Assembly (NCBI RefSeq): GCF_000340215.1
Contig: NW_006921532.1
Coordinates: 1-64,000 of the forward strand
Direction of reading: 5' to 3'
Length of the DNA stretch: 64,000 nt
From: Pseudocercospora fijiensis CIRAD86
Taxonomy: Eukaryota; Ascomycota; Dothideomycetes; Mycosphaerellales; Mycosphaerellaceae
The notes under the pieces are model-generated. The model searched no databases. It was not told where the DNA came from and saw only the letters and a program-made list of their open reading frames with translations. The translations under genes were made by a program, and so were the position numbers. Below, piece by piece: positions 1-64,000 of the stretch. Each line of letters begins with the position of its first letter. Position 1 is the stretch's first letter.

Positions 1-119
1 ACCTAACCCTAACCCTAACCCTAACCCTAACCCTAACCCTAACCCTAACCCTAACCCTAACCCTAACCCTAACCTACCCTACCCTAACCCTAACCCTAAC
101 CCTAACCCTAACCCTAACC

Positions 120-160
<41 letters not shown>

Positions 161-293
161 CCCTAACCCTAACCCTAACCCTAACCCTAACCCTAACCCT
201 AACCCTAACCCTAACCCTAACCCTAACCCTAACCCTAACCCTAACCCTAACCCTAACCCTAACCCTAACCCTAACCCTAACCCTAACCCTAAC
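1..293. repeat. Telomere repeat tract (CCCTAA)n
   Basis: The tract is near-perfect CCCTAA repeats read 5' to 3' on the plus strand, as expected for a left chromosome end (TTAGGG on the other strand). Two short interruptions are visible, a CCTACCCTACC slip near 72-84 and an extra A near 138. The Leu/Gly reading on either strand is an artefact of the repeat. TTAGGG is the usual telomere unit of filamentous ascomycetes. Confidence 0.98.
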
Positions 294-372
294 CCCGGTC
301 CGACCCCGACCCCGACCCCGATGCCGATGCCGATGCCGATGCCGATCCCGATCCCGATGCCGATGCTAATGC
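294..372. repeat. Telomere-adjacent variant hexamers
   Basis: The six-base period of the telomere continues, but the unit changes from CCCTAA to GACCCC and then to GATGCC/GATCCC. This looks like decayed or diverged telomere sequence at the telomere/subtelomere boundary. TpG survives here, unlike in the DNA that follows. Confidence 0.8.
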
Positions 373-707
373 CGGGATGCAAAAACCGAAGTCCGAAATT
401 AACCGAGTCGGAGCCGGATCCGAAATATACCTAAGAGCGGGCCGAATACCGAAGTAAGCCCTACTTTCCGATATCTAAGAGCGAGCCGCTTTTCGAAATC
501 CGGGGGCGAGCCGCTTCCCGAAATCTAAAAACGAGCTATATCCCGAGAGCGAGCCGTATCCTAAAGGCGAAAGCGAGCTATATCCTAAAAATAAAAGCGA
601 GCTATATCCCGAAGGCGAAAGCGAGCTATATCCTAAAAGCGAAAGTAAGTCGTATCCCGAAGGCGAAAGCGAGCCGCATCCCGAATATAATATCTTATTA
701 ATAAAGG
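373..707. repeat. Degenerate ~24-bp tandem repeats
   Basis: Repeated variants of AAAGCGAGCTATATCC(C/T)(A/G)AA occur from about 480 to 690. They differ mainly by C/T and G/A changes, as RIP would produce. No gene is seen. Confidence 0.7.
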
Positions 708-1606
708 TATAAGGGTTAGTAGCTAAGAATATATACGAAACTTTAAACTAAACTAAAAGGAGCACTAAATTAATATAGCTACTATCTATATAAAACGAAC
801 TACGAAGAAAGGAAGAAAGGTATCTTAGAAGGAAAGCCCCTTCCTTAGTATTCTACTCTATAGCCGTTTAGCGCGTCCGACGCGTAAGCGTAAGTACGTA
901 TATCCTACTTACTAGCTTCTTAGTAAACCTCTACCTTTAGGTCCTTCCTTACGCGCTAAGCGCGCGCGCGTATTCCGCTTATCTACTATCTCGTAGCGCC
1001 TTTATTTCCTAGCCGACTTACGTAGCGCGCGTATAACCGCTCTTAAGTAAATATATTTCTCCTAGCTCTTCCCTACTTTCTAGTTCCTTCCTACTACTCG
1101 GATCTATCCTACGACTCTATATATCTCGCTTACTATCGTCCGTATATATATACGTATAGTTTAGTATAGTCTTGTTATTTATATATTAATATATAACGTA
1201 TTATTCTACTATATACGGCCTCCGCGGGAGTCCCTAAGATATTACGTTATATAGCTAAATAGGCGGCTAACTAGGCGACCTAGGCGTTCTAGGCGACCTA
1301 GGCGTCCTAGGCGTTCTAGGTATACTAGGCGTTCTAGGCGTACTAGGCGTCCTAGGCGTACTAGGTATACTAGGCGTTCTAGGCGTACTAGGCGTACTAG
1401 GCGTACTAGGCGTCCTAGGTATACTAGGCGTACTAGGCGTACTAGGCGTACTAGGCGTCCTAGGCGTACTAGATATACTAGACGTACTAGGCGACCTAAG
1501 CGACCTAGGCGTCCTACTACTAAAGTAACTTAAATCCGATATTACTTTATAGTATAGCGGCTAGCTTATAGGACTTATTGGTACTTTCTAGGTAGCTACT
1601 ATAATA
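708..1606 (-). mobile_element. Solo LTR of Ty3/gypsy element
   Basis: This segment is similar along its length to 20,037-20,728, which abuts the gag start of the gypsy element, so it is read as a solo LTR of that family. On the minus strand the ends are TATTATAG and CCTTATA, which would be TG and CA ends before CpA/TpG mutation. It is longer than the other copy because of a longer internal 10-bp minisatellite and about 85 extra bases near 900-990. No gag or pol lies beside it. Confidence 0.7.
1258..1510. repeat. 10-bp minisatellite CTAGGCGTAC inside LTR
   Basis: About 25 tandem units of CTAGGCGTAC, with GACC, TTCT and TATAC variants. The same array is much shorter (20,521-20,620) in the other LTR copy, so unit number is unstable. 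Confidence 0.85.
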
Positions 1607-2115
1607 GAAGGGGGCGATAGCGAGCTATATCTCGAACGTAATATCTCGAAGGCGTAGCCCTATTTTAAATATAATATCTAAAATACGATATCTAAAATAC
1701 GATATCTCGAACCGCGATAGCGAGCTATATCTCGAACGCGATATCTCGAAGGCGATAGCGAGTAATATCTAGAATATAATATCTAAAATACGATATCTTA
1801 AACGCGATAGCGAGCGATATCTCGAACGCGATATCTCGAACGCGATAGCGAGCGATATCTCGAATACGATATCTCGGATACGATATCTCGAACGCGATAG
1901 CGAGCGATATCTCGAATACGATATCTCGGATACGATATCTCGAATGCGACGCCTCGTAGGCGAGAGCGGAAATCTCGAACGCGACGTCTTATAGGCGATA
2001 GCGGATATCTCGAACGTAATATCTCGAAGGCGATAGCGAGCTATATCTCGAACGCGATATCTCGCCGTATCTCGAACGCGACGTCTCGTAGGCAATAGCG
2101 AGCTATATCTTAAAC
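1607..2115. repeat. Short tandem repeats GATATCTCGAACGCGATAGCGAG
   Basis: Repeats of GATATCTCGAA and GCGATAGCGAG alternate at roughly 18 and 36 bp spacing. GATATC and its surroundings are partly palindromic. The Arg/Ser-rich reading on the minus strand is a repeat artefact. Confidence 0.75.
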
Positions 2116-2460
2116 GCGCGCTATATACTAAACGTATTCGTATATAGCTATAGACAATTTTTAACTAACTAGCTATTATATATATATATTAGATACTTTA
2201 ATACTATATTAGTAGAGGGAGAAACTTTTAGTATATACCTAAACTTTCGCCGATATAGATAATATATATATTTTTTAAGATAGATACTTTAATACTATAT
2301 TAGTATAGGAAGAGACTTTAGGTATATACCTAAACTTTTATTACTATAGACGCATTTCCGCCTTAAGCTACTAACTAGTAGATATATATATATATAATAT
2401 AGGAGAGGAGAGATATCTACTACTACGAACTAGCTTTAACTATATTACCGACAACTATAT
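2116..2460. other. AT-rich spacer with two PalA halves
   Basis: No coding frame is recognised. GATACTTTAATACTATATTAGTA occurs twice (about 2,190 and 2,285), each followed by a degraded PalA palindrome (2,221-2,248 and 2,314-2,338). Confidence 0.5.
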
Positions 2461-3470
2461 TACCGAATGCTCTACTACTTGTTAAATAGGTTCTTGCCTT
2501 ACTTCTAGTAACTACCGCCCGATAGATCCTATAGGTAATTGTACGCCCGAACTCGCTCCTATATACTTAACCGATCGAATCTAGCTACGAACGCTATCTC
2601 GCTAGCCGCCTAGATACTATTAGGTATAGGTAGCGAACTAGGTAGGTTTATAATAATAAACTTATTACGTAGACCTCTAGTATTCGAGATAGTAGTAGCG
2701 ATCTCTTAAGCGGTCGGCTCTAAGGGTCCGGGTAAGAGAGTAGGTAGAGGAGTAAGTAGTATATCTAAGCGATTAGTAAGTTCGCTATTACTTAAAGACG
2801 GCGAAGGATTACGTAGTAGATTATCGTTAATACTTAGAGATAGCGAAGGATTATATAGTAGATTATCGTTAACCGTAGCTAGCCGTAGGCTCGGAGGTAG
2901 AGGAAGTAGTAGATCGCCGTTTACCGTACTTAGAGGTAGGGGAGGTAGAGGTAGCAATAGAGATAGTAGAGGACTATCTAGCGGCGGTAGTAATATATAA
3001 GCTTTCTTCTACGCTACGGCTACCTTCTCCGCCTAGCGTTCCTTAAATACTATTAGTTAATCCTCGTAGTTATCCTACTCTCTAATAAGGCTCTAAAGCT
3101 CGCGTAGACTCTTTCGAACCTTAGCGTAGGCTAGGTCGGTCGCCTTTATAGCGTTTAGTTTCTAGTTTACTATAGTAACTAATTCGTACTACTTACTATT
3201 AATAATACTATTTTCGACTTCCTCGCCGAGGGATAATACGTTAGGCTTCTAAGGCGGCTACTCTTTATCCTCTTCTAGGGGAGAGGTAGTCTATATTAGA
3301 GAGAACGGAGGTCTCTCTTATCGAAGCTATAAAGGGACTACTATACCCTCCTACTTTACTATATAGGTAAGGCCGTTAAGGATATAGTCGGATAGCGAGT
3401 CGACCTAGTTATAGAACTAGAATACAATATCTATAATCGTTATTAGTATTAACTTAGAAACATTTAGAAG

Positions 3471-3523
3471 AAACTTTAGGTATATACCTAAAGTGTATAA
3501 TAATAGGTATATACCTAAAGTTT
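3471..3523. repeat. PalA element (intron-like gap)
   Basis: Paired AGGTATATACCT palindromes. On the minus strand the first is preceded by TTTAG|GTATAT, and the gap ends in TACTAATAACGATTATAG. This resembles a 5' splice site, branch site and 3' splice site. Confidence 0.65.
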
Positions 3524-4685
3524 AAATAGGAGAATATACCGGTTCTACTTAAGTGCGCTAGCTTTACGGCATCTCCGTATATAAGCTAGTCGGCGTAGTA
3601 CTATACGATACGATTAACCTTATCTTGTTTAATAGTTAGGGGCCTAGTCTTACGCTAGATATACTAACGGTCCTCGACGTACTTAGCGACTAGCTTAATA
3701 TAGAGCTTATCTACTTAGTCCGGTTCTAGGTCGTTATTGCCGAGCTAGTCGTCGTAGTTTCCTTTAGCCTTCTCTTAGATCTATCCGATAACCTTACGAG
3801 CAACCGTACCGCTATATACTAAATAGAATAGCGTCTCGTTCGGTAATAGGTTCTTTACGGTAGGATCTATAATATTAGCCTATACGTTACTAGTACGAGG
3901 GGAGCGTACGCTATATATAGTACGTAGTAGAGCGTCGGCTATAACCGTATAGATACGCGTCTCGATAGACTCTCGAATAAGGCTAGTCGGCTCCTCCGCG
4001 GCGTCGTTTTCGCGTCGCTTAGTATTATTATTTTAGAAAGGGTAGTCTCGTATAATAACCTCTATATCTTCCGGGCTAAGGGTATAGGTAGAGCGAATCT
4101 GCTTAAGGAACCGCACTTTATACTTATACTATAAGGCCTAATCGATACTCTCGTCGATATTTAAGGTATAGACCGTTATATCGTATTCTTAGCCTATACG
4201 GTAAAGTCGACTGCTAGCTTAGCACTTAATACGGAACGAAACGGCGTCGAGTATAACTATAAAGAAAGCTACCTTCTAGTAGTTAGCGGACTCGGCTCCT
4301 ATACGCGAAGAGATAATTATAATTTTAACGCTAGGGTCGTTTAGAAAGGCGCGCTCGGCTAGGACGCGGCTACGATTGCTAATACTAGCGCGGATTACAA
4401 TATATAGGATCTAGAGTAGGCCGCAAATAGCCTCGACGATTAGGAGCGAGATAGGTTCGTAGGCCTAGACTACGAGCTTTAGCAACTCGATAAGTACGAT
4501 GTTTCGGACGATCTCTAGGAAAGTATAATACTTCGGGGATACGCGGTAGAGGAAGTTAAGGTAGCTAAATCGATCCGAGGGTAGTAGTATCTAGAGATCG
4601 CCCTTAAGGGATATATAAAGGTACGTAAAAGGGTCGATAGACCTATTAGTCCTATAATAAAAGGTTAGTAATATCTAAAATATAG

Positions 4686-4740
4686 AAACTTTAGGTATAT
4701 ACCTAAATCGTAGCTAAAAAAGATATATACCTAAAGTTTT
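4686..4740. repeat. PalA element (intron-like gap)
   Basis: Paired palindromes between the two helicase lobes. On the minus strand TTTAG|GTATAT is followed about 75 bases later by TACTAACCTTTTATTATAG, a good branch site and acceptor. Confidence 0.65.
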
Positions 4741-5256
4741 AGAAAACTTATAATAAGTTAATAAGCTTAGTACTCGTATCTAAGCGGCGCCTTAGTATAA
4801 CCGAGCTAATAGGGTTGTTAGAGGTTAGTATAAGCTAACGGCGTAGGCTAGTACTATAACCGGTCTTATCGTCTTCGTCTATAGTATATAGACGCTTACT
4901 ATCTGCCGTATTAGTAAACTACCTATAGGCTCTATTATAGATCGTATAGCTAGTATCGTCTATACGAATCTCGATATTATAGAAGTATATAGGTAGGATA
5001 TCGGTACCGATACGATAGTTAACGCTATTCGCGACGATCGTTTAGCCCTTAATACGGCGGATTTAGACTAGACTTAGAAGTAGTAGTATTACGAAGCCGA
5101 TATTTATCGTACTACCTATCGCCTTATAGATCGCTTTAGGATAGAGCGCGGCTAGGTAGTACTAGTTAAGTAGGAGATCCGGGCAGCCCGTAAGCCTACG
5201 TTAGTAGGAAGGAACTTTAGGCGTATACCTAAAAATTATAATAATCGGAAATAATA

Positions 5257-5310
5257 AAACTTTAGGCACGTACCTAAATCTCGTAAGAATAGGTACGTAC
5301 CTAAAGTTTT
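5257..5310. repeat. PalA element (intron of helicase copy 1)
   Basis: Two TTTAGGTACGTACCTAAA-type palindromes in inverted order, with a half copy at 5,212-5,235 beside them. They lie in the remnant of the intron that follows the Walker A exon. Confidence 0.75.
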
Positions 5311-6919
5311 ATAATAAATCGTAGGGAAAGCTTACTATCGTAGACCTTAATCTAGCGGGTAGTCTCTTTCGCTATCTCGTAGATCGTAACGAGGACCTAA
5401 ATAGTCTTACCGAGGCTAACGTCGTCGCCTATAATAGCGAACCGAGTAGGAGAGAGCATTATACGCTTAAGGTACGCTATACTAGTTACCTACTAAGGCT
5501 ATAAGCTTAGCCCGTAGTATATAGCCTTAAACCCTAACTTAGTAAAGCTGTCTAGTACGCTTAATATTTCGGGTATAATATCGAGCGAAGTATAGGCGTT
5601 CTCGAACGCAAGTACCTTAGCGCTCTTCTAGTTTATAGCGGAGTTAATAAGCGTAAATATCTTACTATCGATAACTAGGGTACTATCGGTATTATAGGCG
5701 CTAGTACGCTTGTTATTAGTGTCTTCGGCGTAATGCTATTAGAAGGCTTGTACTTCGCCTATATTAACCTTAGGTATTATAGTATCGAACCCTAGGCGCT
5801 CGATCTTAGTAGGATCGCTAAAAAGCTATAGATATAGACGCGCGCTACCGGTAGTAAGGATAATATTATTAATATAGGCGATACGCGCCTTGTTATTAGT
5901 AAAGTTGTCTAGGCGTAGGCTAGTCCCTAGATTTATATTACTGCGCTTAGACAAAATATCGAACGTCTTAAGCGTAGTATCCGGATCGGTATTACCTTAT
6001 ATACGCTATATCTCCGTAGTAGTAGATCTATCGTATAGACCCTTCTTAACGAGGTTTAGCAATATCTCTATAATATTGCTTATACGCTCTTCCTACTCTT
6101 TAGTATTTACTCGGCTAGCCTTCGGGTCGATATAGACCGGGATAGTAGTAGTAGCGACGCGGGAGATCCTTATCGGCTCGAGTAATAGGTTAACCGGGGC
6201 GTTATTATTCTTGTTCTTTATCTTATTATATAGGTATAAGAGTAGCAGTCCTCGATAGAGGTCTTCTCCGTATATCTCTAGTTCTAGGACTAGGTAGACT
6301 AGCTAGAGAGTAGGTCTATAAAGCGTAGTAGGAGTGCCTACGAAGAACGTAGGAATATACGCTAGATCTAGCCGATCGATTATAGGATCGAGGGAGTCTA
6401 GAATAACCTTTATCTTCTATACGGCGCGGATATAAACAAAGGCTATACGCTTTAGGTTACCCTTAACGGTATCGGGATAGCGCGGGCCCGTAAGAGCGCG
6501 ATCTACCTCGTCGTCGTCCTCCGCCGTTATACTCTTAACCTTAATCTAGCCTTTAGTAAAACTAGAGATAGTCTTAAGGATCTTATTCGGCGTAAGCTAG
6601 AGTCGGTAGCTCTACTAGTTACCGCTATCTTTCTCGTCGATATCTATCTTATCGACGTCGTTATTAGGGTCTTACTCTACTATATCGTCTAAACCTTAGG
6701 CGTCTTCGCTATCGCTAACGTATTCTAATAAAACAGGCTATTTGCCCTTGCGCTTAGTCGGTCTAGCTTTACGCTAAGTGCCCGCTAGGGGTCTAGCGTA
6801 CTTAGCCGACGCGCTCTCGTATTTACTAAATATTCGCTATAATAACTTAGTACTATTCTAGAGAGGAGAATTGAGAATATAGAAACTTTAGGCGTATACC
6901 TAAATTATAAACCTTCGAA

Positions 6920-6974
6920 GAAACTTTAGGTACGTACCTATTTAATATATAGAATAGGTATATACCTAAAGTTT
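6920..6974. repeat. PalA element, full length
   Basis: Inverted pair AAACTTTAGGTACGTACC ... GGTATATACCTAAAGTTT with about 20 bases between. A half copy lies to the left (6,883-6,905) and another to the right (6,990-7,010). Confidence 0.8.
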
Positions 6975-7023
6975 CATCTTTAGAGTTAACTTAAGGCGTA
7001 TACCTAAATCGTAGTATTTTAAG

Positions 7024-7078
7024 GAAACTTTAGGTACGCACCTATTTAACGCGTAGAATAGGTATATACCTAAAGTTT
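7024..7078. repeat. PalA element, full length
   Basis: Same architecture as 6,920-6,974, so two full elements lie 50 bp apart between the helicase pseudogene and the small gene upstream of it. Confidence 0.8.
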
Positions 7079-7089
7079 TATCTTTTAAG

Positions 7090-7643
7090 TAGAATCGATG
7101 TAACGGTAAAGGAAAAAAAGAATAAAAAAAAGGGGGTATACTTAGGCCTATTATACTTACGACGCGATATAAGTAGAAATACTTAAACGCTAGCTCGAGC
7201 TTCGCTATTATATATACGAACTAGTCGCCGACTAGGATCTCTATAGCTCCTACGGTAGTCTCGTTCTTAATAGATCTAGCGGAGTAGGCGGCTATATAGA
7301 CACCTTAACTATAGGATAGGGCCGTTGCTACGCCGCGGGTCTTGTCTATAATATCCTTAAAGCTATTAACGCGACCTTCCTTAAACCTCTACTCGGCTAG
7401 GTTAAGCTTATCTTAGTCTATCTCTATACCGATAGTCTTGTCCTACTTAGCTTTAGTTAACTTCTTAGGCGTATTAGCGGTCTTAGCCTTCTTTACTAGC
7501 GACTCTTTCGGGGAAGGATCGCCGAGGCTAAGTAGCAAGGTATACTGCTTCTTAGTAGTAGACGTCGGGGTTTAGGGCAGGTCGCTTAGCGGACTAGTGC
7601 CTAATTTGCGCTTACGCGCGCTAGGGATAAGTAGGGAACTTAT
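7090..7643 (-). pseudogene. Small unrecognised Lys-rich protein, RIP-inactivated (copy 1)
   Basis: A minus-strand frame of about 180 codons reads from a likely mutated start (ATA at 7,643-7,641, followed by SSLLIPSARKRK) through a Lys/Thr/Pro-rich stretch. It continues into a more ordered block containing RFKEGRVNSFKDIIDKT and IEILVGD, ending near 7,140. I do not recognise it. It lies directly upstream of the SNF2 pseudogene on the same strand, separated by PalA elements, so it could also be a first exon of that gene. The second copy is at 60,060-60,582. Confidence 0.5.
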
Positions 7644-7712
7644 AGCTACAGTTTTTTCGCGATTATAGTAATGTGTTTCTTTCGAAAATAGTTTAACTGT
7701 TAGTGTTTTTAA

Positions 7713-7992
7713 AGAAACTTTAGGTATGTACCTATTCTAGTACTAGTAATAGTAAGTGCTACGGAAGGTTAATATTAATATTTAAGTTAAGAAGAGGGAG
7801 CAGGTTTATAAAAGAAGAAAAGTTGTATTGCGTACGGACTACGTGTTTGCCGCTAGCGGCATGTCCTGCGTCTAATAGCGATATTTGCTTTTAACGCTTA
7901 CCCGCACTAGTGTTAGGTAATAGCCTATAAGGTTATATAAGGTTATATAAGGTATAACGTAAGGAAATTTTAGGTGCGTACCTAAAGTTCTA
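7713..7992. other. Divergent intergenic region with PalA halves
   Basis: This lies between the minus-strand small gene and the plus-strand gene starting near 8,000. It contains a PalA half at 7,713-7,736, a single PalA palindrome at 7,963-7,990 and GGTTATATAA repeats at 7,931-7,950. It is a likely bidirectional promoter region by position only. Confidence 0.4.
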
Positions 7993-8004
7993 TTAAACGC
8001 TTAT

Positions 8005-9638
8005 TATTGCTACTTACTATAACAACCTTATACTACTATCTAATTAAGGCGAGGATATTATTCTCCGAACTGTCGATCGAGCTAAAGGATTAAATCCTAC
8101 GCTACCTAGTAAACGTTAGGCATAGAGACTATAAAGTCTAGGTTGCTTATAACTATAGCATAGATAGGGAGTAGTAGATATAATATAAGCGCTAGCCGGC
8201 GGGGTTCGGTATCGATAGTTAGACTCGAACTATTGCATAGGATTAGATATATACGGCGGTCCTAGTCGCTCTCTATATTAACGGTAGTCCCGAATTGCGA
8301 CCCTTATTATATATACCTATACTTACTAACTACGGCGACGAAGCGGTTTAGATAGCAATAGCGAGTATGCGGCCTAGTCTCCGGTTTAGCGAGGTCGTAA
8401 TTAAGACGAAGTCGGATCCTCCTTTACCTATTAAGAAGCGCAAACGCTACTTCTCGTTATTGCCGGTACGGAGTTTAACGATATATATCCGTATACTCTC
8501 GATTATATAGGGTAGTTGCTTGCTACCTTATTGTCCTTAGCGGCTAGCGCCGACGCCCGAGAATATACTATAGGAGACGTCTTATAAGGTATTAATTAAT
8601 GCGAGTAGCTATAATAATAGTAGGCCTAGTACGATAGCACAATTATTAGCCGTATTTAGACCGCTATATAGTCTCGGGAATAACCTTTACCTATGCGATA
8701 GAGAACGTAGTTAAAGGAGGCTCGACGAATATATTAACTTAAGCTCGGAGAGTGCACTAAGGCAGTAGTCGCGGTCTATATACGACTAATTACTATTCGT
8801 TAAGTACCTCGTAGACAACCTCTACTTAAGTTATTATAATGCATTCTTCGGGTATTGTAGCTCGGCGTTAGTACCTCTACGACTCTACGACGTCGCCCTC
8901 GTATATTTCCGGTTTATATAGACCTTACGTTCTAGACTCTAGGATGTGCGAGATAAGGATCGGCGGTAGTTAAAAGACGTATAGCAAAGTGCGGATAGAT
9001 TAGCGGTATATACTAGATTTTGCTTAATATCGGTCGTACTCGTATACGGCGGTTTTATATATAATGTTCTAGTTTCTCGCGCGGCGTAGCTACGGTCGCC
9101 GGATTGTAAGAAGTACTAGTGTTTATATTAGATTATTACCGATCTAGGTAATAAGACTAAAGGTATATTTAGCCTTAAGCGTTATACTCGGTATAGACTC
9201 GATAAGAAAACTTAGCTATTAATATAGCATCGCTTCTTAGTTTATTACTATCTACCGGACTTTAACGTTACGATAGCGGATATTAAGGCGCTTCGCTATA
9301 ACCTTAAACTACTATATAGCGAGATAGAGTACGAGATCGGAATCGGGGCATTTAACCTCGAAGGTAACGTTAAAGTCTTAGGAACGATTATATATTAGTA
9401 GCGCTATAGCATCGCCTACCTAGCAAACGGCATAGTAGATATAACCCTAATCGAACTTCTAGAGGGGGAGGAGGCGTACGACAACGATATTACGCTCGTC
9501 GTACTATAGCGACTAAGTATAGCGAAGGAACGCGAGCTACTAGTAATAGAAGAGGGTACGGCTACTCTACGTAAAGTATCGATAGAGGAAGAGAACCCTA
9601 CGCTACTTAAAGGTAATATTCTTAGATTAGGTATATAA
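8005..9638 (+). pseudogene. Unrecognised ~540-codon protein, RIP-inactivated (copy 1)
   Basis: One plus-strand frame can be followed from about 8,005 to the TAA at 9,636-9,638, with every internal stop a TAG or TAA explicable by RIP. Recognisable stretches include MRPSLRFSEVVIKTKSDPPL (from 8,366), followed by a basic PIKKRKR patch that could be a nuclear localisation signal. Further on are PDFNVTIADIKALRYNLKLL (near 9,255) and a C-terminal block with EEGTATLRKVSIEEENPTLL. The start codon is not identifiable. No known domain is recognised. The second copy at about 60,945-62,577 preserves the same frame, which supports this being a real gene. Confidence 0.65.
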
Positions 9639-10343
9639 TACTACGATTATAGAAACAGTCTCCGCAATATTAAATTATATAAATAATTACATAAGCATGT
9701 AAATAAGTAACAACGTCTTTATTCAATTAATTATAGTCCTTCTAGCTTATACAACTACGTAATAATTTCGTTCCTTAAGTAGTTAACTATATAAAGAATT
9801 TAGGGCCTATTAAGTAAAGTTAGTCTACCTCGTTATCGTCCTCGATAACCCTATAGTATATATAAGGGTTAAGAGCTATAGTAATCTATATATTAAGTAG
9901 ACAGTATAATAGAATATCTAGCGGTGTTCTATAGCTCCGAGTGAATGTAAATCGCTATATATAGTAGTAGAGAACGCCTCTTCCGAGATGCTAATTTCCG
10001 ACTTTGTAGGTCGAGATTTCTACCTATACTACGAGGCTCTATCTCTAATAGTATAGTACAGCTTCCGGATAAAGAGAGGTTAGTACTATATAGCAATTTT
10101 GTTATTCTAAGCATATAGAACAATAATAGTATAATAGAATCCTATTATTCTCGACGCTAGTCTAGCAAAGTCGACAAAGCAATAAACCTAGATTATGCGC
10201 TATTATATATAATAGGCTATCTGTTTATTTAGTAGTACGCTAGTCGCTCGCTATTCAATCTTATTTAAGCGCTATCTACTTAGTTAACCGGCCTATATCT
10301 ACTTCTTTAACTATACGATTGAATATTATAGAGACTATACGTA
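9639..10343. other. Intergenic, no gene seen
   Basis: AT-rich sequence between two plus-strand pseudogenes, also present at 62,578-63,222. Several CpA and TpG survive here. No RNA gene is recognised. Confidence 0.4.
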
Positions 10344-10405
10344 TATAAAGGAACTTTAGGTATATACCTATTCTGCGTATTAAATAGGTGCGTACCTAAA
10401 GTTTC
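10344..10405. repeat. PalA element, full length
   Basis: AACTTTAGGTATATACC ... AATAGGTGCGTACCTAAAGT, the standard inverted pair. It sits in the promoter region of the large plus-strand gene. In the second copy of this locus the element and about 60 bases to its left are replaced by an unrelated 111-bp sequence (63,223-63,333). Confidence 0.85.
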
Positions 10406-13400
10406 TTTATTAGTATACACTTATTATATAACTACGGTTTTAGGCGTACGCCCGAAGTTTTTGCTATTGTCGGCGCTATCTAGTAGCCGTATTAAGCGGT
10501 AGCTATGCCTAGTATTCGGCTAGCCTTGCCTTACTATTTCGCGACGGAATCTACTCGTCGTTATCGTCGTCGTCGGCAGACGTAGAGTTACTATTATCTA
10601 GCCCTCTTAGTCGCTAAATCTGTCGCATCGCTATAAAGCAGTTAATAAGATCTTCGCTAATTATCTACTATCCTTAATTACGGAGTAGATTAGGAGTATA
10701 GCGGTATATTATATAAAGTTAGTTCTTCTTTTTTACGGTACTAACGAGCGACTAATGCTATAGGATAGTGCTATTCTAGATAAGGTTACTTGCGCTAACT
10801 AGGACGGCGGCTACCTACTTTACCTTATATTAAGCGGTAGTACCGGGTATTTTCTTCTATCGAACGGCTTAATAGATTTTGCTTTTATCGTAAGTAGGGA
10901 GGATGCGTATCTAATTTATTATATAACGCCCTATACTATACTTAAACTATTGCGCAATGTCTAGGTAATCCCGACTAAGTAAGGCGAGTATATCGAAATA
11001 GTACCTCGCCTACCTACGCTATAGTCGGCGTTCCTAGCTATTGCGGCGAAAACCGTCGTCCTAGTTAAAGAGTAGCTAAAGGCGGGTTTGCTAGATAGCG
11101 GTAAATAAGGTAAAGCCGCCTTCTATAGCGTTACTACTACCGCCCCGGGCGACGATAATATTAGGTCTTCCGCCCGTTATCCGATATATAAGGTCGTACG
11201 AAAAGCTATAGAGACCGGCTCTCTCTTTATCGGTAACTTCCTCCGAGAAGAAGTAGCGTAACCGTACCTAATCCCCTAGGCGCTTATCGGGCTTTAAGAG
11301 TATACGGAGTATATAGCTAGTATAGCGGTATCTATATACCTAGCTTAATCGCTAAAGCGCCCGTTTAACGATACCTAGGTACTAATCCGAGTTGTTATCC
11401 TCTTCTAAGTCGTTACCCTTACGCTCCCTATACGCTGCTCGATACGTTTAGTAGGCGGTAACGAATTAGTCGATCGTCTCCTTTACGTAGTTATAGAAAG
11501 CTTACTCTAGCCTTCCCGAACTAGTAGCCTAGAGCTAGCTACAGAGGAAGTCGGTAGTATAGGCGGTCTACTAGAGCGCGGCAGTATAGAAGCGTAGTTA
11601 AACCTAGTTAAAGAGATCGGCTAGAAGCTAGGCGGTATACGTAGTACGGAGGCTTGCTATAATATTTAAACCCCGACGACTTCCTTCCTACTCTCTATCG
11701 CCCGCGCCTAACTAGTCGTAACGATTACGAGAGAGTCTATGCTTTATACTAAAGGAACTACTATTACAGGTCGTAGTTAGTAAGTCGAATAGTATATTAA
11801 GTATTACTAACGTAGAGGCTTCCTTAATAGCGCGGGTTATACGATCGAGTTAGGCGGTATTTACGCCTACGTTAACGGACCTTTACGAAAGGACTATATA
11901 TATTACAAAGAGCTAGCGGTTTAACTATAAACGTATAAAGTCGACGACGTACTTACTCTCGAGTACGAAGAAAGGCTAGTAAGTGCGACGCCTATCTACT
12001 CCCTCGGTTAGGCTTAGGCGAGTTATAGGCAGATTAGGCTAATAGAGTAGGTCCTAGTAAGTGCGAACCTCTCCTCGTACGCTAAAGGGAACGGTGCTCG
12101 AGGCGTAGCTATCTAGCGTATTATACGCCTATATAATTTCCGCTTTAAAGGCGTCTAAGATACGAGCTCGGCGAAATATAGTATCTCGGGCAATAAGGGA
12201 AGTAACGGCGGCTACCTAGTCGATAGTAGACTAGGAGAATATAAGAAGCGGCAGTATTAACTAACTAAAAATAGGTTCTACCGTTCGGTTAATAGACGCG
12301 AAGAGATCCTTCGATATATTATATCCTTAGAAGAAGCCGATACTACTAAGCCGCTCTATAGACTTACGGAGTAGTTTGCCTCGGATACTATAAGCCTCTT
12401 ATATACCGAACTACTAGTATACTTAAGGATACTCGATATTAAAGCCGCTAGTCTTCGCAATACTATAGGCTGTCTAGTAAAGGGCGATAAGCGGAGATAC
12501 TACTACGTCTTCGACTACTAGTCTAGTAGGGATGTCTTCCTACGCGAGGTCGAACTAAGCGCGGTCTATATTACGATATATAGGGTTAAACTAGCGCTCG
12601 AGGGACTAATCGAGGAGTTCTTTAAGCTCTAGGGGAGTCTATGCCTCTAGACGGATTTTAGTCCTATACTATATAATAACTAGTTCTATACGCCGCTAAT
12701 ATATATCTAAGTCTCGACGTAACCGACGTTCGATACCCTACTATAAACAATATAGTCGTAGTATAGCTACGTCGACTATAGGGTCTTAATTTACCGGTAG
12801 CGGATCTATAATATCGTAAGAGATTTTACTAACGTTGCGATTATTGCCTTCTACGCCTTGTTTCTATCGAGTATATACGCGATTATATACTTACTAGAAG
12901 GATAGGGGATAATATACGAGCACTCGAGAAGGATAAGTATCGCGAAGCGTAGGAATAAGGATAGTATTAATAAAGTAAGCCTGTTTACGCTTGTTTATAT
13001 AATAGCGACGTTGCCGGTCGATCTTCCGATTTCGATTCGCTTTAGGGAGTAGAAGGTTAGGGAAGAAGAGGTACGTATTAAATCTAGAAGTATCGAGTCT
13101 AGTCGCGATCCGTATATACTTATAGCGTTCGGGTCGTATCGGAGAGCGGCCTACTAGTATATACTACTCGTAAGTAATAGTCTTTATAAAGCGAGGCGTA
13201 TAGAACAACCGAATACCGGCTCTATAGGTCGCAAGTAAGGTTATAGGGAGGAGAAGTGCGTTAATGTCCTAGTATCGAGTAATATAAAATAGCTAATTAG
13301 TAGATATAAGGTACGACTTCTCGAGTAATAGGACCGTAGAAGGTACCCTATTAACCTACCCGGCGAGGAGTCTACGCTAGTCGACGCCTCGGAGCTACTC

Positions 13401-14112
13401 GTATATATACGTCGGGAGCTTACTATACTCTACGACGTACGCAAGTATATCCGGGAGCTAGTAAAGTTAACTTTAGGCGAAGGTAGCGGTAGTACCCTTA
13501 GTAACAAATTCTACGAGTATAACTTTAGGCGGTATCGGCTCCTCTTCTTCCGCGTCCGTATCCTAGTCTTAGGAATACTTATAAAAGCAACTATCTATAG
13601 CGAGCGCTTAGTAAAGTACTATCCGACTATAAGGGGTCGATATAATAGGTAGGTTGTCTAGTTCCTCGTCGGAATTAACCCTAGCGTCGCTACTCGAAGG
13701 ACTACTTAAATCCGATTAGATTAAACTACTAGTTACCGAAGGTACTCGCGAGCTTTTAAGCGTAACGTCGCTATTATCGTCTCGACCCTACCGACCTCGT
13801 AGTAGCGTAGGTCGTAGCGGTAGTAGGGGTTCTAGTAAGGCAGGGCGCGGGTTACGCCCTCTAGGATTTAGCCGGATACGTAGTAGGAGCCCGCGTTATA
13901 GCTACGATAGCTAAGCTCTAGGACGAGGCCTTTATAAGCTCTCTCTTAAATTAGACCTAGTAATACTATCTCTTAATCTAGACGGGCTTCGCCTTAAGCT
14001 AGGGCTAGGAATACTGTCTCTAGAATTAGACTTAGATATACTCGCGCTTGCGATCGGTCGACTACGCCGTACCGAGGCTAGTAGTTAATTCGTCCTATCT
14101 CTTAAAGTAGGT

Positions 14113-14390
14113 AACGAGGGGCTCTCTAGAATAGGAGGGAAGGAGAGACTTCTTCGAGAAGTCGGCGAAGCAGGTTAAGTAGCGGACTTCGAAGCTAGTA
14201 ATAGGGGAGAATAAGCTACGCTTACTTAGGAGTCTAGCTTAGGCGGCGTCGTAGGTAATAAGGGGCTCTCTAGAATAGGAGGGAAGGAGAGACTTCTTCG
14301 AGGAGTCGGCGAAGTAGGTTAAGTAGCGGACTTCAAAGCTAGTAATAGGGAAGAATAAGCTACGCTTTCTTAGGAGTTAGGCTTAGGCGG
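14113..14390 (+). repeat. Duplicated ~144-bp coding module
   Basis: Two tandem copies (14,113-14,256 and 14,257-14,390), each reading LEQEGRRDFFE(K/E)SAKQVK once TAG is taken as Gln. The same pair is present in the second gene copy at about 22,570-22,848. Confidence 0.75.
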
Positions 14391-14660
14391 CGTCGCTAGT
14401 ATAGAAGCTAGCGGGGAAGGCGTCGCTAGTATAGAAGCTAGCTAGGAAGGCGTCGCTAGTATAGAAGCTAGTACGGGAGGTGTCGCTAGTATAGAAGCTA
14501 GCTAGGGAGGTATCGCTAGTATAGAAGCTAGCTAGGGAGGTATCGCTAGTATAGAAGCTAGCGCGGGAGGTATCGCTAGTATAGAAGCTAGCGCGGGAGG
14601 TATCGCTAGTATAGAAGCTAGCGCGGGAGGTATCGCTAGTATAGAAGCTAGCGCTAGTAG
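14391..14660 (+). repeat. 30-bp coding minisatellite, nine units
   Basis: Units of CGTCGCTAGTATAGAAGCTA followed by a GC-rich ten-base tail repeat exactly every 30 bp. In the gene's frame each unit gives ten residues (SLVQKLAREV-like), predicted to form a helical repeat. Confidence 0.9.
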
Positions 14661-14699
14661 GGATTATACTATAGCGGACGAAGAGGGTCTAGTAGCTAT

Positions 14700-15386
14700 C
14701 GGAGCGGGGCGGTAAACTATTCTACGTAGGGTAAGAGGACCTATATACGAAGGGAGAGTATTAGATAGGTATACTAGTTAAGTGCTATCTGTTTTAGGGA
14801 GAAGGGGACGTAGAGGAGCCCGCCGAATAGCTAACCGAGGCTAGTCGTAGGTAGGGATAGCCTATACGATCGATTATTAAACGAGCGACGTAGAAGTGCT
14901 ATCCCTTAGAGTAGAGCTAGCGGCGTTAGCTCTAGCGAATTAATCGACTACCGCGATAACATCGTCGATCTCGAGCTAGTTAATATAGGTAGCGAGGAGC
15001 TATAGCCTATCTCTAGTATTTGTACGCGGCGCTATCTATAAAGAGAGCAGTAGTAGTCGTAGTACTAGGAGAAGTAGCCGTCCCTAACTAGCCGAATAGT
15101 ACTAACTCTAGAGTGTTTAACTACCTACTACGCCTGTTTAGCTACGAAGTAAAGGATTAATATAGGGGATAGGTTAGGTAGCCGAGGAGGTAGACGATAT
15201 AGCGGCTAGATATAGTAGCAGCGTAGACGAAGAAGATACTACGCCTAGGTCTTGCTTAGCTTGCTATACTTTCTTCTAGGCTCGTCGTAGAGCTGTACTC
15301 GCTAACTTCCTCGCGGTACGTTCGGCCTTCTTCTTCCGCTCTTCCTCTTTAGTACCGAGTAGCTTGCGCTATCCTTTAGGCGGCAT
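14700..15386 (-). pseudogene. Possible small basic protein on the opposite strand
   Basis: A minus-strand frame begins with a preserved ATG at 15,386-15,384. It reads MPPKGWRKLLGTKEEERKKK with RIP stops allowed, then a Lys/Arg/Ala-rich region. In the second copy (ATG at 23,844-23,842) the start is also preserved. It overlaps the end of the plus-strand gene, so one of the two readings may be false. No family is recognised. Confidence 0.35.
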
Positions 15387-16201
15387 TGTATTAATTCCGT
15401 TAATAGCGGAGGGCAAAGCTTATATATAAGCCGCGCTAATAAGCATAGAATTCGAGGAGGTAGTAGTTCTATCTCGCAGAAACTACTAATACTAGAAAGG
15501 GCTACCCCTTTCTAGCGATGCATTTTGTATATAAGAGAGCAAGGAATAGTAGCGTAGTATATTTTGCGTATAAAGCAGTGCGTACAAGTAGGTTCGTATA
15601 CTGCCTACGGCCTTCCCGTAGACGTTACAAAACCTAAAGTCTAGCAATAAAAGGATACCGTAAACAACTTAAAACTTTAGGTACGTACCTAAAACTAGGC
15701 GTTTTAGGTACGTACTAAAAGTTTTAAGTTGTTCCTCTATCGGACTATAGGATAAGTAAACCTAAAGAGTATTATAGGTAGGTCTATTATTAAAGGTAAA
15801 AGTCCTTACTAGGCGATAGGCGGAGTAATACGAAATACGGGATAAGGTTCGTAGTAGCCTTCCGTAACAGCGAAGGAAGGCTATTTAATTAGATAGTTAG
15901 CTAGGTTCTAATAATGTTTAATTAATATCGGGTAGACAGGTTAGCTAGATTTCGGGAAAGGGTACCTCGTATACTTAATATAAGACTAAAAGTATAGCTA
16001 AGAAGATAGGTAAATCCCTACTTACGGAACCGGAGGGTAAGGGGTAGGGGAATGCGTACCCCGTATATTTCTTAACCGGAAGCGCTCTATCGCGTTCTAA
16101 CGGAGCGAGGGCCGTATCGCTAGTTATAGCTAATTAGCTAGACGCGGGCGCGGTCGAGATACGACTTAGAATACGAACGCCTTCTTACTTTAATATTTCT
16201 T
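15387..16201. other. Spacer with one PalA element
   Basis: Apart from PalA at 15,671-15,725 and GGAAGGCTAT-type short inverted motifs, I see no coding frame I can support. The region is repeated at 23,845-24,659. Confidence 0.4.
15671..15725. repeat. PalA element, full length
   Basis: AAACTTTAGGTACGTACCTA paired with GTTTTAGGTACGTACTAAAA, flanked by AACTTA/TAAGTT. It is present at the same place in the second copy (24,130-24,184), so insertion preceded the duplication. Confidence 0.8.
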
Positions 16202-16316
16202 AAGCGCTTCGTCGTATCCTAGCGAAGCGGCTTACTAACTAGAAGCGCTTCGTCGTATCCTAACGAAGCGGCTTACTAACTAGAAGCGCTTCGTCGTATC
16301 CTAACGAAGCGGCTTA
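16202..16316. repeat. 41-bp tandem repeat
   Basis: Two full and one partial unit of AAGCGCTTCGTCGTATCCTA plus GCGAAGCGGCTTACTAACTAG. Each has an inner inverted repeat CGCTTCGT/ACGAAGCG. The second locus copy (24,660-24,731) has one unit fewer. It abuts the truncated 3' end of the SF1 helicase. Confidence 0.8.
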
Positions 16317-17620
16317 ACGACATCCTTATCCTTACTACGACTACCGAGACGTACAAATTCTTCCTCGAATATAGCGATATAACGTAAAAACTAGTCGATA
16401 GCGTAGTTAGTCTAATAAGCGATAATTATTAGTAGATCTCCCTTATTCTAGTTCTCGAGTATTACTTTAATAGCTTGTATAGAGATATAGGTCTTGCTAG
16501 TACCGGGTAGGCCTTAAATAATAGCAAGACGCGCCGTTAGAATACGACGGAGCGCTTCTAGTTAGGAGGCGTCTAGAGCACTATTAGGCTTAGAAGGCTA
16601 GTGCTTAACTATATTAATATTCTCGAAGCTCTCGTTAGAGTTATTAACTAGGATAGAGCTTAGATCTCGCTTCGGCTGTGCTTTAATATACTTAGGCGCC
16701 GAAATATAAGGCTATATACTAACGAGGTACTCTAATAAGGGGAAACCCTCGCGTATTATACGCTAAAGGCTAAGCAAGGTATGCCGATTAGCTTCGAAAA
16801 GTCCGCTACGGTCCTCTACTATAAGATATTCTATAGCAGGATCTAGCTTTATCTCCTCGGGACGGGCAAAGGCGAGATTAGGCTTAGGTAGATTCTACTA
16901 AAGTCCCTCTAGTAGTCGAGCAGCAATAGTAGCGACAATAGCGCGAGATACGAACTTATTATTTATTAGTATAAGAACGACTAAGCTGCTAGCGATAAGG
17001 CGCTTTAACTGTTCCTATAGAACTTTCTTACTAGTAGGGAGGAGACTAAAAGTAACGCGGACGGCGAAGCTACGTATAGACAAAGTCGCGCCGTAGATGT
17101 AAACCTACTTAGGTTAGTATATAACGGGCGGCGCGTTAAAGGGGTAAAGGCGAGACTAACCTTCGTATAGATGCCGACTTTGCTATTAAATGCGTCCTTA
17201 GCGGTATATAGAGTATAGCGAGTTATTAAGACTGCTTTATAAAGGCCGCGGAGGGTATCTTCGCGGTTCCTATAGAACTTTCTTACTAGTACGGAGGAGA
17301 CTAAAAGTAACGCGGACGGCGAAGCTACGTATAGACAAAGTCGCGCCGTAGATATAAACCTGCTTAGGTTAGTATATAATAGGCAGCGCGTTAAAGAGGT
17401 AAAGGCGAGACTAACCTTAGTATAGATACCGACTTTGCTATTAAATACGTCCTTAGCGGCATATAGAGTATAGCGAGTTATTAAGACTACTTCGCGAAGG
17501 CCGCGGAGGGCATCTTCGCGGTATAGCTCGTAGAGAGTACTCTAAGAGAATAGTTCTATAAGGGAGGCGATAAATAGTAAATAGGGCTTGTCGATATCGC
17601 GCGCGAGGGCGAGCGTTCCT
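16317..17620 (-). pseudogene. UPF1-like SF1 helicase of NFX1/ZNFX1/SAD-3 type, truncated and RIP-inactivated (copy 1)
   Basis: The minus strand reads ARLAIIQGLPGTSKTYISIQ near 16,470-16,530. This is SF1 motif I (QGxPGTGKT), with S a mutated G. It is followed by LLIIIAYQTNYAIDQFLRY, the motif Ia pattern of ZNFX1-type helicases (ACQTNHALDQ with Cys and His mutated to Tyr). RLGSRSKDKDV follows near 16,330. Upstream, YLIVEDRSGLFEANRHTLL and YREDALRGLREVV match the N-terminal part typical of fungal NFX1-type helicases. The protein stops before motifs II to VI, so roughly the C-terminal half is missing. A 255-bp in-frame internal duplication is present. In Neurospora and fission yeast relatives (SAD-3, Hrr1) act in RNA silencing. 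That role is family knowledge, not shown here. Confidence 0.8.
17011..17519 (-). repeat. 255-bp in-frame tandem duplication within the SF1 helicase
   Basis: 17,011-17,265 and 17,266-17,519 are near identical and begin GTTCCTATAGAACTTTCTTA. The unit is 255 bp, 85 codons, so it duplicates the REDALRGLREVV block without shifting frame. It is also present in the second copy (about 25,427-25,935). Confidence 0.8.
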
Positions 17621-18235
17621 ATCGCTAGTTATAGCTAATTAGCCCGCGGCCCTTACCGTATCGCTAGTTATAGCTAATTAGCCCGACGCGGGCGTAGTCG
17701 AGATACGACTAAGAATGCGACCGCCTTCTTATTTAGCTCGTAATATACGTAGGCGGCCTACGAGTAGGCGCGAGAATATATTCTTTTATACCTTCGATAT
17801 TATAATATCGAATAAATAGAGAATAGTTCTATAAGGGAGGCGATAAATAGTAAATAGGGCTCGTCGACGTCGCGCGCGAGGGCGAGCGTTCCTATCGCTA
17901 GTTATAGCTAATTAGCTCGTAGCCCTTACCGTATCGCTAGTTATAGCTAATTAGCCCGACGCGGGCGTAGTCGAGATACGACTTAGAATACGACCGCCTT
18001 CTTATTTAGCTCGTAATATACGTAGGCGGCCTACGAGCAGGCGCGAGAATATATTCTTTTATACCTTTGATATTATAATATCGAATAAATAGAGAATAGT
18101 TCTATAAGGGAGGCGATAAATAGTAAATAGGGCTCGTCGACGTCGCGCGCGAGGGCGAGCGTTCCTATCGCTAGTTATAGCTAATTAGCCCGCGGCCCTT
18201 GCCGTATCGCTAGTTATAGCTAATTAGCCCGACGC
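17545..18235. repeat. 273-bp tandem repeat, about 2.5 units
   Basis: Units start at 17,545, 17,818 and 18,091 with AGAGAATAGTTCTATAAGGG. Each holds two copies of the palindrome-like GCTAGTTATAGCTAATTAGC. The unit overlaps the 5' end of the SF1 helicase, so the array may have grown by duplicating that gene's upstream region. Confidence 0.85.
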
Positions 18236-18263
18236 CGGCGCCCTACTATACGCCCGCTATACG

Positions 18264-18281
18264 CCTAACCCTAACCCTAAA
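18264..18281. repeat. Interstitial telomeric repeat
   Basis: CCTAACCCTAACCCTAAA, about three telomere units in the same orientation as the chromosome end. It lies 13 bp from the right boundary of the duplicated segment and next to the truncation point of the gypsy element. It is identical at 26,681-26,698. Confidence 0.85.
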
Positions 18282-18294
18282 GTGCCCTATAGTA

Positions 18295-20003
18295 GGCCTA
18301 GTCGATAACCGGGTTGTGCTTTTTAAGCTAAGGAAGACTAAGAATAACGGGGTAAGTCTTCGAGAGTTTCGTAAGGAAAAACATAATATATTCGGTATAT
18401 AGGCCGATAGTAATAGATAAGTAGTAGATCTAGGTTACCTTACCGGCGGCCGCGGTCGTACCGTTAAACATTTCTAACTCCCGAGCGTACGTAAGGTCTT
18501 AGAACGTTAAGCCGAGCTCTCTCGCATAGTTGTAATCTATAAACGAGTAGCCGGTTGCGCCGTTATTAATAAAAGCTATAGTTTTCAATAATTTCTTTTA
18601 ATTTCCTATTAACGTTTCTACTATAAAAGGCTAGTAGACTAACTCTTTCTCTATAGCCGAGCTAGAGAAAGGGAAGGTAGTAGTAGATACTCTTAGTTTT
18701 AGAACGAATAAACCTTATAAGCGACTATATATAAGGTTTAAGCTTTTCCCTAGCCGCTCGGAGTAGCGCTAGCCGGTAAAGGCGTATCTAGAGTCGTAAT
18801 ATTCGCGGCGGCGACTCGCTATATCGTTAGCGTATTTAGCCGGCCGACGAGAGACAGGTAGAGGCGAGCAATATATCCTTTTACTCCGTAGTAGATATAT
18901 TCTCCTACCGTACGGCGACGCTACTTCTCTTCTTCCGAAAGCTTACTATTTACTAGGGGCGCGCGTAGACGGGCGCCGAGCGAGGCAGCGCTTAAATCTA
19001 TCGGATCGGTAGTAGGCTAGGCGCCTAGCGGTATTAGGGCTATAGCCGGAGCTAGTACTAAAGCCGGCGTCTAAGCTATCTATAACTTCGACGGTAGCGT
19101 AGCGAACGGCGACGTAAAGCGACCGGTATTCGTATAGGCGCCTCCGCGGTTAGCGATAATTTTCGCGAAGTTTCGAGTCGTATTATCGATACGCGTAAGT
19201 AAGGCGTATAGTTCGGTAATGTTTAGATTCTCCGTATCCTTATCGCGGACTTATAGTATTATTTCTTCGCTAAGGCCGCGTACTAAGATCTACTTAGCGA
19301 CGTCCGGGGGGTATTCGGCGTACCTAATCTCGTATTAGAAGGCGGTATAGTACTCTTAGTAGGTCTTATTTGCTTGCTTAAGTTTGTCTAAGTTTAGGCG
19401 CGTAGTTTGCTTACGGTCAGGGTCGCCGAAACTAGCGTCGAGGGCCTTCTAGATAGTAGCCGTTATAGTTGTTTCTATATTTTCTAAGAGGCTATAGCAG
19501 GAATCGAGGGCGGAGCTACTAAGCAGAGAAAATATAAATCCGGTCTTTAAAGCTTTAGTCGGATAGTAGTCGGCGTTAGCGAGAAAGCGGATCTTAACCT
19601 ATATCTTAAATTCTTCGTATACTTTACGCTTACTAGTAAAGCGTTCGGGGTCGCTTAGCTTCTTACTCTTGTTCGAAGTAGGTATAAATAGGTAAGAAGC
19701 GGGTACCGCGGCGCCTAGGCGAGTAGAGGCGAGCTACGACTAGAGGCGGCCTACCTCGTCTTCTTTTTCCGCGATAGAAGCATTCGCGTCGCTAAGAGCC
19801 GTACTAAGGCTAGTACGGGAGACCGAGAGGAAACGAGTAGTATCTTTATAAGCCTTAAGCAGGTTAATAAGTAGTTCCGGGTCGGTAGCGTAGGCGTAAT
19901 CTAGCTATTCGCGCGTAGCGGGGATTTTATTCTATACTAAGCTTAAAAAATCGGGTACGTCGTTAGGTCTTATATTTTAAATCTATTCGTTAGGCGTATC
20001 TAT
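18295..20003 (-). pseudogene. Ty3/gypsy gag-protease, truncated and RIP-inactivated
   Basis: From a mutated start (ATA at 20,003-20,001, then DTPNE) the minus strand reads a gypsy-type Gag. KLSDPERFTSKRKVYEEFK (about 19,650) and YAEYPPDVAK (about 19,310) lie in the capsid-like region. A zinc knuckle near 18,890 has lost its Cys and His (IYYGVKGYIARLY for CX2CX4HX4C, each residue explained by TGC or CAC to TAC). The retropepsin follows at 18,560-18,300, with AFINNGATGYSFID and LSLPWLKKHNPVID-like sequence. The element stops there, with no reverse transcriptase, RNase H or integrase. The LTR is just upstream at 20,037-20,728. It is a dead, 3'-truncated retrotransposon. Confidence 0.88.
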
Positions 20004-20036
20004 CTTAATAGAGGCGTTTTTTAAGGCAGTTCGTAA

Positions 20037-20728
20037 TATAAGGGTTAGTAGCTAAGTAGTAAGAATATATACGAAACTTTAAACTAAACTAAAGGGAGCA
20101 CTAAATTAATATAGCTACTATCTATATAAGACGAACTGCGAAGAAAGGAAGAAGGGTGCCTTAGAGGGAGAGTCCCTTCCTTAGTATTCCGCCCTACAGC
20201 CGTCTAGCGCGTCCGACGCGTAAGCGTAAGTACGTATATCCGCTATCTCGTAGCGCCGTTATCTCTTAGCTAACTTACGTAGCGCGCGTATACGAACTCG
20301 TTTAACCGCTCTTAAGTAAACATGTTTCTCCTAGCTCTTCCCTGCCTTCCGGTTCCTTCCTACTACTCGGATCTGTCCTACGACTCTATATATCTCGCTT
20401 ACTATCGTCCGTATATACGTACGTATAGTTTAGTATAGTCCCGTCGTTCGTATATTAATATATAACGTATTATTCTACTATATACGGCCTCCGTAGGAGT
20501 CCCTAAGATGTTACGTTATACGGCTAAGTAGGCGACCTAGGCGTACTAGGCGTACTAGGCATATTAGGCGTACTAGGCGTACTAGGCGTACTAGGCGACC
20601 TAGGCTAACTAGGCGACCTACTTCGCTAGGGGCCCCTACTACTAAGGCAACTCAAATCCGATATTACTTTATAGTATAGCGGCTAGCTTATAGGACTTGT
20701 CGGTGCTTTCTAGGCAGCTACTATAATA
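20037..20728 (-). mobile_element. 5' LTR of the truncated gypsy element
   Basis: Similar to the solo LTR at 708-1,606 and placed 33 bp upstream of the gag start on the minus strand. Its outer end joins the duplicated gene copy exactly where homology with 12,271 begins. It contains a short 10-bp minisatellite (20,521-20,620). Confidence 0.75.
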
Positions 20729-23470
20729 ATAGGTTCTACTATTCGGTTAATAGACGTAAAGAGATCCTTCGATATATTATATCCTTAGAAGAAGCCGATA
20801 CTACTAAGCCGCTCTACGGACTTACGGAGTAGTTTACCTCGGATACTATAAGCCTCTTATATACCGAACTACTAGTATACTTAAGGATACTCGATATTAA
20901 GGCCGCTAGTCTTTGTAACGCTATAGGCTGTCCGGTAAAGGGCGATAAGCGGAGATACTACTACGTCTTCGACTACTAGTCTAGTAGGGATGTCTTCCTA
21001 TACGAGGTCGAACTAAGCGTAGTCTATATTACGATATATAGGGTTAAACTAGCGCTCGAGGGACTAATCGAGGAGTTCTTTAAGCTCTAGGGGAGTCTAT
21101 ACCTCTAGACGGATTTTAGTCCTATACTATATAACAACTAGTTCTATATACCGCTAATATATATCTAAGTCTCGACGTAACCGACGTTCGATACCCTACT
21201 ATAAACAATATAGTCGTAGTATAGCTACGTCGACTATAGGGTCTTAATTTACCGGTAGCGGATCTATAATATTATAAGAGATTTTACTAACGTTACGATT
21301 ATTACCTTCTACGCCTTATTTCTATCGAGCGTATATACGATTATATACTTACTAGAAGGATAGGGGATAATATACGAGCACTTAAGAAGGATAAGTATCG
21401 CGAAGCGTAGGAATAAGGATAGTATTAATAAAGTAAGCCTATTTACGCTTGTTTATATAATAGCGACGTTACCGGTCGATCTTCCGATTTCGATTCGCTT
21501 TAGGGAGTAGAAGGTTAGGGAAGAAGAGGTACGTATTAAATCTAGAAGTATCGAGTCTAGTCGCGATCCGTATATACTTATAGCGTTCGGGTCGTATCGG
21601 AGAGCGGCCTACTAGTATATACTACTCGTAAGTAATAGTCTTTATAAAGCGAGGTATATAGAATAACCGAATACTAGCTCTATAGGTCGCAAGTAAGGTT
21701 ATAGGGAGGAGAAGTACGTTAATATCCTAGTATCGAGTAATATAAAATAGCTAATTAGTAGATATAAGGCACGACTTCTCGAGTAATAGAACCGTAGAAG
21801 GTACCTTATTAACCTATCCGGCGAGGAGTCTACGCTAGTCGACGCCTCGGAGCTACTCGTATATATACGTTAGGAGCTTACTATACTCTACGACGTACGT
21901 AAGTATATCCGGGAGCTAGTAAAGTTAACTTTAGGCGAAGGTAGCGGTAGTACTCTTAGTAACAAATTCTACGAGTATAACTTTAAGTAGTATCGGCTCC
22001 TTTTCTTCCGCGTCCGTATTCTAGTCTTAGGAATACTTATAAGAGCAACTATCTACAGCGAGCGCTTAGTAAAGTACTATCCGACTATAAGGGGTCGATA
22101 TAATAGGTAAGTTATCTAGTTCCTCGTCGGAATTAACCCTAGCGTCGCTACTCGAAGAACTACTTAAATCCGATTAGATTAAACTACTAGTTACTAAAGG
22201 TACTTACGAGCTTTCGAGCGTAACGTCGCTATTATCGTCTCGACCCTACCGACCTCGCGATAGTATAGGTCGTAGTAGTAGTAGGGGTTCTAGTAAGATA
22301 GGGCGCGGATTGCGCCCTCTAGGATTTAGCCGAATATATAGTAGGAGCCCGCGTTATAGCTACGATAGGTAAGCTCTAGGACGAGGCCTTTATAAGCTCT
22401 CTCTTAAATTAGACCTAGTAATACTATCTCTTAATCTAGACGGGCTTCGCCTTAAGCTAGGGCTAGGAATACTATCTCTAGAATTAGACTTAGATATACT
22501 CGCGCTTGCGATCGGTCGACTACGCCGTACTAAGGCTAGTAGTTAATTCGTCCTATCTCTTAAAGTAGGTAACGAGGGGCTCTCTAGAATAGGAGGGAAG
22601 GAGAGACTTCTTCGAGAAGTCGGCGAAGTAGATTAAGTAGTAGACTTCGAAGCTAGTAATAGGGGAGAATAAGCTACGCTTACTTAGGAGTCTAGCTTAG
22701 GTAGCGTTATAGGTAACGAGGGGCTCTCTAAAATAGGAGGGAAGGAGAGACTTCTTTAAGGAGTCGGCGAAGTAGATTAAGTAGTAGACTTCGAAGCTAG
22801 TAATAGGGAAGAATAAGCTACGCTTCCTTAGGAGTTAGGCTTAGGCGGCGTCGCTAGTATAGAAGCTAGTAGGGAAGGCGTCGCTAGTATAGAAGCTAGC
22901 TAGGAAGGCGTCGCTAGTATAGAAGCTAGCGCGGGAGATATCGCTAGTATAGAAGCTAGCTAGGGAGGTATCGCTAGTATAGAAGCTAGCGCGGGAGGTA
23001 TCGCTAGTATAGAAGCTAGCGCGGGAGGTATCGCTAGTATAGAAGCTAGCGCGGGAGGTATCGCTAGTATAGAAGCTAGCGCGGGAGGTATCGCTAGTAT
23101 AGAAGCTAGCGCTAGTAGGGATTATACTATAGCGGACGAAGGGGATCTAGTAGCTATCGGAGCGGGGCCGTAAACTATTCTATATAGGGTAAGAGGACCT
23201 ATATACGAAGGGAGAGTATTAGATAGATATACTAGTTAAGTACTATTTGTTTTAGGGAGAAGGGGACGTAGAGGAGCCCGCCGAATAGCTAACTAAGGCT
23301 AGTCGTAGGTAGGGATAGCCTATACGATCGATTATTAAACGATAGACGTAGAAGTACTATCCCTTAGAGTAGAGCTAGCGGCGTTAGCTCTAGTAAATTA
23401 ATCGACTACCGCGATAACATCGTCGATCTCGAGCTAGTTAATATAGATAGCGAGGAGCTATAGCCTATCT
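20729..23470 (+). pseudogene. Large unrecognised protein, 5'-truncated (copy 2)
   Basis: This repeats the 12,271-15,000 part of the large plus-strand gene. It lacks the first ~1,730 bp because the LTR end lies at the junction. It keeps the duplicated 144-bp module and nine 30-bp units (22,849-23,118). It is more heavily mutated than copy 1: several CpA/TpG seen in copy 1 are TpA here. Confidence 0.6.
22849..23118 (+). repeat. 30-bp coding minisatellite, nine units (copy 2)
   Basis: Same unit and same unit number as 14,391-14,660, though the order of the GC-rich tails differs slightly. Confidence 0.88.
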
Positions 23471-24129
23471 CTAGTATTTATACGCGGCGCTATTTATAAA
23501 GAGAGCGGTAGTAGTCGTAGTACTAGGAGAAGTAGCCGTCCCTAACTAGCCGAATAGTACTAACTCTAGAGTATTTAACTACCTACTACGCCTATTTAGC
23601 TACGAAGTAGAGGGTTAATATAGAGGATAGATTAGGTAGCCGAGGAGGTAGACGATATAGCGGCTAGATATAGTAGTAGCGTAGACGAAGAAGATACTAT
23701 ACCTAGGTCTTACTCGGCTTGCTATACTTTCTTCTAGGCTTATCGTAGAGCCGTACTCGCTAACTTCCTTATAGTACGTTCGGCCTTCTTCTTCCGCTCT
23801 TCCTCTTTAGTACTAAGTAGCTTACGCTATCCTTTAGGCAGCATCGTATTAATTCCGTTAATAGCGGAGGGCAAAGCTTATATATAAGCCGCGCTAATAA
23901 GTATAGAATTCGAGGAGGTAGTAGTTCTATCTCGCGGAAACTACTAATACTAGAAAGGGCTACCCCTTTCTAGCGATATATTTTATATATAAGAGAGTAA
24001 GGAATAGTAGCGCAGTATATTTTACGTATAAAGTAGTGCGTATAAGCAGGTTCGTATACTACCTACGGCCTTCCTATAGACGTTGCAAAACCTAAAGTCT
24101 AGTAATTAAAGGACACCGTAAATAACTTA

Positions 24130-24184
24130 AAACTTTAGGTACGTACCTTAAACGCCTAGTTTTAGGTACGTACTAAAAGTTTTA
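24130..24184. repeat. PalA element (copy 2 of 15,671-15,725)
   Basis: Same inverted pair with AACTTA/TAAGTT flanks. The centre has changed from CTAGGCG to CGCCTAG, that is, it is inverted relative to copy 1. This suggests flipping of the loop or strand exchange at the palindrome. Confidence 0.75.
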
Positions 24185-24730
24185 AGTTATTCCTCTATCG
24201 GACCGTAGGATAAGTAAACCTAAAGAGTATTACTAGTAGGTCTATTATTAAAGGTAAAAGTCCTTACTAGGCGATAGGCGGAGTAATACGAGATATAGGG
24301 TAAGGTTCGTAGTAGCCTTCCGTAATAGCGAAGGAAGGCTATTTAATTAGATAGTTAGCTAGGTTCTAATAATGTTTAATTAATGTCGGGCAGATAGGTT
24401 AGCTAGATTTCGGGAAAGGGTACCTCGTATACTTAATATAAGACTAAAAGTATAGCTAAGAAGATAGGTAAATCCCTACTTACGGAACCGGAGGATAAGG
24501 GGTAGGGGAATACGTACCCCGTATATTTCTTAACCGGAAGCGCTCCGTCGCGTTCTAACGGAGCGAGGGCCGTATTGCTAGTTATAGCTAATTAGCTAGA
24601 CGCGGGCGCGGTCGAGATACGACTTAGAATACGAACGCCTTCTTACTTTAATGTTTCTTAAGCGCTTCGTCGTATCCTAGCGAAGCGGCTTACTAACTAG
24701 AAGCGCTTCGTCGCATCCTAACGAAGCGGC

Positions 24731-26060
24731 TTAACGATATCCTTATCCTTACTACGACTACCGAGACGTACAAATTCTTCCTCGAATATAGCGATATAAC
24801 GTAAAAACTAGTCGATAGCGTAGTTAGTCTAATAAGCGATAATTATTAGTAGATCTCCCTTATTCTAGTTCTCGAGTATTACTTTAATAGCTTATATAGA
24901 GATATAGGTCTTACTAGTACTAGATAGGCCTTAAATAATAGTAAGACGCGCCGTTAGAATACGATAGAGCGCTTCTAGTTAGGAGGCGTCTAGAGCACTA
25001 TTAGGCTTAGAAGGCTAGTACTTAACTATATTAATATTCTCGAAGCTCTCGTTAGAGTTATTAACTAGAATAGAGCTTAGATCTCGCTTCGGCTATACTT
25101 TAAAATACTTAGGCGCCGAAATATAAGGCTATATACTAACGAGGTACTCTAATAAGGGGAAACCCTCGCGTATTATACGCTAAAGGCTAAGTAAGGTATA
25201 CCGATTAGCTTCGAAAAGTCCGCTACGGTCCTCTACTATAAGATATTCTATAGTAGGATCTAGCTCTAACTCCTCGGGACGAGCAAAGGCGAGATTAAGC
25301 TTAGGTAGATTCTACTAAAGTCCCTCTAGTAGTCGAGCGGCAATAGTAGCGATAATAGCGCGAGACACGAACTTGTTATTTATTAGTATAAGAACGACTA
25401 AGCTACCGGCGATAAGGCGCTTTAACTATTCCTATAGAACTTTCTTACTAGTACGGAGGAGACTAAAAGTAACGTAGACGGCGAAGCTATATATAGACAA
25501 AGTCGCGCCGTAGATATAAACCTGCTTAGGTTAGTATATAACGGGCGGCGCGTTAAAGGGGTAAAGGCGAGACTAACCTTCGTATAGATACCGACTTTAC
25601 TATTAAATGCGTCCTTAGCGGTATATAGAGTATAGCGAGTTATTAAGACTACTTCGCGAAGGCCGCGGAGGGTATCTTCGCGGTTCCTATAGAACTTTCT
25701 TACTAGTATAAAGGAGACTAAAAGTAACGCGGACGGCGAAGCTACGAGTAGACAAAGTCGCGCCGTAGATATAAACCTACTTAGGTTAGTATATAACGGG
25801 CGGCGCGTTAAAGGGGTAAAGGCGAGACTTACCTTAGTATAGATACCGACTTTACTATTAAATGCGTCCTTAGCGGCATATAGAGTATAGCGAGTTATTA
25901 AGACTACTTCGCGAAGGCTATAGAGGGTATCTTCGCGGTATAGCTCGTAGAGAGTACTCTAAGAGAATAGTTCTATAAGGGAGGCGATAAATAGTAAATA
26001 GAGCTAGTCGACGTCGCGCGCGAGGGCGAGCGTTCCTATTGCTAGTTATAGCTAATTAGC
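24731..26060 (-). pseudogene. UPF1-like SF1 helicase, truncated (copy 2)
   Basis: Second copy of the NFX1/ZNFX1/SAD-3-type fragment at 16,317-17,620, with the same truncation point and the same 255-bp internal duplication. The Walker A region (about 24,885-24,950) is further degraded. Confidence 0.75.
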
Positions 26061-26652
26061 CTACGGCCCTTACTATATCGCTAGTTATAGCTAATTAGCC
26101 TAACGCGGGCGTAGTCGAGATACGACTAAGAATACGACCGCCTTCTTATTTAGCTCGTAATACATATAGGCGGCCTATAAGTAGGCGCGAGAATATATTC
26201 TTTTATACCTTCGATATTATAATATCGAATAAATAGAGAATAGTTCTATAAGGGAGGCGATAAATAGTAAATAGGGCTCGTCGACGTCGCGCGCGAGGGC
26301 GAGCGTTCCTATCGCTAGTTATAGCTAATTAGCCCGCGGCCCTTACTATATCGCTAGTTATAGCTAATTAGCCTAACGCGGGCGTAGTCGAGATACGACT
26401 AAGAATGCGACCGCCTTCTTATTTAGCTCGTAATATACGTAGGCGGCCTACGAGTAGGCGCGAGAATATATTCTTTTATACCTTCGATATTATAATATCG
26501 AATAAATAGAGAATAGTTCTATAAGGGAGGCGATAAATAGTAAATAGGGCTCGTCGACGTCGCGCGCGAGGGCGAGCGTTCCTATCGCTAGTTATAGCTA
26601 ATTAGCCCGCGGCCCTTACTATATCGCTAGTTATAGCTAATTAGCCCGACGC
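25962..26652. repeat. 273-bp tandem repeat (copy 2)
   Basis: Units start at 25,962, 26,235 and 26,508, matching the array at 17,545-18,235 in number and spacing. Confidence 0.85.
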
Positions 26653-26680
26653 CGGCGCCCTACTATACGCCCGCTATACG

Positions 26681-26698
26681 CCTAACCCTAACCCTAAA
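26681..26698. repeat. Interstitial telomeric repeat (copy 2)
   Basis: Same CCTAACCCTAACCCTAAA as 18,264-18,281, again 13 bp from the duplication edge. Confidence 0.85.
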
Positions 26699-26711
26699 GT
26701 GCCCTATAGTA

Positions 26712-27560
26712 CGTCCTTAAATAGTTTAGAGAACTACCGTCTTATATAATATAGGTAGACCGAAGTACGGCACTTAGCCTATCTAGTCTAGGCCGTCGGC
26801 TAGTAGGTTATAGATAGGTAAGGCGGGCGTATTACTAGAGCTATAGCGTTAAATAACGCTATAAACGTAATCTACCCTTACTATAGTCGGTATTAGTCTA
26901 CTAGGTTATCTTTATCCTAGTACTCTAGTAACCTACCGAATACTATAGCGACCTTAGCTAACGCTAAATACTACCTTGCGGGCTCCTAATCGAAGCTAAA
27001 CGTCTAGTACGGCTAGTTACTATCGTCCTAGCTAAGTATATTTAACGCTACTCCGCTGTCCTTTAGCTATAAAGAGTCGATAGTTTTAGCCTAATTACGA
27101 AAAAGGGCGAGGCTTCGTACTAACTACTTAACCGGGTTATCTACTAACGTACTACCTACGCGGATCGGCCTTAGTACCGAATTATCTAAGTCGCGGAGCG
27201 CCCCGAATAGGCAAAAACAGTTAACGTAATAACGTAGTTTATATAATATTTTATCGATTATCCGTTACTATTCGGCCTTAACTTTAGTACGGTATCTAAT
27301 CTATACGTTATACGTCGGTAATATAACGTAGTCTAGAATATAACCCTATATCGCTAGCTCTTCCTAGCTATTATCGAACGGCCCCTTTACTACCTATAGC
27401 GCGGCTAGGCGCCTTATATATACCGTATAGCTAGCTAGCGGTAATAGGACTCGGATAGTATTAGACTCTATATAGTATACGTTACTACTGCTATTATCTC
27501 TTTTATTTTCTCTATCTACCTATATATATATATCCGCTAGGATAGAGTCTAGTCGAGCGA
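26712..27560 (-). pseudogene. Unrecognised RIP-inactivated coding fragment
   Basis: One minus-strand frame can be followed across most of this stretch with TAG/TAA as the only stops. Readable parts include CFCLFGALRDLDNSVLRPIR (about 27,200) and YLALAKVAIVFGRLLE. It is cut at its 3' side by the edge of the S1 duplication. No family is recognised. Confidence 0.4.
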
Positions 27561-28389
27561 ATTGCTATTATTCGATTATATAGGTATCGTCTATAATTAT
27601 AGGTACGAAGACGACCGGTATAAAGATCGGATCTTTATACTATACCGTAAGGACGATAAGATCCCTCGGCTACGCGTATAGAGCAGCGGTATATAACGCC
27701 CTATAGACGCCTAAGTACGATCGGCGCTAGTATCGATACGTAGAAAATAGCGGGCGTCGATTATAGAAGTCGTTCGCGTCGTAACGTATTACTCGTCGCT
27801 CGGATAGTATTTCGCTTACTACCTACTAAAAAACTATATCGAGGAGCTCCGGTAAGAGTAATAGTAGTATCGTAGTTATAGTAAGTATAAAGAATATCGC
27901 TATATAGCTAAGATATCGAGCGCGATATTAACTCCTTTTATTTTAATATATATATCTCGAGTAATCGCTCTCGCGCCCGTATATATTCGGATCTAGTACT
28001 ATTAATTAGTAACTATGTTTTTTTTCTAGCTTTTATATAAACCGCTATCGCCTACGATATATTACTCGAATCTCGTCGACAACCCTCTAACTTTAATACT
28101 ATAATCTATTAGTACTCTATATTAGGATAGCTTTATAGTTTAGTCGGTTAGTATCTACTAAGACGCTATATACTATATACAATTTTATATTACGATACCC
28201 TATATAAAGTAAAATTTATAAATTGTCTATAACCTAGCTAGTTTATATATACGAGACGAGATGTAGCTATTAATCGCGTATAATATAGCGATAGCAAGAT
28301 ATATACGAAAATATAAATAGATAGAGTAAGAGCTATAAAATTAATTACTAGGGCTAGTCTAGCGTAAATAGGGCGCTATTAGGGTTGTC
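27561..28389. other. RIP-mutated region, no gene resolved
   Basis: TA-rich and CpG-containing sequence. I could not follow one frame with confidence on either strand. Confidence 0.3.
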
Positions 28390-28990
28390 TAGAAACTATT
28401 AAGTTATAAGCAGACTATTTTACTAGTCGGGAAAATAGTATTTAACGTTATTACGATATATATCGCTAGTAGGGTATCTTTAACGCTAGTTAAGACAACT
28501 ATTATTTTATCCCCGAGGACGTACCGACGACTAAGCCCCGGCTAGTGTCCTTACGCTACCCGTATATTATCGCGCCGACCGGGAAACCCTAGGGCACTTA
28601 TAGTGCTGCTTATAGAATCTATTAAGCTACGAGTAGACTGTTCTACTAGCCGGGAAGTTAATTATCGATGCTCTTATATCGTAAGTAGGGCGTTTCGGTA
28701 CTATCCGTAGAAATTATTAAGCTACGAGTAGACTATTTCGCTAGCTAGGAAGTTAGCTATTAAGGCTCGGATCGGCGGTAGGGCGCAGTTAGTACTATTT
28801 ATATAAATTATCTAGCTACGAGTAGACTATCCTACTAGCCGGGAAATTAACTATCGAGGCTTTTATATCGTAAGTAGGGCGCTTTTAGTACTGTTTATAG
28901 AAATTATTAAGCTACGAGTAGACTATTTTACTAGCCGGGAAAATAGTTATTAACGTCCTACGATATATATCGTTAGTAGTGCGTATTTAA
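28390..28990. repeat. ~95-bp tandem array with PalB halves
   Basis: ATTAAGCTACGAGTAGACTA recurs at about 28,397, 28,621, 28,716, 28,809 and 28,906, a period of 93-97 bp for the last four. Each unit carries ACTATTTTACTAGCCGGGAAAATAGTT-like sequence, the inner part of PalB, and most contain CGTAAGTAGGGCG. No coding frame is supported. Confidence 0.75.
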
Positions 28991-31711
28991 TACTACCTAC
29001 TATACCTAACGTTTAATTATATAAGGATATATCGACGGCGAAGACCTACTTAACGTTATTATATTGCCTATAGACTATTTCGCCGACTAGGAACCCTAAA
29101 GCACTATCTCCTACTAGGCGATTTAATATATAGGATAATAATTGGCACTAGATTAATTAGTACGCATTTTATACGTATCCTTCCGATGCTCGAAATAGGT
29201 ATATAGTAGTACGTCTATCCCCTCTATCGACTAACCTCGTTAATCTATATCTATCCTCGATGCCGCTTAAGAGTATCTATACTAATTGTTAACTATAATA
29301 CTATTACCTATCGGCCTCGCCTATAGTCGCGGAGACCGTATCTAAGTACGCCTAGATTAATACTAATATAGCGTCGATCTTACCCTCTATATCCGGTATC
29401 TTATAAAGCGGAGCCTATCGATCCTATAGCCTAGTAACTAGACCGCCGAGGAGATAGGTATTTAGCTATACGATTTTAGTCGACTTCCTAGTCTTAGCTT
29501 CGAATATAAGACTAATAGCTATACCGGCGTTACTAAGTTTATACGAGTAGAGTATACCGAGGGCGTCGTTAATCTTTAGGTATAGGGTAGCGCGCTTATC
29601 CTCTATTAATAGCTAGCTAGCGGTAGTAGAGGAAGCCGATAGCTAGGCGTACGATTATAGGCGCTTTAGTATATATCGGGTACGCTTCGCGCTATAACGC
29701 TCGCTCGATAAATTGCGGCTAAGGCTAAACTTACGCTTACGAGGCCGAGTTAGAGACTAGATGTCCGTCTAAGGGCTAGTAATACCGCCTAGAGGCAAGT
29801 CTAGATCTTATAGATAGTCGGGGGCGGAAGATAGTCTAGAACTCGAGCGCCGGTCTATAGCTAACTCGTCGTCGTTATCGACGTCCTTAGTACTAGTAAG
29901 AGCGGACAATAGTCGCTTCTATTAAGCTTGCTTCTATCGAGCTCTATCGATATAGCGTATAATAGCTTCGTCGTTATTACTATTATCGTTACTATCGTCG
30001 CTATCCTTAGTAACGATAGTAGTAGATAGCGGAAACTTTAGGCCTTTACTATAGAGTCTTCTCTTACCCTTAGATCGAGCCTTAGGTAGAGGCTAAGCGG
30101 GTACCTTACCGTCCGATAGATAGGGAGTATTAGCCTTACTATTAGGTCGATTAACATCCGTATTAGCTAGACTAGTTAGGTCGTTAGCGTAATCGGATTA
30201 GCCGTCGTCGAAGCTATAGTTAGATTCGCTATCGTCGATTATCGTTACTAGCTATTAGATTTCTCTAAGTAGGATAGTATCGTCTTACTCGGGGTCGTAT
30301 ATAAGGTCGCCGAACTAATTATTAGGGCTAATAACCGGGATAGAATTAGGATCGTTAGGATCGGCTATCTTAGGCTTAATAGAGGCTAGAAATATAAGAT
30401 ATTCGAATTTAGTTCGGCCGTTTAATAGGATCTTAAGCTTAGCTACTACCTACCTAAATAGCGTAGAGTAGCGCTAGTAGTTTCGCGCTATAACGTCTTC
30501 GAGATATACTATAAGGGGAATTAGTAACTATATAAATACCGAAATGCTAACTATTTTACTAAATAGCAAAGTAGTCGGTAATACGACGACGATACTTACT
30601 ATACTAATATAGGATAATATCTAGATTATAGTCGCTAGTATCGATAGCCTAGCGAGATATATCGTAAAGGTATCGATATATTATCTCGAGGGAGATAAAC
30701 TCGACCTAATCTATATAGTATATATATAACTAGGCGCGAAAGTTAAAAGGCGCAATCTTAGGCTTAGCTTTAATATTAGGGTCGTCGCGATTATCTAGAT
30801 CTCGTATAGGATAGTCGGAAGCGGAAGTCGGGACGGCTATTATAGTATTAAGGGTATAAGCCGTCTACTTAGCCTTAAGTCTACCGTAAGATAGGCGCTA
30901 GATTGCCTCGATAGGGAGGACGTATTTTATTACTAGCGTACAATACTCCTTCTATATAGGGTCGCGGCGACTAGATCGAATGCCGTATATAGTTCGTATA
31001 TAGATATCCGCTATATCCTACTTTACGCGATAAGCCGCCTCTATAGTAAATATATCTTCGTCTTACTAGATAGTAGGGTCGGCTACGATTATAGTAGTTA
31101 ATAGACGATATGCTTCCTCTTAAACTACGTCTAAGTCGGGGGTAACGGTTACTATAAGCTAGTTAAAGAATCGAGTATAGTAATCGTACTATAGTATATA
31201 GTCGATTGTATCGTCTAAGCTAAGGTCGTATACGATAACCGGGTAAGTCTACTTAACGCGAGAGGAGCGACCCGTCTACTAAGCCTTCTAGGTAAAGCCG
31301 ACGATATTTAAGACGAGCTAGACGTATCCGCTATACTATAAATTAGCTGCCTCGGATCTAGTACGAGATAAGAGGATAATAACCTTAATCTTAGGATTAT
31401 AGTTATAGTTATCCTCGGTAGAGCTACGCTCGGCTTAGGTTATCCCGGCGTAAATAGAGATATAATCGATTATATATAGGTCGAGAAGGAGCTCGATAGC
31501 CTTATAATTTAGCGGCTCGTTAACCTAAAAGATTATCTTCTCGTCGGTAAGGATAACGTATCGGTAGAGGAGCTATAGCGAAGCGTATAGCTTAGGTAAC
31601 TCTTAAATTAGGTACTTAAGGCGATCTAGGCGCGCCCTAATACTAGGGTTATTAACATTTCCCTTAGTATAGGTCTAGAAGAAGTCCTAGGTAGATACGG
31701 AGTTCTAAGAC

Positions 31712-31840
31712 CTAAACGGTAGTTAGTAAGAGTATAGTTAAAGTAGAGTAATCGCCGACTATTTCGCCGGCTAGTAAAACCGTCGACGTCGTATAATAGT
31801 TTTACCGGCCGGCGAAACGGTTAGAGACGGTAGACTTATA
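31712..31840 (-). other. Intron with PalB pair (paralogue 2, between helicase lobes)
   Basis: Branch CTTACTAACTACC and acceptor GTTTAG| are clear, exactly 20 nt before the shared exon sequence CCTAGGACTTCTTCTAG. In paralogue 3 the acceptor is also exactly 20 nt before the same sequence. The donor is not fixed. PalB lies at 31,757-31,826. Confidence 0.7.
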
Positions 31841-33496
31841 GTAAGTTAATATACGGTATAAAAGAGTTAATATTATACTCGAGGAGCTAGCTAAATATAC
31901 CCGAGGAGGCGCTAAGTACTAATAATCGGCGAAATATAGTAGGGTAGGAGCGCTTCTAGCTAGGAGTAGTCGGGTTATTATAGACGTAGTTAAGGCGGTC
32001 GTTACCTACGATTATAGCGAATCTAGCGACTACGGCGCGATATATAGCCTCTAACGTTAAAGTAGGCGAGGTCTCTACGTAGATAATCTACTATAGTAGG
32101 ATTTCGGAGCCGAGTATTACGGTCTCGCCCTAGATAAGCAGTTAGGTACCTTTAACGCGGCGAAGTATATAGATACTTATCGGTAGGGGAACGAGGGCGG
32201 AGTAGCGCCTATCTATATCCTCCTTATCGCTTAGGCGTAAGAGAGTCCGCTAGGCGACAGGATCGATTACTTAGAGGTAGCGTTCCTACTCGCTAATACT
32301 ATACTACTTCTTACTATTACTATTCGGGGTAGGTTAGGACACTTAGTTAGTAGGTACGCGAGTCTAGTCTATACCGTACTTCTTACGGAACTCCTCGTAT
32401 AGCCGCTCGTAGACGTCCGAGCTACCGAAGCTACTAATAAGTTCTTCGCGTTAAGTATCTAGCTACTTCTTACGAATACGCCGAAAGAGATAGCGTATAA
32501 GGCTAGCAAAGTCGGCTATATTATTACGGAATAGCGTAGCTATCGCAAACACTAAGACTATATACTCGTTATCGAGTAGTATCTATATAGAGTTACTCTA
32601 TAGAGAAAACTTATTCTTAAAGTAATAGCCTTTATCGCCGATAATAATAGATAGCCGGGCGGCGCGCGTACCCTATAGAAGAGATATATTATTAGATATA
32701 TACTCTAGTAGGAACGCCTCGTCCTTCTCCTTTTCCTTAGCGGCGTCGTATATACGCTCGGCGGTATTATCGAGTACGGTAAAGTCGTCGAGAGACTCTT
32801 TAGGTTCCTCGATATCGTAGAGTTACTCGAGTTTCTAGCCGTATCGCGTCTTATATATAACGCCTAGTTGTATAGTCTTCTAGACCTACGAATCCTTAGT
32901 AGTAATAAGGATAGTACGAGTAGTCTATAGGCTTTCGACTAGCAACCTATTAACGAAAGTAATAAGACCTTCTAGCTTAGCGGTAGTACCTTTAACGTAG
33001 TAGGTAGGATTCTTAGGATTAGGCTTAACGTTAATATATATAGCGACGTTAATATAGCGCGCGTAGCCCTCTCTAGGCCTAAAGTATCGGGCGCAATTAT
33101 TACGCTAGGTATTAACGGCCGTATTAGGGCTAATCTCGTATATAGGTATATAATCCGGTAGAGCCGGATTATACTTATTAAAGAAGGCCTAGACTACTAA
33201 GAATACAAGGTTGTATATATCGGCGTCGGTATACTTTAGTAGAGTACGCTACTCGCTACCGGCCTTTACTATTTAGATGTCGATACCGATATACTAGCCC
33301 GGCTTAGACTCTATAGGCAATCCTAGATAGGCCTAGACGTAGGCATCGATAAGCTCCTACTTATCCGGTATAGATAGGCGAGTATCGACGTCTATCGAGG
33401 CCTAGTCGGTAGCGTTAACTATAGGTATAGGAATTTATATATTAGTAATAGGGCGAGGCGCGATATTACTCTCGATATACGCGTAGTAGAGTACGG

Positions 33497-33633
33497 CTAT
33501 AATAAACGTTAGTAGAGGAGAAATAAGTAGTAGGCAGACTATTTTACTATCTAGATAAAAAGAAAAAGGCATATAAGCGACGACTAGATTACTAGCCGGT
33601 AAAACGGTCTATATATAGAAAGAGAAAACGTAC
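33497..33633 (-). other. Intron with PalB pair (paralogue 2, intron after Walker A)
   Basis: The donor AAG|GTACGT, branch site CTACTAACG and acceptor TTATTATAG| are all visible on the minus strand. Joining the exons restores a continuous phase-1 frame (RRNY..|AVLYYAYIE). Paralogue 3 has an intron in the same place and phase. The interior holds two PalB palindromes. Confidence 0.85.
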
Positions 33634-34978
33634 CTTAATAGTTGCGACGCTATTCTTCGATATATTCGGACTAATAGACGACGGCGTAGAGGACTATAAT
33701 AGTCTTACTAGTACCTACGTTATCGGCGAGGATAGCGCCTTATATAGGCGACTTCTATATTTAGAGAATCTACGCGATTGTCTAAGGCTACTATAGCTTT
33801 AAGGCGAGATCGCGAAATGTAATACGGAATCTATACTTACTAATAGGGTTAATCTCGCCGTCTAGGAGCGTAGTAACTATAATGCCCGTCGCGGCGTACG
33901 CGTCTACAAATATAGGAGAGACGGCTAATACGCTATTTATATAATATAATATATTACTAAATATAGTATTCGTATCCGTAGAGAACTATAGAAGTTCGCG
34001 GTAGTCTAGGGAGTCGGCGGTATAGTACTCGGCCTCTCGGTTAATACGGTCCTATATAGCCGATAGTAGATTATCGTTTATATCTTAGAGTAGAGGGATA
34101 CCTACGGTACGGTAGACCTTCTCCGTATATTAGCGGTAACCTTTATAGAGAAACCGCTTATTAGCCGGATCGATAGTAGTATAGTCGTTAAAGAAGATTA
34201 GATTACGGCGCTCGGCGAGGCATTTAATATATTTGTCGCGTATAGTCTAATCCTATATATCTAGATCGCGGGTATTAAGGTTAGTAGTCTTACCCGCGAA
34301 TAGGTTATAGTATATACCCGAGAGGTATTAGATAGTATTATTATACTCTTAGGCCGAACGGAGAATAGTGCGTTTTATATTAGTAAAGAATTCGCTTTCG
34401 ACGTCGGCTAGAGTCTAGCGAGCTTCGTTATCGGCTAGTTTTTAGTCTCGGGCCTACTCTATAGTATTAAATATCGTAGTACCGGGGACTCCGTATACGA
34501 TAGGCTCCGCGTTAGCCCTACCGTAGAAATCCTTCTTAAATACGTACGCTATACCCCCTACTTCCTTGTTCTTACGAACCTTAGTATACTAGTATTAAAC
34601 TAGTAATATAAGGCGAAAGAGGACATTTCCGTTAACCTCCTAGCCTTAAATGCTCTTAGCTACCTTTCGGTATTCGGGGGGAATCTCCGGAGGCACTTCG
34701 AGTACGTACGCGTAGTCTTCGTATATCTCGGCGACTATTCGTACTAGGTAGGCTATACGTAAGAAATAGACGGCGAGGTATAGTCTCGGCTTCGAATATA
34801 GGAAGCAGATATCGTTAGGTATATCCTCTATTATAAGATCGTCGATAGTAAAAGTATTATCGGATATAGCGAAGATATACTCGAGAATAGTCTTCGTCGA
34901 GACTAAATTATTCGAGTTACCCGGTAGCTAGTCCTCCTTAGGTAGGTCGTCGTTACTATTACGCAAACTAAATAGGTT

Positions 34979-35142
34979 CTATATAATAATGTTAGCGTTA
35001 ACTAGAAGGGATATATAACTACGAGGACTAAACCGCTAACTATTTCGCCGGCCGGCAAAGTCTAACTTCGGTATAGCGGGTTTACTAGCCGGCAAAACAG
35101 TTAGTATATTAGTCTAGGTATATAGCGTAGGACGGAACTTAC
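34979..35142 (-). other. Intron with PalB pair (paralogue 2, 5' part)
   Basis: Donor ATTAG|GTAAGTT, branch AACGCTAACATT and acceptor TTATATAG|. Both PalB palindromes (35,034-35,108) lie inside. Confidence 0.78.
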
Positions 35143-35734
35143 CTAATATCTACCGTTATTCTAATACTACCGACCTACCGACTACGATATAGCCTAAAGG
35201 AACCCTTTATATAGATCCTAATAAGGGAAGTTTAGGAATAAGAGAATATATCTATTCTTCTCTAAACCGGACCCTAGGAAGCCGAGAAGGTATATACTAC
35301 AATCGGCCTAGACGGGAACTCGCGTACTATTTACTAGGAATATTCTAAGCGCCTCTCTTCTAGCTTTACGTATAGCCTCGTATAGTGCCTACTTCTTATC
35401 TATAGTTAGGCTAAACTATAGCGGTACGGTTACTACCTTAGGTACCTTAGGAGCCTTAGGCTTAGGCTTAGGCTAGGCGGGTATGCCCGGCGTAGAAGGA
35501 GCAGCTAGTACATTCTAAGTAGCCTTAGTACTCTTGCTCTTAGTTCTCGTAGGGAGAGTCGGCGACGACTCGGTAGTGTTCGCGTTAGTAGTAACTATCT
35601 TCTTATACTTCTTCGGCGTCGCTAGGCTAGTCGGTACGAACTTCTCGTTCGGATTTATAATCGCCGTCGGTATATAGCGTACTAGCCGTTGTTTACCGTT
35701 CGGACTAGCTAGAAGAGTAGCTCGTAGGTATAGA

Positions 35735-35795
35735 TCGGTTTACTAGGCGGAGAAAATAGGAGTATAGACTAGTTTACTAGATAGAGAAACGAGAT
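35735..35795. repeat. PalB element upstream of paralogue 2
   Basis: Two degraded CTAGTTTACTAG / TTTACTAGGCGG halves with ATAGACTAG between. Each of the four 5' modules in this region has a PalB-like element at the same side. Confidence 0.55.
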
Positions 35796-35814
35796 AGAGG
35801 TAGGTAGACGGGGA

Positions 35815-36115
35815 AGGCGGTAGTAGTAGGAGTAGATTATAAAGTAGAAGAAGTTAGGGCGATAGTAGAAAGGTATATACTAGTATTAGCGCTCGGACCT
35901 CTAACCGTTTATACGGCGGGCCGCGTAGATAGCGTAAATATATAGGGCAGTTTACTTTACTAATACGCGTATAAAAGAGACGTTCCGAGCGATATAGCTA
36001 ATTTATATAGTAAAGTTAGGACCGCCTTTCGTTCGGTACGTTAGTTAAGGCCGATAGGTAAAGTCCGCTAAAATACGCTAGTATAGGGTTTAGAACCTAA
36101 TCTAAGAGGAAGGAA
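35815..36115 (-). promoter_or_regulatory. 5' module with TATA box, copy 1 (paralogue 2)
   Basis: Conserved block shared with three other sites (41,700-42,010, 43,650-43,915, 44,815-45,075). On the minus strand it contains a TATATAAAT box (about 36,000-36,011) next to GCTATATCGCTCGGA, and ends toward the gene with a TAGTAGTAGAAGTAGA-type stretch. The position upstream of the minus-strand gene fits a core promoter and 5' leader. Confidence 0.65.
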
Positions 36116-37257
36116 TAAAGTAAAGCCGAAGCGACGCCGTTACCTTACCGAGATCCTATACTAGATAGACCGCTTACGTCGCCTATATAATTTTATATAG
36201 TATATCGAAGTCGTATATCTCCGTCTACGATATAGGCGAGGTTGCGCGCGAAGTAGGGCTATAGAAGGTAGCCGAACGACGACGAAGCGGTATATAATAG
36301 TAACGTAATATATACGTAGACTTTGCGTACGCGGTAGGTACGAGGCGTAGAAGGAAGTAAAGTAAAGTCTAACTAGAGCAGGCGCGGCAAGACGAAATAT
36401 AACTAAGGTAATACTAACGACTTTACTAGCCGGAAAAGTAGTTAACCGTCGCCGCGAGAGTATATCCGGTTAAGACGGGTTAGTAACCGATAGAGTACTT
36501 ATTAGAGACGCTGCCGTATAAACCCTTTTAACTATTTTTTCCCCGGCTAGTAAAATAGTTAGCGACTAATAAGAGGGGGTATCGTAGTAGAGATAGACCG
36601 ATAGTATACTAAACCTAGGGGAGATAATAGCGGAATATAAGACCTAGCTTAAACGTATATCTATAGACGTATCTTCTATTATACCCGTCCGTATAATCCT
36701 ATAGACGGCGTGTCTTATAGGCAAGATATAATAACTAGGTAGCGGGAAATGTATAATATCGGTAGAGGCGAGAAGATAGGTAGATAAAATGCCCGAGCGG
36801 TAGGGAAAGACTCTCTATCGTTGCTATAGATACTCGGCGATTATATTACGCGTACGTAAAGTGTAACGAAGGTATAGGCGGGTTAGACAATAGCGGTAGG
36901 GCCTCGCGGATAATAGTAGTTCGGAATCGGTTATATAGACTCTAGATCTACGCGTAACGGCTACTATAATTCGGTTATATTAATAGTATATATTATAAGT
37001 ACCGACTAGGTAGACTATATATAGGTAGGAGAAAAAACTATAGAAAAGGCTAGAGATACGATAGGAAATTGCTCTACTTAATTAGCTAGTATTTAGTATA
37101 TAGATAGAACTATCTATACGCGCGCCTAGTCGGTAACCTATAGGACCTAACGCCTAGGATACGCGTACTTACTAGTCGTCCCGTAGAGGCCTACTCGAGG
37201 AGATCTATATTACTATCTACTCTCTATATATAGGGCCCGTACGAGTATACCTACGCC
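36116..37257. other. Intergenic with two PalB elements
   Basis: PalB-like palindromes occur at 36,417-36,447 and 36,528-36,571 (TTTTTTCCCCGGCTAGTAAAA). No coding frame is supported. It separates the promoter of paralogue 2 from the end of paralogue 3. Confidence 0.4.
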
Positions 37258-38924
37258 TTACTCGGCATCCTCGGCGTCGCTACTCTCGACTAGTACTATA
37301 AACGAGGCGCCGGCTACTAGCTTAACGCGCTTAGTATAAGCTAATATATCGTCGGCTAGGCAAGGATATAGAGCGACTAGTAGAGTAAGAGATCGCTTAG
37401 TTAAGTAACGAGCGCGTAAGGTTAGCTCGTCTATAGCGCTAGTATCTCCGACGAAGTCGCTAGAGTTAAGGCGAATAGGAGAGCTAGCCTAACTATCTAG
37501 TAAGTATAGCTATATACCTATATAGTTAGGTTCGTAGTTAGACGGCGTTCTAAGGGAGGGAGTAGTAACTCTATAGTTACTATTATTATTATAATTATCG
37601 AAGGGACTAGTAAAACTCCGAAATCTTCGGACGAGGGGCGCGAGAGTAGGAGCGTAGTAGCCGATGTTTTATACGGCCTAGGCAAAATCGGCGTCGTAGT
37701 TAGGAGTACGCCGCTAAACGTACTTAAGATATACTATAAAGGGTATTAGCAATTCGACTAGTAACGGAGGTAATAACTACTATACTAGACGGCGAAATAG
37801 ATAATAACGTATAGTACGACTTACTATACTAATTAGGAATAATAGTAGAGTCGTATTAACCTATAGCGAGGGCCTCGGTAGCGAAATAGTAAAGGTACTA
37901 TATAAGTCGAATTAGATAGGTATCCTTAGTAACGTCGTCGTAGTATAGATATTACGCTATAGTATACTTAAGATACTCGTAGTCGCATCCTCCTATATAG
38001 TCTAGGTTACGCTTATCGGCCTAAAAGAAGTTATCTAGCGCGGGCTACTAGCGGTCGACAATAGTAGCGACTTCTCCCGCTATCGTACTACTAAGTAATA
38101 GGCGAAAGATAGCTTCGACTAGGATAAGATTCTTATAAGTTAGGTCGGAGATATAGCCCTATATAGTATCTAACATCTAGTAGCGAATACTATAGGACTT
38201 GCGTATATAGGCGTCGGCTATATACTATCTAATATTAGTATTAGCGTATTTACGGAATCGGGTTATAGGGGGCGTACCGGTAGTACTATAGGCTCGTATA
38301 ATCTCGTCTAACTAGATATAGTAGATCTCTTTATCTATAAGCCGGTCGGGCGGTAAGACTACTATAGTAAGCCGCTCCTAAATGTCGAAATAGAAGGTCT
38401 ACTAGTAGCGCGAGTCGATAGTATCGACGAGGCTTAATTCGAATACTATAACGGCGTAAGTCTATTCTACGCGAGTATAACGATTAACGATCGAGTTCTT
38501 CTTACTAAAGTCGACGACATCTACGATATACTATATGTATATACCGTAATATAGATTAATAGACTCCGTATTAGTACGCGAGGATAGGATAATAGCCTAG
38601 ATTTAGGGATTATTATTAAAGGCATCCTCGGCGGTAGCGCGCTCGGCGTACGTTATACTAATATAGATAGTAGAGTATCGGATCTAATATAACTCTAATA
38701 CGAGGTCGAGGAGTTAGTAATTAAGTAGCTCTTCGACCTAGAATACTACCTTAGACGAAAGCTAGATAATATATACGTAGACAAGCTATAGTATCGCTAG
38801 GTACTTTAGAGATAAGCGGACTAGATAGACGAGTTAATCTACGCGACGGCTTAGGGTAGGAAGGGGCGTAGAGCCCTTTATATAGAACTAGAAGAAGTCC
38901 TAGGTTATTATCTAATATAAGGCG

Positions 38925-39070
38925 CTAGAGTTATATTAGCGAGAAAGTAGCGGCGGACGGTTAAACTATAGACTACTTTACCGGCTAGCGAAATAGTCGT
39001 ATATATCTACTAGTTTTTACTAGCCGGTAAAATAGTCTATAGCGTAATAGACTTATAAGGATTAAAGAGT
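38925..39070 (-). other. Intron with PalB pair (paralogue 3, between helicase lobes)
   Basis: The acceptor ACTCTAG| lies exactly 20 nt before CCTAGGACTTCTTCTAG, as in paralogue 2. PalB lies at 38,972-39,046. The donor is not fixed. Confidence 0.65.
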
Positions 39071-40683
39071 TAGCGTAGAGGAGGTTAGCCTTCGGTCGGC
39101 GATAGCGGCGAGGAGAGGATAGGCGGTACGGAGACTAAGCTAGCGAAATAGTGCCTTATAAGTTAGCGTAGTAGAGGGGCGCTTAATACCGCGGTCTAGC
39201 TTATCGATACGCTTAGCGAAGCGATAGTAAGCGGCGCGGTATTCTACCTAGGAAATAGGAGTATATTATATCTCGACGTTAATAACTTACTATAAGAGAA
39301 TGTCGTCCCCTAAGGTTATAGTATAGTCGCGGATCTTAAGTTAGTTTCCCTTAGAGCGTCGAAGGACGTAGAGGCTAAAGGCGAATATCGTTAGATATAT
39401 CTAGTTATTGTCGTCGAGGGGCCTACGTAGGGCTTTAGGGTTAAGTATTTAGAGGACGATATCGCGAAAGTATATAGCGCCGGTATAGACGTAGCGAGAT
39501 AGTAGAGCTATACGATAGATTCGTAGGTCTTCGGAAATAGCGCTCTATCGGAGGCCGTAGTCGCGTTAGAAATAGCTATAGTATATAACGGCATTAGTAA
39601 TATCCGAAAATCTAAAAATAAGGTCGGTCCGATCTCGGGCGTCCTATAGTTTAAAGATACGATAGAATAGAAACCGAGTAAGTATAGCGAAGTCGTTAAG
39701 ATCGGTAGCTAATAGAGTCGCTATAGCAAACACGGCTACTATATACGCGTTGTTAAAGAGATTCTATATAGCGTCCGTTTAGAGTAAGAACTGCGCCCGG
39801 AAGTAGTATACCTCGTTATATATAACGATAGACGGATACGCGGCGCGTAAGTTAGCGAGACGAAACGTATTATCGGATCGATACTTATCGTATAATTAAG
39901 TATTACGAGCAATCTAGAGTTCTCTAATAGTATTATTAGTACAGTCTCTACGCTCTATTCGATAATCGACTGCCTCGAGATTCCGTAGTTACAATTCGTC
40001 CTTCTACTAATATAGCCGTAGCCGATCCTAAAACTAAGCTAGGCGGTTATATCGCTTATAGTACGCCGGGCCGGATATAAGTGTCTCCTAAACAAAGGCC
40101 TCGCGAGTAGAGATAATAAGCGTACGAGTAGTCTATAGATCGCGGTCTAAAAGGGATACGATATATTCGATAAGTCCTAGGCTGTCGGGTATATTTAGGT
40201 AACGCCGGATAATATAGATAGAATAGCGAAACTCGCCGTTAAGCGTAACGAGAGTAGCGACGTAGACATAGCGAGTATAGTTAGGATTAGGACTAAAGTA
40301 CCGGTTATAGGCATCGCGCTAGGTATTAATCGTCGCGGCGGTCCCGATTTAGTAGATAGGAGTATAGCGGTAAGGCGTCGTATAAGTCTTATCTAGCTCG
40401 GTATATAATTCGGCGATAGTCGACTTCTACGCGTTAATATCCTCTTTAAGAGGGCCTAGGCAAATACCGTCGGCTTCGTACTCTAGGTAATCGAGTATCC
40501 TACGCTAGAGCGTCTAGCGGCTACTAACGCCGAATCGCTAGTCGAAGAAAGTATCGACTACTATTATAAGTAGGTCGCGCGGGTCGTCGTCGGGAATAGT
40601 CGGTATATTATAGAACGGGACGTAATAGCCGAAGATAGAGTCTAGTACGATACCTCGCTCTATATAGGCGTAGTCGAGTATAG

Positions 40684-40808
40684 CTACGACGATAGTTAGT
40701 AGGAGATAAGTATATATATAGACCGTTTTGCCGGCCGGTAAATAGATATCTAGATATATATTTGCCGGCCGGCAAAATAATCTATACGTTAGGATTAACA
40801 TTTCTTAC
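40684..40808 (-). other. Intron with PalB pair (paralogue 3, after Walker A)
   Basis: Donor AAG|GTAAGAAATG, branch CCTACTAACTATC and acceptor GTCGTAG|. The phase-1 join gives AILDYAYIE, aligning with AVLYYAYIE of paralogue 2. PalB here is nearly perfect: TTTGCCGGCCGGCAAA on one side, ACCGGCCGGCAAAACGG on the other. Confidence 0.87.
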
Positions 40809-41659
40809 CTTAATATACGATACGCTATTCTTCGATATACTCGGACTAAGCTACGGCGGCGTAGAGGATAGAGATAGTCTTACTAGTACCGGCATCGTCG
40901 GCGAGAATAGCGCCCTATATAGGTAATTTCTACATTTCGACGATCTATATAATAGCCTATAGTTGCTATATCGTAAGACGGAGTCTACGAAACGTAATAT
41001 AGTATAGGCATTTACTAACTTTATCGATCTCGCCGTCTAAGAGTGCGGTAACGTCGATGTTTATTACCGTATAGGCTTCGTTAAATAATAGAGGCGTAGC
41101 CGTATACCTAGAGCGATAGTGCTATAGGGTATCGAGTATACTAGCGTATAATATATACTAGGCGTCAGTAATAGGGAATAGGGTATCGGGCTAGGGCGCA
41201 AGCTATAGCTAGTTAGTATTAGCCTAGACAGTACTCTTACGCTTACTCGGGAGATATTTTATATTAGCGGGATTAATAGTATCCGAAGTCGAAAAAGTTA
41301 TATCGATACTATTACTAATATCTCGTAGGAAGGCTCGCTATAGTACCGGATCCTAATCGTTAATCTTATATACGTCGTACGTCTTATACTACTTATAAAG
41401 GACATTCGTTAGGTCGTCTATTACGCGTATAGTTCGCTAGTAGTTATAAGTATTATCTACTTAGGTCGACCTAGCCTCGCTAAGAAAGGCCTTTTCGTCG
41501 CATACGAATTTATATACGTCGCTAGGTATAAGAGGACTAATAACCGGAGAGGGTAGACGCCTAGATAGACGTAGAGGGCCTAGAGCTAGCACTTCGGGGT
41601 CGTCCGCTATATTTAACTTAGAAACGTCCTTAGGTGTCGCCTAGGTAGTACTAATTCGA

Positions 41660-42010
41660 TTATAGACTACTTTGCCGGCTAGAAAATAATAACGGACGGT
41701 AGAAGTAGTAGTAGTAGTAGTTAAAGTAGTAGTAGTAGTAGTAGTAGATAGAAAAGTAGGGAAGATACAGAGGAAGAGAAATATAAATAGGTAGCGCGTA
41801 GGCGCTCGGACTAACGTACGGGCCGTAGGCGCGTACGCGTTAAATAGCAACGCGGTCGACCTAACTAAAGGCTACGTAAAAGAGTTATCCCGAGCGACGT
41901 AGCTAATTTATATAGATAGGCCGGGATTGTGTTTCGTTCGCCGCCTTAGTTAAAGCCGAGAAGTAAAGTCTACTAAAAACGGGGTAGTATACGATTAAAC
42001 TTAATATAAG
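41660..42010 (-). promoter_or_regulatory. 5' module with TATA box, copy 2 (paralogue 3)
   Basis: Same conserved block as 35,815-36,115, with the TATA-like AATTTATATAG (plus strand) at 41,905-41,916 and TTCGTTCGCCGC just beyond. A TAG trinucleotide run at 41,701-41,750 and a PalB half at 41,663-41,690 lie on the gene side. The Thr-rich reading here is a repeat artefact. Confidence 0.65.
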
Positions 42011-42449
42011 TAGGGTAGGAGGTAAGGTAAAGTAAAGTAGTATAAGGTATGCTAGGCTAATAGATATAGAATATAGGCGCGTCTATTTTACTATACGGGA
42101 TTGCAGTTAGCATTAGTAAAAAATAGCAGGTAATAGAGGGCGAGGCGTTACGAGGACGCGATAATTTCCCGGTAGGCAATACTATCGGTAGCTAAGTGCC
42201 GTAGGCTAGCGTATTACGTAGCGTAAGACGAGTATTAAGGCGGATTAGTCGAACGAAGGTAGGGAATAGGGCACATAGGAATTCGTAGATAGTATAGTTA
42301 AATATAGTTATTCGCGTAATATACGACATAATATGCTATAGGACTAATAATATCTAAGCGTATCGTCTATCTACCGAGAGGAATAAAGGTACGCTAATAA
42401 GAAACTCGTACGTCGATCTCGCGGAGACTATATTAAAGCCCGGGACGTA
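42011..42449. other. Intergenic, no gene seen
   Basis: RIP-mutated sequence between the third paralogue's promoter and the next stub. No frame or repeat is supported. Confidence 0.3.
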
Positions 42450-43560
42450 CGAGTAGAGCTCTCTAGGATATTAATTAGTGCTTTATTTAGGCCTAGATAG
42501 ACTGTATCTCGGCAGATTGCGGTTTAAAGGTACGACCGCGAATACGCTTAATCTCGTCGTTACTAAAGATACGCTCTAGTATAAGAGCCGTAGATAGACG
42601 AGTAGAGAGTAGGTAGGGTAAGTCTAGCTCGAGATAATAGTAGGCGGGATCGATACGATATAGATAGTATACTAGACGCTAAGTCCTAGGCGCCGACGGC
42701 TAGTTCTATAAGCGTTTCTAGGCGATAGCGGAGATATCGGTTATAGTAGCAACGTAAAATATAGCTAGGCGAGCGCGGCTATAAGAGTAATAGATAATCG
42801 CCTTTACGTCCGGATTGACTTTAAAGGATCTATAGGCGACGGTACTCTAATATATAGATATATAGTCTAGGGTAACGTACGGGATCCGATATATACCTAG
42901 TAGTAGATAGAGCGCGTCGTAGGCGAATAGGTCTACGTCGACGGTAAACCTAACTTTAGAAGACTATAGGATAATATATATATAGATAAGCGACAAGACT
43001 ACTATAAACCGATAGAACGGGGCGACTAGTTATATAAGCTAGTAGACGCGATGCTCTAGTATAGGAATAGATATAGTAACTTTAGGGTACCGCTAAATAG
43101 AGTTCTATATATTCGCTAATAATCGAGTACTATACGCTAGTTAGTTAGGTAGTATATAGTTTCGTCGACTACAGACCGCTTTGCTAGCTAGCAAAGGTAA
43201 TAGATATCGCTAACCGTTTACCGGCCGGCAAAGTAGTCTATAGCGTAGCTAACTTATAGTAGGGTACTATTAAAGAAAGGACATACGTAGGGGCAGGACA
43301 AGAAATAAATGCTATAAGATACATTATATACGGTCCTAACGAGCTTACGGCGTATAGCGGTATAATAGGGGCAAGCGCTCGCCTAGGATACGAATTAGAC
43401 TAGGTCGATAAAGTAATTATATATAATATTAAAGTGTTCGTAGTAGCGATTATAGAAGATAGCTACGGCTTATTAATCTACGTAGGATCGGCCTAGCGTA
43501 CTATCTATAGTATTATCGTCGGCGACCTTTGCTATAGTAGTAATCGGAGGCGACGACGTA
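42450..43560 (-). pseudogene. Minus-strand stub gene behind 5' module 3
   Basis: A minus-strand frame with RIP stops is visible, including AVAIFYNRYYEHFNIIYNYF (about 43,430). A PalB pair at 43,172-43,245 is followed by CCTAACTAACTAG, which could be a branch site and acceptor. I see no helicase motif. It has the same 5' module as the helicase paralogues, so it may be a truncated or diverged member or an unrelated gene using a duplicated promoter. Confidence 0.4.
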
Positions 43561-43599
43561 TATAGTTTATAGTATATATACGGATATAGTAGTAGTATA

Positions 43600-43915
43600 A
43601 CTATAGACTAATTTACTAAGCAGAAAAGTTACTAGGCGAGTAGAGTAGGCAGTAGTAGAAGTAGGTAGTAAGGTAGAAGAGAAGTCGAGGAGTAGAAGGA
43701 GATATAAATTAGCGCGGTATAGGCGCTCGGGCTAAGACCGGTAGACTAGCGGTTTACTTTACTAAGGCGCGTACAAAAAGGTCGTCCTAAGCGACGTAGC
43801 GAATTTATATAGCGAGGTCGGGATTGCGCTTCGTTCGCCGCTTTAGTCGAGGCCGAGAGGTAAAGTCTACCGAAATACGCTAGTATAGTATTAAACTTAA
43901 TCTAAGTAAAGGGTA
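43600..43915 (-). promoter_or_regulatory. 5' module with TATA box, copy 3
   Basis: Same conserved block, with AATTTATATAG at 43,802-43,812, TTCGTTCGCCGC after it, and a PalB half at 43,605-43,630 on the gene side. Confidence 0.6.
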
Positions 43916-44299
43916 TAAAGTCGGGTAACGACTAGCGTACCGAGCTAATAGATACCTAAGGCATAGTCGACCGTTCTACCGGCGGAGGCAATAGTAGATA
44001 CGTATAGCTAGATAGGATATAAGGCAACTATAGCGGCTATAGGGACGATAGACTTTGCTAGCTAGTAAAATAGTCGACGATTGTAGGAGATATCGGTATA
44101 TATAGTATAGGAAAGGATAAGATAGCAGATATATAAATTAAATTATTATATAAGGATAAGAGCAATAGAGAGCTAGATAGTATAGAACTATAGTAGTATA
44201 AGCTACGGCATAGTCTATAATGCTACGTACGTCCGTATTAATCCGCCGTCGAGAGCATAGTATAATAGGTAACCTAGGGGCGTACGTAGGCTTCCCTAC

Positions 44300-44700
44300 G
44301 CCTAGTTCTATATAGAGTAACTAAATAAATGCTAATTATCGTAGCGGAGCTATATAGAGACGATTCCGACCTTAACTTCTATAGCTCTATCGCTAGTATA
44401 CGAGGCTAATATCTCTAAATATACCAAGTATAGTCCCTTTAAAATCTAGTATAGCCGATACTAACTAGGAAGATTGCGAGCTTATATAGTCGGAGTTAGC
44501 GGAGCTTTTCGGAATAGCCGTCGAGGTCGAGCTAAGAGAAGCTTAACATTCGACCGTAGCAGTATTCGATCTCTTTATTAATTAAGTAGGCGTAGAAAAA
44601 CAGCTAGCGGTTTTTATTAATATAGAGACGACGGAGTTCGGCCTCGAAGGGCGCGACGGCGGCACTATCGGTATAGTCTACTATAGCGATAATCGGACGT
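44300..44700 (-). pseudogene. Minus-strand stub gene behind 5' module 4
   Basis: A short minus-strand frame reads AAVAPFEAELRRLYINKNR and YAYLINKEIEYCYGRMLSFS. It is weakly like the stub at 42,450-43,560 in order and spacing. No family is recognised. PalB-like sequence lies at 44,052-44,078 and 44,769-44,795. Confidence 0.35.
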
Positions 44701-44764
44701 AGTAGGGAGCTTAGTAGATAGTTATAGCGTAGTATAGTACGGTAGCGTAGGATATACGTATAGG

Positions 44765-45075
44765 GCTATAGACTAGTTTACCGGCCGGAGGAATAGATAG
44801 ACGAGTATAGGTCGCTAGTAGTAGAAGTAGATTATAAAGTAGAGAGAGTTAGCGGCCGAGAAGAGACCTATATTAGTACGTTAATAGCACTCGGGGCAAG
44901 ACCGGTAGACTAGCGGTTTACTCTGCTAATATACGTATAAAAGAGTCCTCCTAGGCGACGTAGCTAATTTATATAGTAAGGTTAGGACTGCGCTTCGTTC
45001 GCCGCCTTAGTTAATACCGTAAAGTAAAGTCTGCCGAAATACGCTAATATACGGTCAAACTTAGCCTAAGTAAAG
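44765..45075 (-). promoter_or_regulatory. 5' module with TATA box, copy 4
   Basis: Same conserved block, with the TATA-like sequence at about 44,967-44,976 and GCGCTTCGTTCGCCGCC following. Confidence 0.6.
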
Positions 45076-46329
45076 GGTAGACGTAAAGGCGATATCGAGC
45101 TACGTAGGCGCGGTAGCGGGTACCTAAGGCAATACTAGCCGTTTTGCTAGGTAGAATAATAGTTAGCATTATTAATTACGAGATTGTAGGGCGCGTTAGT
45201 AGGTATAGGGCGGTCGGCGTAATAGTACGCAATAGTACCGGCCGTATTATTAGTTAATATATACGATAAGCTATAGGAGATATACTACGTAGAAACGGGC
45301 GAGATAGGATAAAGATAGAAGAGAGGGTCGAGTCTTCGACCGAGTATTATACGCGCGAGATAGATATACGTATAGGATATAGTAATCTCCTATAATAGGT
45401 AGTTTAGGTAAGGATGTATCTATTAGGGCGGATAGTAGCGTAGATATATAGATACGGTATAAGTTACGCGCTATAGAAGGGGAAGGGGATATAACTAGTC
45501 TTTAAGTTTAATAGTAAGGCCGATTCTATTTATAGGGGGGGATAGAGTTTCCCCTTAGCCGAGTAAGTATTAGATACGGTAGTATAGATCGTCTATACTA
45601 TATAGTAGTTATACGCGATAATCGGGCAGTTGCGCTAGAAGCGATAATAAGTCTATCGTAGTTCCTATTATAGAGTATAACCGACGACTACTTTACGCTA
45701 CTCGATATCGAATACGCCGTTCGCGAATAGGATCGTTAGCGCTTAGGCAGAGGCGTAAGAGGGCGAGAGAAGTTATTAGGGGAGATATATCGCGAGAGAA
45801 GCGCCGCTATCTAGCGACATCTAATAATTGCAAGATTGCCCGGCGCTCTAGTACGAGTTCGCGGTAAGGATAGTAGAATAGATAATACTAGGGCGCGATA
45901 CGAGCGTCTAATAGGGGCGTATAGGCTACTAGATCGGATCTACGGGTATTAATTCCCGTTATTCTAAGCGGCCGAATAGTTTATATATAGATAGGCGAAG
46001 CGGAGGGGATTTAGTATTATAAAAAGCAAGTACGATATTAATATATTAGGTTAACAAACTCGTATAACGTACCGGTACGGCGACGGTAGAGATAGAGAAG
46101 ATACGTATCTATAGCGAGGGATTGTAGAAATAATAGGGGCCAAGGGGAGGTATAAATAGATCCCGGGTAAGTAGATAATAGACTAATCTAATACGCGTTA
46201 TAACTACGGCGAGAGCGACTAAGTAGACCTAGAGTAGTATAGTACGCAGGAGGTATACTAGCGAATTAGGATGCAGTTTATAATAATATATGCCTAGGGT
46301 CGTTCGATAGAAGTATATAAAGTAGTAGC
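45076..46329. other. RIP-mutated region, no gene resolved
   Basis: It contains a PalB-like element at 45,140-45,172. No frame is supported with confidence. It marks the switch from minus-strand to plus-strand pseudogenes. Confidence 0.3.
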
Positions 46330-47300
46330 TAGGTTAGTATATCGGTACGCGGGATTAAATAAAAAACAAGCGGATAAGGTTATCGAGGATGTCTCGTAGC
46401 TACCGGAGATAAAGAAAATCAAACGGCTAGACTATTCGACCGCGGGCATAGAACTAAATATGCTAAGATACGCGGGCTTTTATATACAACCGGAGACGGT
46501 AAAGGATAGGTTTAAGTACCTAGTCGTCGCCTATCCCGAGCTTTTAGAGCTATATACTAAGGGCGATAGGACGTTAATTATAGATAATATATTCGTAAAA
46601 CCGGATAGTAGTAGGCACCGTATATGTCTAGTAGGCTTTGTTATCGATAGGATAGCGGTTACAATAGCGGTAATACGAATAGACTACCCGACTATAAATA
46701 GGTATTATCTAGCCGCGTAGTATATAAAGTTAATACTACTAGATATATATCTAGACGATCCGCTATTAATACTCTATACGACGACGACAACATTAATTAA
46801 GAGCGTATAGTAGGAGTACTTTCCCGACGCGATCCTATACTAGGCGAAATAGTACCTAGACTACTTGTTAATAGTAAATAGTATCCGATTACTACGCCGA
46901 GCAGTAGGGCTACCTATATAATAGGATTTAGTAGATCTTACTATTAAGGTAATTCCGGTTCTAGAGGCGGTATACCGTAAGCTACTAGACGTATATAGTA
47001 TAGCTAACCTCGATAAAGCATTAGGGGAGGTAAAGGAGGTCCTAGAACTTAAGTTTAGGGATAAAGATTTAATCGACTATATTCGCGACGAGTATGTACC
47101 TTTGTTATTAGACGGGATATCTAACGCTAATCGAATAGTAAGTATAGTATAGGAGGAAGGCTAGAGAATACGAGACAGTATACGTATCGGAGTAGCTATA
47201 TAGCTCGAGGCTACGCGGGGCAGTATCTCGGAAATGCTAGAGACGATAGATCTATTCTAGGCGGGGCAACTATAATATATCGATAGGCTAGAGTATATAT
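46330..47300 (+). pseudogene. Unrecognised plus-strand protein, lightly mutated 5' part
   Basis: A plus-strand frame runs across this stretch. From 46,460 to 46,720 it is fully open for 86 codons (MLRYAGFYIQPETVKDRFKY at its start) and retains CpA and TpG. Downstream, TAG stops appear but the frame continues (EVKEVLELKFRDKDLIDYIR near 47,055). I do not recognise a domain. It ends before the PalB pair at 47,451. Confidence 0.5.
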
Positions 47301-49329
47301 AAGCCTATACTAAGCATAGTATACGTAATGCATTCGATGTATGTATGCTACCGTCTCTAAGTAGATATAGTAGTTAAGCAATATAGACCGCCTTATATTT
47401 CCCTAACCCGTTAAACTATAGGATAATAAATACGACTATATAAGAGTGCTAACCGTTTTGCTAGCTAGGAAAATAGATAATAGCCCGGCAGTTTGCTAGG
47501 CGGCAAAACAGTTAGCATTATGCTATTAATAATTTACTATATAATATACGGTAGTAGGAGGAGGTAACCTATAAAACCTGCCCTAGAAAACGCCGTTAGT
47601 ATATAGAGCGTAATACGTAAGTAAGCTAGACCCGAGGGTTAGCAACGATTAGGGTAAATCTTAGCGGCGGTAAGGTTACTAATTTACTCGGACTGTCTCG
47701 GTTATAGTAGGTTTATGTTCGGGTAGATAAATAATAAAAGATATCGTTAGATTAGGGCGTTGTTATCTAATCGATCGGGGGAGAAATCAGTTTTCGAGAA
47801 TTGTAGTCGTTCGAAAATATACTATAATTTCGGACGTATATCCCGGGTAGACGAACTAACCGCTATCTATTCTACGATATTACGAGTTAACAGTTTTAAG
47901 AACCGAATACTAACCGAGTTAATCGTAGTATTTTATTGCGTATATAATAACTATATATAAACTAGTATATAGCCTAACAAGTCCGTATACGGGTCCGTTA
48001 GTATTATAACGTAAGGATATATCGGATTACCTCGACAATAGCCGGATTAGATAATAGTAGACTACTAGGTAAGCAAGAATATACTAGACTAAGATAGCTA
48101 AGGCTGCGATAACGGCATAGATAGCATACCGGACGTCCTAATAGACGATATGTAATAAAAGCTAGTCGGCGAGGTATAATAGTCGAGCTATATCTAGGGA
48201 TAGATAGCGCAATTAGGGTTCGAGCCTTAGTAGCGTTACTATACTACGACCTATAGCTAGTAGACGCATCTGCTATAACCGCAATTACAATGCGAGAGTA
48301 CTAACCATTTTACTAGCTAGCAAAAGTAATATAGACAATATAGTTTACCGCCTAGCAAACCGGTTCGTATCTAATCGTCGTTTAGTAGATTAGCCCTAGG
48401 TTATATAACGCCTAAGTCTCGTACGATAGAAGTGCTAGATATAGAAATTCGGGTAGTACTATAACTATATACATTTACCTCCTATATATAGCTAGCGATG
48501 TTTAGCGGTACTGCAGCGTAGTATCGACTATACTATATATATAAGCAGGTTAACGTATAAGATCTCTATAAATAGCTTATATCTAATAATACTCGATCTA
48601 GCCGACTCCTTTACCGATAGGTTCTAGTATTTCAATACGGATATCGCGAGATAGGGAAAAACCGGTAGATTGTCTAGTAAGTGTACCTACGTTTAAGTTA
48701 TACGGGGTATAATCCGACTTAACCGAGTATGTCCTCTACTAGCGAGATCTAACCTAACTACTAGAGGAGGCCTATAGTTAGTGCGATAGTATAGAAACTA
48801 AGCTAGTACGTCGATCGGTCGGGGTGTTAGCGTACTCGCTAGGATAATAGGTATAAAGTAGATACCAGTAGTAAGAAATAACCCGGGTAAGTAGCACTTT
48901 ATTAGCTGCCGTCGATAGTACGTATAAATACGAGGCGAGAGAGCTATAGTATTAGCGCTCGACCCCTAAGTAATAGCAAGGGCTAGAGGGAATATAAGAG
49001 ATTACAATAGATAATATACGACGACGTACGAGGAGACATTAAATTAAACCTAACTTATATACGCGGATTTTAAATGCGACGCCTAGATCGAAATGTAGTA
49101 CGGTATAACCGCGCTATTCGAGTATACTAGAGAGAGTGCGTAGGCGAATAGTATATTGCAAAAGAAATAGTATACAATAAGTAGAGGCGGACGCGTAAGT
49201 ACGAGCGGTACGGTAAAATTTAATCGAGTTTACGTACGGTTCTAGTAGGACGTAAGGTAGGATCGGCTATAATAATAGACAAAGTAGCGATACGGTAGGT
49301 AGTCTAATATATATAGTAAGGAAAGATAT
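47301..49329. other. Spacer with two PalB pairs
   Basis: PalB pairs at 47,451-47,518 and 48,302-48,365. A short open plus-strand stretch at 47,760-47,960 keeps TpG but resembles nothing I know. No other gene is supported. Confidence 0.35.
47451..47518. repeat. PalB element
   Basis: CTAACCGTTTTGCTAGCTAG and TTTGCTAGGCGGCAAAACAG, the usual inverted pair about 30 bp apart, with GCTAAC and GTTAGC outer ends. Confidence 0.75.
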
Positions 49330-50170
49330 AAGAGGACGTCGGTTCTAGAAGTTGTCCGTATCCTACCTTTATCCGATTTCGCCTACTAAACTACTCGAGT
49401 ACGTCGCTATTCCGAAACTTCTCTCTATAGCTAGCCGTCGCGCAGATACGAGTAAGACTACCGAGATAGCCGACTACTAAATGTTAGCGAGTTATACCGA
49501 GCCGGCGCTAGCGACCGGTAATATAGCCGAGTATTACGATAGAATATTAATACGACGATAGTTATACGAGCGACCGCTACTACTTCTATAGTATAACTAG
49601 GCGAGCTTCTCGGCGGAGGAGAAATAGTTACATTACGTAGAATATATAGCGTTTTTATTTGCATAGGAAATATACTATTATAGGATAGAAATAGAGGAAT
49701 AGCGACTAGATAAGTTAGCGACGTAGGCGCGGGTTAATAGGCCTAGCGATTAGGTAGATAGTATACTAGTAGATAGTAATATAATAGTAGGTAAGGGCAT
49801 AATAGAAGTTAACGAGAGAGTAATAGATAGATTAAGTAAGGGCATAATAGAGGTTAACGGGGAAGGAATAGGCGGACTAGGCGAAGGCTATAATAAATAG
49901 GGAGTAAGCGGGAGGAGGAGCGTAGAGGAAGATTTATCGGCCGGCTAGCTAGTATACGGGCGAATAATAAATAAGGAGTAGCTAAGTATAGAGATACTAG
50001 AGGAACAGATCGTAGAGATAGTAGTAGAGATAACAAGTCTATAGGCGGAAATACTCCGACGAAGGGCGACGATGCTATTAGTATATTATCGTCGGTAGGT
50101 TAATATACGACGTAGGCGAAAGGCGACGAGGAGGCGGTTAGGGTAAGGATAGAGAGAGTAGAATATATCG
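49330..50170 (+). pseudogene. Unrecognised coiled-coil-like protein, RIP-inactivated
   Basis: A plus-strand frame of about 280 codons passes through MLASYTEPALATGNIAEYYD (from 49,480) and EEKQLHYVEYIAFLFAQEIY once TAG is read as Gln. Two copies of KGIIEVN (about 49,795 and 49,843) follow, then an Ile/Val/Glu heptad-like stretch, and it ends in a basic RRRRKATRRR tail. No family is recognised. Confidence 0.45.
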
Positions 50171-50463
50171 AGTAATAGTAGTTCGGTTTATAGATAGTTT
50201 ATATATTAGATCTCGACTAACTACGCTCTATCTGTATTTAACTTAAACGGTCTAGCGATATAGGTAAATGCTAGCTATAACTGTTTAGTTATATGCTCTA
50301 CTTCTAACGTCGGTAGACATCTTATACTATAGCGTACGAGCGTAGCGACGCTATAGCGTTATTAATTTAATAAGGATACTAGTACAATAATATCGTTAGT
50401 AGATTAGAGACTATTACTCCCGCCTAACTACTAAGTTAATATAGCGATAATATAGCTACGTAC

Positions 50464-50545
50464 CGACTATTTCGCTAGACGGAAAAGTAAATAGTACGAC
50501 TAGTATATTATTGTTTTTTTTTCCGGCCGGCGAAATAGTTAGCGT
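50464..50545. repeat. PalB element
   Basis: ACTATTTCGCTAGACGGAAAA and TTTCCGGCCGGCGAAATAGT, in the usual inverted arrangement. It lies between two plus-strand pseudogenes. Confidence 0.7.
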
Positions 50546-50999
50546 CTAGAATTCCTACTCTATATAGTTGTTAGTAGGTACCGGATCTAGTTCAACGTTC
50601 CTAGCTAGAATGTGCTCGATAGCGATAGCGTAGAGACGAACACCTTAGATAGCCTTTTCTCTATCCTATATAGTACTCTAAGTTATCTACTAGAGGTATT
50701 CCTCTAGCGTTTTAAATTAGTACTAGAATTTATCCTAGATCTAAGTAGGACCTATCTATAGCGACTAGAACACGCCGATAGCAACTAGCTATATAACGTC
50801 TAGCCGTTAATAACTCTGTGTTTGCTTGCTATATTCCTAGTATATAGTAAAAGGGAAATAGTAGTAGAAGCAGGTATAGTACCTCTCGATCGGCTTAGTC
50901 TAGAGCGCTTGCCTCTTCTTCGCAACTACGAAGTTAGCGCGTAGGCATTAAGAGAATTAGTATATAGGGAGGCGGGGATTAACGAAGCGGTAGATAGTA

Positions 51000-53900
51000 T
51001 ATAGTTGTTAGATAACGGCGAGGTTGCGGTCGAACTACATTATACTACTAGCTTCGTTTTGCTAGATACGCTAGAAATAGGCGGTCTACCGACGGATCGC
51101 CTAAGCCTACGGCGTTTCGGGCTAGGTTAGAGGCAGTGCTAGTCGGTATATACATCGTTAGTAGAGCTCGTTACTATCGTCTAGGTTAGATATATACATT
51201 AAGCGGAATTAGGGACTATCGAGGTAATTAGATATAATTAGACGCAAACATTTACCTACGCGAGTATATTGCTATATAGCTTGCCTCTCGCGCTGCTATA
51301 TATAGCTAACGTTATCTACGTAAGGGTATTAATCGAAGCTAAGCTTACTCTAGTCGACCGTTGCTAGTATAGTTAGTTCGGTTAGTAGTAGGAGGTAAGA
51401 TAGTGCTAGCTTTCTATCTCGCCTAGCGCGACCGGACTATTATACGAATAATATTAGTAAGGGTAGGAGGCCGACGTAAATAACAACCTAGATACGTAGT
51501 ACGTCGAATCCTTCGCCGAGCGTAGGAGTAGCGACAAGAAATAGATTGTCGGTACTATTAAGCTAGGCGTCGAGTAGCTATTCTTTCTCGCTAGTAGTTC
51601 TACTAGCGGCGGTAAAGTATAGGCAATCAATTTCCCTTACTAGCTACTCGGCGTAGTCGAGACTATATATAAATACTAGGACGCGATCGCCGGGTACGAA
51701 TATACTCGCCCTAGGTTGCTTCCTAATAAGTCGCATAGCTATAAGCAGTAACTGTACCTACTAGTATAAGGAAACACGATATGTAATATTAGCGCAATTA
51801 GTACTCCGCCGTACTATTATAGGCTAGGCGATAACGTTACGCTATAGGAATTTAGGTTCTATTAATAGTAGTAGAGTAGCGGTTAGGTAGACGACCTAGG
51901 TACTAATCGACCCGAGATAGCTAAATTAGCGAAAGATAGAGCAGTACGGTAACGCGGTTATAGTTAAATAGCACTTATCGACAAAGATACGATCGAGCTA
52001 GTTCTAGATTCCGAGACGCCGTATATATATAATAAATTAGGTAGAGTAGGCGGCCTTAGCGCTAACTAGGATAAGGGAAGCGGGGCGCTCTATTCCTAGT
52101 TACTATACTACGTAGGACACTTTAGCGGCTTTAAGTCGGGTAAGTATATTAACTCGTAGAGCAACTAGAGGAAGGATAAGTACGGTAGTCCGCGTACCTT
52201 TTATATAGTAAGGAACTATAAAGAGGAGACTCTTGCTAGTACTAGTACCGAGGACGACGAGTAGTCGGGCCTCGAGGGAGAGGATCTATCGTATAGCGGT
52301 CGCTTAACCCTCGCTCTTCTACTATAGCTACGAGTTTTATATAATTTCGCGCGCGTACTATAGGGCTTTATCGAGGGTAAAGACAGGGGCGAGACTACTA
52401 TTCTCGAGTACTAAGAGGTTGCTAATAGAGCTACCTAGCGACGGCTAGGTCCCCTAGTAGCGAGTAATAGCGGTAGGAAGCTAGAGGAAGTTCGACTAGA
52501 TACGAGACGCGCGGTACCTGCCTTAGATTAAGCTATCCTATAAGTTAGACGACGCGGCGAATAGATTAGCGTTAGTATATAAAATGTTAGCGGTATAGAG
52601 ACTATAGTTACGCTACCTAGCTATAGCTGCCTCTATATCGTCGACCTCGTCGTCTTCGTCGTCTACGTCTAATTAATCGAAGCCTACGAACTTACTAAAG
52701 AATTTCTTAACGATAGCGACGGAGAAGTAACGCTACTCGCTAATGCTAAAGGCGGGCAGGCTAGCGGCTATAGTCTATCGACGAAGGTATCGGATTATAG
52801 TATTATCCGACTAGACGAGGTTATCCTTAGACTAGAGGAAAGGACTAAGTACCTACCTAGGGTTAGATTAATACTAGTAGAGCTCGCGAAATAGTTAAAT
52901 ATATATAAGGTAATCGACAAGTAGGCGGCCGAGCTTAAATAGAAAGCGGACGTTTTGTTTATTATTTAGCTTCTAGCGGAGCTTAGTATAGGTTAGGTAA
53001 ATTATAACGCATCTATCTCGGATAGTAATAGAGTAGACCGACTAAGTATTACGCTATGTCGCTGAGAAGAATTCGGGTTTGCGGGCGGGCTAACCGCTAC
53101 TAATAAATATAAGGACGCTAAGTAGCTAAAGGAACTCTTAGACGTAATACTTATATACGCCGACTGCCGAGCTAAGGCGGAGTGTATCTAAACCGGCCTC
53201 TAAGTATAAATATAATAGAGCCGGATTACTAGCGATAGCGTTAATAACGAACGTCTAAGCTAGGTCGACGATAGTAGTATTACGCTTATCCTAAAGGAAG
53301 CTAAAGTAGACGGTAGTTTCTTTAGGGCGGTTATAAAGGTCGGTAAGGGGGATAGAGTTATATAGGAGTCCGAAAAGGAGGTCGCGCCGTAGGATCTTAT
53401 ACGCCTATCGATAGCAATACTCGAGTAGGGTAGTTAGGTCTATAACTCGTAGTACGACGTCCCTAAATTAAACGGATTTACCGTCGGCGGCCTAGACAGC
53501 CTAATTAGTCGATATATAGTTGCTAGTAAAGGCGAAGAGGGCACTACGCTAGCGGACAATTTCTCGGATAGCGGTCTCTCGCGTAAAGAGTAACTCTATC
53601 TTATACTTAATAGCCTCTAAAACTTCGTCGTCGCGGTCGAAGCCCTAGTTATAACGCCGGGAGTAGTTAAATACGAGGAGTTGCTCTATCTAAACAATAG
53701 CGGAGAGATAGTAATTAAAGTCGTTCGGCTCCCGCTATACGCCCGAATATAGTTATACTATATAAAGGGCGAGGTAGCTAAGGAGCGGGGAGTAGAACCG
53801 ACAACTACTAATTAGGTACTAGAATAGGGAGAGTAATAACTAGGAAATAAGAGGATACAGTTCTAGTTCTTCCGTCTCGGTAATACCGCTTTAGACGCGG

Positions 53901-54382
53901 TCGCTAAGTTTATTCTAGAGTTCGCGCTATTCGTCGGTCGGCGTTACTTAGATAGGGCTATAGTCGACTTTTTTATCGACTTTATTGCTTACTTAACTAG
54001 CGACTTCGGCGTCGACGTCGTCGTTAAGTTTATCGGTAGGCGATATTATAGAAGGGAAAAATAGAACTTTAGGGGAGATATAACGAATAAAATATACTAG
54101 CGCGTATAATATAGCGTCGGTATATTTAAGTTCGCTCGAGCGGGTCTTATAGCGCCGAAAGCGAAAATGTTTATAATAGTCGGACTTCTATATTATATTA
54201 TAAAAGTTAGCGAGGGCTTACTTACGGGAATTAGTAAGGTTAAAATAGGGGCTACTTTCGCTATAATGCCTTATCGTATAAGAGAACGCTCGGCGAGCGA
54301 TAGCGATAACTTCTATAGTATAGGGCTTATTATCTTCTTTAAGGAGGCAGATAGCGGCCTATATTTCGTCTTTATAGAGTAA
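51000..54382 (+). pseudogene. Large unrecognised plus-strand protein, RIP-inactivated
   Basis: A plus-strand frame is clear from about 52,480 to the TAA at 54,380-54,382 and probable from 51,000. Readable parts are EAYELTKEFLNDSDGEVTLL (52,680), LNGFTVGGLDSLISRYIVAS (53,470) and ALFVGRRYLDRAIVDFFIDF (53,925). The last 72 codons (from 54,167) are open. The protein would be over 1,000 residues. No motif I know is present. The start is unknown. Confidence 0.5.
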
Positions 54383-55640
54383 GACGACGTAAAGGTCGAT
54401 AAAGAGTTGCTAAATCTAGGGGGGGAGGGTAGATACGTAGGCTAAGCTATCGTAAACGATATTTCGATCCTCGTCTAGTTTCTCCTAGATATCGGCCTAG
54501 GCCTTAATTAAGGCAGACGCAAACTAGTCGTTATACGATAAGGAGGGAATAGGCACTATACGAGCGCGACGATAGACCTAGAATAGGCGATTCTATCCGG
54601 GTTCGTACCTAGCTTTAGGGTAGAAGAATTGCTATACGTAGACATTGCTCTCTTATAGGCGATTAGGTGTCTCTTATAGGCGGGCTTTTCTACTACCGCC
54701 CCGAGTCTAGGTATTAGTCTACTTATATCGCGTTTTATAATACTCTTATATCGAGGTACGCGAGTAAAAGACAGCCGTATATTGTTCGCCCTATTCGTCG
54801 ATAGTAGTATATTAGAAACAATCGAAGTAGAGCGGGAACTCCGGGGCTTAATTATCGGTTAGCTAGGGCTAAATTACCTAGTCGGGTATTATAGCAACAT
54901 CGGGGAACGGCTTAAATTCTTCGATAAGAAGGCGACGGATAGCAATAGGAATAGTATATCGGTATTAGCGGCTAAGATAAGTATAAAAATAGTAAGGGGG
55001 CACGGCGTATTAGCAAGTTACGTACTTAATAATACGATATTAAGGAAGATAATAGAAGTAATCCTCGAAACGGTGTCTTTCCGGCATATAGGTCCCTAGG
55101 TATTAGGAGTAGTTCTTATAACCCTAATAATCTCGATCGTAATAATATATCAATCGCGAGAGCGCGTTAACGGACGTATATCTATTACCTCCTTTATAGA
55201 CTAAAGTAGTTAAGGCGCGGATTGTCTAACCTAAACCTTAATAGTATCTCTATATAGGCCGTATCTACTATAAATAGTATATAGGAAGATAATAAGGCGA
55301 AGGTCGTATAGAATATAACTTAGTATAGCGTAGGTATAAACTAGTTAGAAATCCGGGCAGGCGGTTAGAATAGATAGTATATAGCTACGAGCTAATCCGC
55401 CTCGGGATAGTAGGGAGCTATATACGTATAGGTTACGGGCTTCTAAGCGAGGCGGTCGTAAGATTAAGTAAAAGGTACAAGATATAGACTACTTTGCTAG
55501 CTAGAAAACGGGTAGATCTTTCGCTATATAGCAAAATAGTTAGTATTTATATATATTAGGTATAGGGACGGTACGTAGTAGGAACGGAGTAATTGAAGTT
55601 TATATATACGGTAGCCGGCCTAACGTAGCGAGACGCTCTC
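54383..55640. other. RIP-mutated spacer with one PalB pair
   Basis: PalB at 55,485-55,545. No gene is supported, although short frames occur on both strands. Confidence 0.3.
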
Positions 55641-56735
55641 TAATATTCGGTAGTAAAGTATAGGTAAAGTCTATCTACTATTTGCGGTAGTAGGTATAGT
55701 AGGCTTCTATCCCTTCTCTACGGCTAAGCCGGCGACATTGTAAACGGAGCTCTAATCTATCGCATATATTAAGAAAATTAGAAGCCGTATCTCTATCTAC
55801 GTTAAGAGGATTGTCCTAGGTACCTTTCCCTCCTTCGTCGTCTAATACCGGCATATCGGGTTCTACGCTATCGTCTTCTAGCTATAAATCTAGTACTAGT
55901 ATGTCACTACCCGCTTTAACCCTAGGTTTCCTTAGATGTTTTTTGCGTAAGGCGCGTAATAGGTGTTTTTTCGGCGCTAGTAAATTGCGCCCTGTCTTAA
56001 AGCCTTAGAGAACGATATAGTCTTTAGGAATGTTAGGTAGGTAGGCCTACATCGTGCGTTCCTTGCTAGGTTTCGGTTTGTAAGCGTCTCTTATAGCGGT
56101 AATATTACTGCCGGTAATAAAATCGTAAAGAGCGCTCTTCCTCTTATTAACGCGACTATTCTAGGCTTCCGCGAGCCTCTTCCGTTTGCCTTATATCTAG
56201 AAGCGATAGGCTTCTTCGAGACTAAGTCTAATCCGAGTAGTAGCTATAATGTCGGCGAGAATGCGTTTAGGTGCTAAAAGTAGAGCGCTAAACGGAAGCT
56301 AGACAAGCTCCGAGGCTTAAGTAAACTAATCTTCGCCCTAGGCGGCTTCGATAATATAGTTGCTTACTCGGCGGGAGGCGTCTATAGATATTCCGAGGAC
56401 GACGGCGCAATAGATTAGACCGTACTAGTCGAGGCTTCGAACGAAGGCTTAGGATATACGGAGTAAAGGATTAGTACTAGTCTCCTAGATCTTATGCTAT
56501 AGAGCGTACCGCTAGAGTATAGTCGCCCTAACCGAGTTACTCTCGATAGAATTACCGATCTGTTCGAATATACGCCTAAGTGTATCTGCCTTCGTAGTTC
56601 TAGGTTCGTTAGGTCCGCGTAGGACTTTAAGAGCTATTACGTTCTCGTCGGTTAGTTTCTATACTACGAGGAAATCTTTATACTACGCGGGGGTAATAAG
56701 ATTAAGTCGGGTCGAGACATCTCTATTAGACGCGC
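55640..56735 (-). pseudogene. Unrecognised minus-strand protein, less mutated
   Basis: A minus-strand frame of about 360 codons has few stops and keeps many CpA/TpG. It passes through RRIFEQIGNSIESNSVRATI (56,560), then a Lys/Arg-rich stretch (SKERTM, RALRKKHLRKPRVK), then an acidic run. The frame may extend upstream of 56,735. A DNA- or RNA-associated role is possible from the charge pattern only. Confidence 0.45.
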
Positions 56736-57149
56736 GTTATACTTATAAAGAAGAAACCTATACTTATATACAATAAAGGGGCTAGTAATCTGCTATAACA
56801 GTAAGGTAATAGTATAAAGTAACAAGCTGCTAATAAAAAGAATAGATTGTCTAGTAGCTATGTTTACGCTAGGATAGATTAGCGAGACTTAGGACGCGAA
56901 GGTAGATTGTCTAAACTTTGCGTAGAAGCGACGTAAAGGGAGTCGTATATAAACAATACGTAGGTATATAACCGACTCTTAGGGGCAACGAGAAGAAACG
57001 GCTACGAGCGAATTCTACGGCCGTAGGCGAGGTCTACTAATAGAAAGCAAACGTTTTAGTACAAACATTCTAATATCCCTATTTAGTGTTTAGAGGACGC
57101 ACGGCCGCGCCTACGCTATATGCTCGAATATTGTAACACTAGAATGTTT

Positions 57150-59900
57150 GGCTCTAGGATCTAGTTACGGTCGTAGAGTGTCTCGAACTTATAAGACAGA
57201 CGTCTATATTTATCGACGTCTATACCGTTCTTCTTAAGGTTAGAACCTAAATCTAGGAGGTTCTTAACTTAGCGCTAACTAAAGCGGACAATCGACGCTA
57301 TATTATATACGTAGTTGCGAATAACTATAGTAGTAATAATAGCTATACTATTCTACGGTTGCAACTTATATAATACGTCGGTCTAATTAGCCTTAGGGTT
57401 GCCTACCGTATAACCCTCGTCGGCCGCGATAAGAGAGAAGGAGTTTTCGGGGATAAGTAGAACGTTTAATATTATAAGGTCCGCCTACTAGAGGTTAGTA
57501 AGCGTAGTACCTCTATCCTCGTCGTCTAAGATATCGCCCGCGAGGCCGTCGACGTCCTCGTTATCTTCGTTAATAGCTATAGTTCGCTTCTTAGAGACCC
57601 TAACGGTCGATCCGACCTTAAGGATCTATCTAGATAGTACTTAGTAGGTAGTAAGTACTAGATTGCGCGATGTCTATTCGTTATCGCCGTTCTAGGTAGC
57701 TAACTAACTCTTTAGAGCCTCGAGGTTCGTAGGGATAGGCGTAGACTTAGTAAACTAATTATCTCGCTAATTCTTCTTAATACCGAGTAAATAGAACGTA
57801 TATATATAGATATACTTAGAACGGTTACTCTCTAAATCGTAGAAGTATATACCGGTATTAGTAAGCTAAGCCGTAAGACTATTCGGTAGGTAGACGATAA
57901 TCGGTAGGCGGTATTTAGGGCGTAGACTAAGCTCCGCTCTAGCCTTATTTATAGAGGTATTACGATTAAATACCTCGTCGCTAGCTTGTATCTTCTCGAT
58001 AATATTACGCTTTTTAGACATTTAGTCGAGAGGGAACTAGTTAGGATAGTCTACTAGGTACTTTATAGTAGTATTAGTTATTACGACGCTTACGCGGGAA
58101 CGGACTTTATCTAGATAAGAAAAGTTAGTAAAGGTTTCGTTAGTAGGAAGGAACTTTAGGCGTATACCTAAAAATTATAACGATCGGAAATAATAAAACT
58201 TTAAGCGCGTACCTAAATCTCGTAAGAATAGGTACGTACCTAAAGTTTTATAATAAATCGTAGGGAAAGCTTACTATCGTAGACCTTAATCTAGCGGGTA
58301 GTCTCTTTCGCTATCTCGTAGATCGTAACGAGGACCTAAATAGTCTTACCGAGGCTAATATCGTCGCCTATAATAGCGAACCGAGTAGGAGAGAGCATTA
58401 TACGCTTAAGGTACGCTATACTAGTTACCTACTAAGGCTACAAGCTTAGCCCGTAGTATATAGCCTTAAACCCTAACTTAGTAAAGCTATCTAGTACGCT
58501 TAATATTTCGGGTATAATATCGAGCGAAGTATAGGCGTCCTCGAACGTAGGTACCTTAGCGCTCTTCTAGTTTATAGCGGAGTTAATAAGCGTAAACATC
58601 TTACTATCGATAACTAGGGTGCTATCGGTGTTATAAGCGCTAGTACGCTTGTTATTAGTATCTTCGGCGTAACGCTATTAGAAGGCTTATACTTCGCCTA
58701 TATTAACCTTAGGTATTACGGTATCGAACCTTAGGCGCTCGATCTTAGTAGGATCGCTAAAAAGCTATAGATACAGACGCGCGCTACCGGTAGTAAGGAT
58801 AATATTATTAATATAGGCGATGCGCGCCTTATTATTAGCAAAGTTGTCTAGGCGTAGGCTAGTCCCTAGATTTATATTACCGCGCTTAGACAAAATATCG
58901 AACGTCTTAAGCGTAGTATCTAGATCGGTATTACCTTATATACGCTATATCTCCGTAGTAGTAGATCTATCGTATAGACCCTTCTTAACGAGGTTTAGCA
59001 ATGTCTCTATAATATTGCCTATATACTCTTCCTACTCTTTAGTATTTACTCGGCTAGCCTTCGGGTCGATATAGACCGGGGTAGTAGTAGTAGCGACGCG
59101 GGAGATCCTTATCGGCTCGAGTAATAGGTTAACCGAGGCATTATTGTTCTTATTCTTTATCTTATTATATAGGTATAAGAGTAGCAGTCCTCGATAGAGG
59201 TCTTCTCCGTATATCTCTAGTTCTAGGACTAGGTAGACTAGCTAGAGAGTAGGTCTATAAAGCGTAGTAGGAGTGCCTACGAAGAACGTAGGAATATACG
59301 CTAGATCTAGCCGATCGATTATAGGATCGAGGGAGTCTAGAATAACCTTTATCTTCTATACGGCGCGGATACAGACAAAGGCTATACGCTTTAGGTTGCC
59401 CTTAACGGTATCGGGATAGCGCGGGCCTATAAGAGCGCAATCTGCCTCGTCGTCGTCCTCCGCTATTATACTCTTAACCTTAATCTAGCCTTTAGTAAAG
59501 CTAGAAATAGTCTTAAGGATCTTATTCGGCGTAAGCTAGAGTCGGTAGCTCTACTAGTTACCGCTATCTTTCTCGTCGATATCTATCTTATCGACGTCGT
59601 TATTAGAGTCTTACTCTACTATATCGTCTAAACCTTAGGCGTCTTCGCTATCGCTAACGTGTTCTAATAAAACGGGCTATTTACCCTTACGCTTAGTCGG
59701 TCTAGCTTTGCGCCGAGTGCCCGCTAGGGGTCTAGCGTACTTAGCCGACGCGCTCTCGTATTTACTAAATGTTCGCTATAATAACTTAGTACTGTTCTAG
59801 AGAGGAGAATTAAGAATATAGAAACTTTAGGCGTATACCTAAATTATAAACCTTCGAAGAAACTTTAGGTACGCACCTATTTAATATATAGAATAGATAT
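57150..59900 (-). pseudogene. SNF2-family helicase, RIP-inactivated (copy 2, with motif II)
   Basis: 58,138-59,900 repeats the N-terminal and Walker A part of the helicase at 2.46-6.9 kb (motif I near 58,340-58,400, GDDISLGKTI). The gene then continues, after an intron (58,111-58,274), into sequence absent from copy 1. An in-frame ATG lies at 58,021-58,019, and LIAADEGYTVGNPKANQTDV occurs near 57,450. That is SNF2 motif II, DEGH with His mutated to Tyr, and it is followed by a motif III-like IAIITTIVIRNYV. Recognisable helicase sequence ends near 57,150, so the C-terminal lobe is missing here. Copies 1 and 2 are thus complementary fragments of one gene type. Confidence 0.8.
58111..58274 (-). 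other. Intron with PalA elements (helicase copy 2, after Walker A)
   Basis: Donor GATA|GTAAGCTTTC, branch TTTACTAACTTT and acceptor TTATCTAG|. The phase-1 join continues the frame into the motif II exon. The interior carries a PalA half (58,150-58,172) and a full pair (58,195-58,249). The position and phase match the PalB introns of paralogues 2 and 3. Confidence 0.78.
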
Positions 59901-60017
59901 ATACCTAAAGTTTTATCTTTAGAGTTAACTTAAGGCGTATACCTAAATCGTAGTGTTTTAAGGAAACTTTAGGTGCGCACCTATTTAACGCGCAGAATAG
60001 GTATATACCTAAAGTTT
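59860..60017. repeat. Two PalA elements (copy 2 of 6,920-7,078)
   Basis: Full pairs at 59,860-59,914 and 59,963-60,017, in the same positions as in copy 1. Confidence 0.8.
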
Positions 60018-60059
60018 TATCTTTTAAGTAGAATCGATATAACGGTAAAGAAAAAAAAG

Positions 60060-60582
60060 AATAAAAAAAAGGGGGTATACTTAGGCCTATTATACTTACG
60101 ACGCGATATAAGTAGAAATACTTAAACGCTAGCTCGAGCTTCGCTATTATACGTACGAACTAGTCGCCGACTAGGATCTCTATAGCTCCTACGGTAGTCT
60201 CGTTCTTAATAGATCTAGCGGAGTAGGCGGCTATATAGATACCTTAACTATAGGATAGGGCCGTTGCTACGCCGCGGGTCTTGTCTATAATATCCTTAAA
60301 GCTATTAACGCGACCTTCCTTAAACCTCTGCTCGGCTAGGTTAAGCTTATCTTAGTCTATCTCTATACCGATAGTCTTATCCTACTTAGCTTTAGTTGAC
60401 TTCTTAGGCGTATTAGCGGTCTTAGCCTTCTTTGCTAGCGACTCTTTTAGGGAAGGATCGCTAAGGCTAAGTAGTAGGGTATACTGCTTCTTAGTAGTAG
60501 ACGTCGGGGTTTAGGGCGGGTCGCTTAGCGGACTAGTGCCTAATTTGCGCTTACGCGCGCTAGGGATAAGTAGGGAACTTAT
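60060..60582 (-). pseudogene. Small unrecognised Lys-rich protein (copy 2)
   Basis: Second copy of 7,090-7,643 with the same frame and the same mutated start (ATA at 60,582-60,580). A few sites keep G or C where copy 1 has A or T, and the reverse. Confidence 0.5.
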
Positions 60583-60944
60583 AGCTACAGTTTTTTCGCG
60601 ATTATAGTAATATATTTCTTTCGAAAATGGTTTAACTGTTAGTGTTTTTAAAGAAACTTTAGGTATATACCTATTCTAGTGCTAGTAATAGTAAGTGCTA
60701 CGGAAGGTTAATATTAATGTTTAAGTTAAGAAGAGGGAGCAGGTTTGTAAAAGAAGAAAAGTTGTATTACATACGGACTACGTATTTGCCGCTAGCGGCA
60801 TATCCCGCGTCTAATAGCGATGTTTGCTTTTAACGCTTACCCGTACTAGTGTTAGGTAATAGCCTATAAGGTTATATAAGGTTATGTAAGGTATAACGTA
60901 AGGAAATTTTAGGTGCGTACCTAAAGTTCTATTAAACGCTTATT

Positions 60945-62577
60945 ATTGCTACTTACTATAACAACCTTATACTACTATCTAATTAAGGCGAGGATATTAT
61001 TCTCCGAACTATCGATCGAGCTAAAGGATTAAATCCTACGCTACCTAGTAAACGTTAGGTATAGAGACTATAAAGTCTAGGTTACTTATAACTATAGCAT
61101 AGATAGGGAGTAGTAGATACAATATAAGCGCTAGCCGGCGGGGTTCGGTATCGATAGTTAGACTCGAACTATCGCGTAGGATTAGATATATACGGCGGTC
61201 CTAGTCGCTCTCTATATTAACGGTAGTCCCGAATTGCGACCCTTATTATATATGCCTATACTTACTAACTACGGCGACGAAGCGGTTCGGATAGTAATAG
61301 CGAGTATGCGGCCTAGTCTCCGGTTTAGCGAGGTCGTAATTAAGACGAAGTCGGATCCTCCTTTGCCTATTAAGAAGCGTAAACGCTACTTCTCGTTATT
61401 GCCGGTACGGAGTTTAACGATATATATCCGTATACTCTCGATTATATAGGGTAGTTGCTTGCTACCTTATTATCCTTAGCGGCTAGCGCCGACGCCTAAG
61501 AATATACTATAGGAGACGTCTTATAAGGTATTAATTAATGCGAGTAGCTATAATAATAGTAGGCCTAGTACGATAGCACAATTGTTAGCCGCATTTAGAC
61601 CGCTATATAGTCTCGGGAATAACCTTTACCTATGCGATAGAGAACGTAGTTAAAGGAGGCTCGACGAACATATTAACTTAAGCTTAGAGAGTATACTAAG
61701 GTAGTAGTCGCGGTCTATATACGACTAATTACTATTCGTTAAGCACCTCGTAGACAACCTCTACTTAAGTTATTATAATGCATTCTTCGGGTGTCGTAGC
61801 TCGGCGTTAGTATCTCTACGACTCTACGACGTCGCCCTTATATATTTCCAGTTTGTATAGACCTTACGTTCTAGACTCTAGGATATACGAGATAAGGATC
61901 GGCGGTAGTTAAAAGACGTATAGCAAAGTACGGATAGATTAGCGGTATATACTAGATTTTGCTTAATGTCGGTCGCACTCGTATACGGCAGTTTTATATA
62001 TAATATTCTAGTTTCTCGTACGGTATAGCTATAGTCGCCGGATTGTAGGAAGCACTAGTATTTATATTAGATTGTTACCGATCTAGGTAATAAGACTAAA
62101 GGTATATTTAGCCTTAAGCGTTATACTCGGTATAGACTCGATAAGAAAACTTAGCTATTAATGCAGTATCGCTTCTTAGTTTATTACTATCTACCGGACT
62201 TTAACGTTACGATAGCGGATATTAAGGCGCTTCGCTATAACCTTAAACTACTATATAGCGAGATAGAGTACAAGATCGGAATCGGGGCATTTAACCTCGA
62301 AGGTAACGTTAAAGTCTTAGGAACGATTATATATTAGTAGCGCTATAGTATCGCCTACCTAGCGAACGGTATAGCAGATATAACTCTAATCGAACTTCTA
62401 GAGAGGGAGGAGGCGTACGATAACGATATTACGCTCGTCGTGCTATAGCGACTAAGTATAGCGAAGGAACGCGAGCTACTAGTAATAGAAGAGGGTACGG
62501 CTACTCTACGTAAAGTATCGATAGAGGAAGAGAACCCTACGCTACTTAAAGGTAATATTCTTAGATTAGGTATATAA
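60945..62577 (+). pseudogene. Unrecognised ~540-codon protein (copy 2)
   Basis: Second copy of 8,005-9,638, ending at TAA 62,575-62,577. The stretch 61,234-61,449 is open here (RPLLYMPILTNYGDEAVRIV) because two TAG of copy 1 are intact codons. This shows that the stops in copy 1 are mutations and supports the reading frame. Confidence 0.65.
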
Positions 62578-63222
62578 TACTACGATTACAGAAATAGTCT
62601 CCGCAATATTAAATTATATAAATAATTATATAAGCATGTAAATAAGTAACAACGTCTTTATTTAATCAATTATAGTCCTTCTAGCTTATATAACTACGTA
62701 ATAATTTCGTTCCTTAAGTAGTTAACTATATAAAGAATTTAGGGCCTATTAAGTAAAGTTAGTCTACCTCGTTATCGTCCTCGATAACCCTATAGTATAT
62801 ATAAGGGTTAAGAGCTACAGTGATCTATATATTAAGTAGACAGTATAATAGAATATCTAGCGGTGTTCTATAGCTCCGAGTGAATATAGATCGCTATATA
62901 TAGTAGTAGAGAACGCCTCTTCCGAGATACTAATTTCCGACTTTATAGGTCGAGATTTCTACCTATACTACGAGGCTCTATCTCTAATAGTATAGTATAG
63001 CTTCCGGATAAAGAGAGGTTAGTACTATATAGCAATTTTGTTATTCTAAGCATATAGAACAATAATAGTGTAATAGAATCCTATTATTCTCGACGCTAGT
63101 CTAGCAAAGTCGATAAAGCAATAAACCTAGATTATACGCTATTATATACGATAGGCTATCTGTTTATTTAGTAGTGCGCTAGTCGCTCGCTATTTAATCT
63201 TATTTAAGCGCTATCTACTTAG

Positions 63223-63333
63223 GCGCTGCTGCAAGAGGGCGTGGACATCACGGCGCGCCTGGGCGGGCGCTACTTTGGCGGCATCCTCTACGGCGCCATG
63301 GCGAAATACGGCCACCCCTGCACGCCACGGGGC
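63223..63333 (+). other. Un-mutated GC-rich coding scrap, ankyrin-like
   Basis: These 111 bp are about 71% GC, keep many CpA and TpG, and are open for exactly 37 codons (ALLQEGVDITARLGGRYFGG at the start, then ILYGAMAKYGHPCTPRG). The pattern LLxxGxDxxAxxGGxYxxxLxxAxxxGH resembles fungal ankyrin repeats. The flanks are colinear with copy 1, where 119 different bases (10,284-10,402, most of a PalA element) sit at this place. It is either a filler insertion after RIP or an assembly chimera. Confidence 0.75.
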
Positions 63334-63470
63334 TTCTTTATTAGTATACACTTATTGTATAACTACGGTTTTAGGCGTACGCCCGAAGTTTTTGCTATTG
63401 TCGGCGCTATCTAGTAGCCGTATTAAGCGGCAGCTATACCTAGTGTTCGGCTAGCCTTGCCTTACTATTT

Positions 63471-64000
63471 CGCGACGGAATCTACTCGTCGTTATCGTCG
63501 TCGTCGGCAGACGTAGAGTTACTATTATCTAGCCCTCTTAGTCGCTAAATCTGTCGCATCGCTATAAAGCAGTTAATAAGATCTTCGCTAATTATCTACT
63601 ATCCTTAATTACAGAGCAGATTAGGAGTATAGCGGTATATTATATAAAGTTAGTTCTTCTTTTTTACAGTACTAACGAGCGACTAATGCTACGGGATAGT
63701 ACTATTCTAGATAAGGTTACTCGCGCTAACTAGGACGGCGGCTACCTACTTTACCTAGTATTAAGCGGTAGTGCCGGGTATTTTCTTCTATCGAATAGCT
63801 TAATAGATTTTGCTTTTATCGTAAGTAGGGAGGATGCGTATCTAATTTATTATATAACGCCCTATACTATACTTAAACTGTTACGCAATATCTAGGTAAT
63901 CCTGACTAAGTAAGGCGAGTACGTCGAAATAGTACCTCGCCTACCTACGCTATAGTCGGCGTTCCTAGCTATTGCGGCGAAAACCGTCGTCCTAGTTAAA
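63471..64000 (+). pseudogene. Large unrecognised protein, 5' part (copy 3, cut by window end)
   Basis: Matches 10,540-11,069, the beginning of the large plus-strand gene, and continues past the window edge. The same frame is readable (DGGYLLYLVLSGSAGYFLLS). Confidence 0.6.

Follow-up and report, generated by a model that had tools for sequence, protein, structure and literature searches.

Inverted repeats with palindromic arms in introns of putative SNF2-like genes within a RIP-damaged repeat of Pseudocercospora fijiensis

MITEs and foldback elements are short, have terminal inverted repeats and occur at many sites. Among fungal spliceosomal introns, the sister stwintrons and cropped introns of the Hypoxylaceae are described as carrying long, hairpin-capable inverted repeats with arms of 45-55 nt and a short palindrome, WTTCTAGAAA, in each arm (PMC8469720). 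Fungal introners are presented as entire introns that resemble one another in sequence and occupy new positions in genes (PMC4457414, PMC9860276), and the fungal introners treated in PMC9860276 are reported without inverted repeats. The PCR tests of ILE families in PMC4457414 used P. fijiensis as negative control. Mitochondrial repetitive or double hairpin elements are hairpin-forming repeats scattered in the genome, and the loops of the sponge elements are not conserved in sequence (PMC2800124; Allomyces as cited there).

Here we describe an inverted repeat in introns of a large nuclear repeat of P. fijiensis, which we lean towards reading from its sequence as an old, selected cis site that is carried by introns and is not their maker. 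As in the Hypoxylaceae introns, fungal spliceosomal introns contain an inverted repeat with a palindrome in each arm; however, the Hypoxylaceae repeat is terminal in introns that spread to new host-gene positions (PMC8469720), whereas the one described here is internal, is found in one large repeat only among the genome matches listed, and is also present at sites without an intron assignment. Repeated sequence inside introns of Dothideomycetes is a likeness to introner-like elements (PMC4457414, PMC9860276), but here the internal arms alone are alike and not the whole introns. Like the mitochondrial hairpin elements, the repeat has a conserved stem and a variable loop at many sites. Those elements are mitochondrial and lie outside spliceosomal introns, whereas here a nuclear repeat has one stem built from two palindromic arms, and a telomere-type array on the same contig together with spliceosomal-type introns places it outside the mitochondrion. 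We found no literature on this large repeat or on inverted repeats in these introns.

The window analysed covers the opening 64 kb of contig C1 (genome of 73.9 Mb, 30 contigs), with the telomere-type array at positions 2-295. An intact ISW1-type protein encoded in this genome shares 98% identity with one from Pseudocercospora eumusae (391 residues scored). RIP in the window is extreme, with CpA at 0.14, TpG at 0.13 and TpA at 1.93 of expectation, and just two stop-to-stop frames of at least 150 codons are present in the 64 kb. Conservation was scored as purine/pyrimidine (R/Y) identity, which is blind to RIP transitions and counts transversions alone, making conservation readable through heavy RIP. 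All inverted repeats found lie in one block at 28-56 kb that is repeated about 25-50 times in the genome and ruined by RIP. The large repeat is more than 28 kb long, largely subtelomeric and RIP-inactivated.

Two minus-strand paralogues in the block, P2 (about 36-30.9 kb) and P1 (about 42-38.1 kb), have SNF2-type motifs recognised by eye (GAILADNVGTSKT, DKGYYFKNKF and NNIADFASLIRYLF), and by these motifs P2 would be a SNF2-like gene. Aligned with stops read as X, the two are 37% identical in exon B (228 codons), 37% in exon C (484 codons) and 42% in exon D (269 codons), and a third paralogue, P3, aligns to exon D. In P2 the RIP-damaged exon B (33634..34978, minus strand) holds the SNF2-type Walker A motif, seen by eye as GAILADNVGTSKT, exon C (31901..33496, minus strand) holds the DExH-type motif region, and exon D (30890..31712, minus strand, ends approximate) looks by eye like the helicase C-terminal part. 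The stretch of P1 homologous to exons B-D lies at 38101..41468 on the minus strand. Short unmutated SNF2-like pieces occur in non-RIP DNA at C5:2093352 (L035 4356-4595) and C4:200347 (L036 2351-2479), with CpA at 1.21 and 1.22 of expectation and 54% and 44% identity to exon C. The frame of exon C is supported because the first of these, an 81-residue relative with GDEGHHFKNKF, aligns to it (E 3.9e-21). Pfam returned no families for the damaged P1 and P2 frames and the intact 81-residue fragment, and gave nothing usable for whole minus-strand frames of the 10 kb at 28000-37990 and ten pieces, apart from one sub-threshold match to DUF1290 for 46925-47152 (E 0.13). With phmmer, P1 and P2 matched neither of two intact SNF2 proteins from this genome. 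A homologous-protein search with damaged P2 scored 7992 candidates and none reached E <= 0.001, and the 27 genome matches to PF00176 were all stop-free with none in the window.

The intron between exons B and C of P2 (33633-33497, minus strand, 137 nt) has a GTACGT donor, a CTACTAAC branch site and a TATAG acceptor, is in phase 1 and contains an imperfect inverted repeat. From these signals it reads as a genuine-looking spliceosomal intron carrying the repeat. A previous sequence-only reading of this DNA had proposed the intron with this donor, acceptor and phase; its coordinates were exact and P1 has this junction too. The P1 intron (40808-40684, minus strand) has a GTAAGA donor, a CCTACTAAC branch site and a GTAG acceptor (..TATTAAG/GTAAGA ... 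CCTACTAAC ... GTAG/CTATACTCGACTAC) and holds the inverted repeat at 40717-40786. The same codon is interrupted in both paralogues, in phase 1 and with the repeat in both, and the exons join in frame. Also on the minus strand, the A/B intron of P2 (35142-34979; GTAAGT donor, GCTAAC branch, TATAG acceptor), which was assigned from signals in P2 alone and is in phase 0 by eye, has the inverted repeat at 35034-35106, and the C/D intron of P3 (43286-43130; GTATGT donor, CTAAC branch, TATAG acceptor, with an alternative AG ending at 43137) has it at 43170-43242. The C/D intron of P2 (31854-31713, minus strand; inverted repeat at 31753-31826) has a clear TACTAAC branch and TTTAG acceptor and candidate GTATAT donors at 31854 or 31900. 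In the C/D interval of P1 the inverted repeat lies at 38967..39041, with a plausible acceptor near 38922 by eye and no clear donor. Over seven copies of the large repeat the donor GT is intact in 6/7 for P2 B/C, 7/7 for P1 B/C, 6/7 for A/B and 5/7 for P3 C/D, and the acceptor is intact in 7/7 at each of these introns. The A/B branch is CTAAC in the window alone and CTAAT in the six other copies.

The repeat occupies only the interior of these introns. Its ends lie at least about 20 nt from the donor and acceptor in the B/C, A/B and P3 C/D introns, and once the inverted repeat is subtracted, about 50-90 nt remain (114 nt if the donor giving the longer P2 C/D intron is taken), still a workable intron. 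When the A/B, B/C and C/D introns were compared with each other by eye, arms and splice signals were in common with no other evident similarity. The sequence-only reading had called the element intron-carried or intron-making and likened it to fungal introner-like elements. Carriage is upheld by the presence of the repeat in more than one genuine-looking intron. The intron-making part and the introner likeness are not, because the inverted repeat stops short of the splice sites, its subtraction leaves an intron of workable size, arms and splice signals are by eye all that introns at different positions have in common, and no copy off the large repeat is among the genome matches listed.

Where well preserved, the inverted repeat is about 70-75 bp long, with arms of about 26 nt and an unconserved spacer of 18-23 nt, and the core of each arm is self-complementary (for example TTTGCCGGCCGGCAAA at 40761). 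Two well-formed cores are present at 7 of 17 sites. At these, the outer flanks of the two cores match at 5.86/6 in R/Y code and the inner flanks at 2.71/6, while each core's own two flanks match at 3.86/6 and 3.00/6. As the outer flanks match and the inner flanks do not, the structure is one inverted repeat and not two palindromes. This modifies the description of the P2 B/C interior as two foldable palindromes: the motif excess over shuffles is real, but each palindrome is one arm of a single inverted repeat, the second unit is imperfect and the fold is weak. It also removes the idea of an unfamiliar hairpin-pair architecture, as an inverted repeat with a palindromic core per arm has a similar layout in the Hypoxylaceae stwintrons described in PMC8469720.

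The repeat is far more frequent in the window than base composition would give. TTYNCYRGSYRGNRAA has 41 matches in the window versus 0.08 expected from dinucleotide-preserving shuffles, and TTTRCYRGCYRGYAAA with up to 2 mismatches has 24 versus 1.09. Full inverted repeats were defined as having at most 3 R/Y mismatches in each arm. There are 13, all within 28-56 kb and including four that belong to a 96-bp tandem array, versus a mean of 0.03 in 30 shuffles. Single arms (R/Y, 3 mismatches allowed) number 66 versus 10.1 per shuffle, and three of the 66 lie outside 28-56 kb. By hand, 17 repeat sites were listed in the window including P2 B/C, six of them single units, which makes the earlier estimate of about 18 other sites at 28-56 kb a fair one. 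The P2 B/C pair is outside the 13 because its second unit, near 33536, is imperfect; its better-preserved arm (core plus 10 nt) is at 33588..33613. A strict Watson-Crick palindrome scan found 28 positions with at least 10/12 pairs versus about 12.6 in shuffles and failed to single out the inverted repeats, with only 40751, in the P1 repeat, falling in one. A repeat scan of 33300-33800 found nothing. Regular spacing of the inverted repeats was considered and dropped by eye.

Homologous exons border five of the repeat sites (B/C in P1 and P2; C/D in P1, P2 and P3), and 11 of the 17 are without an intron assignment. Strict donor, branch and acceptor signals surround 4 of the 17 sites on the minus strand versus 135 of 4143 scanned positions (3.3%), a background that includes the real introns, and by our own arithmetic the chance of 4/17 at this rate is about 0.002. 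On the plus strand the figures are 1 of 17 sites and 67 of 4143 positions. We consider it barely credible that RIP itself made these features, biased mutation yielding TA-rich palindromes and splice-like motifs by chance: the window is indeed very TpA-rich and single arms do arise in shuffles, but the shuffles, which preserve dinucleotides, do not approach the observed numbers of motifs and full inverted repeats, and P1 and P2 agree in intron position and phase.

Sites without an intron assignment include inverted repeats at 47447..47517 (fold mean z -4.45) and 48299..48369 (fold mean z -2.75) and a weaker one with a spacer of 32 at 50461..50544, found in the R/Y arm scan. Another weaker repeat, with a spacer of 11, lies at 55483..55545 with plus-strand splice-like signals around it and without an established gene context. 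Upstream of P2, two units 117 bp apart occupy 36422..36554, and this 36422/36539 pair is outside the 13. A single unit lies in the 5' region of P1 (41671..41686), and by eye single arms occupy the homologous place in the 5' regions of P3 (43612), P4 and P2. The 96-bp tandem array with repeated single units, seen in the tandem-repeat and inverted-repeat scans, covers 28590..28942. That several inverted repeats lie outside SNF2-like exons would fit transcription-terminator or 3'-end hairpins of the large repeat's genes, a reading we hold to be very improbable since the B/C and C/D repeats sit in the middle of SNF2-like coding sequence.

RNA folding was compared with shuffles at eight inverted-repeat sites (6-7 copies each), giving mean z of -2.2 to -5.2, with single copies from -7.2 to +0.1. 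The least stable was a copy of A/B that folds no better than shuffles (z +0.1). Three exon controls gave z of -0.6, +1.6 and -0.66. The P1 B/C stem had a mean z of -4.27 over 7 copies and the P1 C/D interval a mean z of -5.23. The P2 B/C copy in the window folds modestly better than shuffles (z -1.52, 14/200 shuffles as good), with a mean of -2.48 over 7 copies. In the eight window folds the outer arms pair mutually, in P2 B/C just partly. Predicted stems lie inside six introns or intron intervals, several of them between donor and branch site, which is what a stem selected at the RNA level to bring donor and branch site together would look like. We judge such a splicing aid distinctly unlikely, as it leaves unexplained the similar repeats and units at sites without an intron assignment (47447, 48299, 50461, 55483 and the 5' regions).

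The arms are conserved well beyond the genes around them. Arm R/Y identity is 0.962 between homologous sites (8 comparisons), and 0.967 between the arms of one inverted repeat (7 comparisons). For arms of sites taken to be non-homologous it is 0.929 (231 comparisons, 23 arms), a set that includes 41671 and 43612, which a later comparison by eye found homologous. These values are inflated because arms were chosen by motif match, and they do not include the left arm of P2 B/C, which was too imperfect. Third codon positions have R/Y identities of 0.684, 0.634 and 0.669 between P1 and P2, 0.568 between P2 and P3 and 0.695 between P1 and P3; first and second positions range over 0.667-0.814. The C/D spacers of P1, P2 and P3 align with scores of 9.0, 8.0 and 9.5 versus shuffle means of 7.0, 6.8 and 5.9 (sd 2.1-2.4), which exceeds shuffles slightly if at all. 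In B/C, the score of the 5' flank is 5.5 versus 0.7 shuffled (sd 2.5) and that of the 3' flank, with branch and acceptor, 20 versus 10.7 (sd 2.6). Arm-to-arm covariation at one transversion-variable position was concordant in 6/7, within chance by our own count. On these comparisons B/C and C/D held the inverted repeat before the paralogues diverged, and its arms have changed since then far less than third codon positions. Conserved arms with free spacers favour an old cis-acting hairpin carried in introns over a recent introner or MITE. The constraint is not absolute, as the P2 B/C copy is weak and falls outside the 13 full repeats.

Genome-wide, the pattern TTTRCCGGCYRGYAAA gave 99 + 103 matches, and TTTTGCCGGCCGGCAAAA with up to 2 mismatches gave 97 + 97, each with 0 in the reversed control. 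The 88-bp inverted repeat of P1 had at least 40 full-length matches (40 candidates scored). The exact unmutated pair pattern had 0 matches in viral contigs. Among the matches listed there were 111 distinct places, typed by hand, of which 97 have a large-repeat match within 3 kb and 108 have one within 10 kb, a tie made by distance and not by alignment; the remaining 3 lie in copies 93-95% identical to the window. None of the 111 is away from the large repeat, and new positions in many host genes, by which introners are recognised, were not found among them.

Copies of the large repeat were counted with probes. The probe 33400-34900 gave 42 genome matches, 25 near-full-length and 6 partial at 92-100%, and among the other 11, ten stretches at 70-76% that correspond to the P1 paralogue and one short match. 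The probe 26700-28400 gave 23 matches, some partial, 55400-57000 at least 40 (the best 40 of 62 candidates), 46400-47152 51, three of them weak, and 51386-52585 52. The window was then compared with parts of six other copies, starting at 27814-31904, which are mostly collinear with it at 92-97%; 97-99% of substitutions are transitions. The C17 copy starts at 31904 and the C3 copy at 29338, about 65 bp near 44185-44249 are missing from the C4 copy, which also carries an insertion near 54960, the C10 copy repeats about 210 bp near 42478-42690, and in the C28 copy the 96-bp tandem array is one unit shorter than in the window. Long aligned blocks contain three insertions of at least 5 bases (24, 5 and 5 bases). 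None of the structural differences touches an inverted repeat outside the tandem array, and in the parts covered by the six copies no inverted repeat was gained or lost save the one tandem unit.

These comparisons bear on the possibility that a MITE or introner-like element inserted itself at intronic and other positions within the large repeat and perhaps gave rise to some of the introns. Closely similar arms at many non-homologous sites and the terminal inverted-repeat layout shared with MITEs would both be expected of such an element. Every intron position found in the compared SNF2-like exons also has the repeat; no repeat-free intron was seen between aligned P1, P2 and P3 exons, a comparison with just two positions (B/C and C/D). 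Against this, a MITE interior should be as alike as its ends, whereas the spacer here differs between copies, no target-site duplication was recognised by eye (RIP blurs short repeats), and insertion polymorphism was absent from the parts covered by the six copies. With the inverted repeat also ending before the splice sites and with no copy away from the large repeat among the matches listed, we find this origin rather unlikely.

In the reading that we lean towards, of an old and selected cis site, the inverted repeat would have been carried by introns without having created them. In the pre-mRNA it would fold up as a stem, looping out the intron's central part, and splicing would tolerate it because the stem keeps donor and branch site at an ordinary distance. 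The arms would be kept by a role in cis. The likeliest such role is that of a DNA site, either a palindrome to which a protein binds or a sequence able to form a cruciform, and the repeat may be restricted to introns and gene flanks because coding sequence could not accommodate it. If the arms were selected, introns of this large repeat sheltered a cis-acting DNA or RNA structure, and the hairpin used the intron instead of making it, which reverses the introner story. A wider form of this idea, which we think unlikely, is a dispersed hairpin code in which the active repeat carried the selected inverted repeat in introns and non-coding gaps, introns were kept as hairpin seats and a factor encoded by the element acted on all of them.

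Other features of the block and the window were noted. Pfam gave no family above cut-off for two pieces of a plus-strand frame at 46400-47152 that has 7 stops in 250 codons, few for such mutated DNA, and no match for pieces overlapping a minus-strand frame at 51386-52585 that resembles a RecQ-type helicase by eye. A PIF1 search found 114 places genome-wide, none inside the window and most interrupted by in-frame TAG or TAA stops, the pattern expected if a helicase-bearing transposon family has been damaged by RIP. Rfam gave no match in the window. Some copies of the large repeat lie well inside contigs, at about 7.81-7.85 Mb of C1 (where matches extend up to 11.88 Mb) and about 2.86-2.94 Mb of C6 (4.99 Mb long), and are perhaps old chromosome ends or assembly joins. 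The block at 28-56 kb is flanked on both sides by a repeat of about 5.8 kb (97%) at 5199-11069 and 58138-64000, 53 kb apart. A 6-kb segment is directly duplicated at 12266-18294 and 20724-26711 (94% identity), with 255-, 273- and 30-bp tandem arrays in each copy, and contains two tRNA-Asp(atc) genes called by ARAGORN at 16363-16459 and 24780-24876 that are probably spurious.
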